Shown piece after piece: positions 1-41,467 of a stretch of DNA of 41,467 bases; within the stretch, counting starts at the first letter, position 1; each line of letters opens with the position of its first letter. The notes under the pieces are model-generated. The model had not been told where the DNA came from, made no database searches, and saw only the letters and a list, made by a program, of their open reading frames with translations. The DNA lies in NCBI GenBank assembly GCA_016841675.1, contig JAENYQ010000020.1, positions 1 to 41,467 on the forward strand. The letters are read 5' to 3'. The position numbers and the translations under genes were made by a program. The stretch comes from Desulfotomaculum sp. (GTDB lineage Bacteria; Bacillota; Desulfotomaculia; Desulfotomaculales; Desulfallaceae).

Positions 1-50
1 AGGATAATATTCCAATCGTTCTGATTCTTATGCTATGCTAACTGTAAAAG

Positions 51-788
51 TCAGGATATTACACAAACTGCTGCAACAATTTTTATTAATTTGTTTACCT
101 TTTGCTTTTTTGCCGCAGCCCGCTTTTGCAATTCTGCAAGACGTATTTCTTCAGCTTCCATAAACCTTGCATTCGCTTCTGACAAGTAATCTTTGTCAAG
201 CTGCTTAAGCCACTCCTTATCAGCTTTACAATACCCGCACCGCAACAAATCATTTGTATTTGGCTGTCCACAGATGCAACGCCAGTAAGCATCGTTTTCT
301 TCCAACCAATAAATAGGCTTTATGCCTTTTTTATTGCATTCTCTAGCGATCTGCTCCAAAAGCGGGTCTTGGGGATCAATAATTTTTTGTTCCGGTAGAT
401 CTCCCCCCAAATACTTTTCATCATTTCTCCATACGCTGCCACCCACAAAAACTACTTTGCTTATAATGACTTTCACGTTTGTCGTCTTAGATGATTCTAA
501 TATAATTGGGTGATGCTCTCCAAAATGTGACTGAGGCATTGCATCTACGCCCTGTATTGCACAGTCATTAATTGATGAAAGAAAATCTAAGGCATCATCA
601 TAGCAGTCTATATCTAAATAAACTGACTTGATTATCTTATCGCTCAAATTAAATAATTTTAATTGTAAAATTACTTTGTTACTATGATTGTCAAATAGCA
701 GCTGGCTTTTTTCTATTTTCACAGGGCTGCCTACCAACCACTTTTTGTGTTGAGATGTTTTTATGATTTTATATCTTTCATTGGCCAT
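51..788 (-). CDS. zinc-ribbon hypothetical protein
   Basis: Function not recognised. The start is placed at the ATG reading MANERYK because AGGTG lies about 6 bases upstream; a GTG three codons earlier is also open. The N-terminal two thirds resembles a beta-rich domain without a family I can name. Around residues 170-190 there is a CxC...CxxC zinc-ribbon-like pattern (CICGQPN, then CGYCKAD), followed by a charged, probably helical stretch rich in E, R, A and K. The last residues (LIKIVAAVCVIS) look like the beginning of a membrane helix that stops abruptly, so the C-terminus may have been truncated by a frameshift close to the window edge. The small membrane protein gene follows upstream at short distance and may be co-transcribed. 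Confidence 0.6.
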   Translation of the reverse strand: MANERYKIIKTSQHKKWLVGSPVKIEKSQLLFDNHSNKVILQLKLFNLSDKIIKSVYLDIDCYDDALDFLSSINDCAIQGVDAMPQSHFGEHHPIILESSKTTNVKVIISKVVFVGGSVWRNDEKYLGGDLPEQKIIDPQDPLLEQIARECNKKGIKPIYWLEENDAYWRCICGQPNTNDLLRCGYCKADKEWLKQLDKDYLSEANARFMEAEEIRLAELQKRAAAKKQKVNKLIKIVAAVCVIS

Positions 789-822
789 TTTTTTCACCTA
801 CTAACCCTGAATAAATTTACAT

Positions 823-1140
823 TTAAAGCTTGGGCAACTGATTTATTTCTTCTTTGGTTAACTGCTTGTTAACATCGGTTCCAATTATCATTTTACCTCC
901 AACTCCAATAGAAAAAGTAATCACTGCCATACCCAATCCATAAGATAATAAGCTCATTCCCTTCACAAATTCACCCATTTCTTGATAATAATGTTCAGCC
1001 ACTGAATCACCAGATACTGATCTAAGTTCCGTCATATTGCCGCCTGCATTACTTATTCTCCAGCCCGCACCAAAGAAAAATAAACCTGCTAGAATTCCCA
1101 AAATAATTATGACAGTTCCCAAATTTTTTTTACTACTCAA
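823..1140 (-). CDS. small two-helix membrane protein, unknown
   Basis: A protein of about 105 residues with two hydrophobic segments (near residues 8-27, LGTVIIILGILAGLFFFGAG, and 60-82) joined by a polar loop, and a short charged tail ending in QLTKEEINQLPKL. No family is recognised; the topology resembles DUF4282-like or other small Firmicutes membrane proteins. An upstream ATG at 1149 directly abuts its AGGAG, which leaves no spacing, so the TTG three codons later, about 9 bases from AGGAG, is the more plausible start. It lies just upstream of the zinc-ribbon gene in the same direction with a 34-base gap, which suggests one operon. Confidence 0.5.
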   Translation of the reverse strand: MSSKKNLGTVIIILGILAGLFFFGAGWRISNAGGNMTELRSVSGDSVAEHYYQEMGEFVKGMSLLSYGLGMAVITFSIGVGGKMIIGTDVNKQLTKEEINQLPKL

Positions 1141-1343
1141 AATAATCATCTCCTGTTGAAATTTAATATTAACCAGAAGAAATTAGTGGTTAGTTTGCAT
1201 CCGGAACCAGTCACCCCTATATTACCTAAGGTTACCGGAACTACCTATTTTTATATTATATTATGCATTTTGAATATAAGTAAATATATTATACAAAGTA
1301 TAACATTTTTCACGAGTTAATTAATTTATCCCATATAATTGAA

Positions 1344-1367
1344 AACACCTGCCCTAAAGCAGATGTT
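1344..1367 (-). terminator. Rho-independent terminator of the HNH gene
   Basis: A 9-bp stem (AACATCTGC paired with GCAGGTGTT, one G-T pair) with a 6-base loop is followed on the minus strand by TTTTC. It lies 24 bases beyond the stop of the HNH endonuclease gene. Confidence 0.6.
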
Positions 1368-1390
1368 CTTTATCTATATTTTGACTACCC

Positions 1391-2854
1391 TTATTTTTTC
1401 AGCATCTTTTTAATTTGCTGTGGTGTATAAGCAGGCTCTTTCGAATGTATCACCAAATGGCAATTTGGGCAAATAGGAATTAAATCACTAATTGCATTTA
1501 CCTCATACCCATCACCTATTTCATACAAAGGCTTTACATGGTGAACATGAATTTTCCCTTCCACCTCTTTACCATAAAAAGCTCCAAAATCAAAACCGCA
1601 AATTTGACAGACTGTTTTGCCGTTATTTAACTTTTTATAGTATTCAATACATTTGGATCTTGCTTTAGGATTTCTTTCATAAGCATTAACAGTAATCTGC
1701 CTCTTTGCCCCTTCAAATAGCTTATCTGCGTTTTCTTCCGGTATTTCCTCCGCTATCTGGAAATCCTTTTTATCACTTATTAATTTTAATAAACTGGTCA
1801 AACAATTAATATTTATTAACTGCCTAGCTTGGCTAAATTTTTTAAATTCGCGATCAATGACTTTTAATTCAGTTGGCGTTATCGGATCAAAAATCCGAAT
1901 GCTGCTTCTATCTAGAGACAAAGCTTCATTATAAACATCATCATATGGTTTTTTATATTTTATTACTTCAATGAGCTTAGCACATGCAATAATCCTATTA
2001 TCATATTGAAAAAGAAGCAGAGTATTTCTAGGACAGTAAATTCCCCCGGTTTTCAAATAAAATAAGCAATCATATCTGTTTTTTAAATCTTTTTTAAAAA
2101 ACTCCTGCTGCACGACTCCAATTGATTGATTATTAAATTCTATTGTTTTGCTCATAGGTATTATTCTGATTTCAGGAATGCGATCAACAATATCCCTAAG
2201 ATTCAACTTACCTTCAGATATTAATTCTTCAATTGCTTCTTTAAGTTCGGGCCGCAATATGTAAAACCACTTTCCATCACCTTTAGATTTACCCCAATAT
2301 GGGATAGTCCACCATCTGTTGCCACCTTTATTATTTTTCGGTGGTTTTATATTCAAGTAAGCACATATTCTTCTAGAGAAACTTGTATTGCCGGATGAAA
2401 TAATGTGATAGTTATTCTCCCCAAGTATTGTTGCTATTTCACTTGCAGTTGACCTATTATGTGGGCTGTTAAAAACCGTAAGAACAGTTTTTAAGTCATG
2501 TTCACTAGTAATTTCCTTATTTTGCAATAAATTTTTCCACTGTGTTTTATTAATAAGTGATTCATCCTGATATTTCACATCTTTTTGAGAAACAATATTG
2601 TTTTCTTGTTTTATTCTTACATATCCAGGAAGGCTAGAAATGCATTTTGGTACGTTTATGCGTTTCCCAATTTTTATCCCAGGGATATTAAGGGCGGTAG
2701 GAGATTCTAAATATAAGTATCCATATGAATCTAACAGTGCTGCAGGGTACGATTTAATAAGGCCGTACCAATTACCCCACTCACTATAACGGAATTGTCT
2801 TACATTCAATCCCCATTCGCTACAAAGCTTTGACCCCTTGTCCTGTTTTGGCAT
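1391..2854 (-). CDS. HNH endonuclease, McrA-like restriction type
   Basis: About 487 residues. The C-terminal 90 residues form a clear HNH nuclease: a zinc pair CQIC, the catalytic HVHHVKPL core, then DLIPICPNCH and a final IH. The N-terminal 380 residues are unassigned; they include a WWTIPYWG...GKWFYILRPEL segment of the sort seen in HNH proteins of the McrA/restriction class and probably serve in DNA recognition. Such enzymes usually cut modified or foreign DNA. No methyltransferase partner is adjacent, which fits a modification-dependent enzyme, but this is inference. The start ATG at 2854 has GGAG 8 bases upstream. The gene is monocistronic, with its own terminator. Confidence 0.75.
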   Translation of the reverse strand: MPKQDKGSKLCSEWGLNVRQFRYSEWGNWYGLIKSYPAALLDSYGYLYLESPTALNIPGIKIGKRINVPKCISSLPGYVRIKQENNIVSQKDVKYQDESLINKTQWKNLLQNKEITSEHDLKTVLTVFNSPHNRSTASEIATILGENNYHIISSGNTSFSRRICAYLNIKPPKNNKGGNRWWTIPYWGKSKGDGKWFYILRPELKEAIEELISEGKLNLRDIVDRIPEIRIIPMSKTIEFNNQSIGVVQQEFFKKDLKNRYDCLFYLKTGGIYCPRNTLLLFQYDNRIIACAKLIEVIKYKKPYDDVYNEALSLDRSSIRIFDPITPTELKVIDREFKKFSQARQLININCLTSLLKLISDKKDFQIAEEIPEENADKLFEGAKRQITVNAYERNPKARSKCIEYYKKLNNGKTVCQICGFDFGAFYGKEVEGKIHVHHVKPLYEIGDGYEVNAISDLIPICPNCHLVIHSKEPAYTPQQIKKMLKK

Positions 2855-2997
2855 AACCACCACTCCAATGGTTTATGCTCAAAAATTCTACACGCTTCCT
2901 AAATATTCCTCCCCAAATAGTATATTTTACAGAACTAGTAAAAACAAAAGCCAACACGCTGAATGCGTCCTGACAGTTCACAAATCAACCTTTTCAT

Positions 2998-3096
2998 TCA
3001 TTTCCTTTCTATCCTTACCACCGTCTCAACGTGGGATGTGTGAGGGAACATGTCCACAGGCTTGGCTTTTACTGTAGCCAGATCGGCCGTGTTATT
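2998..3096 (-). pseudogene. 3' remnant of an RlmD/RumA-type rRNA methyltransferase
   Basis: The last 32 codons read ...KAKPVDMFPHTSHVETVVRIERK. The PVDMFPHTSHVE segment is the conserved C-terminal signature of 23S rRNA (uracil-C5)-methyltransferases of the RlmD/RumA/TrmA class. Nothing of the catalytic body precedes it: the frame runs into unrelated sequence. Non-functional remnant. Confidence 0.7.
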
Positions 3097-3154
3097 AACG
3101 TTCCAGGCCAAAGACCGTGTGCATACTACCTGATAGTTTCCGAAAGGGTCAAGG

Positions 3155-3219
3155 GCCTTCCAGGCAGTGAACCCCAGGTATCTTAAGGATCTTCCCGGGG
3201 TTACCAAACCGCTTTTCTA
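3155..3219 (-). pseudogene. fragment of an N-acetylmuramoyl-L-alanine amidase
   Basis: The minus strand reads EKSGLVTPGRSL and, after a one-base frame change, KIPGVHCLEG. This matches the region EKSGLVAPGRSLAIPGAHCL of the intact amidase at 36849-37421. It is a short, frameshifted piece of a paralogue, joined directly to the RlmD tail. Confidence 0.6.
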
Positions 3220-3282
3220 ACGCCCTGACCGGGCTTGACTTTGACTGCTAGGCGTCCATCGAACCCTTTCAATGTCCCATAC

Positions 3283-3434
3283 TTAATTAGTACAGGCAAG
3301 ATGTAGTGCATCAAAAGGTTTAAAACCCATACCAACAAGGTAATTGGCACGTTTTTTAACTCCTGCGTCTATCCTTATTTTATCATGGGCCAGGGTTGTT
3401 AAAGCAAGTACCTTCACTCTCTTTTTGCATGTCC
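3283..3434 (-). pseudogene. PIN-domain toxin C-terminal remnant (VapC-like)
   Basis: The minus frame ending at 3283 reads VKVLALTTLAHDKIRIDAG followed by VKKRANYLVGMGFKPFDALH and LACTN-stop. The GFKPFDALHLA motif, with a conserved Asp and DALH, is typical of PIN-domain toxins of type II toxin-antitoxin systems. The N-terminal half with the first catalytic Asp residues is missing, so it is a fragment. The short sequence AGTATGGGACAT occurs at both ends of the fragment. Confidence 0.6.
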
Positions 3435-3655
3435 CATACTTTTGCATGCACGGTAGATTACCGCCCGATCAAATAAGAGATTACGCAGAGGGGGACAAAT
3501 CCCGGGCAAAGTTTTTACCGCTGTCAGCGGTGGGCATTCTAACACCAGATAACGTGTGCTATAATTGAGCAAAGGATATGCGAGTATATGTTTTCGAATA
3601 TATAGTAGCCGATTTCCAAGTTGGAAAATGGTAATCTTGAAATGAGGTGTTTTTA

Positions 3656-3880
3656 GTGTTTAAACCATTTAAAAAACGACTAGCGATTAAAGTTCCACCT
3701 AATGTAGATGCTTATGAAATTACCTTAGAAGAAGAAAAAATTATACTTAATCCGGTATATCGGCAAAGGAAAAATAAAAGATCTTTGAATAGTGTAAAAG
3801 GTATTTTGAATGGAGAATTTCTTAAGAAATATGGAAAACCATCAGCTCATGTTATAAGAGATTCTAGAAACGAAGAATAG
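3656..3880 (+). CDS. small protein, possible antitoxin
   Basis: A 74-residue basic and acidic protein starting at GTG, with GAGGTG 6 bases upstream; a GTG at 3647 overlaps that site and is less likely. No recognised family. Its size, charge and position beside toxin-antitoxin debris are compatible with an antitoxin whose toxin gene has been lost: a 15-codon ORF (MNKIIRLLNRLTKNK) starts just after it and runs into a hairpin repeat. Function is unknown. Confidence 0.4.
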   Translation: MFKPFKKRLAIKVPPNVDAYEITLEEEKIILNPVYRQRKNKRSLNSVKGILNGEFLKKYGKPSAHVIRDSRNEE

Positions 3881-3933
3881 ATATGAACAAAATTATTCGA
3901 TTATTAAATAGATTAACTAAAAATAAATAACAT

Positions 3934-3968
3934 AGAGAGGGACAGGCCCTTTCGGAAACTCCCGGGCA
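3934..3968. repeat. truncated GGGACAGGCC hairpin repeat
   Basis: Contains AGAGAGGGACAGGCC joined directly to CCCTTTCGGAAACTCCCGGG. Compared with the copies near 12041 and 16619, the 5' arm of the hairpin is deleted. A member of the dispersed repeat family described in the findings. Confidence 0.7.
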
Positions 3969-4065
3969 CAATACCATGCCTGTCCAGCTCGGTGGCCACA
4001 GTTTTTAATACATACTGGCTAACTGGTCCCATTTTGTTATCTACTCCCCAAACGTTACGTTTGAT

Positions 4066-4698
4066 TTATAAAGGCGAAACAAATCCGCCTGTATTCCGGT
4101 GTTCGATTAGTTGAACAATTGCATGTTCCATTCTTCTCAACGACCTGGATTTGGCTAAAGCTATATCCAAGTCTATTAGTCTTGTCATCGGTAGCTGGTC
4201 TAATGTTTCCTTATAGATTCTACCTTCGGGGAAGTTCCGGCTAAGCCATTCCTTTACACCTCGTATTGTCTCAATTCTTTCATCTTGAACAGTAATTCCC
4301 GGGAGTAAGCCCGGCCGCCCCTCGAGCTGAGTTCCAGCCATCGTTGGCAAACTGGCCAGGAACCAGGCCTCATACTCACACTTGGCCGCCACAACAACAA
4401 CCGGCTTACTCGGGTTTAATGTATTTATTCTTCTTGCCAATTCTTTCGCCAGGGAATATGCGCATTCCTCATCTGCGTCTAGTAGAACAAGTACCCCTTC
4501 ACAACGTGGCTGAATTAAAGCAAACTGAATAAATCTTTCTATACCCCCTGGGGATGTTAAATTGCCACAGCCATGAGCATTTTTAGGTTTCGCAATATGT
4601 AGGTCATAACATTCATGTCTGAAAAGCATTCTTTTTAATAAATTTGGAACAGCCTGAATCTCTCCATCTCCCTCAACAATAGGGACAATACTGCCCAC
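4066..4698 (-). CDS. DUF4276 TOPRIM-like protein
   Basis: About 210 residues. PIVEGDGE near the N-terminus and VLVLLDADEE near residue 75 are the glutamate and DxD motifs of the TOPRIM-like fold found in DUF4276 proteins, which relates it to OLD-family nucleases and to the AriB (DUF4435) half of PARIS. KCEYEAWFLASL is also typical of DUF4276. The GTG start at 4698 lies one base after the stop of the AAA ATPase gene and 6 bases after a GGGGGG ribosome binding site inside that gene; a longer TTG/ATG reading would overlap it. The pair is clearly translationally coupled. Probable role: effector nuclease or regulator released or controlled by the ATPase (inference). Confidence 0.75.
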   Translation of the reverse strand: MGSIVPIVEGDGEIQAVPNLLKRMLFRHECYDLHIAKPKNAHGCGNLTSPGGIERFIQFALIQPRCEGVLVLLDADEECAYSLAKELARRINTLNPSKPVVVVAAKCEYEAWFLASLPTMAGTQLEGRPGLLPGITVQDERIETIRGVKEWLSRNFPEGRIYKETLDQLPMTRLIDLDIALAKSRSLRRMEHAIVQLIEHRNTGGFVSPL

Positions 4699-4699
4699 T

Positions 4700-5839
4700 T
4701 TATTGCCCCCCTTCATCAACCTGTCTGTTAAGACCTTCCAGTCTTAATAAATCTCCCGCTGAGAAGAGCCTCTGTTCAATGACTTTTCTTTGCGTTTCAT
4801 CAATTTCGTTAATAAGTGTAACGCCATCTAGTTTTTCTACTGCCCTCAATGACCTAACCGGCAGGCGGCTAATTAAGTCAGGACTGTGTGTTGTTAATAA
4901 GAGCTGAGAACGGTTACTTGCTTCAAGTAATATATCAGTCAATACGCCCAAAGCACCAGGGTGGATTGTCAATTCGGGTTCCTCAACACATAGCAGGGAC
5001 TTAGGGGCATCTTGATAAAGGGCCGCAAGCAAGCCCAGTACTCTTAAGGTACCATCAGATTCCTGGGAAGCATCAAACCAGTGGTCCTCATTTAAGCCAC
5101 TGTGAAGCAATTTTATAACCAGGTAACCACCAACTTGATGAACTTGTAAATCCTTAATATCGGGAACCACTTTATTTAACGCAGACTTAATATCGGGGAA
5201 CCACTTACTTTCATGCTTTTTCATATTTCTCAATACGCTGGCTAAATTTGACCCATGTTCCTCCAGCGCTTCGGTTCTTCCCGGTTTCTGAGGTTCACGG
5301 ATAGTATTGGGGAATATTGAACAAAAACTCACATTCACTAAAGCCGAGCGAACAAACGAAAATGGCTCAGTCCCTGCAATAGCGCTAAGAACAAATGTGT
5401 CTTCACCCACTTGGGGTGTCAAACCAGTGCTCACCGGTTTAACCGGTATGCCTTTTTCATACTGGTACTCAGCAACTTTTCCCTTCCACTTAACAGTACA
5501 ATACTCTTTTTTTACACTTACCTGACTGCCTCTTTCGCTTTTTAACTCAAAGCCATATATTGCTGTGAAGGGGTTTTTGATTTTATCCCCTTTGATATTA
5601 AATTCTATGGTTATATCATAAGGTTTCTTGGGAGACCACCTGCGCAACATGGCTATACCATGCCTTTTGGTTACAGCCGAATCAAGACCAAATTGCAAAA
5701 TTTCGGATACAGACCTTATAACATCTATAAAATTACTTTTGCCAGAGCCATTTGGCCCCACTAAAACGGTAAGCTTGCCCATTTTTAAAGTAACGTCGCC
5801 AATGCTCCGATAATTTTTTACATGGATTTGAGTAATCAT
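4700..5839 (-). CDS. RecF/OLD-type AAA family ATPase
   Basis: 379 residues of the ABC-like AAA_21/AAA_15 class. The N-terminus ITQIHVKNYRSIGD is the usual RecF-like start; Walker A is GPNGSGKS (residues 28-35); a signature-like ESDGTLRVLGLLAAL stretch, Walker B LLCVEEPE (about 285) and a TTHSPDLI switch (about 312) are intact. It precedes, and is coupled to, the DUF4276 TOPRIM-like gene. ATPase plus TOPRIM pairs of this layout are phage-defence or toxin-type modules (OLD, Gabija, PARIS). The start has GGGAG 8 bases upstream. The exact system is not assigned. Confidence 0.85.
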   Translation of the reverse strand: MITQIHVKNYRSIGDVTLKMGKLTVLVGPNGSGKSNFIDVIRSVSEILQFGLDSAVTKRHGIAMLRRWSPKKPYDITIEFNIKGDKIKNPFTAIYGFELKSERGSQVSVKKEYCTVKWKGKVAEYQYEKGIPVKPVSTGLTPQVGEDTFVLSAIAGTEPFSFVRSALVNVSFCSIFPNTIREPQKPGRTEALEEHGSNLASVLRNMKKHESKWFPDIKSALNKVVPDIKDLQVHQVGGYLVIKLLHSGLNEDHWFDASQESDGTLRVLGLLAALYQDAPKSLLCVEEPELTIHPGALGVLTDILLEASNRSQLLLTTHSPDLISRLPVRSLRAVEKLDGVTLINEIDETQRKVIEQRLFSAGDLLRLEGLNRQVDEGGQ

Positions 5840-5976
5840 TTTTCTTCACTCCCTACCGGGAAATCAATAGAAACTATTTGTTCAGGGTATAAATCAGTTA
5901 AGTATATTATGAAACCATGCAATACTTTGTTTTTTAGTATCCGATAAGGGCAATTTTATCACCGGTAACCACCTCA

Positions 5977-6087
5977 TTAATGATTATTTGGGGGGCTTGT
6001 TGGGTTCCCATTCTCTTTTACTAATAATAGTTTATCCTCAGGCAAATTATCTACCATATTATGAAATGTTTTTTTTAGATTGCCCAT
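5977..6087 (-). pseudogene. decayed antitoxin paralogue
   Basis: A 36-codon ORF with GAGG 9 bases before its ATG reads MGNLKKTFHNMVDNLPEDKL and continues LLVKENGN. It aligns with the N-terminus of the intact antitoxin at 6664-6912 (IKKEIHEMVDALPEEKIILL). After about 24 residues the similarity ends; a second frame downstream (NEVVTGDKIALIGY) may be the shifted remainder. The rest of 5840-6290 shows nothing else I can support. Confidence 0.5.
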
Positions 6088-6291
6088 TATTTATTACCTC
6101 AGTTTCCGGAACTATTCATTATCTAGAACCTTTTCGAGGACCAGCCCAAGTGCTGATGAGAATCGAACTTGGGGTTCTAGATTATGGTCTGATATGTTCT
6201 GAACCCTTCCGCTGAAAAGGCTGGCTCCATTTCAAAAAAAGCAAAACGCCTCGAAGCGCATAATCAATCGTTCCACCTGCTTAAATAGCAG

Positions 6292-6674
6292 TTATTCAAC
6301 TGCAAAATTATCTCCATAATAAACGAAGATTTTTCTTCTAATCGGATTAACAATCTCTTTCTCCAAACAACCAAAATAAGACTGCACCCGTTGCACATCC
6401 ACTGCCCGCAATTGGTCAATCAGGGCAATAGAATCCCGGGTGATTCCTGTTGTACCTGGCGGTATAAGTGGGTATAATGAAGGGTTTTTTCTTGCCCAGG
6501 GACCTATTGGGGTTGTTAAGGGAATAACAAAGACCACGGGATAACGAACCGCTCCCTTTGGTACCCCCACACCACTATAGCAGGTCTGCTTCCCTCCTGT
6601 TCATGCCCCTTGGGGTTATGAATAGGAAAAGAAATCAAGATTACGTCACCTGGTTTGATAATATTATCCTTCAT
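6292..6674 (-). pseudogene. MazF/PemK-type toxin, frameshifted
   Basis: Starting at ATG 6674, which overlaps the antitoxin stop by 11 bases, the frame reads KDNIIKPGDVILISFPIHNP then KGHEQEGSRPAIVV, a typical MazF/PemK N-terminus with the EQ.GSRPA loop. The continuation GVPKGAVRYPVVFVIPLTT...VDVQRVQSYFG lies in another frame. The break is at about 6570-6575 in GTGGTGTGGGG (net +2 or -1). MazF enzymes are ribosome-independent mRNA interferases. Both halves look otherwise conserved, so the inactivation is recent or a sequencing error. Confidence 0.75.
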
Positions 6675-6912
6675 TAGTCTGATCCTCTTGTATCACTAAT
6701 CCAACTCCGGGTTGGTATTTAACGGTTTTGCCTTTAGGTGGACCGTCTGTTCCCCATTCATATGGAGGAAGTTCACCGAGATCGGCTTCCAGCCATGAAT
6801 GATCTTCTTGATTGGCATTAATTAAATATTCTAAAATCTGTTTTAGCAATATAATTTTTTCTTCGGGTAAAGCATCGACCATTTCATGGATTTCTTTTTT
6901 AATTGTACTCAT
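6664..6912 (-). CDS. antitoxin of the MazF-like module
   Basis: An 82-residue acidic protein. The N-terminal IKKEIHEMVDALPEEKIILLKQILEYL helix is typical of small antitoxins of the DUF2281/addiction-module type; the C-terminal half (ELPPYEWGTDGPPKGKTV and onward) is the flexible part expected to bind the toxin. AAGGAGGG lies 6 bases before the ATG. Its stop overlaps the start of the MazF-type toxin by 11 bases, which is standard for such operons. It is intact although the toxin is frameshifted. Binding of the toxin and autorepression are inferred from the family, not from visible operators. Confidence 0.65.
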   Translation of the reverse strand: MSTIKKEIHEMVDALPEEKIILLKQILEYLINANQEDHSWLEADLGELPPYEWGTDGPPKGKTVKYQPGVGLVIQEDQTNEG

Positions 6913-7059
6913 TAAAGTCCCTCCTTCCTTGAAACAAGTTAATTCCTCAAGATAATTTTGTATTTTATGACAATAATTAGCCGTGTTTGTCTCATTGACT
7001 GGATAACGGTTTCCAAACGGTCGGATTCGCCTTCATATCTTTTCTGTAGCTATAATGCC

Positions 7060-7478
7060 TCATTGCATAGCGGCAAAGCCGAGCTTGTTTACTGCTTTCA
7101 ACAGTTCCTTCCAGTGTGCTGGATATTGGTTGCTCCCGTATATTTTGAGCGGTTTGCCAGTTTCAAAAGAGACTTCAAGTACCCACTGTGTTCCATCGAG
7201 GACATGCGGGTCAACATACCGTTTCTTCCAATCTGCGATGTGGCAACCGAACAGTTCATGGACAAACCGGAGCCATTCATCCGCTCCCAATACTCTGCTT
7301 GTTGGAGCATCGTCAGTAATTCGAGAAGGGATATACTCTGCTAAGGCACCATCTGATGTTCTTGTTACAGTGATTGCTGGGTACCCCATGCCAGCACCAT
7401 CGGTCTGGCACCTCGTCCAAGGTAAATCCGAGTCAATAACGGGGGATCACTGGCATACGGTAGATTTTAAAAAGTAAA
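7060..7478 (-). pseudogene. frameshifted conserved protein of unknown function
   Basis: A continuous 109-residue frame (MGYPAITVTRTSDGALAEY...WLRFVHELFGCHIADWKKRY...YGSNQYPAHWKELLKAVNKL) extends upstream as DSDLPWTRCQTDGAG and then, after a break at the G5 run 7441-7445, as FKIYRMPVIPRY in another frame. The text reads as one conserved protein with one indel and a missing true start. I do not recognise a named family. The plus-strand ORFs over the same bases are shadows. Confidence 0.5.
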
Positions 7479-7544
7479 TTGGATTTGCTGTGCTACCTAT
7501 TGTCCCCGACCCAAAACTGCCGATTTGTTCTGATTGTTAGATCT

Positions 7545-7702
7545 CTTTAGATACTCGCTTTTATTCTTTAGAACTTTAACGCAGAGAGGGACAGGCCCCC
7601 GGGCATCACGCAATTACTTTAGTGCTTTAACGCATCACCTTGGCGGGGGACAGGCCCCATCTAGGATAATCTGGAAGACCGGGCAGGTCTTCCAGATTAT
7701 CC
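7545..7702. repeat. composite GGGACAGGCCCC repeat with a perfect 17-bp hairpin
   Basis: The left part, from CTCGCTTTTATTC through GAGAGGGACAGGCCCCCGGG to GGGGGACAGGCCCC, is nearly identical to 13290-13391. The right part is a hairpin with perfect 17-bp arms (7664-7680 and 7686-7702) around the loop GGGCA; the same hairpin recurs at 16984-17022 with a paired base change in the arms. Confidence 0.85.
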
Positions 7703-7741
7703 GAACACTTGAAAACGCCATCTTGTACACGCGCTCGTTTG

Positions 7742-8161
7742 TCATAAAGTGTCAATCCCTTTCGTTTTCCGCTTTATTCTCCACCGCACGATGTCGGTGA
7801 TGAGTTCATAATCTATCGGCTTGCCAAGCGGTAGCTGAATCGCTCCTTTACTGGTCTTATATCCTGCGAGCCGTTCCGCAAATTCGGACGTAGCTTCGCC
7901 GCCGGGGTACAACCCGATGTGTTTTTTGAACGCCGCGAAGTGGATGAGGTTTTTGCCCTGCCAGAATGTCGGCATCCGCCACGAGATTTTCTCTGTGGCT
8001 TCCGGCGCGGCTGCACGGATGGTTTCTCGGATACTTTGCAACAGAGGCCGCACATCCTCGGGTTGTGCGGCGATGTATTCGTCAATGCTGTTCGGTTTCA
8101 TACAAAAGTGATCTTTTTCCGTGTTTTTGAATTCACGACCGCATTTCGGGCATTTCCACAT
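7742..8161 (-). CDS. DUF1801 (YdhG-like) protein with N-terminal zinc finger
   Basis: About 139 residues. The first 20 residues hold a zinc-finger pattern (WKCPKCGREF...DHFC); the rest matches the DUF1801/YdhG fold: SIDEYIAAQPEDVRPLLQSI, EKISWRMPTFWQG, LIHFAAFKKHIGLYPG and a C-terminal helix. Relatives include frataxin-like proteins and uncharacterised small cytosolic proteins; the biochemical role is not settled. The start is taken at ATG 8161 (AAGGAG 10 bases upstream) rather than the GTG at 8170, which sits too close to it. It is a stand-alone gene between a repeat cluster and the methyltransferase, and intact. Confidence 0.75.
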   Translation of the reverse strand: MWKCPKCGREFKNTEKDHFCMKPNSIDEYIAAQPEDVRPLLQSIRETIRAAAPEATEKISWRMPTFWQGKNLIHFAAFKKHIGLYPGGEATSEFAERLAGYKTSKGAIQLPLGKPIDYELITDIVRWRIKRKTKGIDTL

Positions 8162-8251
8162 TTCACCCACGCTCCTTGATAGAAAATTGCAGTTTGAAGA
8201 GAATCAACCAAGTCAATGCCAGTAAATAAATTACTAATAACACGAGTGTGT

Positions 8252-8854
8252 TTATTTTTGTGAATCAAGAATAAACATAGATGCATCATGTCCCATGAAT
8301 ATTTTACTTCCAGAATAAAAAGTTTTGGATTGAATATCCCTGTACCCTATTTTAGCCATAATATCGTTTAGCTTTACTTGATCAAATCCGTTATGAACCA
8401 TATCTGAAACTATTTTTTCATTTTTATTAAAATCTACGATTAATAAATGCCCTCCCACATTTAGAACATCATATAATTTTGATAAAACTAACTCAACATC
8501 ATTAATATGGAGTAGTACCTGAGCCATAAAAATATAGTCAGCATGTAAATCCGATCGACCTTCCTTTTCGAAATCAAAGCATAATGTATCTACATTCCGA
8601 ATATTAAAGTCAGCCATTTTTTGTTTCATTTGATTAATCATATTTTGCGATGTATCTAGAAAAAGCATAGAATTAAAATCATTTAACAAGTTCATTCCCA
8701 CAAGACCAGTTCCACAACCAAAATCAATAGCATGCTTACTTTTGGCGTCAACTAAATATTCACGAATGGCAGCTGATGATACCTTTGCAATTTGGATTCT
8801 TTCAGAAGTGTCATATATATTAGCGATCATTTCAAACTTATCAGTGTTTCCCAT
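8252..8854 (-). CDS. class I SAM-dependent methyltransferase
   Basis: About 200 residues of the small-molecule (UbiE/Methyltransf_11/25-like) type. SAM-binding motif I is AIDFGCGTGLVG near residue 43; LFLDTS follows as the acidic motif II, then DYIFMAQVLLHI (motif IV region) and LNVGGHLLIVDF. The substrate is not predictable. The start is ATG 8854 with GGAGAG 6 bases upstream; a longer reading (to 8932) has no ribosome binding site. It is AT-richer than its neighbours and stands alone, so it may be acquired. Confidence 0.85.
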   Translation of the reverse strand: MGNTDKFEMIANIYDTSERIQIAKVSSAAIREYLVDAKSKHAIDFGCGTGLVGMNLLNDFNSMLFLDTSQNMINQMKQKMADFNIRNVDTLCFDFEKEGRSDLHADYIFMAQVLLHINDVELVLSKLYDVLNVGGHLLIVDFNKNEKIVSDMVHNGFDQVKLNDIMAKIGYRDIQSKTFYSGSKIFMGHDASMFILDSQK

Positions 8855-8951
8855 TATTAGCTCTCCAATTTGCCTTAATAAAAAGCCGAATACTACAATA
8901 CTTCCATTAAAGGACCGGCGGTCTTGACACATTAATACTATTTACATTCGG

Positions 8952-9074
8952 CTAACTCAGTAATCCGACAGCTGACGTTATTTTAAACAATCCCCCGTGA
9001 TGGCAAAAGGCCAGGGCCAAATCGTTTTCGGCTACAATTTCGGTTTCCGGCTTCTTGCAAAAAACGCAGTTCAT
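8952..9074 (-). pseudogene. HIT-family protein, N-terminal remnant
   Basis: With AAGGAGG before the ATG, the frame reads MNCVFCKKPETEIVAENDLA then LAFCHHGG, the zinc/nucleotide-binding N-terminus of HIT hydrolases (MxCxFCK...ND.A.AF). After about 27 residues it switches to unrelated sequence and stops. The HxHxH active site is absent. It lies immediately before the first copy of the duplicated segment. Confidence 0.65.
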
Positions 9075-9177
9075 TAATCGCCCTCCTTAAACCGCTTTCT
9101 GAAGTAATCTCAGAGATAATGTATGTATAATGAAAATTTCGCCGATACATTAGTAATACCTGCCAAATGTATCTTAA

Positions 9178-10131
9178 TTAACCACAGAAAACATATCTAT
9201 CCAACCCCCTGGCCCAGCCGGTCCAGTTATCTTCATTATCATCCCTGCCGGCTGCAGCTTCGGTGAACATATCCACCTGGGCGTCCATCATGTCCAGCTG
9301 GTGTAGGATAATCGCTTCGAGGAACTTGGGCCTTTTGGGGGACTGCCACTCGTACTGGCCGTGATGGCTGACAATCATGTGTAATAACTTGAGGCGCAAA
9401 GTTTCGGGGAAGCCGGGCACTTTGGCCATATAGCAGCTTACGATTTCCACCCCCAAAACAATATGCCCCAGGAGCCTTCCCGCATCGGTATAATCAATAT
9501 CCGCCCGAGCCTGTAATTCTTCAATTTTGCCGATATCGTGCAGCAGGGCCCCTGTGATTAGCAGATCCCGGTCAACTTGCGGATAAGCAGCCGCTACCCC
9601 CTCGGCAGCCTTAACCATACCCTGGCTATGTTCCCAAAGCCCACCCAGCTTGGCATGGTGATTACGCTTGGCGGCGGGGCTTGTGGCCAAGCATTGCAGC
9701 AGGTTGTGGTCGTTGGCCATCAGCGTCAGCAGCTGCTTTAAATGCCGGTTGTCGATGGAAGAGGCGATATTAAGCCAGGCTTCCCAGACCTTTGCTGCAG
9801 GTATTCCGGTAGACGGGATAAACCTTTCCGGAACCACCTCATCATCCGGGCATTTTTCCACCGCGGTAATATTTAGCTGGATAGTCCCTTTATACTCGGC
9901 TGCCCGACCGGTCACCCTGATTACATCGCCGGCCCGGCAGCAATTGCTAACTTTCTCGGCCCGCTCCCACACCCGGCCTTCCACCTGGCCGGTTTTATCC
10001 GCCAGGTTAAGTACCAAAAAGTATCCTGGCCCGTCCCGGTATGGCAGCAGCTTTTTGCTGCGCAGTGCAAATACTCCGTTTACTTCATCCCTGGGTTGCA
10101 GACTATTTACAATAGTGCCGTCCACTGTCAT
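9178..10131 (-). CDS. YhaM-like OB-fold/HD-domain protein, copy 1
   Basis: 317 residues with the YhaM architecture: an OB-fold nucleic-acid binding domain (about residues 12-92) followed by an HD phosphohydrolase domain with H168 (WEHSQG), LLHDIGK (H198, D199), and a late SHHGQYEW. YhaM is a 3'-to-5' exoribonuclease active on single-stranded nucleic acids, so an exonuclease role is likely. The ATG at 10131 is one base from GGGGGA; GTG at 10125 (7 bases from it) is an alternative start. It is the third element of a block shared with copy 2: WYL regulator, terminator, 38-residue ORF, then this gene. It is slightly divergent from housekeeping YhaM, so role and partner remain inference. Confidence 0.85.
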   Translation of the reverse strand: MTVDGTIVNSLQPRDEVNGVFALRSKKLLPYRDGPGYFLVLNLADKTGQVEGRVWERAEKVSNCCRAGDVIRVTGRAAEYKGTIQLNITAVEKCPDDEVVPERFIPSTGIPAAKVWEAWLNIASSIDNRHLKQLLTLMANDHNLLQCLATSPAAKRNHHAKLGGLWEHSQGMVKAAEGVAAAYPQVDRDLLITGALLHDIGKIEELQARADIDYTDAGRLLGHIVLGVEIVSCYMAKVPGFPETLRLKLLHMIVSHHGQYEWQSPKRPKFLEAIILHQLDMMDAQVDMFTEAAAGRDDNEDNWTGWARGLDRYVFCG

Positions 10132-10147
10132 TCCCCCGTTTGTTAAT

Positions 10148-10264
10148 TTAATTACCCTTAATAATTACATAGCCCTGGCGTAAGCTTCCATTTTCCTCCG
10201 ATGACGGTTTTGCCCCGGGGTCTACCCGCTGGGACCAACGCATGGCAGCGTGTTCGAAAAACAT
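10148..10264 (-). CDS. 38-residue ORF before the YhaM-like gene, copy 1
   Basis: Reads MFFEHAAMRWSQRVDPGAKP then SSEENGSLRQGYVIIKGN, with GGAG 4 bases before the ATG and a stop 17 bases ahead of the next gene. The sequence looks coding and is conserved in both copies, but copies are identical in all frames, so conservation gives no test. It could be a small peptide, a leader, or the end of a truncated gene. Confidence 0.3.
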   Translation of the reverse strand: MFFEHAAMRWSQRVDPGAKPSSEENGSLRQGYVIIKGN

Positions 10265-10492
10265 AGAACTCCGTAACAAAACTTATCCATCAACTTCATA
10301 AGACTGTCTCTCCTCGTTGGGATTTATTTCATTGTAGCGGTTCGCCTTGACAATACTTTGTCGATCACAATTGAATAAAAAATTTTTCCACGCAAAACCA
10401 CATAGCTGGCCGCACTACGAGCCGGATCCGTAATAGCTTCATGATATATATGTCGGAACTGATACCCGGTGTTAGTGACACGCACCAACCAC

Positions 10493-10523
10493 AAAAAAAA
10501 GAGCTGGGTTTTATCCCAAACTC
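10493..10523 (-). terminator. strong Rho-independent terminator of the WYL gene, copy 1
   Basis: An 8-bp stem with one bulged T (GAG-T-TTGGG paired with CCCAGCTC) is followed on the minus strand by eight T. It separates the WYL gene from the YhaM-like gene. Confidence 0.8.
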
Positions 10524-10630
10524 CTAAAGTGAGTATGTACAAGCAGCTGCATGACACAGATAACTGCGCTATAGCAGAAAGCACGACTTAAAAACATTAA
10601 TCTCTAACATTATAAATAGGTGTAGATCTT

Positions 10631-11650
10631 TTATTCTGCCTTATACATTTTTAATATATCCTCTGCTAATTTATACATGTCTTCCCTCAACCAATATGGT
10701 TCAATTACTTCGACTGAACTTCCCCACTGCACGATCCAAGTTTTCATCTCCTTAATGCCGCACACATTAAAAGAAACAATAATCGATCCATCAGCCAATT
10801 CCTCGTCAACTGTTTGGGAAGGGTGATAAATAATATTCCTAACCCGAAAAGCCACGTTAGGGCTAAATTTTAGCTTTACCCGGCAGAGTTCACCGTCATT
10901 AATTACTCCCCAGCTCTGGGCCATATAGTCTTTCAGCTTAAAGTCCTCCGGATACTCAAACTTCTCCTTTGTATAAGGTAGGGCATCAATAATTTGGTCA
11001 ACTCTAAACACCCATATGTCCTGGCGGTTTAAGCAAAAAGCTACCAGGTACCAGTTCTGCCTTTTGCAAATCAGGCCGTAGGGCTTAACTAACCGCTCCG
11101 TCTCCTCCCTGCTATAAGCTACAAAGTATCTAATTTTAACCTGGTAGCAGTCTTTCAGCGCGGCTACCAATTTGGCAAAAATATCACCCACTTTTGCCGG
11201 CTCGGCCAGGTCTTCCTCTACCAGATGGATCCGGTTCTGCAGTTTTTCTACCGCCAGTTCAGTCGGGTTGTAATGGTATTTAAACAAAGTGGAAACCAGA
11301 ACGCCTTTTAGCTCATTTAGTTGGCCGGCCAGAGCAGAGCCCTTTTGTTGCAATAAACTTAAAAAAAGAACTGTGGCTTTTTCCGGGCTTAAACTGGGTA
11401 AATATCCTGTTTCCAGACAATAAAAAGTGTGTTTGTCCCCGCCTAGTAAACGTTCATTTTTTATGATTGGCACCCTTAATTCATTTTGGATCGTGTTCAA
11501 GTCGCGGTGGATCTGCCGCTCGCTAACTGCATATTTATCTACCAGCTCCTTAACAGTTACGCCGCCATAAGGAGTTTTTTTATTCAAGTTATCAACGATC
11601 ATATTTAGTCTTAACCCCTTGGAAGCATCTTTTTTCGGCCTTGTGCCCAT
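10631..11650 (-). CDS. WYL-domain transcriptional regulator, copy 1
   Basis: About 339 residues. An N-terminal winged helix (residues about 10-60; VTVKELVDKYAVSERQIHRD) is DeoR-type; the middle contains the WYL domain with the signature RQNWYLVAFCLNRQDIWVFR (about 195-215), followed by a WCX-like C-terminal domain (KMKTWIVQWGSSVEVIEP-like). WYL proteins sense nucleic-acid or nucleotide ligands and often control phage-defence loci (BrxR, CapW), or DNA-damage responses. ATG 11650 has GGGAGG 9 bases upstream. It ends in its own terminator, so it is probably transcribed separately from the YhaM-like gene. The target is unknown; the BREX locus 9-20 kb away is a possibility only. Confidence 0.88.
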   Translation of the reverse strand: MGTRPKKDASKGLRLNMIVDNLNKKTPYGGVTVKELVDKYAVSERQIHRDLNTIQNELRVPIIKNERLLGGDKHTFYCLETGYLPSLSPEKATVLFLSLLQQKGSALAGQLNELKGVLVSTLFKYHYNPTELAVEKLQNRIHLVEEDLAEPAKVGDIFAKLVAALKDCYQVKIRYFVAYSREETERLVKPYGLICKRQNWYLVAFCLNRQDIWVFRVDQIIDALPYTKEKFEYPEDFKLKDYMAQSWGVINDGELCRVKLKFSPNVAFRVRNIIYHPSQTVDEELADGSIIVSFNVCGIKEMKTWIVQWGSSVEVIEPYWLREDMYKLAEDILKMYKAE

Positions 11651-11804
11651 CAATTATAACCTCCCGGGAAAATCCAATAATTTGGACATATGTATATTTA
11701 TATGGAGATTCTCCGGAATTTAATGAAAAACCTGCCTGGTTCATCCATTTTACTAACCGCAAAAAACATAAAGCACTGCCTGCCTTTATTTTTTTATTGT
11801 AAAG

Positions 11805-11826
11805 AAAAACGCCTATAATTTAGGCG
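11805..11826 (-). terminator. terminator of a lost upstream gene, copy 1
   Basis: CGCCTA-TAATT-TAGGCG stem with five T after it on the minus strand. It faces away from the WYL gene and lies downstream of the coding tail at 11919-12002, so it belongs to that truncated gene. Confidence 0.65.
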
Positions 11827-11918
11827 GCAAAAATATTATTGCAAGGCCTTCCGTTATAAACCGTGCACCTTGCCCCACTTCCCCCAAGGCCGTCCATTGA
11901 ACGCACATCTGTCCAACG

Positions 11919-12002
11919 CTACAGTGCATTTTGCTCACTTTTTGCATTATCCTTTAGTTTATTACCAACAATTGGCTCACTTGATGTTAGGTTGATAGAT
12001 TC
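11919..12002 (-). pseudogene. 3' coding remnant of an unidentified gene, copy 1
   Basis: The minus frame reads ESINLTSSEPIVGNKLKDNA then KSEQNAL and stop, followed by a terminator 90 bases on. The upstream part is cut off at the GGGACAGGCCCC repeat. The same tail, with a few changes, is present in copy 2 near 16497-16580. Function unknown. Confidence 0.35.
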
Positions 12003-12040
12003 CTTTAGATGTCCGCTTTAATTCGTTAAAACTTTAACGT

Positions 12041-12106
12041 AGAGAGGGACAGGCCCCTTGCGGGAATTTCCGGAAGGGCCTTTGGCCCTTTCGGAAACTC
12101 CCGGGC
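12041..12106. repeat. GGGACAGGCCCC repeat with a 19-bp-arm hairpin
   Basis: AGAGAGGGACAGGCCCC is followed by a hairpin with arms 12062-12080 and 12084-12102 around TTT, ending CCCGGGCA. The same unit occurs at 13393-13442 and 16632-16686. Confidence 0.85.
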
Positions 12107-12242
12107 AAAGGCGGAAGAAGAAAACGTTAGCCGTCCCCCGATATCCGGCCACCCCGCCCTAAATATTGCCAATAAATAAGTTATAAGATAAAATACAAAA
12201 AATGAAATAAAGATGGATTGCCCATTTGGAAGGTGATTAATA

Positions 12243-12545
12243 ATGTATGATACAGATTCTATATTGCAAAGGATTGAAATTAATATGCCGATGATAAAGG
12301 GCTATGGAGTTAAAAGGATAGGGCTTTTTGGATCTTTTGCCAGGGGGGAACAGACTGATTTTAGCGATGTAGATGTTTTAGTGGAATTTCACCATGACCA
12401 AAAAACGTTTGATAACTATATGGATTTAAAATATTTTCTTGAAGAGTTACTTGACCGAAAAGTTGATTTGGTTATTGCTGAGGCCATTAAACCAGATATC
12501 AAGTCTAATATAACTGGGAGTGTGCGTTATGTCCAGGGATTTTAA
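12243..12545 (+). CDS. MNT-domain nucleotidyltransferase antitoxin
   Basis: 100 residues of the minimal nucleotidyltransferase fold: GSFARGEQTDFSDVDVLVEF (residues 30-49) carries the GS and DxD catalytic motifs (D42, D44). In HEPN/MNT modules the MNT partner neutralises the HEPN ribonuclease by AMPylating it near the RX4-6H site. GGTG lies about 7 bases before the ATG. The HEPN gene starts inside its last codons (ATG 12529), the usual arrangement. This half is intact although the toxin is frameshifted. Confidence 0.85.
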   Translation: MYDTDSILQRIEINMPMIKGYGVKRIGLFGSFARGEQTDFSDVDVLVEFHHDQKTFDNYMDLKYFLEELLDRKVDLVIAEAIKPDIKSNITGSVRYVQGF

Positions 12546-12866
12546 GGTTATCTCAGTGATATTATTGGCTCTATTAACAAGATCGAAAGATACACAGAGA
12601 ATATGTCTTTTCAAGATTTTTTGCAAAACGAACTGGTTCAGGACGGTGTGGTAAGGAATCTTGAAATTATTGGTGAAGCGGTAAAGAAACTTCCTGGTGA
12701 CGTTAAGAAACATAACGCTGGTGATGAATGGAAAAAGATTGCCGGACTGAGGGATATATTAATTCATGACTATTTTGGAGTAGATGTTGTAATTGTTTGG
12801 GATATTATTAAAAATAAAATCCCAAATTTAAAGAAAAATGTTCTGAAGATTTCTGCAATAGAATAA
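12529..12866 (+). pseudogene. HEPN-domain (DUF86) toxin, frameshifted
   Basis: Starting at ATG 12529 the frame reads MSRDFK, and after a one-base deletion near 12547 (AAGGTTATCTC) continues YLSDIIGSINKIERYTENMS into the 12603-12866 frame, which contains the ribonuclease motif RDILIHDYF (RX4H). The catalytic motif is intact, so translation from the internal ATG 12603 would give a HEPN protein lacking its first helix. It is probably inactive, or the indel is a sequencing error. Confidence 0.75.
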
Positions 12867-13060
12867 TTAATTGTTTATGGCTAGTAGGTAGATCGACTTG
12901 CGGCAAATTTGCTCAATATCACCGCGCCAGTCCTTTACCCGACAGTGTTTCTTTAAAGTCATAAAGTCCCATTTACAGTTAGCAAAGGAATTCCAGACCC
13001 CATCTGGGGGATTCTGTAGGAACAGACAAGTATTTCAGATTCTCCGGGCACCGAACCGTT

Positions 13061-13288
13061 TTAACCGACCTGATACCTTCCCGGTCCCCTAAAGACCTCT
13101 CTAAAATGCCATTTCATATATGATTCTTTGGGTTGGTAATCGGGATGTATAGGTGTGTTAATTTGTTTACCGTGGTATCTCATTAACCATTCTTCAAACC
13201 CGTTGGTGCCATGAGCTTCTTCTGCAACAATTAACTGTCTGGTGGGTGCTATGGTAAAGACGCCTCTGTCGAATAATTTATAGTGCAC
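13061..13288 (-). pseudogene. C-terminal fragment of an HNH_2-type endonuclease
   Basis: The 75-residue frame begins HYKLFDRGVFTIAP and includes FEEWLMRYHGKQINTP and YMKWHFREVF. The K.FDRG.FTI...H motif followed by a late WH..EVF is the end of the HNH_2 (PF13391-like) endonuclease domain. The first half of the HNH site is missing because the frame is cut at the repeat that starts at 13290. The preceding stretch 12867-13060 holds only a degenerate hairpin-repeat relic around 12995-13045. Confidence 0.6.
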
Positions 13289-13289
13289 T

Positions 13290-13442
13290 CGCTTTTATTC
13301 GTTAGAACTTTAACGCAGAGAGGGACAGGCCCCCGGGCATCATGCAATTACTTTAGTGCGTTAACGCATCACCTTGGCGGGGGACAGGCCCCCTGAGGGA
13401 GTTTCTGGAAGGGCCTTTGGCCCTTTCGGAAACTACCGGGCA
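13290..13442. repeat. composite GGGACAGGCCCC repeat
   Basis: The left 100 bases match 7554-7657; the right part is the hairpin unit found at 12062 and 16632 (TTTCTGGAAGGGCC / GGCCCTTTCGGAAA). It cuts off the HNH_2 fragment on the left and supplies the stop codon of the ORF on the right. Confidence 0.85.
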
Positions 13443-13528
13443 TTCAAAAGTTCACACAGCAAATAACTACTTGATATCTCAGAGTGAAAAATTGCCTTCA
13501 ACCTATTTGGATCCCAGGTCAAAATCAT
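13433..13528 (-). pseudogene. 5' remnant of an unidentified gene
   Basis: AGGGGG stands just before an ATG; the frame reads MILTWDPNRLKAIFHSEISS then SYLLCELLNAR and stops inside the hairpin repeat. It appears to be the first 29 codons of a gene whose remainder was replaced by the repeat. No family recognised. The bases 13529-13652 show nothing further. Confidence 0.35.
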
Positions 13529-13721
13529 ACCCCCTAAATTTTGCCTTTATTTTGTATTTCTTTCGTTATCTTTCTTGAACCGTTCCACTGGCCATGTCTT
13601 CCCTTTGTTTATAAATCTGTACCTGCATGGCTTAGCATTCATCATGTGATAACTCAGAGACAATGTATGTATAATGAAAATTTCGCCGATACATTAGTAA
13701 TACCTGCCAAATGTATCTTAA

Positions 13722-14675
13722 TTAACCACAGAAAACATATCTATCCAACCCCCTGGCCCAGCCGGTCCAGTTATCTTCATTATCATCCCTGCCGGCTGCA
13801 GCTTCGGTGAACATATCCACCTGGGCGTCCATCATGTCCAGCTGGTGTAGGATAATCGCTTCGAGGAACTTGGGCCTTTTGGGGGACTGCCACTCGTACT
13901 GGCCGTGATGGCTGACAATCATGTGTAATAACTTGAGGCGCAAAGTTTCGGGGAAGCCGGGCACTTTGGCCATATAGCAGCTTACGATTTCCACCCCCAA
14001 AACAATATGCCCCAGGAGCCTTCCCGCATCGGTATAATCAATATCCGCCCGAGCCTGTAATTCTTCAATTTTGCCGATATCGTGCAGCAGGGCCCCTGTG
14101 ATTAGCAGATCCCGGTCAACTTGCGGATAAGCAGCCGCTACCCCCTCGGCAGCCTTAACCATACCCTGGCTATGTTCCCAAAGCCCACCCAGCTTGGCAT
14201 GGTGATTACGCTTGGCGGCGGGGCTTGTGGCCAAGCATTGCAGCAGGTTGTGGTCGTTGGCCATCAGCGTCAGCAGCTGCTTTAAATGCCGGTTGTCGAT
14301 GGAAGAGGCGATATTAAGCCAGGCTTCCCAGACCTTTGCTGCAGGTATTCCGGTAGACGGGATAAACCTTTCCGGAACCACCTCATCATCCGGGCATTTT
14401 TCCACCGCGGTAATATTTAGCTGGATAGTCCCTTTATACTCGGCTGCCCGACCGGTCACCCTGATTACATCGCCGGCCCGGCAGCAATTGCTAACTTTCT
14501 CGGCCCGCTCCCACACCCGGCCTTCCACCTGGCCGGTTTTATCCGCCAGGTTAAGTACCAAAAAGTATCCTGGCCCGTCCCGGTATGGCAGCAGCTTTTT
14601 GCTGCGCAGTGCAAATACTCCGTTTACTTCATCCCTGGGTTGCAGACTATTTACAATAGTGCCGTCCACTGTCAT
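13722..14675 (-). CDS. YhaM-like OB-fold/HD-domain protein, copy 2
   Basis: Identical in amino-acid sequence to the 9178-10131 gene: OB-fold (about residues 12-92), then the HD domain with H168, H198-D199 and SHHGQYEW. The same reasoning applies for function (YhaM-type 3'-to-5' exonuclease) and start. Because the DNA is identical over the whole unit, the two genes must have been duplicated or homogenised very recently; there is no sign that one is decaying. Having two copies may raise dosage or may simply reflect a recombination event. Confidence 0.85.
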   Translation of the reverse strand: MTVDGTIVNSLQPRDEVNGVFALRSKKLLPYRDGPGYFLVLNLADKTGQVEGRVWERAEKVSNCCRAGDVIRVTGRAAEYKGTIQLNITAVEKCPDDEVVPERFIPSTGIPAAKVWEAWLNIASSIDNRHLKQLLTLMANDHNLLQCLATSPAAKRNHHAKLGGLWEHSQGMVKAAEGVAAAYPQVDRDLLITGALLHDIGKIEELQARADIDYTDAGRLLGHIVLGVEIVSCYMAKVPGFPETLRLKLLHMIVSHHGQYEWQSPKRPKFLEAIILHQLDMMDAQVDMFTEAAAGRDDNEDNWTGWARGLDRYVFCG

Positions 14676-14691
14676 TCCCCCGTTTGTTAAT

Positions 14692-14808
14692 TTAATTACC
14701 CTTAATAATTACATAGCCCTGGCGTAAGCTTCCATTTTCCTCCGATGACGGTTTTGCCCCGGGGTCTACCCGCTGGGACCAACGCATGGCAGCGTGTTCG
14801 AAAAACAT
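14692..14808 (-). CDS. 38-residue ORF before the YhaM-like gene, copy 2
   Basis: Exact copy of 10148-10264 with the same GGAG and ATG. Coding status is uncertain for the reason given there. Confidence 0.3.
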   Translation of the reverse strand: MFFEHAAMRWSQRVDPGAKPSSEENGSLRQGYVIIKGN

Positions 14809-15036
14809 AGAACTCCGTAACAAAACTTATCCATCAACTTCATAAGACTGTCTCTCCTCGTTGGGATTTATTTCATTGTAGCGGTTCGCCTTGACAATAC
14901 TTTGTCGATCACAATTGAATAAAAAATTTTTCCACGCAAAACCACATAGCTGGCCGCACTACGAGCCGGATCCGTAATAGCTTCATGATATATATGTCGG
15001 AACTGATACCCGGTGTTAGTGACACGCACCAACCAC

Positions 15037-15067
15037 AAAAAAAAGAGCTGGGTTTTATCCCAAACTC
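15037..15067 (-). terminator. Rho-independent terminator of the WYL gene, copy 2
   Basis: Exact copy of the 10493-10523 stem and its run of eight T on the minus strand. Confidence 0.8.
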
Positions 15068-15174
15068 CTAAAGTGAGTATGTACAAGCAGCTGCATGACA
15101 CAGATAACTGCGCTATAGCAGAAAGCACGACTTAAAAACATTAATCTCTAACATTATAAATAGGTGTAGATCTT

Positions 15175-16194
15175 TTATTCTGCCTTATACATTTTTAATA
15201 TATCCTCTGCTAATTTATACATGTCTTCCCTCAACCAATATGGTTCAATTACTTCGACTGAACTTCCCCACTGCACGATCCAAGTTTTCATCTCCTTAAT
15301 GCCGCACACATTAAAAGAAACAATAATCGATCCATCAGCCAATTCCTCGTCAACTGTTTGGGAAGGGTGATAAATAATATTCCTAACCCGAAAAGCCACG
15401 TTAGGGCTAAATTTTAGCTTTACCCGGCAGAGTTCACCGTCATTAATTACTCCCCAGCTCTGGGCCATATAGTCTTTCAGCTTAAAGTCCTCCGGATACT
15501 CAAACTTCTCCTTTGTATAAGGTAGGGCATCAATAATTTGGTCAACTCTAAACACCCATATGTCCTGGCGGTTTAAGCAAAAAGCTACCAGGTACCAGTT
15601 CTGCCTTTTGCAAATCAGGCCGTAGGGCTTAACTAACCGCTCCGTCTCCTCCCTGCTATAAGCTACAAAGTATCTAATTTTAACCTGGTAGCAGTCTTTC
15701 AGCGCGGCTACCAATTTGGCAAAAATATCACCCACTTTTGCCGGCTCGGCCAGGTCTTCCTCTACCAGATGGATCCGGTTCTGCAGTTTTTCTACCGCCA
15801 GTTCAGTCGGGTTGTAATGGTATTTAAACAAAGTGGAAACCAGAACGCCTTTTAGCTCATTTAGTTGGCCGGCCAGAGCAGAGCCCTTTTGTTGCAATAA
15901 ACTTAAAAAAAGAACTGTGGCTTTTTCCGGGCTTAAACTGGGTAAATATCCTGTTTCCAGACAATAAAAAGTGTGTTTGTCCCCGCCTAGTAAACGTTCA
16001 TTTTTTATGATTGGCACCCTTAATTCATTTTGGATCGTGTTCAAGTCGCGGTGGATCTGCCGCTCGCTAACTGCATATTTATCTACCAGCTCCTTAACAG
16101 TTACGCCGCCATAAGGAGTTTTTTTATTCAAGTTATCAACGATCATATTTAGTCTTAACCCCTTGGAAGCATCTTTTTTCGGCCTTGTGCCCAT
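15175..16194 (-). CDS. WYL-domain transcriptional regulator, copy 2
   Basis: Amino-acid sequence identical to the 10631-11650 gene: winged helix near residues 10-60, WYL signature at about 195-215, C-terminal extension. The ribosome binding site and start (ATG 16194, GGGAGG upstream) are also identical. Two identical regulators will bind the same operators, so any autoregulation would act on both copies. Upstream bases to 16299 are also unchanged, so the promoter is expected to be the same. Confidence 0.88.
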   Translation of the reverse strand: MGTRPKKDASKGLRLNMIVDNLNKKTPYGGVTVKELVDKYAVSERQIHRDLNTIQNELRVPIIKNERLLGGDKHTFYCLETGYLPSLSPEKATVLFLSLLQQKGSALAGQLNELKGVLVSTLFKYHYNPTELAVEKLQNRIHLVEEDLAEPAKVGDIFAKLVAALKDCYQVKIRYFVAYSREETERLVKPYGLICKRQNWYLVAFCLNRQDIWVFRVDQIIDALPYTKEKFEYPEDFKLKDYMAQSWGVINDGELCRVKLKFSPNVAFRVRNIIYHPSQTVDEELADGSIIVSFNVCGIKEMKTWIVQWGSSVEVIEPYWLREDMYKLAEDILKMYKAE

Positions 16195-16380
16195 CAATTA
16201 TAACCTCCCGGGAAAATCCAATAATTTGGACATATGTATATTTATATGGAGATTCTCCGGAATTTAATGAAAAACCTGCCTGGTTCATCCATTTTACTAG
16301 CCGCAAGAAACATCAAGTACTGGCTGCCTTTATTTTTTTTATTGTAAAGACTAGTTTTGACAGCAGTTTGTCAAACACAT

Positions 16381-16405
16381 AAAAAACCGCCTATAATTTA
16401 GGCGG
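16381..16405 (-). terminator. terminator of a lost upstream gene, copy 2
   Basis: CCGCCTA-TAATT-TAGGCGG followed by six T on the minus strand. Compared with copy 1 the stem has one more C-G pair and the T run one more T. It lies downstream of the same coding tail remnant (about 16497-16580). Confidence 0.65.
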
Positions 16406-16618
16406 CAAAAATATTATTGCAAGGCCTTCCGTCATAAACCGTGCACCTTGCCCCAGTTCCCCCAATGCCGTCCATTGAACGCACATCTATCCAACGCTAC
16501 AGTGCATTTTGCTCACTTTTTGCATTATCCTTTAGTTTATTACTAACAATTGGCTCACTTGATGTTAGGTTGATAGATTCCTTTAGATGTCCGCTTTAAT
16601 TCGTTAAAACTTTAATAT

Positions 16619-16686
16619 AGAGAGGGACAGGCCCCCTGAGGGAGTTTCTGGAAGGGCCTTTGGCCCTTTCGGAAACTCCCGGGCAA
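16619..16686. repeat. GGGACAGGCCCC repeat with hairpin
   Basis: AGAGAGGGACAGGCCCCCTG followed by the GGGAGTTTCTGGAAGGGCC / GGCCCTTTCGGAAACTCCC hairpin around TTT and a CGGGCA end. The arms differ only by G-T type changes. It directly abuts the PhzF remnant. Confidence 0.85.
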
Positions 16687-16936
16687 TGCCAACGTTGGGT
16701 CTTGTAATAACTCCCCGTTCAACACGGTAACTGCTTGGCCCCCAAGAATTACGCGGTCATTATTCACTTTAACTTTGACAAAACCGCCGCGCTCGGATGC
16801 CTGGTATGCCATAAATTCATCTTTCTTTATTAAGCTTCGCCTCCCAATATGGCCCCAAGCAGCAATGGGCAGAGCCCGTTACCGGGTCCTCATCAAGGCA
16901 TTCATTGCCATCACGGGAATGGCTTAACTTGTCCTT
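16687..16936 (-). pseudogene. PhzF-family protein, C-terminal remnant
   Basis: The minus strand reads RDGNECLDEDPVTGSAHCCL, then GPYWEAKLNKE and, after a frameshift near 16825, MAYQASERGGFVKVKVNNDR and VILGGQAVTVLNGELL. DEDPVTGSAH and QASERGG are hallmark PhzF (phenazine biosynthesis-like epimerase/isomerase) motifs. Both the N-terminal half and the last residues are missing, with hairpin repeats on both sides. Confidence 0.8.
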
Positions 16937-17024
16937 CATAAAGCGGCGAGGGTCATAAAGCGGCGAGGGTCAGACCCCTTTTAGGAGAATCTGGAAGACC
17001 GGGCAGGTCTTCCAGATTCTCCGG
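16937..17024. repeat. tandem 17-mer plus hairpin repeat
   Basis: CATAAAGCGGCGAGGGT occurs twice in tandem (16937-16953, 16954-16970), followed by GGTCAGACCCC and a hairpin with perfect 17-bp arms (16984-17000 and 17006-17022) around GGGCA. The hairpin is the sister of the one at 7664-7702. Confidence 0.85.
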
Positions 17025-17134
17025 GCATATGGTTCAATTTTTCCGGAGGGGGGCAAGGTAACTACGATATTTGCCACGGTGATTTATATCCTAAAGTTTA
17101 TTTGGTAATGTTTCTAGGAAATTATCAATCTTCT

Positions 17135-18094
17135 TTACTGTGTGATGATCCAAAGTCCATCATTTTTGCGCTTTATTGCAATAAATAAATCATAGCTGTT
17201 AATTTTTTTAATCCCATTTTCTTTGGGCCCTGGATCAAGTAAATAAATGGTTCCGTCATCGGTTAAACCTGTAATTATTGATACATGACCTACATTTTCA
17301 TTGTTTTTATATAAACTTGAATAATTATAGCCACATATAATATGATTCCTTTCAATTAAATTTCTTTCAATTTCTTTTTCGAAAGAAAAATCATTTAGTG
17401 TTGATATTGGTATGTAAATCTCCTTCAGCGGGATACTAAAATTTTGAAAAAAACCATTTAATCCATTCTTCTTAACAGTTATACCCCAATTACTAGGTTC
17501 GTCAGAATAAGTTATATTTTTTAAATCAGTAAAAAACTCAGCTTTATCATAAGGTATACATAACCCAAAGTAATTAGCAATGGATTCCTGATTCATACAA
17601 GACCCTAAACTTGCTTTTAAGATCATTTCTAAAGAAGCCGCCACACATAGATATGGTTTAGCCTGTATTACTGAGTAATTATAATAACTTTTTATTAGCT
17701 CCTTATTGCAGTTTTGGCTATCAATTTCTTTTTTTAAATATGCTAAAGGGTCTTCCCAATTATTAGGTTTTATAGTTTTACCATCAACATCAAAGTGTGG
17801 TTTACCATCAGCCCAAATTTTTTGCATATTAGCATTATGTACAATTTTAAATATTTTATCTGGTTTTATACCCATTTCAACCAATGTCCCTAATGCAAAA
17901 TACATCAAATCTATCATAGCATCAGCTTGTTCATATATATTTTCTGCATTCTTAAACTCTAGTAATTCTTCGAGCATCCATTTATACCTTTTCTCCACTC
18001 TATCACTTTCAAGAACAGACGGATTATTCCTATGCGGGTGTTTAAATTTAATATGAAATTTATTAACTAAATGCCATGAATTGTTTAAACTCAA
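17135..18094 (-). CDS. MazG/PRA-PH-like NTP pyrophosphatase fused to a C39-like peptidase
   Basis: 319 residues, two domains. Residues 1-125 resemble all-alpha NTP pyrophosphohydrolases of the MazG/PRA-PH superfamily: R36, EELLEF (E43, E46), QADAMIDLMYFALGT (D58, D62) and VHNANMQKIW, a metal-binding E/D set that hydrolyses (d)NTPs to monophosphates. Residues 140-319 look like a papain-fold C39_2-type peptidase: QAKPYLCVAASLEMIL (Q144, C150), VGHVSIITGLTDDGTIYLLD (H270, D287). The TTG start has GGAG 8 bases upstream and lies 2 bases after the previous gene's stop. Third gene of an AT-rich operon with a radical SAM protein and a phosphoribosyltransferase-like protein. The fusion suggests nucleotide clearing or sensing coupled to proteolysis (inference). 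Confidence 0.7.
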   Translation of the reverse strand: MSLNNSWHLVNKFHIKFKHPHRNNPSVLESDRVEKRYKWMLEELLEFKNAENIYEQADAMIDLMYFALGTLVEMGIKPDKIFKIVHNANMQKIWADGKPHFDVDGKTIKPNNWEDPLAYLKKEIDSQNCNKELIKSYYNYSVIQAKPYLCVAASLEMILKASLGSCMNQESIANYFGLCIPYDKAEFFTDLKNITYSDEPSNWGITVKKNGLNGFFQNFSIPLKEIYIPISTLNDFSFEKEIERNLIERNHIICGYNYSSLYKNNENVGHVSIITGLTDDGTIYLLDPGPKENGIKKINSYDLFIAIKRKNDGLWIITQ

Positions 18095-18096
18095 TT

Positions 18097-19125
18097 TTAA
18101 TTCTCCTTTGTTTTTATTAAATCGTTCTCTTCTAATTTGCCTTTAAACATATTTATTTGCTGCTTGTCCTCGGTATAAAGATTTAGATACTCTTTATCTC
18201 CTTTTTGGGCATATAAGTCTGCTTTTAGATCCTCATTTAGATCAAAATACCTATATAACTTATAATCCTTTTCACTAAATTTTTTATCTACATCTTCCTT
18301 AGTGTCTGGTCTAAAAAGTATATATGCGTGCTGAACCTTTTCAACATTATATTCTGATAATTGCATAATGTTATTAAACTCATCTATCATTTTTAGCAAG
18401 CTCGAGGCACCTGAGGCATTACAGTCTATAGCTACCCCCCAAAAAGATTTACCCTTTTCATTTTCTTTTTTTAATTTTTTAAATAATTCTTGAGAGCCCT
18501 CGAAATTCATAAGGAATAATTTACTAAATACTTCAGGGTTACTCTGGTCCACTCTAGCCCTAGAATTATCATCTGATGCTTTTCCAATTATTGATATAAT
18601 GCGATTAATTTCAGCGAACTTTTTTCCTAATATAGGGTTGCCATTTTTGGGTGTCAATATGAAATCAGGATATTTGGTATCATAGTTGGATTTTATCAAT
18701 TTGTTAATTAGTATACACATTAAATTAAGATCTTCAGTGTTATGAGATGCCTCCATTGTATTTATATAATAATTGCTTGATACAACAGTCATTTTCCCAT
18801 AATCAAGTTCCTCATCAAATTTGAATATGTACTTTGATAACAAGGCTATTAATTTAGAAACTGGATATTGAAGATTCTCACCGTCTCTCAAGTGAGAAAG
18901 TTTTATTTCTACACTCTTTTTATTTACGCCTAGTTCCTTAAAAACAGATATCAGTAAAGATTCATCATATTTACCATAGATAATCCCAGAATATTTACAA
19001 CCTCTTGGAACCCAACCAACTGCGCGTATTACATCTCTTAATGTATTTATAGTAAGGACAAGCAATATAAATGTAGCAATAACTTCGCCGCTGAATAGGA
19101 AGTCCAAGATAATATTACCTTCCAT
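18097..19125 (-). CDS. membrane-anchored phosphoribosyltransferase-like protein
   Basis: 342 residues. One hydrophobic helix (about residues 13-27) near the N-terminus suggests membrane anchoring with the rest in the cytosol. The middle shows type I phosphoribosyltransferase-like features: PDFILTPKNGNPILGKKFAE (153-172) as a substrate/hood-like element and FWGVAIDCNASGASSLL (228-244) in place of the PRPP-binding loop, with D234 kept but the second acidic residue replaced by C235. It may therefore bind PRPP or a nucleotide without normal catalysis. N- and C-terminal regions are unassigned. Two bases separate its ATG from the upstream radical SAM gene's stop. Family assignment rests on motif reading and is moderate at best. 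Confidence 0.55.
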   Translation of the reverse strand: MEGNIILDFLFSGEVIATFILLVLTINTLRDVIRAVGWVPRGCKYSGIIYGKYDESLLISVFKELGVNKKSVEIKLSHLRDGENLQYPVSKLIALLSKYIFKFDEELDYGKMTVVSSNYYINTMEASHNTEDLNLMCILINKLIKSNYDTKYPDFILTPKNGNPILGKKFAEINRIISIIGKASDDNSRARVDQSNPEVFSKLFLMNFEGSQELFKKLKKENEKGKSFWGVAIDCNASGASSLLKMIDEFNNIMQLSEYNVEKVQHAYILFRPDTKEDVDKKFSEKDYKLYRYFDLNEDLKADLYAQKGDKEYLNLYTEDKQQINMFKGKLEENDLIKTKEN

Positions 19126-19127
19126 AA

Positions 19128-19898
19128 TTAATAAGCTTTCCTCTCTTTATCATAATGATTTTTTATATAATATATTAATTCAGTTTCACAATCAAAGGAG
19201 TGGCAATTAGCATAACTTATATGATGTTTTAAATTATACTTTAAATCGTTGTCTTCAACGGTTTTCCATACATTTCCGCTAAGCCAGTTTATTCTTCTGT
19301 TTACTAATTGATATTTACCCTTAATATAATTTTTAAAAAATTGAGTGCTTTCTGAAACATATAGGTCTCCCAACAAAAATAGACTGCAGTATCTAGATGA
19401 GTCATTAATTATTTTATAATATTCTTCTATTCCTATAAAAGGTAATACCGGCTTAATAGTAACAGACCTAGGCATATTATATTTAAATAGCAGTTCAAGA
19501 GAATTTATTCTGTCCTCATAACTACTTGCATGAGGTTCAATTTCGCTTATTCTAGTAACATTAGTTATTGATATGCTTACCTTGATAAAACCTTTATTTT
19601 TACTTATCAGTTCATTATTAATTATGCTTAAATAACTGATATCGCTTTCTTTAAGGATACCTTTAGTAGAAAAACTTGTTACAATATATTTGCTTGTATT
19701 GTGATAAATATCGTTAATTATGTCTTTATAATCATCTAACATAAATTCGCCATCGCAATTGGGATACACTATATCAAAATTATTATCTAATTTTGTTACT
19801 GTAAAAGGGTTAAAATTTTTATAATTTTCCCATTTCGAAAAACAATATAAACAACCATATGGGCATATTTTATTTGAAGAAAAGAATTTTCTCTTCAT
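19128..19898 (-). CDS. radical SAM protein (SplB-like)
   Basis: 256 residues. The 4Fe-4S motif is CPYGCLYC (C12, C16, C19; CX3CX2C). DGEFMLDDYKDII, then SISITN...ISEIEPHASSYEDRINSLEL and VTIKPVLPFIG, match the core of spore-photoproduct-lyase-like radical SAM proteins (COG1533 type): EP....R, ikP.lP. An extra Cys pair (CHSFDC) near the C-terminus may bind metal. The 5'-deoxyadenosyl radical substrate is unknown; with a phosphoribosyltransferase-like and an NTP pyrophosphatase partner, a nucleotide or nucleic-acid substrate is plausible. GGAGG sits 4 bases before the ATG; first gene of the operon, behind a clear promoter. Confidence 0.8.
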   Translation of the reverse strand: MKRKFFSSNKICPYGCLYCFSKWENYKNFNPFTVTKLDNNFDIVYPNCDGEFMLDDYKDIINDIYHNTSKYIVTSFSTKGILKESDISYLSIINNELISKNKGFIKVSISITNVTRISEIEPHASSYEDRINSLELLFKYNMPRSVTIKPVLPFIGIEEYYKIINDSSRYCSLFLLGDLYVSESTQFFKNYIKGKYQLVNRRINWLSGNVWKTVEDNDLKYNLKHHISYANCHSFDCETELIYYIKNHYDKERKAY

Positions 19899-19917
19899 TT
19901 TTCCTCCAATATTTTAA

Positions 19918-19946
19918 TTTATAATGAAGTTTGGAATGCAAAACAA
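19918..19946 (-). promoter_or_regulatory. sigmaA-like promoter of the radical SAM operon
   Basis: On the minus strand TTGTTT (19946-19941), a 17-base spacer and TATAAA (19923-19918). Expected start near 19911, giving a very short leader before the GGAGG at 19907-19903. The remaining bases up to 20182 show only an 8-bp inverted repeat GCAATTTT/AAAATTGC at 20075-20098. Confidence 0.55.
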
Positions 19947-20182
19947 TTACCTTTAAAATTTGATGCTTAGCAGTCTCCGGCATAACTAGCTAATAGCTCC
20001 AATGGTATTCGTAATAAAAAATCGCTAAATTCCTTGGAAGTTTTTTTATCCACAGTTTACCATTTCCTGCGAACGCAATTTTTTGCGTGCAAAATTGCCT
20101 TGTATTTACTGGTTTACTTAACCAAATGTCTGCTATAGGCAAATAACCATCCTCTCTCTCCTGAATAGTATCCCTTTTTTAT

Positions 20183-20896
20183 CTATCTTAGTTCCACAAC
20201 ATCCACATCCAGCCCCTGCCTATTTACTTCAAACCTATCTGATGTTAATAAATCTCCCAATGTTATATTTAAATTAAAAGGGAATAAAGACGGAGCGCTA
20301 ATTAAACTTTGATAGGCTATTGTTTCTTGAGATAGACAGCGCAAATAACATTCCAGCAGCCAGAGTTTGAGTTCATCGTTATTGATATCTATCTTATTGG
20401 CAACAATATATTCACCTTTAGTGTTGGTGTCAATAATTACTCCCCAAGAAGCTAGTGAACGAATGAGCCGTTGCACTGCCCATTTTAAGGTATTTCTGTC
20501 TCCCCAGCCTTCAATTATACGTTTATGCACCTGTAGCAAGGTTAACTCATCTTGCAGCGATAATAACTTACCTACAATAGCAGTAACATCCTTGAATAAT
20601 GGGTAAGCCAGTAGGCACATTCCCCAATGAATAGCAATTCTTTCTTCAAACGCTACTTTACTAATAAGCTGCAAGGCATTATCCCGCAGTGGAACAACTT
20701 CTTCAGGCACCGTTACCCATATTCTTAATAAAACAGTAATGTGTTTCCGCCTGGATTCGTTACCATCTATCTGTTGCGATAGTAAACTGTCCATTTGTTC
20801 TTTAATATATTTAACATCATTTTCCTCTTTTTGCAAAAAAGCTATCTTATCCATCCAATCTAGTTGAACTTTCTTATCCATGCCAATTCTTTTCAA
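20183..20896 (-). CDS. brxA: BREX type 3 protein BrxA (DUF1819-like)
   Basis: About 237 residues, all-alpha in appearance. The segment RRKHITVLLRIWVTVPEEVV and PLRDNALQLISK...ERIAIHWGMCLLAYP fits BrxA/DUF1819-type small DNA-binding proteins, and the position after pglZ is where brxA lies in type 3 BREX. In other BREX types BrxA binds DNA; its exact task is unsettled. The start is uncertain: TTG 20896 overlaps the pglZ stop (TTGA) and has GGAAG about 10 bases upstream; GTG 20917 and ATG 20881 are alternatives. Last gene of the BREX operon; no clear terminator follows. Sequence-only recognition is moderate; the context makes it likely. Confidence 0.7.
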   Translation of the reverse strand: MKRIGMDKKVQLDWMDKIAFLQKEENDVKYIKEQMDSLLSQQIDGNESRRKHITVLLRIWVTVPEEVVPLRDNALQLISKVAFEERIAIHWGMCLLAYPLFKDVTAIVGKLLSLQDELTLLQVHKRIIEGWGDRNTLKWAVQRLIRSLASWGVIIDTNTKGEYIVANKIDINNDELKLWLLECYLRCLSQETIAYQSLISAPSLFPFNLNITLGDLLTSDRFEVNRQGLDVDVVELR

Positions 20897-22836
20897 CGAT
20901 GTTTTTCTTCCTTCCACAGTTTGATAAAGGGCACAACAATCTCTTCCATACTAATGCCACCGTGGCTTACAACACTTTTGCCCTCGGCGATATAAGCAGT
21001 TTCATTCTCCGCTAGCAATATGTGAAGGTCATCGGGCAAACCATATTTATTAGGCCATTCAATAGATTTTGTTTCTTCCATTGCTTCACGCATAAACTCC
21101 GATGCCTGGTATATTCTAAATCGTTCACCCTTGCTAGTAACTAACGCCCCTTGGTTAAGCTTACCTTGGCCAACCGCCTCAATGTTACCATGATCCGAAG
21201 TTAAATAAACCCTAAATTTATTTTCAAATAGCTTTTCTAATAAAGCTTGTAGGTAACCCCCCTGCATCCAAAGCTCTATATCCTGGTGCATGCCTTTAGT
21301 TCCCAGCTGTTGGCCGTGAACCATCTTATCAATTTTATCAACAACCAGACCCAAGATTTTTGTTTTAGGCTCGGATAACAAGGTATCTAATTCCGGACTA
21401 TCTCCATCTCCCAAACCTTTAACCAGTTTTATATTAAAAGCTTTAAAGCCCTCATTCTCCCAAAACCGCTTCCAAAGGTGTTCCTCTTTGCTTGTGTTAA
21501 ATAAAGAATCTTTAAAATACCGTGGCGGCTCACCGGCAAAAATCGCCTGGCGCGATACCGAGGTCATAGTAGGCACCCAGGCAAAGGCAGAACCTTCTTC
21601 AAACTTAACACCGTATGACTTTAGCAGGTATTTTTTAACCAGCACCCATTGATCCCAGGCCATACCATCAAGAACTACTAAGGCCAGCCTCTGCCAGTCA
21701 GCCTTTCTCCCCTGGTAGCCTAGGAATTTTGGAATATGATGCACCATAACTGGGTTTTTAATATATGGCAAATTGCTTAACGTGCCGTATTTAGCCAACA
21801 ACCATTCCTTAAACAGCTTGCTAAGTTCCTGATATATGTTATTAAACTGAGCCTTCATGTCCTGAGACAAATTGGCAATTTCATATAATGTTATTTTAGC
21901 TTCCGCTAAAATAGGAGCGACCTTCAGCCAGTGCTGATAAGAGAGGTTCTCCTGGTACAATAATTTATCTAACTTTTTAATGAGTAGTTTTAACTTAGTT
22001 TCATCATGGTAAGTAGCCTGATAGCCGGTAATTCCTGCTTTAGCCCATTCGGGTAACTTATCCACGCCCTGATTAACAGCAACCGGTGTTAATATGCCTT
22101 CATTAAACAGGTTATCTATATAAACCCGGATATCGTCATGTTCAAAAGGTACCAGCGCCTGGCTAGCACCTTTTATTTTGCCCTGTATAAAAAGGGACCA
22201 CTGTTCCTGTAAAAAGCTCCAGAAATCCTCCCGGTTGGCTAGTAAAACTGACCCATTTATGCCTGTATAAAATTCCTTGCCCTGCAATTTTTCATCTATG
22301 AATGCTACTAAGTCGGCTGGTAATTGCACCTTACGATAATGTAAAGAAAGCAAAACCCTGGTAAACTGTTCGAGATTCTTTATTAAGCTTGGCACCAATT
22401 CATAAATATGCTGCAGCACAAACTCTCTGGTACCCTGATCCCCCAGCGTTACCCCAGGACATTCAGAATAAGCCTGGTACAAAGCACCTATAAATTCAGT
22501 ATCTAATTGCTTTAGCACTGGGTAACTAAACCTGGGGAAAAACTCCGCCAAACTCAAGCTAACGGCTACCCCAGCCTGCTGCACATCATAAGGCAAGCTG
22601 TTTAAGTTATACTCCCGCACTTGCACAATTAATTTGCGCTCAGCTTGGTCACGAAACTCTGCTTCATATACATACCGAAAAGCCACCGGGTCGTTATGCT
22701 CCACAATTTCAAAGTCTTTACCGGTCAAATAACCCAGGATACTTTCTTCCTGTAGAATCCCATCCGGGTCAGCCACAAGAATGATTCTGTGCATATCTAA
22801 GTTGAACTTTTCCAATACCCTCTGGTACCAAAGCAT
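20893..22836 (-). CDS. pglZ: BREX PglZ, alkaline-phosphatase-fold protein
   Basis: About 647 residues. The C-terminal half has the PglZ/alkaline phosphatase core: LVVLDGMAWDQW (about 392), AWVPTMTSVSRQAIFAGEPP, YLTSDHGNIEAVGQG (about 547) and SVVSHGGISMEEIVVPFIK (about 627), supplying the Asp, Thr and His metal ligands of the fold. The N-terminal half (helical) is typical of BREX PglZ. PglZ is one of the two universal BREX proteins and works with PglX in the modification/exclusion complex. The ATG at 22836 has GGAGGG 8 bases upstream and follows the brxHII stop by one base; a TTG at 22854 is unlikely. All metal residues appear present. Confidence 0.93.
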   Translation of the reverse strand: MLWYQRVLEKFNLDMHRIILVADPDGILQEESILGYLTGKDFEIVEHNDPVAFRYVYEAEFRDQAERKLIVQVREYNLNSLPYDVQQAGVAVSLSLAEFFPRFSYPVLKQLDTEFIGALYQAYSECPGVTLGDQGTREFVLQHIYELVPSLIKNLEQFTRVLLSLHYRKVQLPADLVAFIDEKLQGKEFYTGINGSVLLANREDFWSFLQEQWSLFIQGKIKGASQALVPFEHDDIRVYIDNLFNEGILTPVAVNQGVDKLPEWAKAGITGYQATYHDETKLKLLIKKLDKLLYQENLSYQHWLKVAPILAEAKITLYEIANLSQDMKAQFNNIYQELSKLFKEWLLAKYGTLSNLPYIKNPVMVHHIPKFLGYQGRKADWQRLALVVLDGMAWDQWVLVKKYLLKSYGVKFEEGSAFAWVPTMTSVSRQAIFAGEPPRYFKDSLFNTSKEEHLWKRFWENEGFKAFNIKLVKGLGDGDSPELDTLLSEPKTKILGLVVDKIDKMVHGQQLGTKGMHQDIELWMQGGYLQALLEKLFENKFRVYLTSDHGNIEAVGQGKLNQGALVTSKGERFRIYQASEFMREAMEETKSIEWPNKYGLPDDLHILLAENETAYIAEGKSVVSHGGISMEEIVVPFIKLWKEEKHR

Positions 22837-22837
22837 A

Positions 22838-25615
22838 TTAACAGCCCTCCACAAAAACTAAACATACCGGAGTCAATTCAGGGATAAAATTCTCCTTGTT
22901 CGCCAAACGCTCAATCCAAAGCTGTTCTTCTCGGTCCAACTGTTTAAGCCGGTGCTCCCTTACCCCTTTTAGTCCTAAACGGTTAATTGCCTCCCGTCGC
23001 AGCCGAAAGGCCAGGGCCGTCTTTTCTTTCTCCTGCATAAGCCGTTGCCGGTGCAGCTGTTCAATTTCCTTATATAAACTATAGCCATGTTGTTGTATTT
23101 TTTCTTCCAACAATTCCAAAATAACATCACTTTCTTTATAACCGGTGGAATACACCTTTTGGTTTTTATCCATAAGCCTGTCCCATAAATGATTGGCAGT
23201 TGGCAAATAAAACTTACCCGCTTCGGTCATAAAAACCGGGAAAATCCTTTCTAACCTGTGACCCGCATAGCTTAGACCTATTGCCCAAAGAGCCCAATAG
23301 CCCTGTACGCCTTCCGGCAAGTCCTTAAGCTGCAATACCGGCACCGGTTCACCGGGAACAAAGATCTGCCGGGCCATTAATATCTTTTGAATTCTTTCAT
23401 CCTGCAACGTTAGTGTTTTATCACTGACCCAATCAGATCTTTGCCCCTGAAAGGTTATATCTTCGGCAACGGTTCCATCAGGCCATACTAAATCGTAACC
23501 TGTTAATTTTGGCGTTACCGTTCCCCCGTTGGCTTGTAAATAGTTTACAGTCATGGTTTCTAGCCAACATCCTATGGGCAGGCCACTTACTTGTTCCACC
23601 AAACTTATATCCAATTCCTTTTCATCTTTAATAATTTCTCGCACCTGATACAAGTTCTCCGCTTTTTCGCGCACTTCCTGAGCTAAACTGTCAAGCTCAC
23701 GTTCTATATTGCCCGGAGCCAATATAGAAGCAACATAGGCCTTGGTGAAATCAACCTCTGCCTGGCCAGAATCCAATACATCCCCGGATTTGTCCACCCC
23801 AAACTCTTTCCAGATAATTTTTAACTTTTCCTCTAAAACTTCCTGTACCCTATATTCCACGGTATTAGACAAGATAAAGTTATATACTTTAACTACCTGC
23901 TTTTGACCAATCCGGTCAACTCTACCAATGCGCTGCTCCAGCCGCATGGGGTTCCACGGCAAATCATAATTAACAACTACATGACTGAATTGCAGATTTA
24001 AACCTTCACCACCGGCCTCAGTGGAAATAAGTAACTGGCAGTGGCCGGCAAAATCCTGCTGCGCGGTCTGCCGCTCATCCAGCGACATGGCGCCATTGAG
24101 TATGGCTACCTTAAAACCCTTTTCACTAAAAAAATCTGCTAACAGCTTCTGTGTAGCCACAAATTCAGTAAAAATTAAAACTTTAACTTGTTCGTCATTC
24201 TCTTGTAATTGTACCTGGTGGATGATATCCAACAATTTTTCTGCTTTAGCGTCTACATAGCTTAATTCACACTGCCGGGCTAGGGCCAGTAAGCTTTCTA
24301 CTTCAGCCCGTTCGTTTTTTAAGCCTTCCAGGCTCTTGCCAAAGAGTTCTTCTACCATTTCCTGGCTGTCTAATTCCCAAAAATCTACGTCTGGGTCAAC
24401 GTAATTAATGGGAACTTGCTTCAAGACCTCTAGTCGTTTTTCCAACGCTTCCCGAATTGCCCTGGTGCTGCTAGTCACCATACGTTGCATCAGCACCATT
24501 AAAAAACCAATATAATTTTTCTTTTCCAGTAAAGCCTGGTTGTAACCCAGCCTTACGTAATCAGTAACTGCGTGGTAAAGTTTTTCCTGCTCGGCATGGC
24601 GGGCTTCCCATTCCACCGGTAGCATTTTGGTTATGCGGGGCTGAAAAATTTTACAGCCGTGCGCATCCAGCGCTTCCCTTTTCTCCGTACGAATTACATA
24701 TGGGGCTACCTGTTCCTTAACAATGGCATTGGCATTGGGAAAAGCCTCACTGTCAATTAACTTCATTAACCTGTAAAAGCCATCTGTTTTTCCCTGGTGG
24801 GGAGTGGCAGTAAGTAGTAATAGGTACGGAGTTGACTCTGATAACGCCTTACCCAACTTAAAACGGGCCACCACCTCAGTGCTGCCGCCCATTCTGTGTG
24901 CTTCATCCACCACCACCAAGTCCCAGCCGGCGTCTATTACATTATAAAACCGATCCTGATTGTAACGGGCCAACTGCTCCTTGCTCCAACCCTTGCGCGC
25001 TTCAACGGGCTTAATGGCGTCCATCGGGCACACCACCTGGTTGTACTGTCGCCAGGGATTCGTTTGCCCGGGCATAAGGCTTAAGGCTGCTAATTCCCCA
25101 GGGATCAGCAAATGAAAGTTTTCGTTAAAGTGATTTTGCATTTCCTGAACCCACTGGGCCACCAAGCCCTTAGGGGTCACAATCAATATTCTTTTTACCA
25201 AGCCCCGCAATTTTAGCTCCCGAATAATCAGCCCTGCTTCAATGGTTTTCCCTAAACCAACTTCATCGGCCAGCAAATAGCGCACCCGGTTCCCTGAAAT
25301 AGCTCTATTTAAAGCATATAACTGGTGAGGCAAAGGTATAACACTGCCTTCCGCCGGTGCCAGCAGGTTGTCCTTGGCTAAAGCATCCTTAATCCGGGCC
25401 GCGGCAATTTTGTATGAAAGTTCGGGCAAAGAAAATTGCTGCCGTTGCTGTAGTGCAGTTAAAGCTTCTTGCTTTACCCATTGAACACCGTTAGCCCGGG
25501 GCAACCAGACCATATAATTTATGTAACCCCATATTTCTTTGTACTCAATAATGCGGGCAGGAGCTTGGTGCATAACGCTCCAAACCCACTGCCCGGTCAC
25601 AAATCTTTTCGCCAT
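22838..25615 (-). CDS. brxHII: BREX type 3 helicase BrxHII (SNF2-like)
   Basis: 925 residues, superfamily 2 helicase of SNF2/HepA type: motif I LLADEVGLGKTIEAG (about 118), motif II VVVDEAHRMGG (about 237), motif III LLLTATPHQG, motif V/VI STEAGGEGLNLQ and EQRIGRVDRIGQ (about 563). The C-terminal 300 residues, rich in helices and heptad-like charged stretches, are specific to this group. Type 3 BREX loci carry this helicase between pglXI and pglZ. The ATG comes one base after the pglXI stop, so the genes are coupled. All ATPase motifs are intact. Likely acts on DNA in the exclusion complex or in limiting phage DNA replication. Confidence 0.92.
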   Translation of the reverse strand: MAKRFVTGQWVWSVMHQAPARIIEYKEIWGYINYMVWLPRANGVQWVKQEALTALQQRQQFSLPELSYKIAAARIKDALAKDNLLAPAEGSVIPLPHQLYALNRAISGNRVRYLLADEVGLGKTIEAGLIIRELKLRGLVKRILIVTPKGLVAQWVQEMQNHFNENFHLLIPGELAALSLMPGQTNPWRQYNQVVCPMDAIKPVEARKGWSKEQLARYNQDRFYNVIDAGWDLVVVDEAHRMGGSTEVVARFKLGKALSESTPYLLLLTATPHQGKTDGFYRLMKLIDSEAFPNANAIVKEQVAPYVIRTEKREALDAHGCKIFQPRITKMLPVEWEARHAEQEKLYHAVTDYVRLGYNQALLEKKNYIGFLMVLMQRMVTSSTRAIREALEKRLEVLKQVPINYVDPDVDFWELDSQEMVEELFGKSLEGLKNERAEVESLLALARQCELSYVDAKAEKLLDIIHQVQLQENDEQVKVLIFTEFVATQKLLADFFSEKGFKVAILNGAMSLDERQTAQQDFAGHCQLLISTEAGGEGLNLQFSHVVVNYDLPWNPMRLEQRIGRVDRIGQKQVVKVYNFILSNTVEYRVQEVLEEKLKIIWKEFGVDKSGDVLDSGQAEVDFTKAYVASILAPGNIERELDSLAQEVREKAENLYQVREIIKDEKELDISLVEQVSGLPIGCWLETMTVNYLQANGGTVTPKLTGYDLVWPDGTVAEDITFQGQRSDWVSDKTLTLQDERIQKILMARQIFVPGEPVPVLQLKDLPEGVQGYWALWAIGLSYAGHRLERIFPVFMTEAGKFYLPTANHLWDRLMDKNQKVYSTGYKESDVILELLEEKIQQHGYSLYKEIEQLHRQRLMQEKEKTALAFRLRREAINRLGLKGVREHRLKQLDREEQLWIERLANKENFIPELTPVCLVFVEGC

Positions 25616-25616
25616 T

Positions 25617-28199
25617 TTAACCTTCCGTTCTGGTTAGGGCATTGTTATAGTACATTAACAAAGATACGTCATCCTGGATAATTGATTCAGGGATTCTCTG
25701 TGCTACCTTCACAATAGTATGGTACTCTTTATTTTTCCAGCAAAACTTAAACCCAGCCCGCACCGATTCTGACCGAAATAGTTTCAGTTTGCCTTTACCT
25801 TCTTTATATAGTTCAAACTCCCTAAGTAAGGCCTTTTCACGCAGTTTTTCTAGGTCGGTTTGTTTGTTGATGTCAGGTACGTACCAGCTACCGTCCTCGT
25901 CCTGTAAAAAATTTTGGTCTAATATTTCGGATAGCTCAAGCTGCTTCTCCCATCGCACATACTTAGCTTCCTTTAAGAATTGCGGGGTTAGTTCAGCAAG
26001 TGTTTGTAGTTTATTTTCTAATTTGGACCGCATCCACTGTATGGCGGATCTTTCGTCCTGGATAAACAAAGAAAGTTGACCAACACCTTGGGCTAACGCC
26101 CTTTTTTGCTCATACTCCGGTACCTGTTGCGGCAGGAAGTACATACCATCTCGCTCGGGAAACCGCTGGTGCAGTCCCATGTAAAATTCGGCAGCCCCCA
26201 TTGGTATTGTGTAGCCGTTTTGCAGGTGGAAGGCCACCATGCGGTCATAAAGCATATAGTTTTGCCTTTCGGCAAGTACCTCTATTAAGTTATCACTAGT
26301 CACCACCACGGGTAATTGTTCCAAGTGTTGTTTAACGAATTCCCATACTCCTTCCTCTGTACCGGCTTTGGCAATGAATTTTACAATAAAATTAGCTTTT
26401 GGTTTATAAGCTGAAACTACCAAATCTTCCTTCATAGCAGATGTGGTTGTTATTTGCTTAAAACTACCTTGCTTTTTATTGAGAACTCGGACATCAGCTA
26501 CGATAAAGCCAGCTTTAAGTAGAGCATCCTGTATAGCATTCCAAATAGAATTTTTAGAGTTATGGAAAACCATTGTCAACCAACGCCCGGGTTTCAAAAT
26601 ACGATACATTTCTTTGAAACAATTATCCATAATTAACCGATATTCCAAAAGTCCTTTACCTTGCGATTTGTTTATAATTGCTTCCTGATTATTATTAGTG
26701 ATAACTTTTAACCATGCTTCCCAAAAAAAGTTTAATTCAGAATACATTAAGTTATCACCAAATGGTGGGTCAGTAAAAACATAATCACAAGAATTATCGT
26801 TTAAGAACTTAAAGCTATTCATGCTCTGATTTGCAATTACTACATCCTTTTTGGTGAACTGTCTCATTTTATTGAGAATACCTTTTAAGTTCCTTATTTT
26901 ATTACCTATTATATAGCCTAGAGAAACATCAACAACCTGGGAACCTATATATAATGTACCGCTTAAATATTGATTAACTTGTGAGTAGTGAGTAGGCACA
27001 TATCTTGCAATTTTACTCATGCCCAAAATCGATTGTTCGAAGGTATAAAGAATATATCTTTTTAAGTCAATATCAACTTTTTCTATTAAACTAAAAACTT
27101 TTGCTAAACTAAATAAAGCTCTTTTTGTATAAAAATGATGTACATGAGTTATACCAGCATGTATTCCTGATCTCCATGTATCACCCCACCTTTGACCTTT
27201 AAACATAAATCTTTCAGTAGGGTACCAATAAGGAATATCCATGCTCTCAATTTTATCAATAAGGTCATGGTCAAATCCTTCCGGATCTTTTTCAAACCTT
27301 TTGTTACCCAGCGAATAATTAATCAGCACCGGTACCTGCTTTGCATGGCGTATAGTTTCATTAATATCCTTGTCAAACTTGGTTACCCAGGCACGCTCCA
27401 TATTACGTTTGTTTAGCATGGCTTTACAATGGGGGCATAAAAAATCTTTATTAACTTTACCTTTTTCTTTTTCTACTGCCGCATTATAAAATATAACTTC
27501 TTCACTACACTGCGGACATACGAATACATCAGACCAAACGGTGTAATTAATCCTCCCCAACACAGGATTACCATCCGCATCCTTCAGTATTTTTCCGTTA
27601 AAAGTATGTTGCGTTTGGTACATCCACCCGTATTCCTTTTCTACTTCTAATAGAATACGGTTGGCTTCCCTCTCAAATTCCTCTACGTCCACTGGGTTAT
27701 TGTAATTATAGGCAATAAAGGTGGCTACTGGGGATAAATCACACAAAATAGCTTTTCTGGTTCCCCATTTAACCGAGCCCATTTCCTGCACCAGATGCGT
27801 CTTAAAGGCCGGGTCAGGATTACCGCACATTTGGGCCGCCACCCCGGTCATCCCTGTGCCGCAAAACCCATCAAATACAATATCTCCCGGTTCAGTATAA
27901 TGCAAGATATACCGCATGATGGCCTTATGCGGAACCTTAGTATGGTAGGAGTGTGCGTTATAAATAGGATCATTCTTACCCTCCGTCACATCAGCCGCAA
28001 AGGGTTCTCGGTGATAGTCATCGGTGGCGTCATAGGGCTTGCCGTGTTCCTTAATAAAATCTTGAATAAACGGGTTGGGGCATGCGGTGTAATAAGGCGG
28101 AGCCGACAGCGCAATGATGTCTTCATCCCGCCCTATGGGAAAACCTTCGATATGCCTTACACTGTCTAGTAATTCTTTAGTTAACTTTTTCTTTTCCAT
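25617..28199 (-). CDS. pglX: BREX type 3 DNA methyltransferase PglXI
   Basis: About 860 residues, a COG1743-like adenine-specific methylase with zinc ribbon. An early APPYYTACPNPF stretch (about 35-45), SAM motif I DIVFDGFCGTGMTGVAA (about 106-122), two CxxC pairs (FVCPQCSEE and FLCPHCKA), and catalytic motif IV TDPPFGDN (about 478) are all visible. In BREX this enzyme methylates one strand of a short asymmetric host motif to mark self. The start is ATG 28199 (GGAG 11 bases upstream); GTG 28211 is possible. The gap to the brxC stop is 16 bases. A middle section (about 26760-27300) is AT-richer than its surroundings and may have been exchanged by recombination, as expected for specificity. Confidence 0.9.
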   Translation of the reverse strand: MEKKKLTKELLDSVRHIEGFPIGRDEDIIALSAPPYYTACPNPFIQDFIKEHGKPYDATDDYHREPFAADVTEGKNDPIYNAHSYHTKVPHKAIMRYILHYTEPGDIVFDGFCGTGMTGVAAQMCGNPDPAFKTHLVQEMGSVKWGTRKAILCDLSPVATFIAYNYNNPVDVEEFEREANRILLEVEKEYGWMYQTQHTFNGKILKDADGNPVLGRINYTVWSDVFVCPQCSEEVIFYNAAVEKEKGKVNKDFLCPHCKAMLNKRNMERAWVTKFDKDINETIRHAKQVPVLINYSLGNKRFEKDPEGFDHDLIDKIESMDIPYWYPTERFMFKGQRWGDTWRSGIHAGITHVHHFYTKRALFSLAKVFSLIEKVDIDLKRYILYTFEQSILGMSKIARYVPTHYSQVNQYLSGTLYIGSQVVDVSLGYIIGNKIRNLKGILNKMRQFTKKDVVIANQSMNSFKFLNDNSCDYVFTDPPFGDNLMYSELNFFWEAWLKVITNNNQEAIINKSQGKGLLEYRLIMDNCFKEMYRILKPGRWLTMVFHNSKNSIWNAIQDALLKAGFIVADVRVLNKKQGSFKQITTTSAMKEDLVVSAYKPKANFIVKFIAKAGTEEGVWEFVKQHLEQLPVVVTSDNLIEVLAERQNYMLYDRMVAFHLQNGYTIPMGAAEFYMGLHQRFPERDGMYFLPQQVPEYEQKRALAQGVGQLSLFIQDERSAIQWMRSKLENKLQTLAELTPQFLKEAKYVRWEKQLELSEILDQNFLQDEDGSWYVPDINKQTDLEKLREKALLREFELYKEGKGKLKLFRSESVRAGFKFCWKNKEYHTIVKVAQRIPESIIQDDVSLLMYYNNALTRTEG

Positions 28200-28215
28200 G
28201 TCATTGCGCACTCCG

Positions 28216-31200
28216 TTATTCTAAAATTATCCTTACTTTGGCAGTTTCTTTACCGGTCAAATTATTATCCAAGTATTTGATAAACCGCCCCTTTAACTCC
28301 TCAATGGTGCAGGGGCTACCGCCGGTTAGTAGGGCGGTTTTTATTTCGTCCAGAGTCATGGTTACCTTAACCAGGCCGCGCAGCACCTCCTGGACGGCTT
28401 TAATAAATTCAATGTCTAAGTTAACAGGCAAAGCTCTGGTGCTTAAAAACTCCTCTACCCTACTTCTGGCGCTTTCATTGGCAATCAGCGTTATATTGCT
28501 GCGCACAATGGGGTCTTCCAGGTTTTCCAGCAGCGTGTTGTTCCATTCCGTGATCATTGTCTCCAGGGCGTCTTCCAGCTGCTCCAACCGGCCGTGCACG
28601 GGCTTGGCACTATCTTCCCGAGCGGGGTTAAAGGAACAATGCGGGCATATAGGAACGGTTTGTAGGTCTTCTTTGACTAGGCTGAAACAGGGCTTCAACT
28701 TGCCCAGTTCATCGTTCCATTCTTGCAATTGCCCCTTGGGCATAAGTTCGATTTGCTTTAATTTGTTTAATTTTTTTAAGTCCTCGTGCTGTAATAGTTT
28801 TTTCTTTTTTGTATCGTCATGGACATCCAGCCGGGACTTCTTATGCAATTCCAAATACTTATTAATATAGTTTTCCTTTATACTCTTTAGGCGGGTGATT
28901 ATTTCTTTCTTGATAGTATTATCTACTTTGCTACCAGTAACCAAGTCGGCCAGTTGCCGGCGCTGGTTATGCAGTTCCTGCACCCACTGGTTATCACCAG
29001 GCAGTGCCATTTCCGCCTGCGATACATAAGCGGCCAGGTTGTCGGTTTCTCTCTTCAAAGCCAGTAATCCAACTAGCCTAATCATGATTTGTTTGGCAAC
29101 TGCTTGTTCTTGGATATCCTTGATCGAATAGCGAAAATTTTTTAATTTGGCCGGTGTTTTATAAACCTGCAGAGTTTCCCAAAAGCTTTTGAAACTATCT
29201 AATTTTTTTCTGGCCTGTTCCTTTTCCGCTTCGGTTAAAAAGTTAATGCCAAAGCTTTGAATACCGCTGGTAACCTGAGGTTGTAACGTGGCCACTTTTT
29301 GTACCAGGGTAGTAACTTCCTTTTGCATATTTTGTACGGCCTCTTCCCTGGTGGCCGGGTTGACAATTTGCCCCGGTGGCAGCCCTAAAAATTCAAAGAG
29401 CACCTTTAATATTGGGAGCGGCAAATCCTTGGGCGGCTCGATATGTTTAAAATCAATAATATCTTTCAGTGGTTTTTTGGCCAAGTCCTCAAGGTTGGAG
29501 GCATCAAACTTGCCGCCTGGTAAGGCCAAGGTTATGGCCCCGTCATAAACCAGGGACACCAGTAGCACAGCCACCCACTCGGGCTCTAGTCGGTAAGCTA
29601 TGGCATAGTCAATGGTGTCAACAGGTTGAATCAACTCGTTGCGGTTTACCACCTGGCCGGCACCTTTTTTATTTAGCCGGTCTGCAATAAACTTGGTGTA
29701 ACGTGAATTTAATGGCTTTAAGCTGTTGCCTTCCAAGAGTTCCAGGGCGTCCAGCATTTTGGCCCCAATATCGGTTTTTATGTTGGTGGCTATCCAGCGT
29801 ATGGCATCCTGGGCATACTGGTCCCGGTTTTTTGAGGTAACTTGCACGGTAAAGGTCGGGTAATCCGGCGTCTGTTCCTGAAAATAGGTAGATAGCAGGT
29901 TTGCTGCAGCAGTATTGACCAGATCTCTGGTATCCTTACTGGAGCCGGCACCTTTAAGCCAGTTAACAAACTTATGGGTAACACCTTTATAAGTAATTTC
30001 AAAAGCCGAGGTCAGGTTATTTTTAATCCAATTGGCTACATCTTTGCGGTATTGGGCTGCTTTATCGGTATAATTTTTTTTGCTTTCACCCTGGGAGATA
30101 CCAGCCATTTCCACCGCTCCGGCGTAGAACTTAAGTGCAGTTATAAATTTGTCGTCTTTCTTTATTAAATTTAAGAAGACTTCATCTTGTTTTTTCTCAT
30201 CTTCAAATTCATGCTTGCCAAACGGCTTTGTAAAATAGATATAGAAGTCCCTGGGAGGCTGCGCAGTGGATCGCTCATTGGGCGCGCCGAAAAACAACCA
30301 GCCGAGGCGGGAGGTTTTCTTTTCCTTCCACTCCAGTTCATATTCCCAAACCCGGTGGCCTGTAACCATAGATTCACCCAATTCTACAATCTGGGTGAGG
30401 GCATTAAAGTAATATCTATTTAGGGTGTCTTCTGAAAGCGTGTCTGCTTTCTTTTCGATTTCAGAATCATAGTCAATATCCTTTTTGATATCCAGGTAAT
30501 ACTGCGCATTTTCGCTGTTTTGGGAAATAAACTGGCCGCTAACGGTCTTGCGGATTTCCCTTAAAACGGTTTCCAGCGTGGTAAGTAAAAAGTCGGCGTC
30601 TTCCTCAGGCATAGGCAAGTGTAGGCAAAGACCGTCCCTTAGATTAGCGGCAGTAAGGCCAACTGGTAAATTTATATCCCCGGTGGTCAAACGATGAACG
30701 CTCAAAGCGTTAATAATGCGCAAGGCAGTAGGTTTATATAATGGTTGCGTAAAGGAGGTATTAATTATACTCTCCAGGCGCTGACTTTTATCCACAATGG
30801 TTCGTACATCCGGAATGCTTCTTAACGAAGGGTTATCTAAAATAAATTCCCAGTAAGAATCATAGGAAAAAAGGCCCGGCTCGTCCTCCGGCACGGCTTG
30901 CTGGAGCAGTTTGCCGATGGTTTGGCTTAAGGTTTTTAATACTTCCCTTTTTTCGGCCACATAAATGCTTTCAAATGTTTTTAGGTATTCGGGATGCACC
31001 GGAAACAAGGTGACAAACTCCTCGGCTCTTTCAGCCATGTTTTCGTAAAGTTGATAAAATTTCTCCAGGTGGGAGCGAATTAAAGCCTTTTGACGGTCAT
31101 CCTTTTTTAACAGCCGGTTGGCTACCACAAAGGCTACGTCTTCCCGGGCGATGCGCAGCTGTTCAAAACGGGCCTTGACCCGATTTAAAGTTGCCGCGAC

Positions 31201-31887
31201 AAATTGAAAACTGTTGTTATCAAACAAGGATTCCTGAACACCGGCAATGAATCTAAACCTGGTGTTTTTGCAAACCTCACCTATTTCACGCAAAAAGTTA
31301 AGGTCTAAAACCACTTCCTGTTCGTTTCTGGTGCGCAGGTAGTCCAGCAATTCATCCACCACCACCAGAAATCCCTGGTTTGGGTACAGTTCTTCAAATT
31401 GGGCCATCATTTCTATTAAGTTGTCCTTGGTATTGGGTACCTGGTCCATCGGCGGAAAAACATATTCTACATCAATAGTTTCTAGAAAGTTAGTCATGCC
31501 CTGACAAATAATTTCCCGCAGCGGCATTTTTGAGGCGCCGATTTCTGTGCGAAATACCTTAAACTTCCCAGCCACATTGGCAGCATGTTCTTTTACCGAG
31601 TTATTTTGGATTAAGTCCGGAGTGTCACCATGCTCACAAATAGTGGAGATTACAGACATTAAGTGCGATTTACCCGTTCCATAATTTCCCACCACAAGCA
31701 AGGCTTTGTTATCTTTAGGTTCGTGAAACTGTAAATGCGGCAGCATAACATCTAGTAGTTTTTCGGCCATGCGGTCGGATATAACAAACGTTTTAACCAG
31801 CCTTTGGGCTTCGGCATAATCATTTGCTTCTACTACCTGTACTACTGTTTCAATGGGATCAAATTGTACTAAATCACCATATTTCAA
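28216..31887 (-). CDS. brxC: BREX ATPase BrxC (DUF6079 type)
   Basis: 1223 residues. Walker A GNYGTGKSH (67-75) in an ORC/STAND-like context, Walker B GFLVVVDELLDYL (about 172-184), followed by a sensor region ...RFIAGVQESLFDN. A late zinc-binding pair (PICPHCSFNP) lies about residue 1080, between long coiled-coil-like helices. BrxC (PglY) is the large ATPase of BREX and is needed for both methylation and phage exclusion. This long DUF6079-like form goes with type 3 loci. The start is TTG 31887, with AAGGAA just upstream and GGGGG further up, 13 bases beyond the brxF stop. No disruption. Confidence 0.92.
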   Translation of the reverse strand: MKYGDLVQFDPIETVVQVVEANDYAEAQRLVKTFVISDRMAEKLLDVMLPHLQFHEPKDNKALLVVGNYGTGKSHLMSVISTICEHGDTPDLIQNNSVKEHAANVAGKFKVFRTEIGASKMPLREIICQGMTNFLETIDVEYVFPPMDQVPNTKDNLIEMMAQFEELYPNQGFLVVVDELLDYLRTRNEQEVVLDLNFLREIGEVCKNTRFRFIAGVQESLFDNNSFQFVAATLNRVKARFEQLRIAREDVAFVVANRLLKKDDRQKALIRSHLEKFYQLYENMAERAEEFVTLFPVHPEYLKTFESIYVAEKREVLKTLSQTIGKLLQQAVPEDEPGLFSYDSYWEFILDNPSLRSIPDVRTIVDKSQRLESIINTSFTQPLYKPTALRIINALSVHRLTTGDINLPVGLTAANLRDGLCLHLPMPEEDADFLLTTLETVLREIRKTVSGQFISQNSENAQYYLDIKKDIDYDSEIEKKADTLSEDTLNRYYFNALTQIVELGESMVTGHRVWEYELEWKEKKTSRLGWLFFGAPNERSTAQPPRDFYIYFTKPFGKHEFEDEKKQDEVFLNLIKKDDKFITALKFYAGAVEMAGISQGESKKNYTDKAAQYRKDVANWIKNNLTSAFEITYKGVTHKFVNWLKGAGSSKDTRDLVNTAAANLLSTYFQEQTPDYPTFTVQVTSKNRDQYAQDAIRWIATNIKTDIGAKMLDALELLEGNSLKPLNSRYTKFIADRLNKKGAGQVVNRNELIQPVDTIDYAIAYRLEPEWVAVLLVSLVYDGAITLALPGGKFDASNLEDLAKKPLKDIIDFKHIEPPKDLPLPILKVLFEFLGLPPGQIVNPATREEAVQNMQKEVTTLVQKVATLQPQVTSGIQSFGINFLTEAEKEQARKKLDSFKSFWETLQVYKTPAKLKNFRYSIKDIQEQAVAKQIMIRLVGLLALKRETDNLAAYVSQAEMALPGDNQWVQELHNQRRQLADLVTGSKVDNTIKKEIITRLKSIKENYINKYLELHKKSRLDVHDDTKKKKLLQHEDLKKLNKLKQIELMPKGQLQEWNDELGKLKPCFSLVKEDLQTVPICPHCSFNPAREDSAKPVHGRLEQLEDALETMITEWNNTLLENLEDPIVRSNITLIANESARSRVEEFLSTRALPVNLDIEFIKAVQEVLRGLVKVTMTLDEIKTALLTGGSPCTIEELKGRFIKYLDNNLTGKETAKVRIILE

Positions 31888-31900
31888 TTCCTTATCCCCC

Positions 31901-32365
31901 TTAAACCTGTAAAATGGTGCAATCCTGTTCGGTTAAACCCTGGTAGCTCAGAAACTCAGGGTGCCCCTGGCTGGCAAAAGTAAGCCTGCCGCCATCAAAT
32001 TCCCCGGTCCAGCCCGCAACTATGGTTTTATTACGGCTGATGGTTTGCAACGCTTTAAGTGGATCAACCTGTAGTTCGGGTAAAAATAGCAATTCTATTT
32101 GGTCAAGAAAAACAACGTCCTCATTATGTGTCCTAATAATACCGTTCAATGAAGTTAGAATCTGAGCAGCCCTTTTGCGAGCGGGAATGTCTACAAGTAT
32201 ACCTGCTAAGGCTAAGTTAAGATTTATATAGGGGTAGTTTAGTGAAGTGCTTGTCTGTTGCAGGAATTTTGTTTTGGTCTCAGCAAAGATGCTTAAAATA
32301 AGAACAAGTCTATAATATTTACTTTTGGCTGCTTCGATTTTTTGGGTTTGAACTTGAAGTTGCAA
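31901..32365 (-). CDS. brxF: BREX type 3 protein BrxF with degenerate P-loop
   Basis: About 154 residues. KYYRLVLILS...KTKFLQQ, LNYPYINLNLALAGILVDIP, EDVVFLDQIELLFLPELQVD and RLTFASQGHPEFLSYQGL match the short P-loop protein BrxF, the marker gene of type 3 BREX. Here the Walker A loop reads SIFAETKT instead of a GxxxxGKT: both glycines are lost, only KT remains. The Walker B-like VVFLDQIELL is intact. The TTG start at 32365 has AGGGGTG 8 bases upstream and gives the usual length; an upstream TTG at 32407 has no site. First gene of the BREX operon. Confidence 0.85.
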   Translation of the reverse strand: MQLQVQTQKIEAAKSKYYRLVLILSIFAETKTKFLQQTSTSLNYPYINLNLALAGILVDIPARKRAAQILTSLNGIIRTHNEDVVFLDQIELLFLPELQVDPLKALQTISRNKTIVAGWTGEFDGGRLTFASQGHPEFLSYQGLTEQDCTILQV

Positions 32366-32469
32366 AGGTTTTTCACCCCTATAGTATATTGTTCCACAAT
32401 TTAACAATAATAAAAAGTTTTATTACTAAATAATTAAATATTTAATTCGACAATTTTTGCAACGATTGC

Positions 32470-32502
32470 AAAAAACGGGGCTGCTATTGATAGCTACCCC
32501 GT
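32470..32502 (-). terminator. Rho-independent terminator of the helicase-nuclease gene
   Basis: On the minus strand ACGGGG..GCTAT..ATAGC..CCCCGT forms a long stem with a small internal loop, followed by six T. It lies 120 bases beyond the helicase stop and 105 bases before brxF, so brxF-brxA is probably transcribed from its own promoter. TTAATTCGACAATT occurs twice around it (about 32442 and 32562). Confidence 0.8.
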
Positions 32503-32622
32503 CAAATTATTTTTAAACTACTTGATAAGCTCATACCAAATCCTCCAGAAGTTATTGGTTAATTCGACAATTGCTACATTTTACCTTCAGTTAATATTTA
32601 CCACACCGTGTATATTTTGATA

Positions 32623-35600
32623 TTAATTATCCCTAAATATAGAATTTATGAGTTGTTCAATTTCCTTTGAACTTATGCCACCTTTATTAGAATCTTTAGT
32701 AATTATAATGGTTCTATTATCTCCTCCACCTTTTTCAACGGGTAAAATTTTCTGGTCTTTATACCATTCCAACTTTTTTTCCCACCGCTTGGCATAACCT
32801 TTATCATGGAGCATACCCAGGTGCTCCCAGTAATAAGTAATCCCTGATTCGTCATCTTCAATGGTAAAGTCGGGGTATTTTACAGTACCGTCATTCCCTA
32901 TTAATTTTTTCTCATAAGAGTATTCAATACCCTTAAAGGACAGCATATCGGCAATGATAACTTCCGACTTGGAGCGCACCGGCTCGCCGCGCCGAGTTCG
33001 GTGTATTAGCTTTTCTTCAAGGAACCGGTCATCAATATTAACCATTGATGGTGCATCAAACAAGTTGGTCAGCCTACTGGCAGTTTCGGAATAATAAGCG
33101 GTAGAATATTTTAATAACTCTGAACGGTTACCTTGATGAAGAATCACAATACGATCCTTTTGCCTAGTCAAGGCGGTGTACAACAGTTCTCTGGTTAGTA
33201 ACCGACAAGGGTTTGGTAAAATAAGCAGCACCAAACCAAATTCACTACCCTGAGCTTTATGAACTGTAATAGCATAAGCCAATTCTAATATTGGACTTGC
33301 TTCTTCCTTAAAATCACTGGCTTTGTAATCATAGGTAAAGCCTGGTTGGGATGAAAATTCTATCTTTAATAGCCAGGGTAAGCCTTTAAAATTAGCTTTC
33401 GGCCCTTTAAATTGCCCGACGGCTATCCCTATTTCCCCGTTGGCAACATATTTTAGTGCTTTTTCTTTTGGATATACACTATACCTAGCATGGTTTTTAA
33501 TGTTAATGACCTTATCACCATAAACGATACCTTCAGGTCCCATTAGTTTTGGAATTTTTCTATATCGTGTTTGGGCAAATGAAATAGTTTTATGCCTAAA
33601 TGTTTTCTGTGTTAACCTATTTAGTTCTGCTACACCCTGCAATCCACCACGAACAGGTGAGAGTATTTGCCAGGCCTCAACCTCTTTTGCACTACCGGGG
33701 TTAAAGTAAACATTATCTTTCCACTGTTTGCCACCCAGTGATTGTTCAAACCCTTGGTAATCTTCCTTCCCTTGTAATTTAAGTTCATTCGCCAGTACTT
33801 CTATAATTTTTACTTTCAGCTCTGCGCTGGTATCCCAAGATACAAACCTTATATGATCAGTGGATTTGTCTTGAAAAATATGATTTAATACCTCGTCCTC
33901 ACCAGGACCGAGATTTCTACCACTGAACCAGTCAGCTAATTGCAGGTCCTCGCGATCCCCCTTTTGTCTGCAGCGAACAGTTAATTCCGTGTAGCCCGGG
34001 CCCACTTTAGGGAATATACCATCAATATTAGGTGGGGTTAGCCTATTAGCTATGTCAACAAATGGGCGACCCGGCCCTATGGGAGGAAGCTGTCTCGGAT
34101 CTCCGACCAGTATTAATCTATGTACGCCCTTCAACGCGTCCAGCAGGGCTCCCAATTGTTCCTCCGTTAACATAGAAGCTTCATCAACAATGACGGTTTT
34201 TGCCACATCAACCTTATCTCTGGTGGAAACCCGGTAAACCCCGGTAGTTTCGTCATAACGGTCATATTTACGAAGGAATTGAGCGATGGTGTATGAAGTT
34301 ATTTCTGTAGATTGTTGCATTTTTATGCGAGCCTTACCGGTGGGAGCTAGTAATAAAACTTCACCCTCCGCTATTTTGGGGTAATTGCAAATTATTGATA
34401 GCAGGGTGGTTTTGCCTGTTCCGGCAGGACCGATGAGCACCGATATGCGTGATTCAGCTAATTCATTAAGAGCAGCTGTTTTTTCATTCCTGGCACGTTC
34501 TTCATCCTCGTCTAATTTATTGTCTTTATCGTCAAGTTTTTTATCTAATAGCGTTCGCCAGTCAGCATTAATTAAGTGACGTTTCCCACGCAGGCGCTTC
34601 TCAACCTGGTTACGTATAATTTCACCCATGTGGCTTAATTCAAATAATTGATACGCCCTCGTTTTATCTTGCATGTTTTTTAGGGTAATTACTTTACCAA
34701 AGTGCGGCTCCACGATATTTAATAAATCACGATCCAATGGACAGGCCGGTTCCATTGGTAAATCCCTTACACACTGGATTACATGAGATTGCGGGAGCAA
34801 AGTATGTCCCTTGGCTGCAGCTTCCTCCAATGTATTAACAATAATGGCCCGTACACGGCGCGGGTCTGTTGCATCATCTAATATTGATGGTGCAGGAAGA
34901 GGGTGCGCTTCCCGCACAGCTTTAACTGGAAACATACCTCTGTCAACGGTCATAACGCTAACGGGTTCCAGAGAATAACGGTCTTTTTCAAAAATGAGGT
35001 ATGGATTTTCTAGTAACTGTCGGTCAGAACAATTTATACCGGCTTTTGTTCTTTCTTCATCAACATAAAAGCGGGTGGCCTGTTCTATGACAACTTCAAA
35101 ACGACTTATCAATTTTAATAATGCCCGGCGTTCTTCGGGTAACTTGGCCCATTTTGCACATATGGTTTTTCCTAACTTGCTGGCGAGTTCAGCTGGTAGT
35201 TGTCTAGGGTTTTTAAAGACGTTGTCCACAAGAGGCCAAGGGTCTTCATTTACCCCTAAGTGGGAAGACAAATCGTAAGCGAGGAAGTTACCATGTTCTA
35301 CACCGAAGGCACATAAAGCAGCTCCTAGTCCCGGGTATGGACCCCGTAGCTTCCATAGTTCCGATAAACGCTGGTCGATCCATTTTAATTGTTTATCCCA
35401 ATTTCCTTCAATTACTCCCGATAATTTTTTCAGGGCGTCTGCACAGGAAAGCAATGCCCCAATGGCACCGTCATGGGTAACATGTTCTGTAGCATAAGAA
35501 AATTCTATTCTTCTATCCTCGGGTGCATAAGCCACAAAATCGGCAGGATTTATTGAGGGGTTTTTGGCAGCATAATCAAGTAATTCCTGATAGGGTAAAA

Positions 35601-36327
35601 TAAAGCCGTCATTAAAATCGGGTCGTACGGAATGCTGAATAGCCACATCCCAAATAAAACAACGTAAACCGGCAGCGCTATTGCGTTTATATTCAACCGG
35701 TTCTCCAACATGTAAAGCACGACCTACGCCTATTAAAACACGTCTTCCGTCTTCATTTAACGGTGTCTGTTTGGCATAGAAAAAAATTAATGTCTTTTCC
35801 GGCTGAACAGCACTGAAGAATGTTTCTAATAAAATTTTCTGGTTGTTATAGCCTTGCACCCATCCCGTTTGGAATGGTAGTTCCGGCTCATCTTCTTCTC
35901 TGCAGGGAAGTTCCAGTTGTTCGGCAATATCCCAGGCATTCTTTTTGAGCATCCAGCGAAATGGAACACCAGCTGAAGAATAAATTGGCATTCTAAACCC
36001 TGTAGGGAGTAAATGCTCGTGGGTACTAACACCTCTCTCGAGATAAGGATGCTGTACAACGCGGGTAATTTCAAAAGGGGACATAAAAAAGCCTCGCTCA
36101 GCCACGCAGGCGGGCCATTTTTTTTCTGGTATATCGGATAGCATTTGACCGGCTACATTATCTTCACTAACGTCATCCCTGGATTCTCGTATGCGGTCAA
36201 GGGCTAGGCAGGCAGTATTATTTGAAGGGTTTTTGCAAACGCCACCCGTCCAACCATTATCGTGCCAAGGTACACGAACAGAAATATGTCGAAGTGGCAA
36301 CTTCCTGTAACCATCTATGGAAGACAT
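32623..36327 (-). CDS. RecD-like helicase with C-terminal nuclease-like domain
   Basis: 1234 residues. A long N-terminal region (1-600) of unknown fold precedes an SF1 RecD/UvrD-type helicase core: SVLIGPAGTGKTTLL (about 634), VIVDEASMLTEEQL (about 719), LVGDPRQLPPIGPG, YAITVHKAQGSEF (about 1024) and LLYTALTRQKDRIVI. From about residue 1105, RSKSEVIIADML...YSYEKKL...KYPDFTIED...YYWEHLGM...KRWEKKLEWY resembles a PD-(D/E)xK nuclease (E, D, E and a late K). It probably unwinds and cuts DNA. It is not a standard BREX gene but precedes brxF on the same strand, behind a terminator. ATG 36327 has GAGG 7 bases upstream. Confidence 0.82.
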   Translation of the reverse strand: MSSIDGYRKLPLRHISVRVPWHDNGWTGGVCKNPSNNTACLALDRIRESRDDVSEDNVAGQMLSDIPEKKWPACVAERGFFMSPFEITRVVQHPYLERGVSTHEHLLPTGFRMPIYSSAGVPFRWMLKKNAWDIAEQLELPCREEDEPELPFQTGWVQGYNNQKILLETFFSAVQPEKTLIFFYAKQTPLNEDGRRVLIGVGRALHVGEPVEYKRNSAAGLRCFIWDVAIQHSVRPDFNDGFILPYQELLDYAAKNPSINPADFVAYAPEDRRIEFSYATEHVTHDGAIGALLSCADALKKLSGVIEGNWDKQLKWIDQRLSELWKLRGPYPGLGAALCAFGVEHGNFLAYDLSSHLGVNEDPWPLVDNVFKNPRQLPAELASKLGKTICAKWAKLPEERRALLKLISRFEVVIEQATRFYVDEERTKAGINCSDRQLLENPYLIFEKDRYSLEPVSVMTVDRGMFPVKAVREAHPLPAPSILDDATDPRRVRAIIVNTLEEAAAKGHTLLPQSHVIQCVRDLPMEPACPLDRDLLNIVEPHFGKVITLKNMQDKTRAYQLFELSHMGEIIRNQVEKRLRGKRHLINADWRTLLDKKLDDKDNKLDEDEERARNEKTAALNELAESRISVLIGPAGTGKTTLLSIICNYPKIAEGEVLLLAPTGKARIKMQQSTEITSYTIAQFLRKYDRYDETTGVYRVSTRDKVDVAKTVIVDEASMLTEEQLGALLDALKGVHRLILVGDPRQLPPIGPGRPFVDIANRLTPPNIDGIFPKVGPGYTELTVRCRQKGDREDLQLADWFSGRNLGPGEDEVLNHIFQDKSTDHIRFVSWDTSAELKVKIIEVLANELKLQGKEDYQGFEQSLGGKQWKDNVYFNPGSAKEVEAWQILSPVRGGLQGVAELNRLTQKTFRHKTISFAQTRYRKIPKLMGPEGIVYGDKVINIKNHARYSVYPKEKALKYVANGEIGIAVGQFKGPKANFKGLPWLLKIEFSSQPGFTYDYKASDFKEEASPILELAYAITVHKAQGSEFGLVLLILPNPCRLLTRELLYTALTRQKDRIVILHQGNRSELLKYSTAYYSETASRLTNLFDAPSMVNIDDRFLEEKLIHRTRRGEPVRSKSEVIIADMLSFKGIEYSYEKKLIGNDGTVKYPDFTIEDDESGITYYWEHLGMLHDKGYAKRWEKKLEWYKDQKILPVEKGGGDNRTIIITKDSNKGGISSKEIEQLINSIFRDN

Positions 36328-36769
36328 AAATATTCCTCATTTCAATAGTTTTATTTAAAAAAATTCTTTATCCCTTCTTTAAAAAAATAATATTTCTTTC
36401 GATCCAATCTTTTTTGGGCATCAGTTTACTTTTTATTAAATCCAATTAAATCTATTAGCTGCTGATTTTCCCCTCGCCGCCAAATACGGACTATGAATTT
36501 ATCAATTAAGCTACTTTTAGCAACGCCAATAACCAGGCTGATGATACTGATTAAACAATGCGGGAGTTTCATTTTTGCAGTAAATATTGGTTAAAATAGC
36601 TGTTTTTGATTTATTTCTGTCTATTTTTGTTAATTCCTCTTTATTTCGCTAAATAATTTAGTAAATAATACCTGTACTCCATGAAAGAAGCGTGTCCTCA
36701 CATTAAAAAGTAAAAAGTACCCTCTCTAATTCAACAATTACAATATTATTTTATGTCACCAGCTAGGTT

Positions 36770-36800
36770 TATAAAAAATAAAAGCTCGCTACAAAGCGAG
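36770..36800 (-). terminator. terminator of the amidase operon
   Basis: CTCGCT-TTGT-AGCGAG stem followed on the minus strand by CTTTTATTTTTT, 48 bases after the amidase stop. The stretch 36328-36770 (about 440 bases, AT-rich) presumably holds the helicase promoter, but I see no clear boxes. Confidence 0.75.
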
Positions 36801-36848
36801 ACTTATAACCATTCAGGGAGTATTAATCAAAAAAATATTCAATTTTAG

Positions 36849-37421
36849 CTATCTTTTCATAACAAGCGCCTCTATGCCCTGTTCCCTAAGCTTTTGTGCA
36901 TACTGCTCCGCCCGTTCCCGGGTAGAAAAAGCTCCCACTTGAACGATCCATAGACCAGAGATGGTTTTGGGTAAGGCGTTGTTTTGGTTTTGCAGCGCTG
37001 TTGGGGACGGGTGCGCCTGCAAATTTCCCCGCGTATCATCCATCAGCAAATACCTGCCCGGGCAAACAGTTGCCGCCCCCGGCACCTCTCGGTGCCCCAG
37101 CACATTCTCCACCGCAACCTGGTACTCCAGCATCAACCCCCCCGCCAGCCCAACCAGTGCATCCACCTGCTCCGGCGTGGGCCGGTGTTCCTCCAAATTG
37201 CCAATCAGAGCAATACCGATCCCCCTGGTATTCATACCGCCCGCCAGGCAGTGGGCCCCGGGTATCGCCAAGGATCTACCTGGGGCTACCAAACCGCTCT
37301 TCTCGATCACATAGTTATACCCAATATCCCGCCACCCCAGGCTGCGGTGGTAGCGCCTGACCTGCTCGGTGTCTTGCTCTTCGGCACCGGTGTGGTGGAT
37401 AATTATATACTCCCATTTCAC
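36849..37421 (-). CDS. N-acetylmuramoyl-L-alanine amidase with SPOR domain
   Basis: 190 residues. An Amidase_2/PGRP-type zinc amidase (residues 1-125): IIIHHTG (H9, H10), GMNTRGIGIALIGN, VLGHREVPGAATVCPG with the second His and Cys. A linker rich in N, P and Q leads to a C-terminal SPOR-like repeat (WIVQVGAFSTRERAEQYAQK and onward) that binds denuded peptidoglycan. No signal peptide is visible, so export may use a holin-like or non-classical route or lysis. GTG start overlaps the YvrJ stop (GTGA), which is translational coupling. It closes the DUF1659/DUF2922/YvrJ operon. Confidence 0.9.
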   Translation of the reverse strand: MKWEYIIIHHTGAEEQDTEQVRRYHRSLGWRDIGYNYVIEKSGLVAPGRSLAIPGAHCLAGGMNTRGIGIALIGNLEEHRPTPEQVDALVGLAGGLMLEYQVAVENVLGHREVPGAATVCPGRYLLMDDTRGNLQAHPSPTALQNQNNALPKTISGLWIVQVGAFSTRERAEQYAQKLREQGIEALVMKR

Positions 37422-37615
37422 CTACCGCTACCCTGTCCCTCAATCAGCTGCCGCGCCTCCTGGTAGTCCATGCCCCCCTGCCGGGCCACCACCACGGTCA
37501 GCAGGGTGATAGACTTCTGCAGTTCCTTAATCAGCGGCTCCAGGCGCACCAGCAGGTAGCCCGCCACCACCATCGGGAAGCCGTAGTTGGCCGCCAGCTT
37601 CAAATATTCCTCCAT
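37418..37615 (-). CDS. YvrJ family protein
   Basis: 65 residues. EEYLKLAANYGFPMVVAGYL followed by LVRLEPLIKELQKSITLL is the YvrJ family: one short membrane helix, then an amphipathic helix, reminiscent of small holin-like or phage-related proteins. The role is not established. ATG 37615 is preceded by GGAGG 9 bases upstream. It is coupled to the SPOR amidase by a 4-base overlap, which suits a lysis- or export-like partnership (inference). Confidence 0.85.
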   Translation of the reverse strand: MEEYLKLAANYGFPMVVAGYLLVRLEPLIKELQKSITLLTVVVARQGGMDYQEARQLIEGQGSGR

Positions 37616-37654
37616 CAAACGAATCCTCCTTCTTTAATTTAACCAGTTATGGGG

Positions 37655-37873
37655 TTAGCTGATGTTGTACCACACATATTCCCGCTCCACTATCCGGGCC
37701 TCCACCTTGGCCACCAGGTCTCCGCCCGGGCTGGTAAAAATGTTCTGGCCCATGATCGTGTCCATCGCGGCCTCTACCTCGCCGGCGGTCAGGTCGGGGC
37801 GGGGGTCAATGACGCTAATCACCACCAGGTAGCCCGCCTGGTTGCGGAAAACCAGTTCCAAATAGGCAACCAT
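37655..37873 (-). CDS. DUF2922 family protein
   Basis: 72 residues: LELVFRNQAGYLVVISVIDP, LTAGEVEAAMDTIMGQNIFT and a C-terminal ARIVEREYVWYNIS. This is the small DUF2922 protein found in spore-forming Clostridia beside DUF1659 and YvrJ. Function unknown. AAAGGTGG is placed 7 bases before the ATG. Paralogous to 38226-38450. Confidence 0.88.
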   Translation of the reverse strand: MVAYLELVFRNQAGYLVVISVIDPRPDLTAGEVEAAMDTIMGQNIFTSPGGDLVAKVEARIVEREYVWYNIS

Positions 37874-37888
37874 TTTATATCACCACCT

Positions 37889-38116
37889 TTAAACCGTGGC
37901 CAGGCTCAGGTCGTCCTGGCGGGTAATATCCACCAGCGGGTGCTGCTGCAGCCCGGCGATGGCCTGGCCCACCTCATAAACAGCTGCGTGGGTGGCCTCG
38001 GGCTTGACCCGGGTGTAGCGCCTGAGCCGGACTATGGGCGCGCCGGTGTCCGGGTCGGTGCCGGTCTGTACTTTTAATACCAGATCACTGTCATACTTGG
38101 TGGCGTTTACCGCCAT
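37889..38116 (-). CDS. DUF1659 family protein
   Basis: 75 residues: MAVNATKYDSDLVLKVQTGT DPDTG-type opening, then TRVKPEATHAAVYEVGQAIA and a DITRQDDLSL tail, typical of DUF1659. GGGAGGTG lies 8 bases before the ATG. Paired with the DUF2922 gene 15 bases downstream. Function unknown. It is paralogous to 38497-38724, which shows tandem duplication of the gene pair. Confidence 0.88.
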   Translation of the reverse strand: MAVNATKYDSDLVLKVQTGTDPDTGAPIVRLRRYTRVKPEATHAAVYEVGQAIAGLQQHPLVDITRQDDLSLATV

Positions 38117-38147
38117 TGCTGTTCACCTCCCGTAACAATAGCAAATT

Positions 38148-38220
38148 TGGGGTCAGGCTATTAACTTATTAACTTATTGCAAAATCTCTAATAAGTTAAT
38201 AAGTTAATAGCCTGACCCCA
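38148..38220. repeat. perfect palindrome with 31-bp arms
   Basis: Arms 38148-38178 and 38190-38220 are exact reverse complements around an 11-base loop. The ends are TGGGGTCAGGC/GCCTGACCCCA; the inner part repeats TTAACTTAT. It sits between two DUF1659/DUF2922 gene pairs, 6 bases after one stop codon. Confidence 0.95.
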
Positions 38221-38225
38221 TCTCT

Positions 38226-38450
38226 TTAGGCCTCGTAGATGACATTGACGGTCCGGTCGATAACCTGCGCGCTGTCTTTGCTCACCAGGTCGCCGCCGCT
38301 GGCGGTGAAAACGTTGGATGCAATAATCTGGTCCATTGCCGCGGTTACTTCTGCTTCGGTGAGGGTATCTTTGGGGTTGTCCAGCGAGATGGTTACCCGG
38401 CTGCCTGCCTGGGTAACAAAACGCATTTGCAGAGTTTGGGTAGTAGCCAT
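38226..38450 (-). CDS. DUF2922 family protein
   Basis: 74 residues: LQMRFVTQAGSRVTISLDNP, LTEAEVTAAMDQIIASNVFT and SAQVIDRTVNVIYEA. Second member of the family in this operon, similar over its whole length to 37655-37873. GGAGG lies about 8 bases before ATG 38450. Stop followed directly by the 73-bp palindrome. Function unknown. Confidence 0.88.
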   Translation of the reverse strand: MATTQTLQMRFVTQAGSRVTISLDNPKDTLTEAEVTAAMDQIIASNVFTASGGDLVSKDSAQVIDRTVNVIYEA

Positions 38451-38496
38451 AGGTTAAGCCTCCTTTCTTTAATGGTCTGTTAATCAATTAGGGCTG

Positions 38497-38724
38497 TTAA
38501 ATTTCTTCTTCCAACCTGGCGCTGTCGATGCGCATTACGTTTTCCAGGATATGTTCCTGCAATAGCACCAGAGCCTGGGCTACGTCGAAAATGTCCTGGT
38601 CCAGCGCGTCGGTCTTGACGTTGGACAGGCTTTTGTTGCGGACAATGGGGTTGCCATTGTCATCAATGCCGGTTTGCAGCTGCAGCCGCAGTACCGAGCC
38701 GACGGGTACGTTGTTAACTGCCAT
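38497..38724 (-). CDS. DUF1659 family protein
   Basis: 75 residues: MAVNNVPVGSVLRLQLQTGI DDNGN-type opening, LSNVKTDALDQDIFDVAQAL and a MRIDSARLEEEI tail; DUF1659. GGAGGAA lies 6-7 bases before the ATG. First gene of the operon, behind a hairpin-rich leader (38770-38835). Function unknown. Confidence 0.88.
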   Translation of the reverse strand: MAVNNVPVGSVLRLQLQTGIDDNGNPIVRNKSLSNVKTDALDQDIFDVAQALVLLQEHILENVMRIDSARLEEEI

Positions 38725-38769
38725 GCTTGTTCCTCCTTTCTTAACGTCTTGTGAGGCTGGTTTTTTATT

Positions 38770-38835
38770 TTATTGGCCGGTGGGGCGGCCGGGCCCCGCC
38801 GGCCAATAAAAAAGGCCGGATTTTTTCCTCCGGCC
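38770..38835 (-). promoter_or_regulatory. hairpin leader with terminator-like element
   Basis: On the minus strand GGCCGGA-(8)-TCCGGCC (38835-38829/38820-38814) is followed by TTTTTT, the form of an intrinsic terminator, and then by a 17-bp GC stem (38809-38793/38786-38770). GGCCGG blocks of the second stem could pair with the CCGGCC of the first, so the two can compete. Confidence 0.5.
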
Positions 38836-38841
38836 ACTTAC

Positions 38842-38870
38842 AAATTAGCATAGGTGATTACAACGTACAA
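38842..38870 (-). promoter_or_regulatory. promoter of the DUF1659 operon
   Basis: TTGTAC, 17 bases, TAATTT on the minus strand. The predicted start falls at about 38835, exactly at the first hairpin of the leader. Confidence 0.4.
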
Positions 38871-39038
38871 CTAAAATAAGCAAATTTTAGTAAAAAATTT
38901 TGGGGTGGGGATAACCGCTAGACTTTATTGTTTATGGCCATTAGGTCCCCATGACAACCGTGGTTAATCTTCCCCCGGCAGCAGGATAATACTAAAAACT
39001 ACACTACCATTTTGTCCAAAATTAACGACCTCATTACT

Positions 39039-39066
39039 TGCATAGTAGTATCATATATGGTACTAT
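39039..39066 (+). promoter_or_regulatory. hicAB promoter with overlapping palindromic operator
   Basis: TTGCAT (39039-39044), a 17-base spacer and TACTAT (39061-39066). A near-perfect 20-bp palindrome, TAGTATCATATATGGTACTA (39046-39065), covers the spacer and most of the -10 box; probable site of HicB repression. Confidence 0.55.
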
Positions 39067-39096
39067 CCCAGCAACAAGTTAAGTTTGGGGTGTGCA

Positions 39097-39342
39097 ATGA
39101 GCAAACTAAAGAAGCTCTACGAGAAGATCAAAAACAACCCAAGGAGCATACGGTTTAGTGAGCTTGATAAAATACTGCGGTCAGCTGGATTTACTAAACG
39201 GCAACCCAGCGGCGGCTCAAGCCACTTTATTTATATAAAGGAAGATAAATCGCTGACAATCCCGCTAGATCAACCGCATATAAAGCGCATCTACGTTGAG
39301 AGAGCAATTGAGATTATTGGTGATTACTTCGATGAGGAATAA
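39097..39342 (+). CDS. hicA: HicA-type mRNA interferase toxin
   Basis: 81 residues. IRFSELDKILRSAGFTKRQP then GGSSHFIYIKED, with the catalytic His in GSSHFIY, matches HicA, a dsRNA-binding-fold ribonuclease that cuts mRNA when free of HicB. Residues IPLDQPHIKRIYVERAIEII form the last strand and helix. The start is ATG 39097; a TTG at 39085 lacks a ribosome binding site. hicB follows 30 bases later. The module looks intact, unlike the other toxin-antitoxin pairs in the window. Confidence 0.88.
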   Translation: MSKLKKLYEKIKNNPRSIRFSELDKILRSAGFTKRQPSGGSSHFIYIKEDKSLTIPLDQPHIKRIYVERAIEIIGDYFDEE

Positions 39343-39372
39343 CCACCATCGATACTAGGGGGAATAACTTTT

Positions 39373-39753
39373 ATGAATAATGCTAAAAGTCTTGATTACT
39401 ATCTTTCTCTGCCTTACAAAATCATGCTATATCCCGCCGAAGAAGGCGGGTTCGTGGTTGAAATTCCAGAGCTTCCAGGGTGTATTTCCCAAGGCCAAAC
39501 TAGAGAAGAAGCCCTAGTCATGATTGAAGATGCCAAGATAGCCTGGATTCAGGTAGCCCTGGAGCTTGGCCGGGAGATACCGGAACCGGTTCAAGAGGTA
39601 GAAACCTTTAGCGGAAAATTTGTGTTAAGAATTCCTAAATCTCTACACAAAGATTTAGCTAAAAAGGCGAAAGAAGAAAACGTCAGCTTAAATCAGCTTG
39701 CCACCTATCTCCTATCTAAAGCGATGGGTAAGCCGCCCTCAATCAAAAAATAA
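39373..39753 (+). CDS. hicB: HicB-type antitoxin
   Basis: 126 residues. The N-terminal partly degraded RNase H-like HicB domain is clear: YKIMLYPAEEGGFVVEIPEL then PGCISQGQTREEALVMIEDA. The C-terminus (FVLRIPKSLHKDLAKKAKEE NVSLNQLATYLLS) is a ribbon-helix-helix DNA-binding domain. It neutralises HicA and is expected to repress the operon by binding the palindrome at 39046-39065. GGGGG lies 9 bases before the ATG. Confidence 0.9.
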   Translation: MNNAKSLDYYLSLPYKIMLYPAEEGGFVVEIPELPGCISQGQTREEALVMIEDAKIAWIQVALELGREIPEPVQEVETFSGKFVLRIPKSLHKDLAKKAKEENVSLNQLATYLLSKAMGKPPSIKK

Positions 39754-39785
39754 AACTTGAGCTAACATGGAAAGGAATTGTTTTT

Positions 39786-40421
39786 ATGCAGGAGCACACC
39801 CAGAAATTTAACCTTCCTGTCGTTGCGGTTTTGACTGGTTTAGCGTTCGTAATTGGTGGTCTTTTTAAGACCTTGCTGGAATTGTATTTGTTTGGTTCGG
39901 AAAGTTTCATACTAACCTTTATAGCCATCTGGTTTGGCTTTCTAGTGCAGGCTGCCATTGGTATGGCGGTTTTGGCTTTCTTACTACGTAGACACTATCC
40001 TTTCCGCAAATTGTGGTTGGCCGGTACAGGTGCTTTCGCACTGGGTATCCTGTTTCCGGCGCTGCTGATGAACCAATTCTTCATTGCCCTATTAATCTTA
40101 CCTGGTTTGCTGGTTGGTATGTTTTTTAGAATGCTCCTTAACGAGCGGTCTAAGCGGGATAGTTTACTGTTTATGATTACGCTTGGGTTTCTAATATGCC
40201 AGATAATGGTATCTGTCTTCCAAAATGACATACCGGGAGCCATTTGGCTCCGTGAGCATTTTGGGCCTTCGAGCGTAACGGTTGTTATGCACATGGTTAT
40301 CGATGTTGTAATCGGCTTTTTTGTTGCCCTTGGGGTAGGATTAGTGCTACGCGAGAGAGTTAAGAATCAAATGCAGGCCAAAAGCGTGTCCTCACCAAAA
40401 GGCGGAAGAAGAAAACGTTAG
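39786..40421 (+). CDS. polytopic membrane protein, unknown
   Basis: 211 residues with about six hydrophobic helices (near 11-30, 40-65, 74-93, 95-114, 125-145, 163-185) and basic loops. No family recognised; the outline is reminiscent of small transporters or CPBP-like proteins, without their motifs. It starts 33 bases after hicB with GGAAAGG 9 bases before the ATG and could be co-transcribed. The last residues (KGGRRKR) fall in a 40-bp sequence that also occurs at 12107-12146, so the end of the gene is shared with a repeat or with a paralogue's remnant. Confidence 0.65.
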   Translation: MQEHTQKFNLPVVAVLTGLAFVIGGLFKTLLELYLFGSESFILTFIAIWFGFLVQAAIGMAVLAFLLRRHYPFRKLWLAGTGAFALGILFPALLMNQFFIALLILPGLLVGMFFRMLLNERSKRDSLLFMITLGFLICQIMVSVFQNDIPGAIWLREHFGPSSVTVVMHMVIDVVIGFFVALGVGLVLRERVKNQMQAKSVSSPKGGRRKR

Positions 40422-40437
40422 CCGTCCCCCGATATCC
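40398..40437. repeat. 40-bp dispersed repeat
   Basis: Exact match to 12107-12146 (AAAGGCGGAAGAAGAAAACG... ending GATATCC). At 12107 it directly follows a hairpin repeat; here it spans the stop codon of the membrane protein. Confidence 0.85.
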
Positions 40438-40483
40438 CGCCACCCTGCCGCACAATTAGCTGTCGCGCCTCTTGGTAGTCTAT
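40437..40483 (-). pseudogene. YvrJ C-terminal remnant
   Basis: The minus frame reads IDYQEARQLIVRQGGG, matching MDYQEARQLIEGQGSG at the end of the YvrJ protein (37418-37615). Only about 16 codons remain, directly against the 40-bp repeat. Confidence 0.6.
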
Positions 40484-40525
40484 GCGAAGGGAGTAAATCA
40501 ATATGGCCGTGGGTTGGGATATCCG

Positions 40526-40870
40526 CTATACTTTAAATTCCTTGACCACTTTGCCGGGAGGCTTTCCGCTTACTTCTTCCTCTTCGGTAAAGATTAGGAA
40601 GTCCGGCTGTTCGGCTTGGTTTTCTGTGTCCAGGCTCTGGTTGGTGGCATTTTTGTGGTAGGCTGCCATTTCCATTAGGTTTAGCTCAATCGGCTTAATA
40701 ATTACGTTTACCGGTTCGTTGGGCCGGAACTGCCGCAGTTCCAGCAGGTTTTCGTTGGTTAGTTCGATGTCATCCAGGTTGACCCGGATGGCCTGGGCCC
40801 AGCCATCGGCCAGCACTTTGTTCACAATTTCTATTTTTTTAATCCGCGCTTGAAAGTCGGCTTTGCGCAT
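40526..40870 (-). CDS. conserved hypothetical protein
   Basis: 114 residues, function not recognised. The N-terminal part is basic and helical (FQARIKKIEIVNKVLADGWA), the middle has beta-like VNLDDIELTNENLLELRQFR and VNVIIKPIELNLMEMAAYHK, and the C-terminal tail is acidic (FTEEEEVSGKPPGKVVKEF). AAGGGG lies 8 bases before ATG 40870; a GTG three codons earlier overlaps the site. It shares orientation with the SANT-like gene 73 bases upstream, so both may be one operon. The composition suggests a soluble protein. Confidence 0.6.
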   Translation of the reverse strand: MRKADFQARIKKIEIVNKVLADGWAQAIRVNLDDIELTNENLLELRQFRPNEPVNVIIKPIELNLMEMAAYHKNATNQSLDTENQAEQPDFLIFTEEEEVSGKPPGKVVKEFKV

Positions 40871-40942
40871 TGTTTTCACCCCTTAATAACTTAGATTCTT
40901 CGCTGTGATTGGTCAATGACAGTTCTTTTTGGACTGGGTGGT

Positions 40943-41311
40943 CTATAGTAGTTCCTTAAGCACGCCTGCTTTGGTCATTGCTCTGAACATGAACTGGCAG
41001 GCCCGGGGGGTTCTGGCCAGGCGGGCCGCGGCTTGTTTGTAGTTTCTTTTCTGTTTGCCCATCAGTAGGGCCAGGCGGTAGAGTTCGGCGTCGCTCCAGG
41101 CTTTGATGTTGCTGCGCTGGCGCCTGGTGTTGAATAATTTGATTCGTTCCCGGAGTACTTCGTCGGGCAGGGCGGCCGGTTGGGTATGCTTGCCGGGGTG
41201 GCATTCCGCTGCAGGCACTGCTGCGCTGCCGGACGGCCCGGCCCAGAGTTGCCGCAGGTTGTTCTCCAGCACCTGGCCGGTTTGGATGTTTACTTTAACT
41301 AGGTTGGGCAT
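40943..41311 (-). CDS. SANT/Myb-like DNA-binding protein
   Basis: 122 residues. The C-terminal 55 residues (IKAWSDAELYRLALLMGKQK then NYKQAAARLARTPRACQFMF) look like a Myb/SANT- or RsfA-like helix-turn-helix: a tryptophan start, two helices, then a turn and RTPRAC recognition helix. The first half is low in recognisable features and rich in A, P and G. AAAGGGGG lies about 8 bases before the ATG. Possible transcription factor for the neighbouring operon or for sporulation-linked genes; not assigned. Confidence 0.6.
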   Translation of the reverse strand: MPNLVKVNIQTGQVLENNLRQLWAGPSGSAAVPAAECHPGKHTQPAALPDEVLRERIKLFNTRRQRSNIKAWSDAELYRLALLMGKQKRNYKQAAARLARTPRACQFMFRAMTKAGVLKELL

Positions 41312-41377
41312 GTTAGAACCCCCTTTTTGCCTCTGCGTAGGTTTTGTTTGTGATTTTGCACTAGGTGAGGAATCTAA

Positions 41378-41467
41378 AGATAAGATCCTTCACTGCGCTC
41401 AGGATGACAGATAAAAGATAAGATCCTTCGCTGCGCTCAGGATGACAGGCAAAAGATAAGATCCTTC
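41378..41467. repeat. 38-bp tandem repeat
   Basis: Units start at 41378, 41416 and 41454 (the last cut by the window edge). Each reads AGATAAGATCCTTC then a CTGCGCTCAGGATGACA core with an ATCCT/AGGAT dyad. The units adjoin directly with no unique spacer. Confidence 0.9.

What the first reader, a model, noticed from the sequence alone, without database searches (positions are those of the whole stretch)
17135..19898. Three-gene radical SAM / phosphoribosyltransferase-like / MazG-peptidase operon
Seen: three AT-rich minus-strand genes with 2-base gaps behind one promoter. They encode a SplB-like radical SAM protein (CPYGCLYC), a protein with one N-terminal membrane helix and a PRPP-loop-like motif (GVAIDCNASGASSLL), and a MazG/PRA-PH-like domain fused to a C39-like cysteine peptidase. 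Family knowledge: radical SAM plus nucleotide enzymes occur in antiviral chemistry (viperins), and MazG-like enzymes deplete or police nucleotides. Inference: a membrane-tethered nucleotide-sensing system whose output is nucleotide hydrolysis and/or proteolysis. Location directly behind a BREX locus supports a defence role. I know of no named system with this set.
Basis: partly seen in the sequence, partly recalled or inferred. Interest (0 to 1): 0.87.

Follow-up and report, generated by a model that had tools for sequence, protein, structure and literature searches.

The report
Radical-SAM and membrane phosphoribosyltransferase gene cassette
Beside a known anti-phage locus sits a three-gene cassette whose first two genes, an enzyme related to a DNA-thymine repair enzyme and a membrane-anchored nucleotide-building enzyme, recur side by side in three other distant genomes, which points to an undescribed pathway that alters nucleotides, possibly against phages.

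Summary
Three AT-rich minus-strand genes (28-31% GC) with 2-bp gaps lie at 17135-19898, inside a real defence island (BREX and HEC-01). No promoter was found. Gene A is a spore-photoproduct-lyase (SPL)-like radical SAM protein; a fourth cysteine, conserved in four homologues, aligns with SPL's catalytic Cys140. Gene B has an N-terminal membrane helix and an orotate-phosphoribosyltransferase-like (OPRT-like) domain. Gene C is a MazG/PRA-PH pyrophosphohydrolase fused to a C39/C70-like cysteine peptidase.

The three genes recur in the same order in an 'Acetivibrio' MAG (36-37% identity for A and B), there without the peptidase. Two further genomes carry only the rSAM-PRTase pair. A fifth, distant PRTase lies between ThyX and HIT/MazG genes. 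The core is therefore rSAM plus membrane PRTase; MazG is optional and the peptidase is an add-on. No library or paper that I could reach describes the pair.

Best explanation: a membrane-tethered, pyrimidine-directed nucleotide-altering pathway (confidence 0.45). Its 'nucleotide sensing with hydrolysis or proteolysis output' is untested, and a defence role rests only on location in this one genome: none of the other loci shows a defence system.

The parts
19128..19898 (-). Gene A: SPL-like radical SAM protein, 256 aa
   Evidence: ORF; profile of four homologues best matches spore photoproduct lyase structures, E=1.6e-5; L006 homologue passes Pfam SPL cut-off
19842..19865 (-). CxxxCxxC 4Fe-4S motif (CPYGCLYC, aa 12-19); C12, C16, Y18, C19 invariant in four homologues
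19755..19757 (-). Cys48, invariant in four homologues; aligns with catalytic H-donor Cys140 of Geobacillus SPL
18097..19125 (-). Gene B: N-terminal membrane helix plus OPRT-like phosphoribosyltransferase, 342 aa
   Evidence: ORF; homologue L008 hits Pfam Pribosyltran 2e-5; four-row profile best PDB hit human OPRT E=0.0025; Foldseek top hits OPRT (low-confidence model)
19042..19113 (-). Predicted transmembrane helix of gene B (aa 5-28)
   Evidence: KD19 2.26; at least 1.98 in all five homologues
18625..18660 (-). PPi-loop-like motif ILTPKNGNPILG of gene B (aa 156-167)
18400..18438 (-). PRPP-loop-like motif GVAIDCNASGASS of gene B (aa 230-242); D-C in three homologues, canonical D-D in L008
17135..18094 (-). 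Gene C: MazG/PRA-PH plus C39/C70-like peptidase fusion, 319 aa, TTG start
17714..18088 (-). MazG/PRA-PH domain of C (aa 3-127); EExxE at aa 42-46, ExxD at aa 55-58
   Evidence: Pfam PRA-PH 2e-16; 56% identity to L006 MazG; PDB 3nl9 7.5e-20
17138..17707 (-). Papain-like peptidase domain of C (aa 130-319) with Q/C, H and D candidate catalytic residues
   Evidence: Pfam C70 2.8e-4 and C39_2 4.2e-4; fold model uninformative
20183..36327 (-). Context: BREX genes BrxA, PglZ, BrxHI, PglX, BrxC, BrxF, then PDC-S68
   Evidence: PADLOC
4066..5839 (-). Context: HEC-01 A/B defence pair
   Evidence: PADLOC

Best explanation
A and B are the two enzymes of one membrane-tethered pathway that chemically alters a pyrimidine base or nucleotide. 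B (OPRT-like, anchored by one N-terminal helix) makes or breaks the bond between a base and ribose-5-phosphate using PRPP. A (SPL-like rSAM) generates a 5'-deoxyadenosyl radical and modifies the pyrimidine ring or its methyl group, with Cys48 returning a hydrogen atom as in SPL. MazG, when present, cleaves the NTP or dNTP form to the monophosphate, either feeding the pathway or removing its product from the pool. In the window lineage a papain-like peptidase was fused to MazG as an extra regulatory or effector part. Shown: the protein families, the conserved pair and trio, motif conservation, the predicted membrane helix. Inferred: a common substrate, pyrimidine specificity, direction of reaction. 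Guessed: that in this genome the pathway serves anti-phage defence (I put that alone at about 0.35).
For: Pair adjacent in four genomes with similar divergence of A and B. A related to SPL, a pyrimidine-acting rSAM: PDB profile E=1.6e-5, Pfam SPL above cut-off, fourth Cys aligned with Cys140/141, whose role is documented in PMC3742179. B OPRT-like by three routes: Pfam Pribosyltran on L008, HMM best PDB hit human OPRT, Foldseek top hits OPRTs. MazG active-site motif intact; its relatives sit beside NrdIEF, ThyX/DHFR and a phage ribonucleotide reductase. A distant TM-PRTase lies in a ThyX-PRTase-HIT-MazG operon. Defence island: BREX and HEC-01.
Against: No substrate is known. B's PRPP loop has D-C instead of D-D in three of four pair loci, and the L072 copy is degenerate, so B may be a binder and not an enzyme. 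MazG is absent next to the pair in L008 and L065. The AlphaFold models are low confidence (pLDDT 41 and 32). Other loci show no defence genes. SPL-like kinship does not prove a nucleobase substrate.
Confidence: 0.45

Rival explanations
1. Housecleaning or salvage: the pair repairs or recycles damaged pyrimidine nucleotides (for example saturated or cross-linked thymine), MazG sanitises the triphosphate, and the BREX neighbourhood is incidental.
For: SPL itself is a thymine-lesion repair enzyme (PMC3742179); MazG family is linked to dNTP metabolism genes; no defence genes seen at L006, L008, L065 or L072.
Against: Very sparse distribution (single hits per hundreds of genomes) fits an accessory mobile cassette better than housekeeping; the membrane anchor is unexplained; in the window it is a low-GC insert in a defence island.
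Confidence: 0.27
2. Sensor/effector defence unit: B is a non-catalytic membrane receptor for PRPP or a nucleotide, A makes the ligand, and MazG-peptidase is the effector that depletes dNTPs or cleaves proteins.
For: Location beside BREX and HEC-01; PRTase-like effectors exist in type III retrons (PMC12548924) and a PRTase in a validated system (PMC13092281); atypical PRPP loop; peptidase fusion present here.
Against: Peptidase absent from L006, and the pair stands without MazG in L008 and L065, so the effector is not part of the core; no regulatory logic is visible.
Confidence: 0.18
3. Peptide (RiPP) maturation cluster: rSAM modifies a peptide and a C39-type peptidase matures it.
For: rSAM plus C39-like peptidase is a common RiPP pairing (general knowledge).
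Against: No plausible precursor ORF in or around the operon, peptidase fused to MazG and not to a transporter, rSAM closest to SPL, peptidase absent from relatives.
Confidence: 0.04

Closest known systems
Spore photoproduct lyase (SplB, Pfam PF20903)
   Same: CxxxCxxC core, downstream Cys aligned with Cys140/141, Tyr between the 2nd and 3rd cluster Cys; profile E=1.6e-5
   Different: About 250 aa against about 340; 22-36% identity even within the new group; Tyr after the third Cys is Phe in three of four; partner is a PRTase; no evidence for DNA substrate
Orotate phosphoribosyltransferase (PyrE/UMPS type I PRTase)
   Same: Best structural and profile match of B; PPi and PRPP loops in the right order
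   Different: N-terminal membrane helix plus about 60-80 extra residues, D-C PRPP loop, linked to rSAM and not to pyr genes; Pfam does not recognise B
MazG-like / DR2231-type dNTP pyrophosphohydrolases (PF01503)
   Same: EExxE...ExxD, 56% identity to L006; PDB 3nl9 E=7.5e-20
   Different: Fused to a papain-like peptidase in the window
Viperin-type radical SAM antiviral nucleotide synthesis
   Same: Works like, if the best explanation plus defence is right: rSAM making an altered nucleotide
   Different: A resembles SPL and not viperin; no nucleotide kinase partner; a PRTase partner instead; no tested activity
Type III retron PRTase-like effectors
   Same: PRTase-fold protein in a defence context (PMC12548924)
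   Different: No reverse transcriptase, ncRNA or winged-helix partner found here; membrane helix and rSAM partner
PA0069 / Rv2578c rSAM families
   Same: Weak NCBIfam matches of A (1e-7 and 2e-3)
   Different: Far below curated cut-offs (31 against 360 bits; 17 against 430)

Membership tests
Spore photoproduct lyase | CxxxCxxC radical SAM motif | tested here: met
Spore photoproduct lyase | Fourth catalytic Cys (141 Bs / 140 Gt) | tested here: met
   Cys48 invariant and aligned with Cys140, but alignment confidence around it is modest
Spore photoproduct lyase | Radical-relay Tyr right after third cluster Cys (Y99 Bs) | tested here: not met
   Phe in window, L006, L065; Tyr only in L008
Spore photoproduct lyase | Pfam SPL model above cut-off | tested here: inconclusive
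   L006 homologue passes (29.3 vs 27 bits); L065 and L008 below; window protein not listed at E<1
Type I phosphoribosyltransferase (OPRT-like) | PRTase fold | tested here: met
   L008 Pribosyltran 2.3e-5 but 24.2 bits against a cut-off of 26.3; profile 2wns E=0.0025; Foldseek 2wns prob 0.87 on a poor model
Type I phosphoribosyltransferase (OPRT-like) | Acidic pair in PRPP loop ([DE]D..TG.[TS]) | tested here: inconclusive
   D-C..SG.S in three, D-D..TG.S in L008, degenerate in L072
MazG / PRA-PH | EExxE...ExxD metal site and Pfam score | tested here: met
   60.5 bits vs 21.3; motif intact
C39/C70-like peptidase | Pfam match above cut-off | tested here: inconclusive
   C70 21.3 vs 19 bits but over 34 residues only; C39_2 21.4 vs 24
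C39/C70-like peptidase | Papain-like fold | tested here: inconclusive
   AF2 pLDDT 32
Any named anti-phage system | Match to PADLOC models | tested here: not met
   no hit for A, B, C at E<=0.01
Any named anti-phage system | Protection against phage | not testable with these tools
   needs plaque assays
Viperin | 3',4'-dehydration of CTP | not testable with these tools
   A is SPL-like by profile; a viperin model was not compared separately

The most novel reading that the evidence does not exclude
A new class of nucleotide-altering immunity: an SPL-like radical SAM enzyme and a membrane-anchored PRTase make a modified pyrimidine nucleotide (viperin-like in effect, unrelated in origin) that blocks phage replication, with MazG and a peptidase as added modules.
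Probability: 0.22. Interest if true: 0.88.

Novelty: categorically new. Interest (0 to 1): 0.62.

Why it matters
If the pair works on one substrate, it joins radical SAM chemistry to a membrane-bound PRTase, an enzyme partnership I found in no library or paper searched. In defence form it would be a second, independent route to antiviral nucleotides beside viperin; in repair form, a new nucleotide-pool lesion pathway. Either is directly testable with purified proteins.

Tried and rejected
Single-protein scans of viral contigs with A, B and the peptidase domain, motif-based scans, and A/B tblastn of plasmids and phages found no relative of the PRTase or peptidase and no close relative of A. For the one genome-collection scan I used alignments in which variant rows were artificial (the real protein with randomised positions and plausible substitutions in the motifs), purely to make the search pattern degenerate; the hit L006 was confirmed by tblastn against the real protein (E=5e-51). 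No conclusion rests on the artificial rows, and alignments A5-A10 contain real sequences only. Weak genome hits L011-L016 and L071 were judged chance: short segments inside long unrelated reading frames, or interrupted by stops. hhalign of the PRTase group against HPRT, PyrR and XPT profiles was not above shuffled controls (one search used a wrong global flag); a third PRTase group scored 14.7% and 6.4% for the two query versions, against a shuffled maximum of 2.3% made with the second version. Both AlphaFold models are poor; only the Foldseek ranking of the B model is used, as supporting evidence. RiPP reading rejected for lack of a precursor. MazG tree: window and L006 fall together with Parabacteroides (95/92) but not as exclusive sisters, so MazG may have been recruited more than once.

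Full report
1. Observation. The three ORFs are at the stated coordinates on the minus strand (A 19128-19898, 256 aa; B 18097-19125, 342 aa; C 17135-18094, 319 aa, TTG start), separated by 2 bp each. They form a 28-31% GC block between BREX genes of about 37-47% GC and a 42-52% GC duplicated region. The scan shows no minus-strand promoter-like site in the 285-bp gap before A, and hit numbers in the region are at chance level, so 'one promoter' is unproven; a single transcript is likely from spacing alone.

2. Context. Upstream on the same strand lie BrxA, PglZ, BrxHI, PglX, BrxC, BrxF and a PDC-S68-like protein; HEC-01 A/B lie at 4066-5839. The trio therefore sits in a genuine defence island. 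None of A, B or C matches PADLOC.

3. Families. C: PRA-PH/MazG at residues 10-89 (E=2.1e-16), nearest solved structures 3nl9 and DR2231, EExxE...ExxD intact; the C-terminus matches C39_2 and C70 weakly (4e-4, 3e-4), with Cys/His/Asp candidates in place. A: weak Radical_SAM in Pfam. B: no Pfam match.

4. Relatives. A single genome-collection scan found L006 ('uncultured Acetivibrio' MAG; PRTase best segment 36% identity, E=5e-51). L006 has rSAM (251 aa), TM-PRTase (350 aa) and MazG (128 aa) in the same order with 3- and 22-bp gaps. Identities: A 36%, B 37%, MazG 56%. L006 lacks the peptidase. A two-row profile then found L008/L009 (E=1.1e-4): a TM-PRTase of 281 aa next to a 251-aa SPL-like rSAM inside a capsule cluster, no MazG. 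The adjacency was not used in the search, so it is independent confirmation. B versus L008 gives blastp E=3e-9; the rSAMs of L006 and L008 4e-10. A three-row profile found L065 (E=2e-51): TM-PRTase 351 aa followed by rSAM 258 aa, flanked by a surface protein and rpsF-ssb-rpsR; a MazG 69% identical to that of L006 lies on another contig of that genome. A four-row profile found L072 (E=1.3e-5), where a TM-PRTase with a degenerate PRPP loop sits in ThyX-PRTase-HIT-MazG. An rSAM of the group occurs once in each of the four pair genomes apart from one weak second hit, and not in the L072 genome. All searches together show the cassette to be rare.

5. What A and B are. The four-row rSAM profile has SPL as its best PDB match (E=1.6e-5); the L006 protein passes the Pfam SPL cut-off. 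Invariant residues include C12, C16, Y18, C19 and C48. C48 aligns with the Cys of FEAACTSD; numbering from the cluster cysteines gives Cys140 of Geobacillus SPL, the hydrogen donor to the thymine radical (PMC3742179). The Tyr equivalent to Bs Y99 is Phe in three of four, so the SAM-recycling relay of SPL is probably not kept (inference). For B, L008 matches Pribosyltran (2.3e-5 but 24.2 bits, below the 26.3-bit cut-off), the four-row profile has human OPRT as best PDB hit (E=0.0025), and Foldseek of a poor model (pLDDT 41) ranks human OPRT first (prob 0.87) and Burkholderia OPRT next. Each is weak alone; together they make an OPRT-like PRTase likely. All five homologues have one N-terminal hydrophobic helix (KD19 1.98-2.46), against at most 1.15 in the rSAMs.

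6. Function. Shown: families, conserved pair and trio, conserved motifs. Inferred: A and B share a substrate, because they travel together with similar divergence. Inferred: the substrate is a pyrimidine, because SPL acts on thymine, OPRT on orotate, relatives of this MazG sit with ribonucleotide reductase, ThyX and DHFR genes, and a distant TM-PRTase sits beside ThyX. Guessed: antiviral purpose in this genome. The peptidase has been seen once only and cannot be part of the core mechanism.

7. Rivals: repair/salvage, sensor/effector, RiPP; see the separate entries. The repair rival is serious because none of the other loci shows a defence system, although L006 is only a short contig.

8. Novelty. 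No named system, PADLOC or PHROG family, or open-access paper found describes rSAM plus membrane PRTase. Limits: subscription papers, including a survey of nucleotide-targeting immune effectors, were not held. The enzymes are members of known superfamilies; the assembly is what is new. 'Categorically new' refers to the assembly and carries that uncertainty.

Noticed in passing
window 9109-12108 and 13653-16686: A 3.0-kb direct duplication, 98.3% identical, each copy carrying an OB/HD-domain protein and a WYL-domain regulator, ending just downstream of the trio.
   Followed up: partly
L072 3880-7266 and L003 1691-6396: Two unrelated genomes carry ThyX - X - HIT-domain - MazG operons (X is a TM-PRTase with a degenerate PRPP loop in L072, an AAA ATPase in Parabacteroides L003, followed by DHFR). 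Looks like an undescribed thymidylate-linked cassette.
   Followed up: partly
L017 (Agrobacterium tumefaciens pAt1) 3247-8945: A distant homologue of the L008 rSAM (tblastn 4e-8) in a cluster with two OMP-decarboxylase-family genes, a NUDIX hydrolase and two aminotransferases, next to a dTMP kinase: possible pyrimidine-derived metabolite cluster.
   Followed up: partly
window 7642-7703, 12985-13046, 13376-13437, 16962-17023: REP-like imperfect palindromes (GGGGTCTGACCCC / TCTGGAAGACC type), the last one directly behind gene C.
   Followed up: no
window 4066-5839: HEC-01 A/B-like pair (OLD-type AAA ATPase plus partner), a second defence system in the island.
   Followed up: no
gene B PRPP loop, window 18400-18438: Cys replaces the second acidic residue of the PRTase PRPP loop in three of five homologues (DCN.SG.S), an unusual and apparently conserved change.
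   Followed up: partly

What the first reader, a model, noticed from the sequence alone, without database searches (positions are those of the whole stretch)
20183..32365. Complete type 3 BREX locus
Seen: six genes in the order brxF, brxC, pglXI, brxHII, pglZ, brxA, with gaps of 1-16 bases or overlaps and all main catalytic motifs (except the BrxF P-loop) intact. This is the canonical type 3 BREX order. The host should carry PglX-dependent methylation at one motif.
Basis: partly seen in the sequence, partly recalled or inferred. Interest (0 to 1): 0.7.

Follow-up and report, generated by a model that had tools for sequence, protein, structure and literature searches.

The report
Ordinary complete type 3 BREX locus
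This is an intact, textbook set of six anti-phage (BREX type 3) genes in an anaerobic Peptococcaceae-like bacterium. The newer details are a methyltransferase with an exchangeable target-choosing segment, a BrxF without its usual nucleotide-binding loop, and a neighbouring helicase-nuclease gene of a kind that has joined such systems several times.

Summary
Confirmed. Minus-strand genes brxF, brxC, pglXI, brxHII, pglZ and brxA (window 32365 to 20183) are intact, tightly packed and in the canonical type 3 BREX order. All six match type 3 profiles with E between 1e-41 and 0. The same order recurs in relatives from many phyla. The closest relative, a same-family Peptococcaceae MAG, shares five genes under purifying selection (dN/dS 0.07-0.15), but its brxHII is broken.

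Refinements:
(1) BrxF has no Walker A here, although 85 of 108 relatives have one. It has changed about 13 times on a BrxC tree, and this BrxF is still constrained (dN/dS 0.08), so its loss is not a defect.
(2) PglXI residues ~337-478 form an exchangeable specificity module: 28 of 31 pairs with at least 80% identical cores have under 50% identical modules.
(3) Directly upstream lies PDC-S68, a RecD-like helicase with a predicted PD-(D/E)XK nuclease end. Its family sits beside or inside type 3 BREX in three separate lineages, and also in other defence loci. A terminator separates it from brxF here.

The predicted methylation is plausible but untested. The locus is a new member of a known kind.

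The parts
31901..32365 (-). brxF, STAND/AAA-like small protein; Walker A degenerate (SIFAETKTK), Walker B Asp retained
   Evidence: PADLOC BrxF 1.1e-43, NF033453 2.6e-41; comparison of P-loops; start supported by ribosome-binding site and by G401
28216..31887 (-). brxC (DUF6079 ATPase), Walker A GNYGTGKS, Walker B VVVDE, C-terminal CPHC
   Evidence: invariant motifs in alignment of 13 homologues
25617..28211 (-). pglXI (BrxXI) DNA methyltransferase; SAM motif FDGFCGTG at residue 113, invariant four-Cys zinc site C232/C235/C259/C262, catalytic DPPF at residue 481
   Evidence: PADLOC PglXI E=0; PF01555
26777..27203 (-). hypervariable exchangeable segment of PglXI (residues about 337-478), inferred target-recognition module
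   Evidence: 26% identity to nearest relative against 85-86% on both sides; 28 of 31 pairs with cores at least 80% identical have under 50% here; single copy in the genome
22838..25615 (-). brxHII, Swi2/Snf2-type helicase, motifs intact
   Evidence: PADLOC 1315 bits; Pfam SNF2-rel_dom and Helicase_C
20893..22854 (-). pglZ, type 3 phosphatase/nuclease-fold protein, active-site motifs intact
   Evidence: NF033449 722 bits, cut-off 250; alignment to PorX structures
20183..20917 (-). brxA, DNA-binding component
   Evidence: PADLOC BrxA 7e-84
32623..36327 (-). PDC-S68 family gene beside the operon: RecD-like SF1 helicase (Walker A GPAGTGKT at residue 633) with a predicted C-terminal PD-(D/E)XK nuclease domain (RSKSE 1118, PDFT 1152, WEHLG 1167)
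   Evidence: PADLOC PDC-S68 E=0; AAA_30 and UvrD_C_2; predicted fold pLDDT 88, best matches Bax1, Vsr, R2 endonuclease
32470..32505 (-). intrinsic terminator between PDC-S68 and brxF
   Evidence: CGGGGTAGCTATCAATAGCAGCCCCG followed by TTTTTT; fold z -5.4; conserved in the nearest relative

Best explanation
This is a complete, probably functional type 3 BREX phage-exclusion operon. PglXI methylates (probably N6-adenine) a short sequence chosen mainly by its exchangeable module at residues ~337-478, marking host DNA as self. BrxC, BrxF and BrxA would recognise or scaffold on unmarked incoming DNA. BrxHII would unwind or translocate on it, and PglZ would be the metal-dependent nuclease effector. 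Shown here: the gene set, its integrity and order, the motifs, the variable module and the purifying selection. Inferred from relatives and the literature: methylation, self/non-self discrimination and nuclease action. BrxF here works without a P-loop, as a structural or sensing subunit. The neighbouring PDC-S68 helicase-nuclease is probably a separately transcribed accessory defence gene.
For: All six proteins match type 3 profiles. The order is the same in relatives of many phyla. In the same-family relative G401, brxA, pglZ, pglXI, brxC and brxF are kept at dN/dS 0.07-0.15. Active-site motifs are intact in BrxC, PglXI, BrxHII and PglZ. The zinc cysteines are invariant in 73 PglXI sequences, and the variable module lies between them and DPPF. 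BrxF without a P-loop recurs, with about 13 changes on the BrxC tree. Type 3 component roles follow PMC12839542.
Against: No methylation, expression or phage data are available. G401 carries a broken brxHII beside otherwise conserved genes, so the conserved genes may serve some purpose without full restriction. Only 2 of 16 family genomes hold this locus, so it is patchy and could be decaying in some lineages. The specificity role of the module is inferred from its variability, not measured.
Confidence: 0.93

Rival explanations
1. The locus is a type 3 BREX by descent but inactive in restriction because BrxF has lost its nucleotide-binding loop.
For: The Walker A position reads SIFAETKTK and most homologues (85 of 108) keep the loop.
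Against: BrxF is under strong purifying selection (dN/dS 0.08); the same state is shared with G401 and recurs in about a dozen other lineages with otherwise intact operons. BrxB of type 1 BREX also lacks Walker motifs (PMC12839542).
Confidence: 0.08
2. The functional unit is seven genes: PDC-S68 plus BREX-3, with the helicase-nuclease acting as a backup effector.
For: PDC-S68 homologues sit inside the type 3 BREX operon between brxC and pglXI in three genomes, beside pglXI in a fourth, and next to brxF here with a remnant in G401; three separate associations on the PDC-S68 tree.
Against: A terminator conserved with G401 separates it from brxF; G401 has lost most of it; 10 other PDC-S68 genes from unbiased samples are not next to BREX-3, and plasmid copies stand alone or with other systems.
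Confidence: 0.25
3. It is one of the DUF499-centred BREX-related (BR) systems, not BREX type 3.
For: PMC12839542 reports homology between type 3 core proteins and BR systems.
Against: BrxC matches DUF6079 and the BrxC profile over its full length, PglZ passes the BREX-3-specific model, and BrxF and BrxA are present.
Confidence: 0.01

Closest known systems
Type 3 BREX (brxF-brxC-pglXI-brxHII-pglZ-brxA), as described in PMC12839542 and PMC10799925
   Same: All six genes, order, strand, domain content, and the four-Cys zinc site within the PglXI insert.
   Different: BrxF has no P-loop; PDC-S68 adjacent upstream; otherwise nothing unusual.
Type 3 BREX of an uncultured Peptococcaceae MAG (CAJYBN010000003.1; G401, L068, L105)
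   Same: 73-89% protein identity across the locus, same BrxF state, same upstream leader and terminator, remnant of PDC-S68.
   Different: brxHII broken by a deletion and missing N-terminal part; PglXI specificity module only 26-27% identical; lacks the three-gene low-GC cassette next to brxA.
PDC-S68 phage defence candidate (PADLOC-DB)
   Same: Full-length match, RecD-like motor and C-terminal nuclease-like domain.
   Different: Here adjacent to BREX-3; relatives occur in type I restriction-modification loci and other settings.

Membership tests
Type 3 BREX | brxC/pglY ATPase (DUF6079 type) | tested here: met
   PF19557 1477 bits, PADLOC BrxC 1723 bits
Type 3 BREX | pglXI-type methyltransferase with internal insert, zinc cysteines and DPPF | tested here: met
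   PADLOC PglXI E=0; motif order and invariant cysteines
Type 3 BREX | brxHII helicase | tested here: met
   PADLOC BrxHI|BrxHII model PDLC02500 1315 bits over 918 residues
Type 3 BREX | pglZ of the type 3 kind | tested here: met
   NF033449 BREX_PglZ_3 722 bits, cut-off 250
Type 3 BREX | brxA and brxF present | tested here: met
   BrxA 7e-84, BrxF 1e-43 and NF033453 over cut-off
Type 3 BREX | operon order brxF-brxC-pglXI-brxHII-pglZ-brxA | tested here: met
Type 3 BREX | methylation-dependent phage exclusion | not testable with these tools
   needs long-read modification calling and phage plating
PDC-S68 | full-length match to the PADLOC PDC-S68 models | tested here: met
   PDLC05065 1660 bits over residues 11-1231
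PDC-S68 | anti-phage activity | not testable with these tools
   a candidate family; no experiment found in the paper library

The most novel reading that the evidence does not exclude
PDC-S68 RecD-like helicase-nucleases are a recurrently recruited backup effector of type 3 BREX (at least three separate recruitments), working together with an operon whose specificity is re-targeted by swapping a ~140-residue module of PglXI.
Probability: 0.3. Interest if true: 0.45.

Novelty: new member of a known kind. Interest (0 to 1): 0.3.

Why it matters
By itself it adds one more clean type 3 BREX locus in an anaerobic Firmicute lineage. The comparison yields three testable points about the little-studied type 3 branch. 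(a) Target choice probably resides in PglXI residues ~337-478, so module exchange would be the way to test it. (b) BrxF nucleotide binding is dispensable in some lineages yet kept in most, which qualifies both the 'P-loop protein' and the 'inactive STAND' labels. (c) A helicase-nuclease family has repeatedly joined these operons.

Tried and rejected
A second or silent copy of the PglXI specificity module in the genome (phase variation by recombination): none found. The WYL-domain regulator in the window as a dedicated BREX regulator (BrxR-like): no WYL hit beside BREX in G401, and only one among the roughly 105 BREX-3 loci, so not supported. PDC-S68 as a fixed seventh BREX gene: rejected, since 10 of 10 non-seed family members in phylum samples are elsewhere. 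Viral contigs: no relative of PDC-S68. Middle gene of the low-GC cassette in phages and plasmids: no match. Leader-peptide attenuation in front of brxF: a tiny ORF with a ribosome-binding site ends at the terminator base here, but of 16 terminator-bearing upstream regions only this one has it, so it is left as a remark. PglXI structure prediction was only moderate (pLDDT 74, pTM 0.44) and was not used for claims.

Full report
Observation. The window is a complete contig (C59, 41,467 bases) of a 3.84 Mb genome. On the minus strand, six ORFs run from 32365 down to 20183, spaced 13, 4 and 1 bases and then by short gaps or overlaps. Profile searches name every one: BrxF (PADLOC 1.1e-43; NCBIfam NF033453 140.8 bits, cut-off 50), BrxC (PADLOC 1723 bits; Pfam DUF6079 over the full length), PglXI (1292 bits), BrxHII (1315 bits), PglZ (the BREX-3 model NF033449 at 722 bits, cut-off 250) and BrxA (279 bits).

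Integrity. Motifs read from the translations: BrxC Walker A GNYGTGKS and Walker B VVVDE, invariant in 13 homologues; PglXI SAM motif FDGFCGTG (residue 113) and catalytic DPPF (481); BrxHII DEVGLGKT, VVDEAH, LTATP and QRIGRVDRIGQ. PglZ aligns to the PorX phosphodiesterase structures through VVLDGMAWDQW, VPTMTSVSRQAIFAG, LTSDHGN and SHGGIS. No gene is interrupted.

Relatives. In a sample of 398 genomes of the phylum, 61 have a BrxF over the cut-off, but only 2 of 16 genomes of the family hold this locus, so its distribution is patchy. The other is G401, an uncultured Peptococcaceae MAG (title). Its proteins are 73-89% identical. dN/dS between the two is 0.07-0.15 for brxA, pglZ, pglXI, brxC and brxF, so these five genes are under purifying selection. 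In G401 brxHII is broken by an 874-base deletion and lacks its N-terminal part. A scan of one genome per species with a BrxC alignment gave 80 loci from many phyla. Across all loci the order BrxF-BrxC-PglX-(BrxH)-PglZ-BrxA dominates.

PglXI specificity module. Between this protein and G401's, residues 25-336 are 86% and 481-864 are 85% identical, but residues 340-476 only 26%. Among 73 homologues, 31 distinct pairs have cores at least 80% identical; 28 of these have under 50% identity in this segment. G401's segment is 69% identical to that of L082, a locus from another family, and some pairs with 52-58% identical cores have 56-62% identical segments. The four cysteines at 232, 235, 259 and 262 are invariant in all 73. 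PMC12839542 described a ~250-residue insert with a four-Cys zinc finger and proposed it as the target-recognition domain from structure models. The present data place the exchangeable part in its C-terminal ~140 residues, after the zinc site and directly before DPPF. The specificity role is inference. In type 1 BREX, PglX is the proven specificity factor, but its recognition domain is C-terminal (PMC11341690). There is no second copy of the segment in the genome.

BrxF. The Walker A position reads SIFAETKTK here and SLFAETKTT in G401, while 85 of 108 homologues keep a [GA]xxxxGK[ST] loop. Those 85 also keep a Walker B Asp, followed by Asn in 82. On a BrxC tree of 96 loci, presence or absence of the loop needs 13 changes (FastTree, so approximate). 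PMC12839542 calls BrxF an inactive STAND protein and NCBIfam calls it P-loop-containing. Both states exist, and the loop has been lost repeatedly. Because this BrxF is constrained (dN/dS 0.08), the loss is not a sign of decay.

PDC-S68. The gene directly upstream (32623-36327) matches PADLOC's candidate defence family PDC-S68 over its full length, with a RecD-like motor. Its last 138 residues are predicted with pLDDT 88. Their best structural matches are Bax1, Vsr and R2 endonucleases, all PD-(D/E)XK-like, at modest E-values (best 2e-3), so the nuclease assignment is likely but not certain. Homologues lie inside the BREX-3 operon between brxC and pglXI in three genomes (L140, L170, L183), and next to pglXI in a fourth (L196). 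G401 keeps only a C-terminal remnant. On a 13-sequence tree, association with BREX-3 changes state three times. Elsewhere the family sits within a type I restriction-modification locus (L200), after one (L088), in a DruE/DrmMI-like locus (L198), beside a type IIG/Gabija-like locus (L202), or apart from any recognised system. About 1% of genomes sampled in three phyla have it, and none of the 10 non-seed copies in those samples lies next to BREX-3. It is therefore a recurrent accessory, not a core gene. Here an intrinsic terminator, conserved in G401, separates it from brxF, which argues for separate transcription.

Mechanism. From the type 3 literature (PMC12839542) and the anatomy: PglXI marks self DNA; BrxC, BrxF and BrxA form the recognition or scaffold part; BrxHII is the motor that replaces BrxL; PglZ is the nuclease. 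All of this is inferred by homology. No type 3 methylation measurement was found in the library.

Verdict. An ordinary, intact type 3 BREX locus; a new member of a known kind. The added value lies in the mapped exchangeable module, the recurrent BrxF P-loop loss and the PDC-S68 association.

Noticed in passing
32442-32620, minus strand: Between PDC-S68 and brxF the 12-mer TTGTCGAATTAA occurs twice, the only two copies in the whole genome, both conserved in G401: a possible operator for the locus.
   Followed up: partly
32502-32534, minus strand: A tiny ORF (MSLSSSLKII) with a GGAGG site ends exactly at the base of the terminator in front of brxF; in G401 it is MGLPNCLKILFQ with an in-frame 6-base difference and the stop at the same place. 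Possible leader-peptide attenuator, but the G401 ribosome-binding site is weak.
   Followed up: partly
17135-19898, minus strand: Low-GC (28-31%) three-gene cassette just after brxA: a CxxxCxxC protein that looks like radical SAM, an unknown protein, and a MazG-like pyrophosphohydrolase whose C-terminal half resembles a C39-type peptidase. Absent in G401, where the HD/OB protein follows brxA directly; no PADLOC match.
   Followed up: partly
9105-11805 and 13650-16350: Two 99.7% identical 2.7 kb copies of a WYL-regulator / 86-aa / HD-OB-domain gene block, with a 96% identical 0.3 kb extension: a recent local duplication.
   Followed up: no
4066-5839, minus strand: OLD-family ATPase (PADLOC HEC-01A 1e-100) paired with a DUF4276 protein: another likely defence pair in the same island.
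   Followed up: no
7500-7700, 12000-12110, 13290-13440, 16570-17020: Dispersed short repeats with GGGACAGGCCCC cores and long inverted arms, probably REP-like or miniature mobile elements.
   Followed up: no
L068 (G401) 5643-7260: The nearest relative's brxHII carries an internal deletion and missing N-terminus while the other five BREX genes remain intact and constrained.
   Followed up: partly
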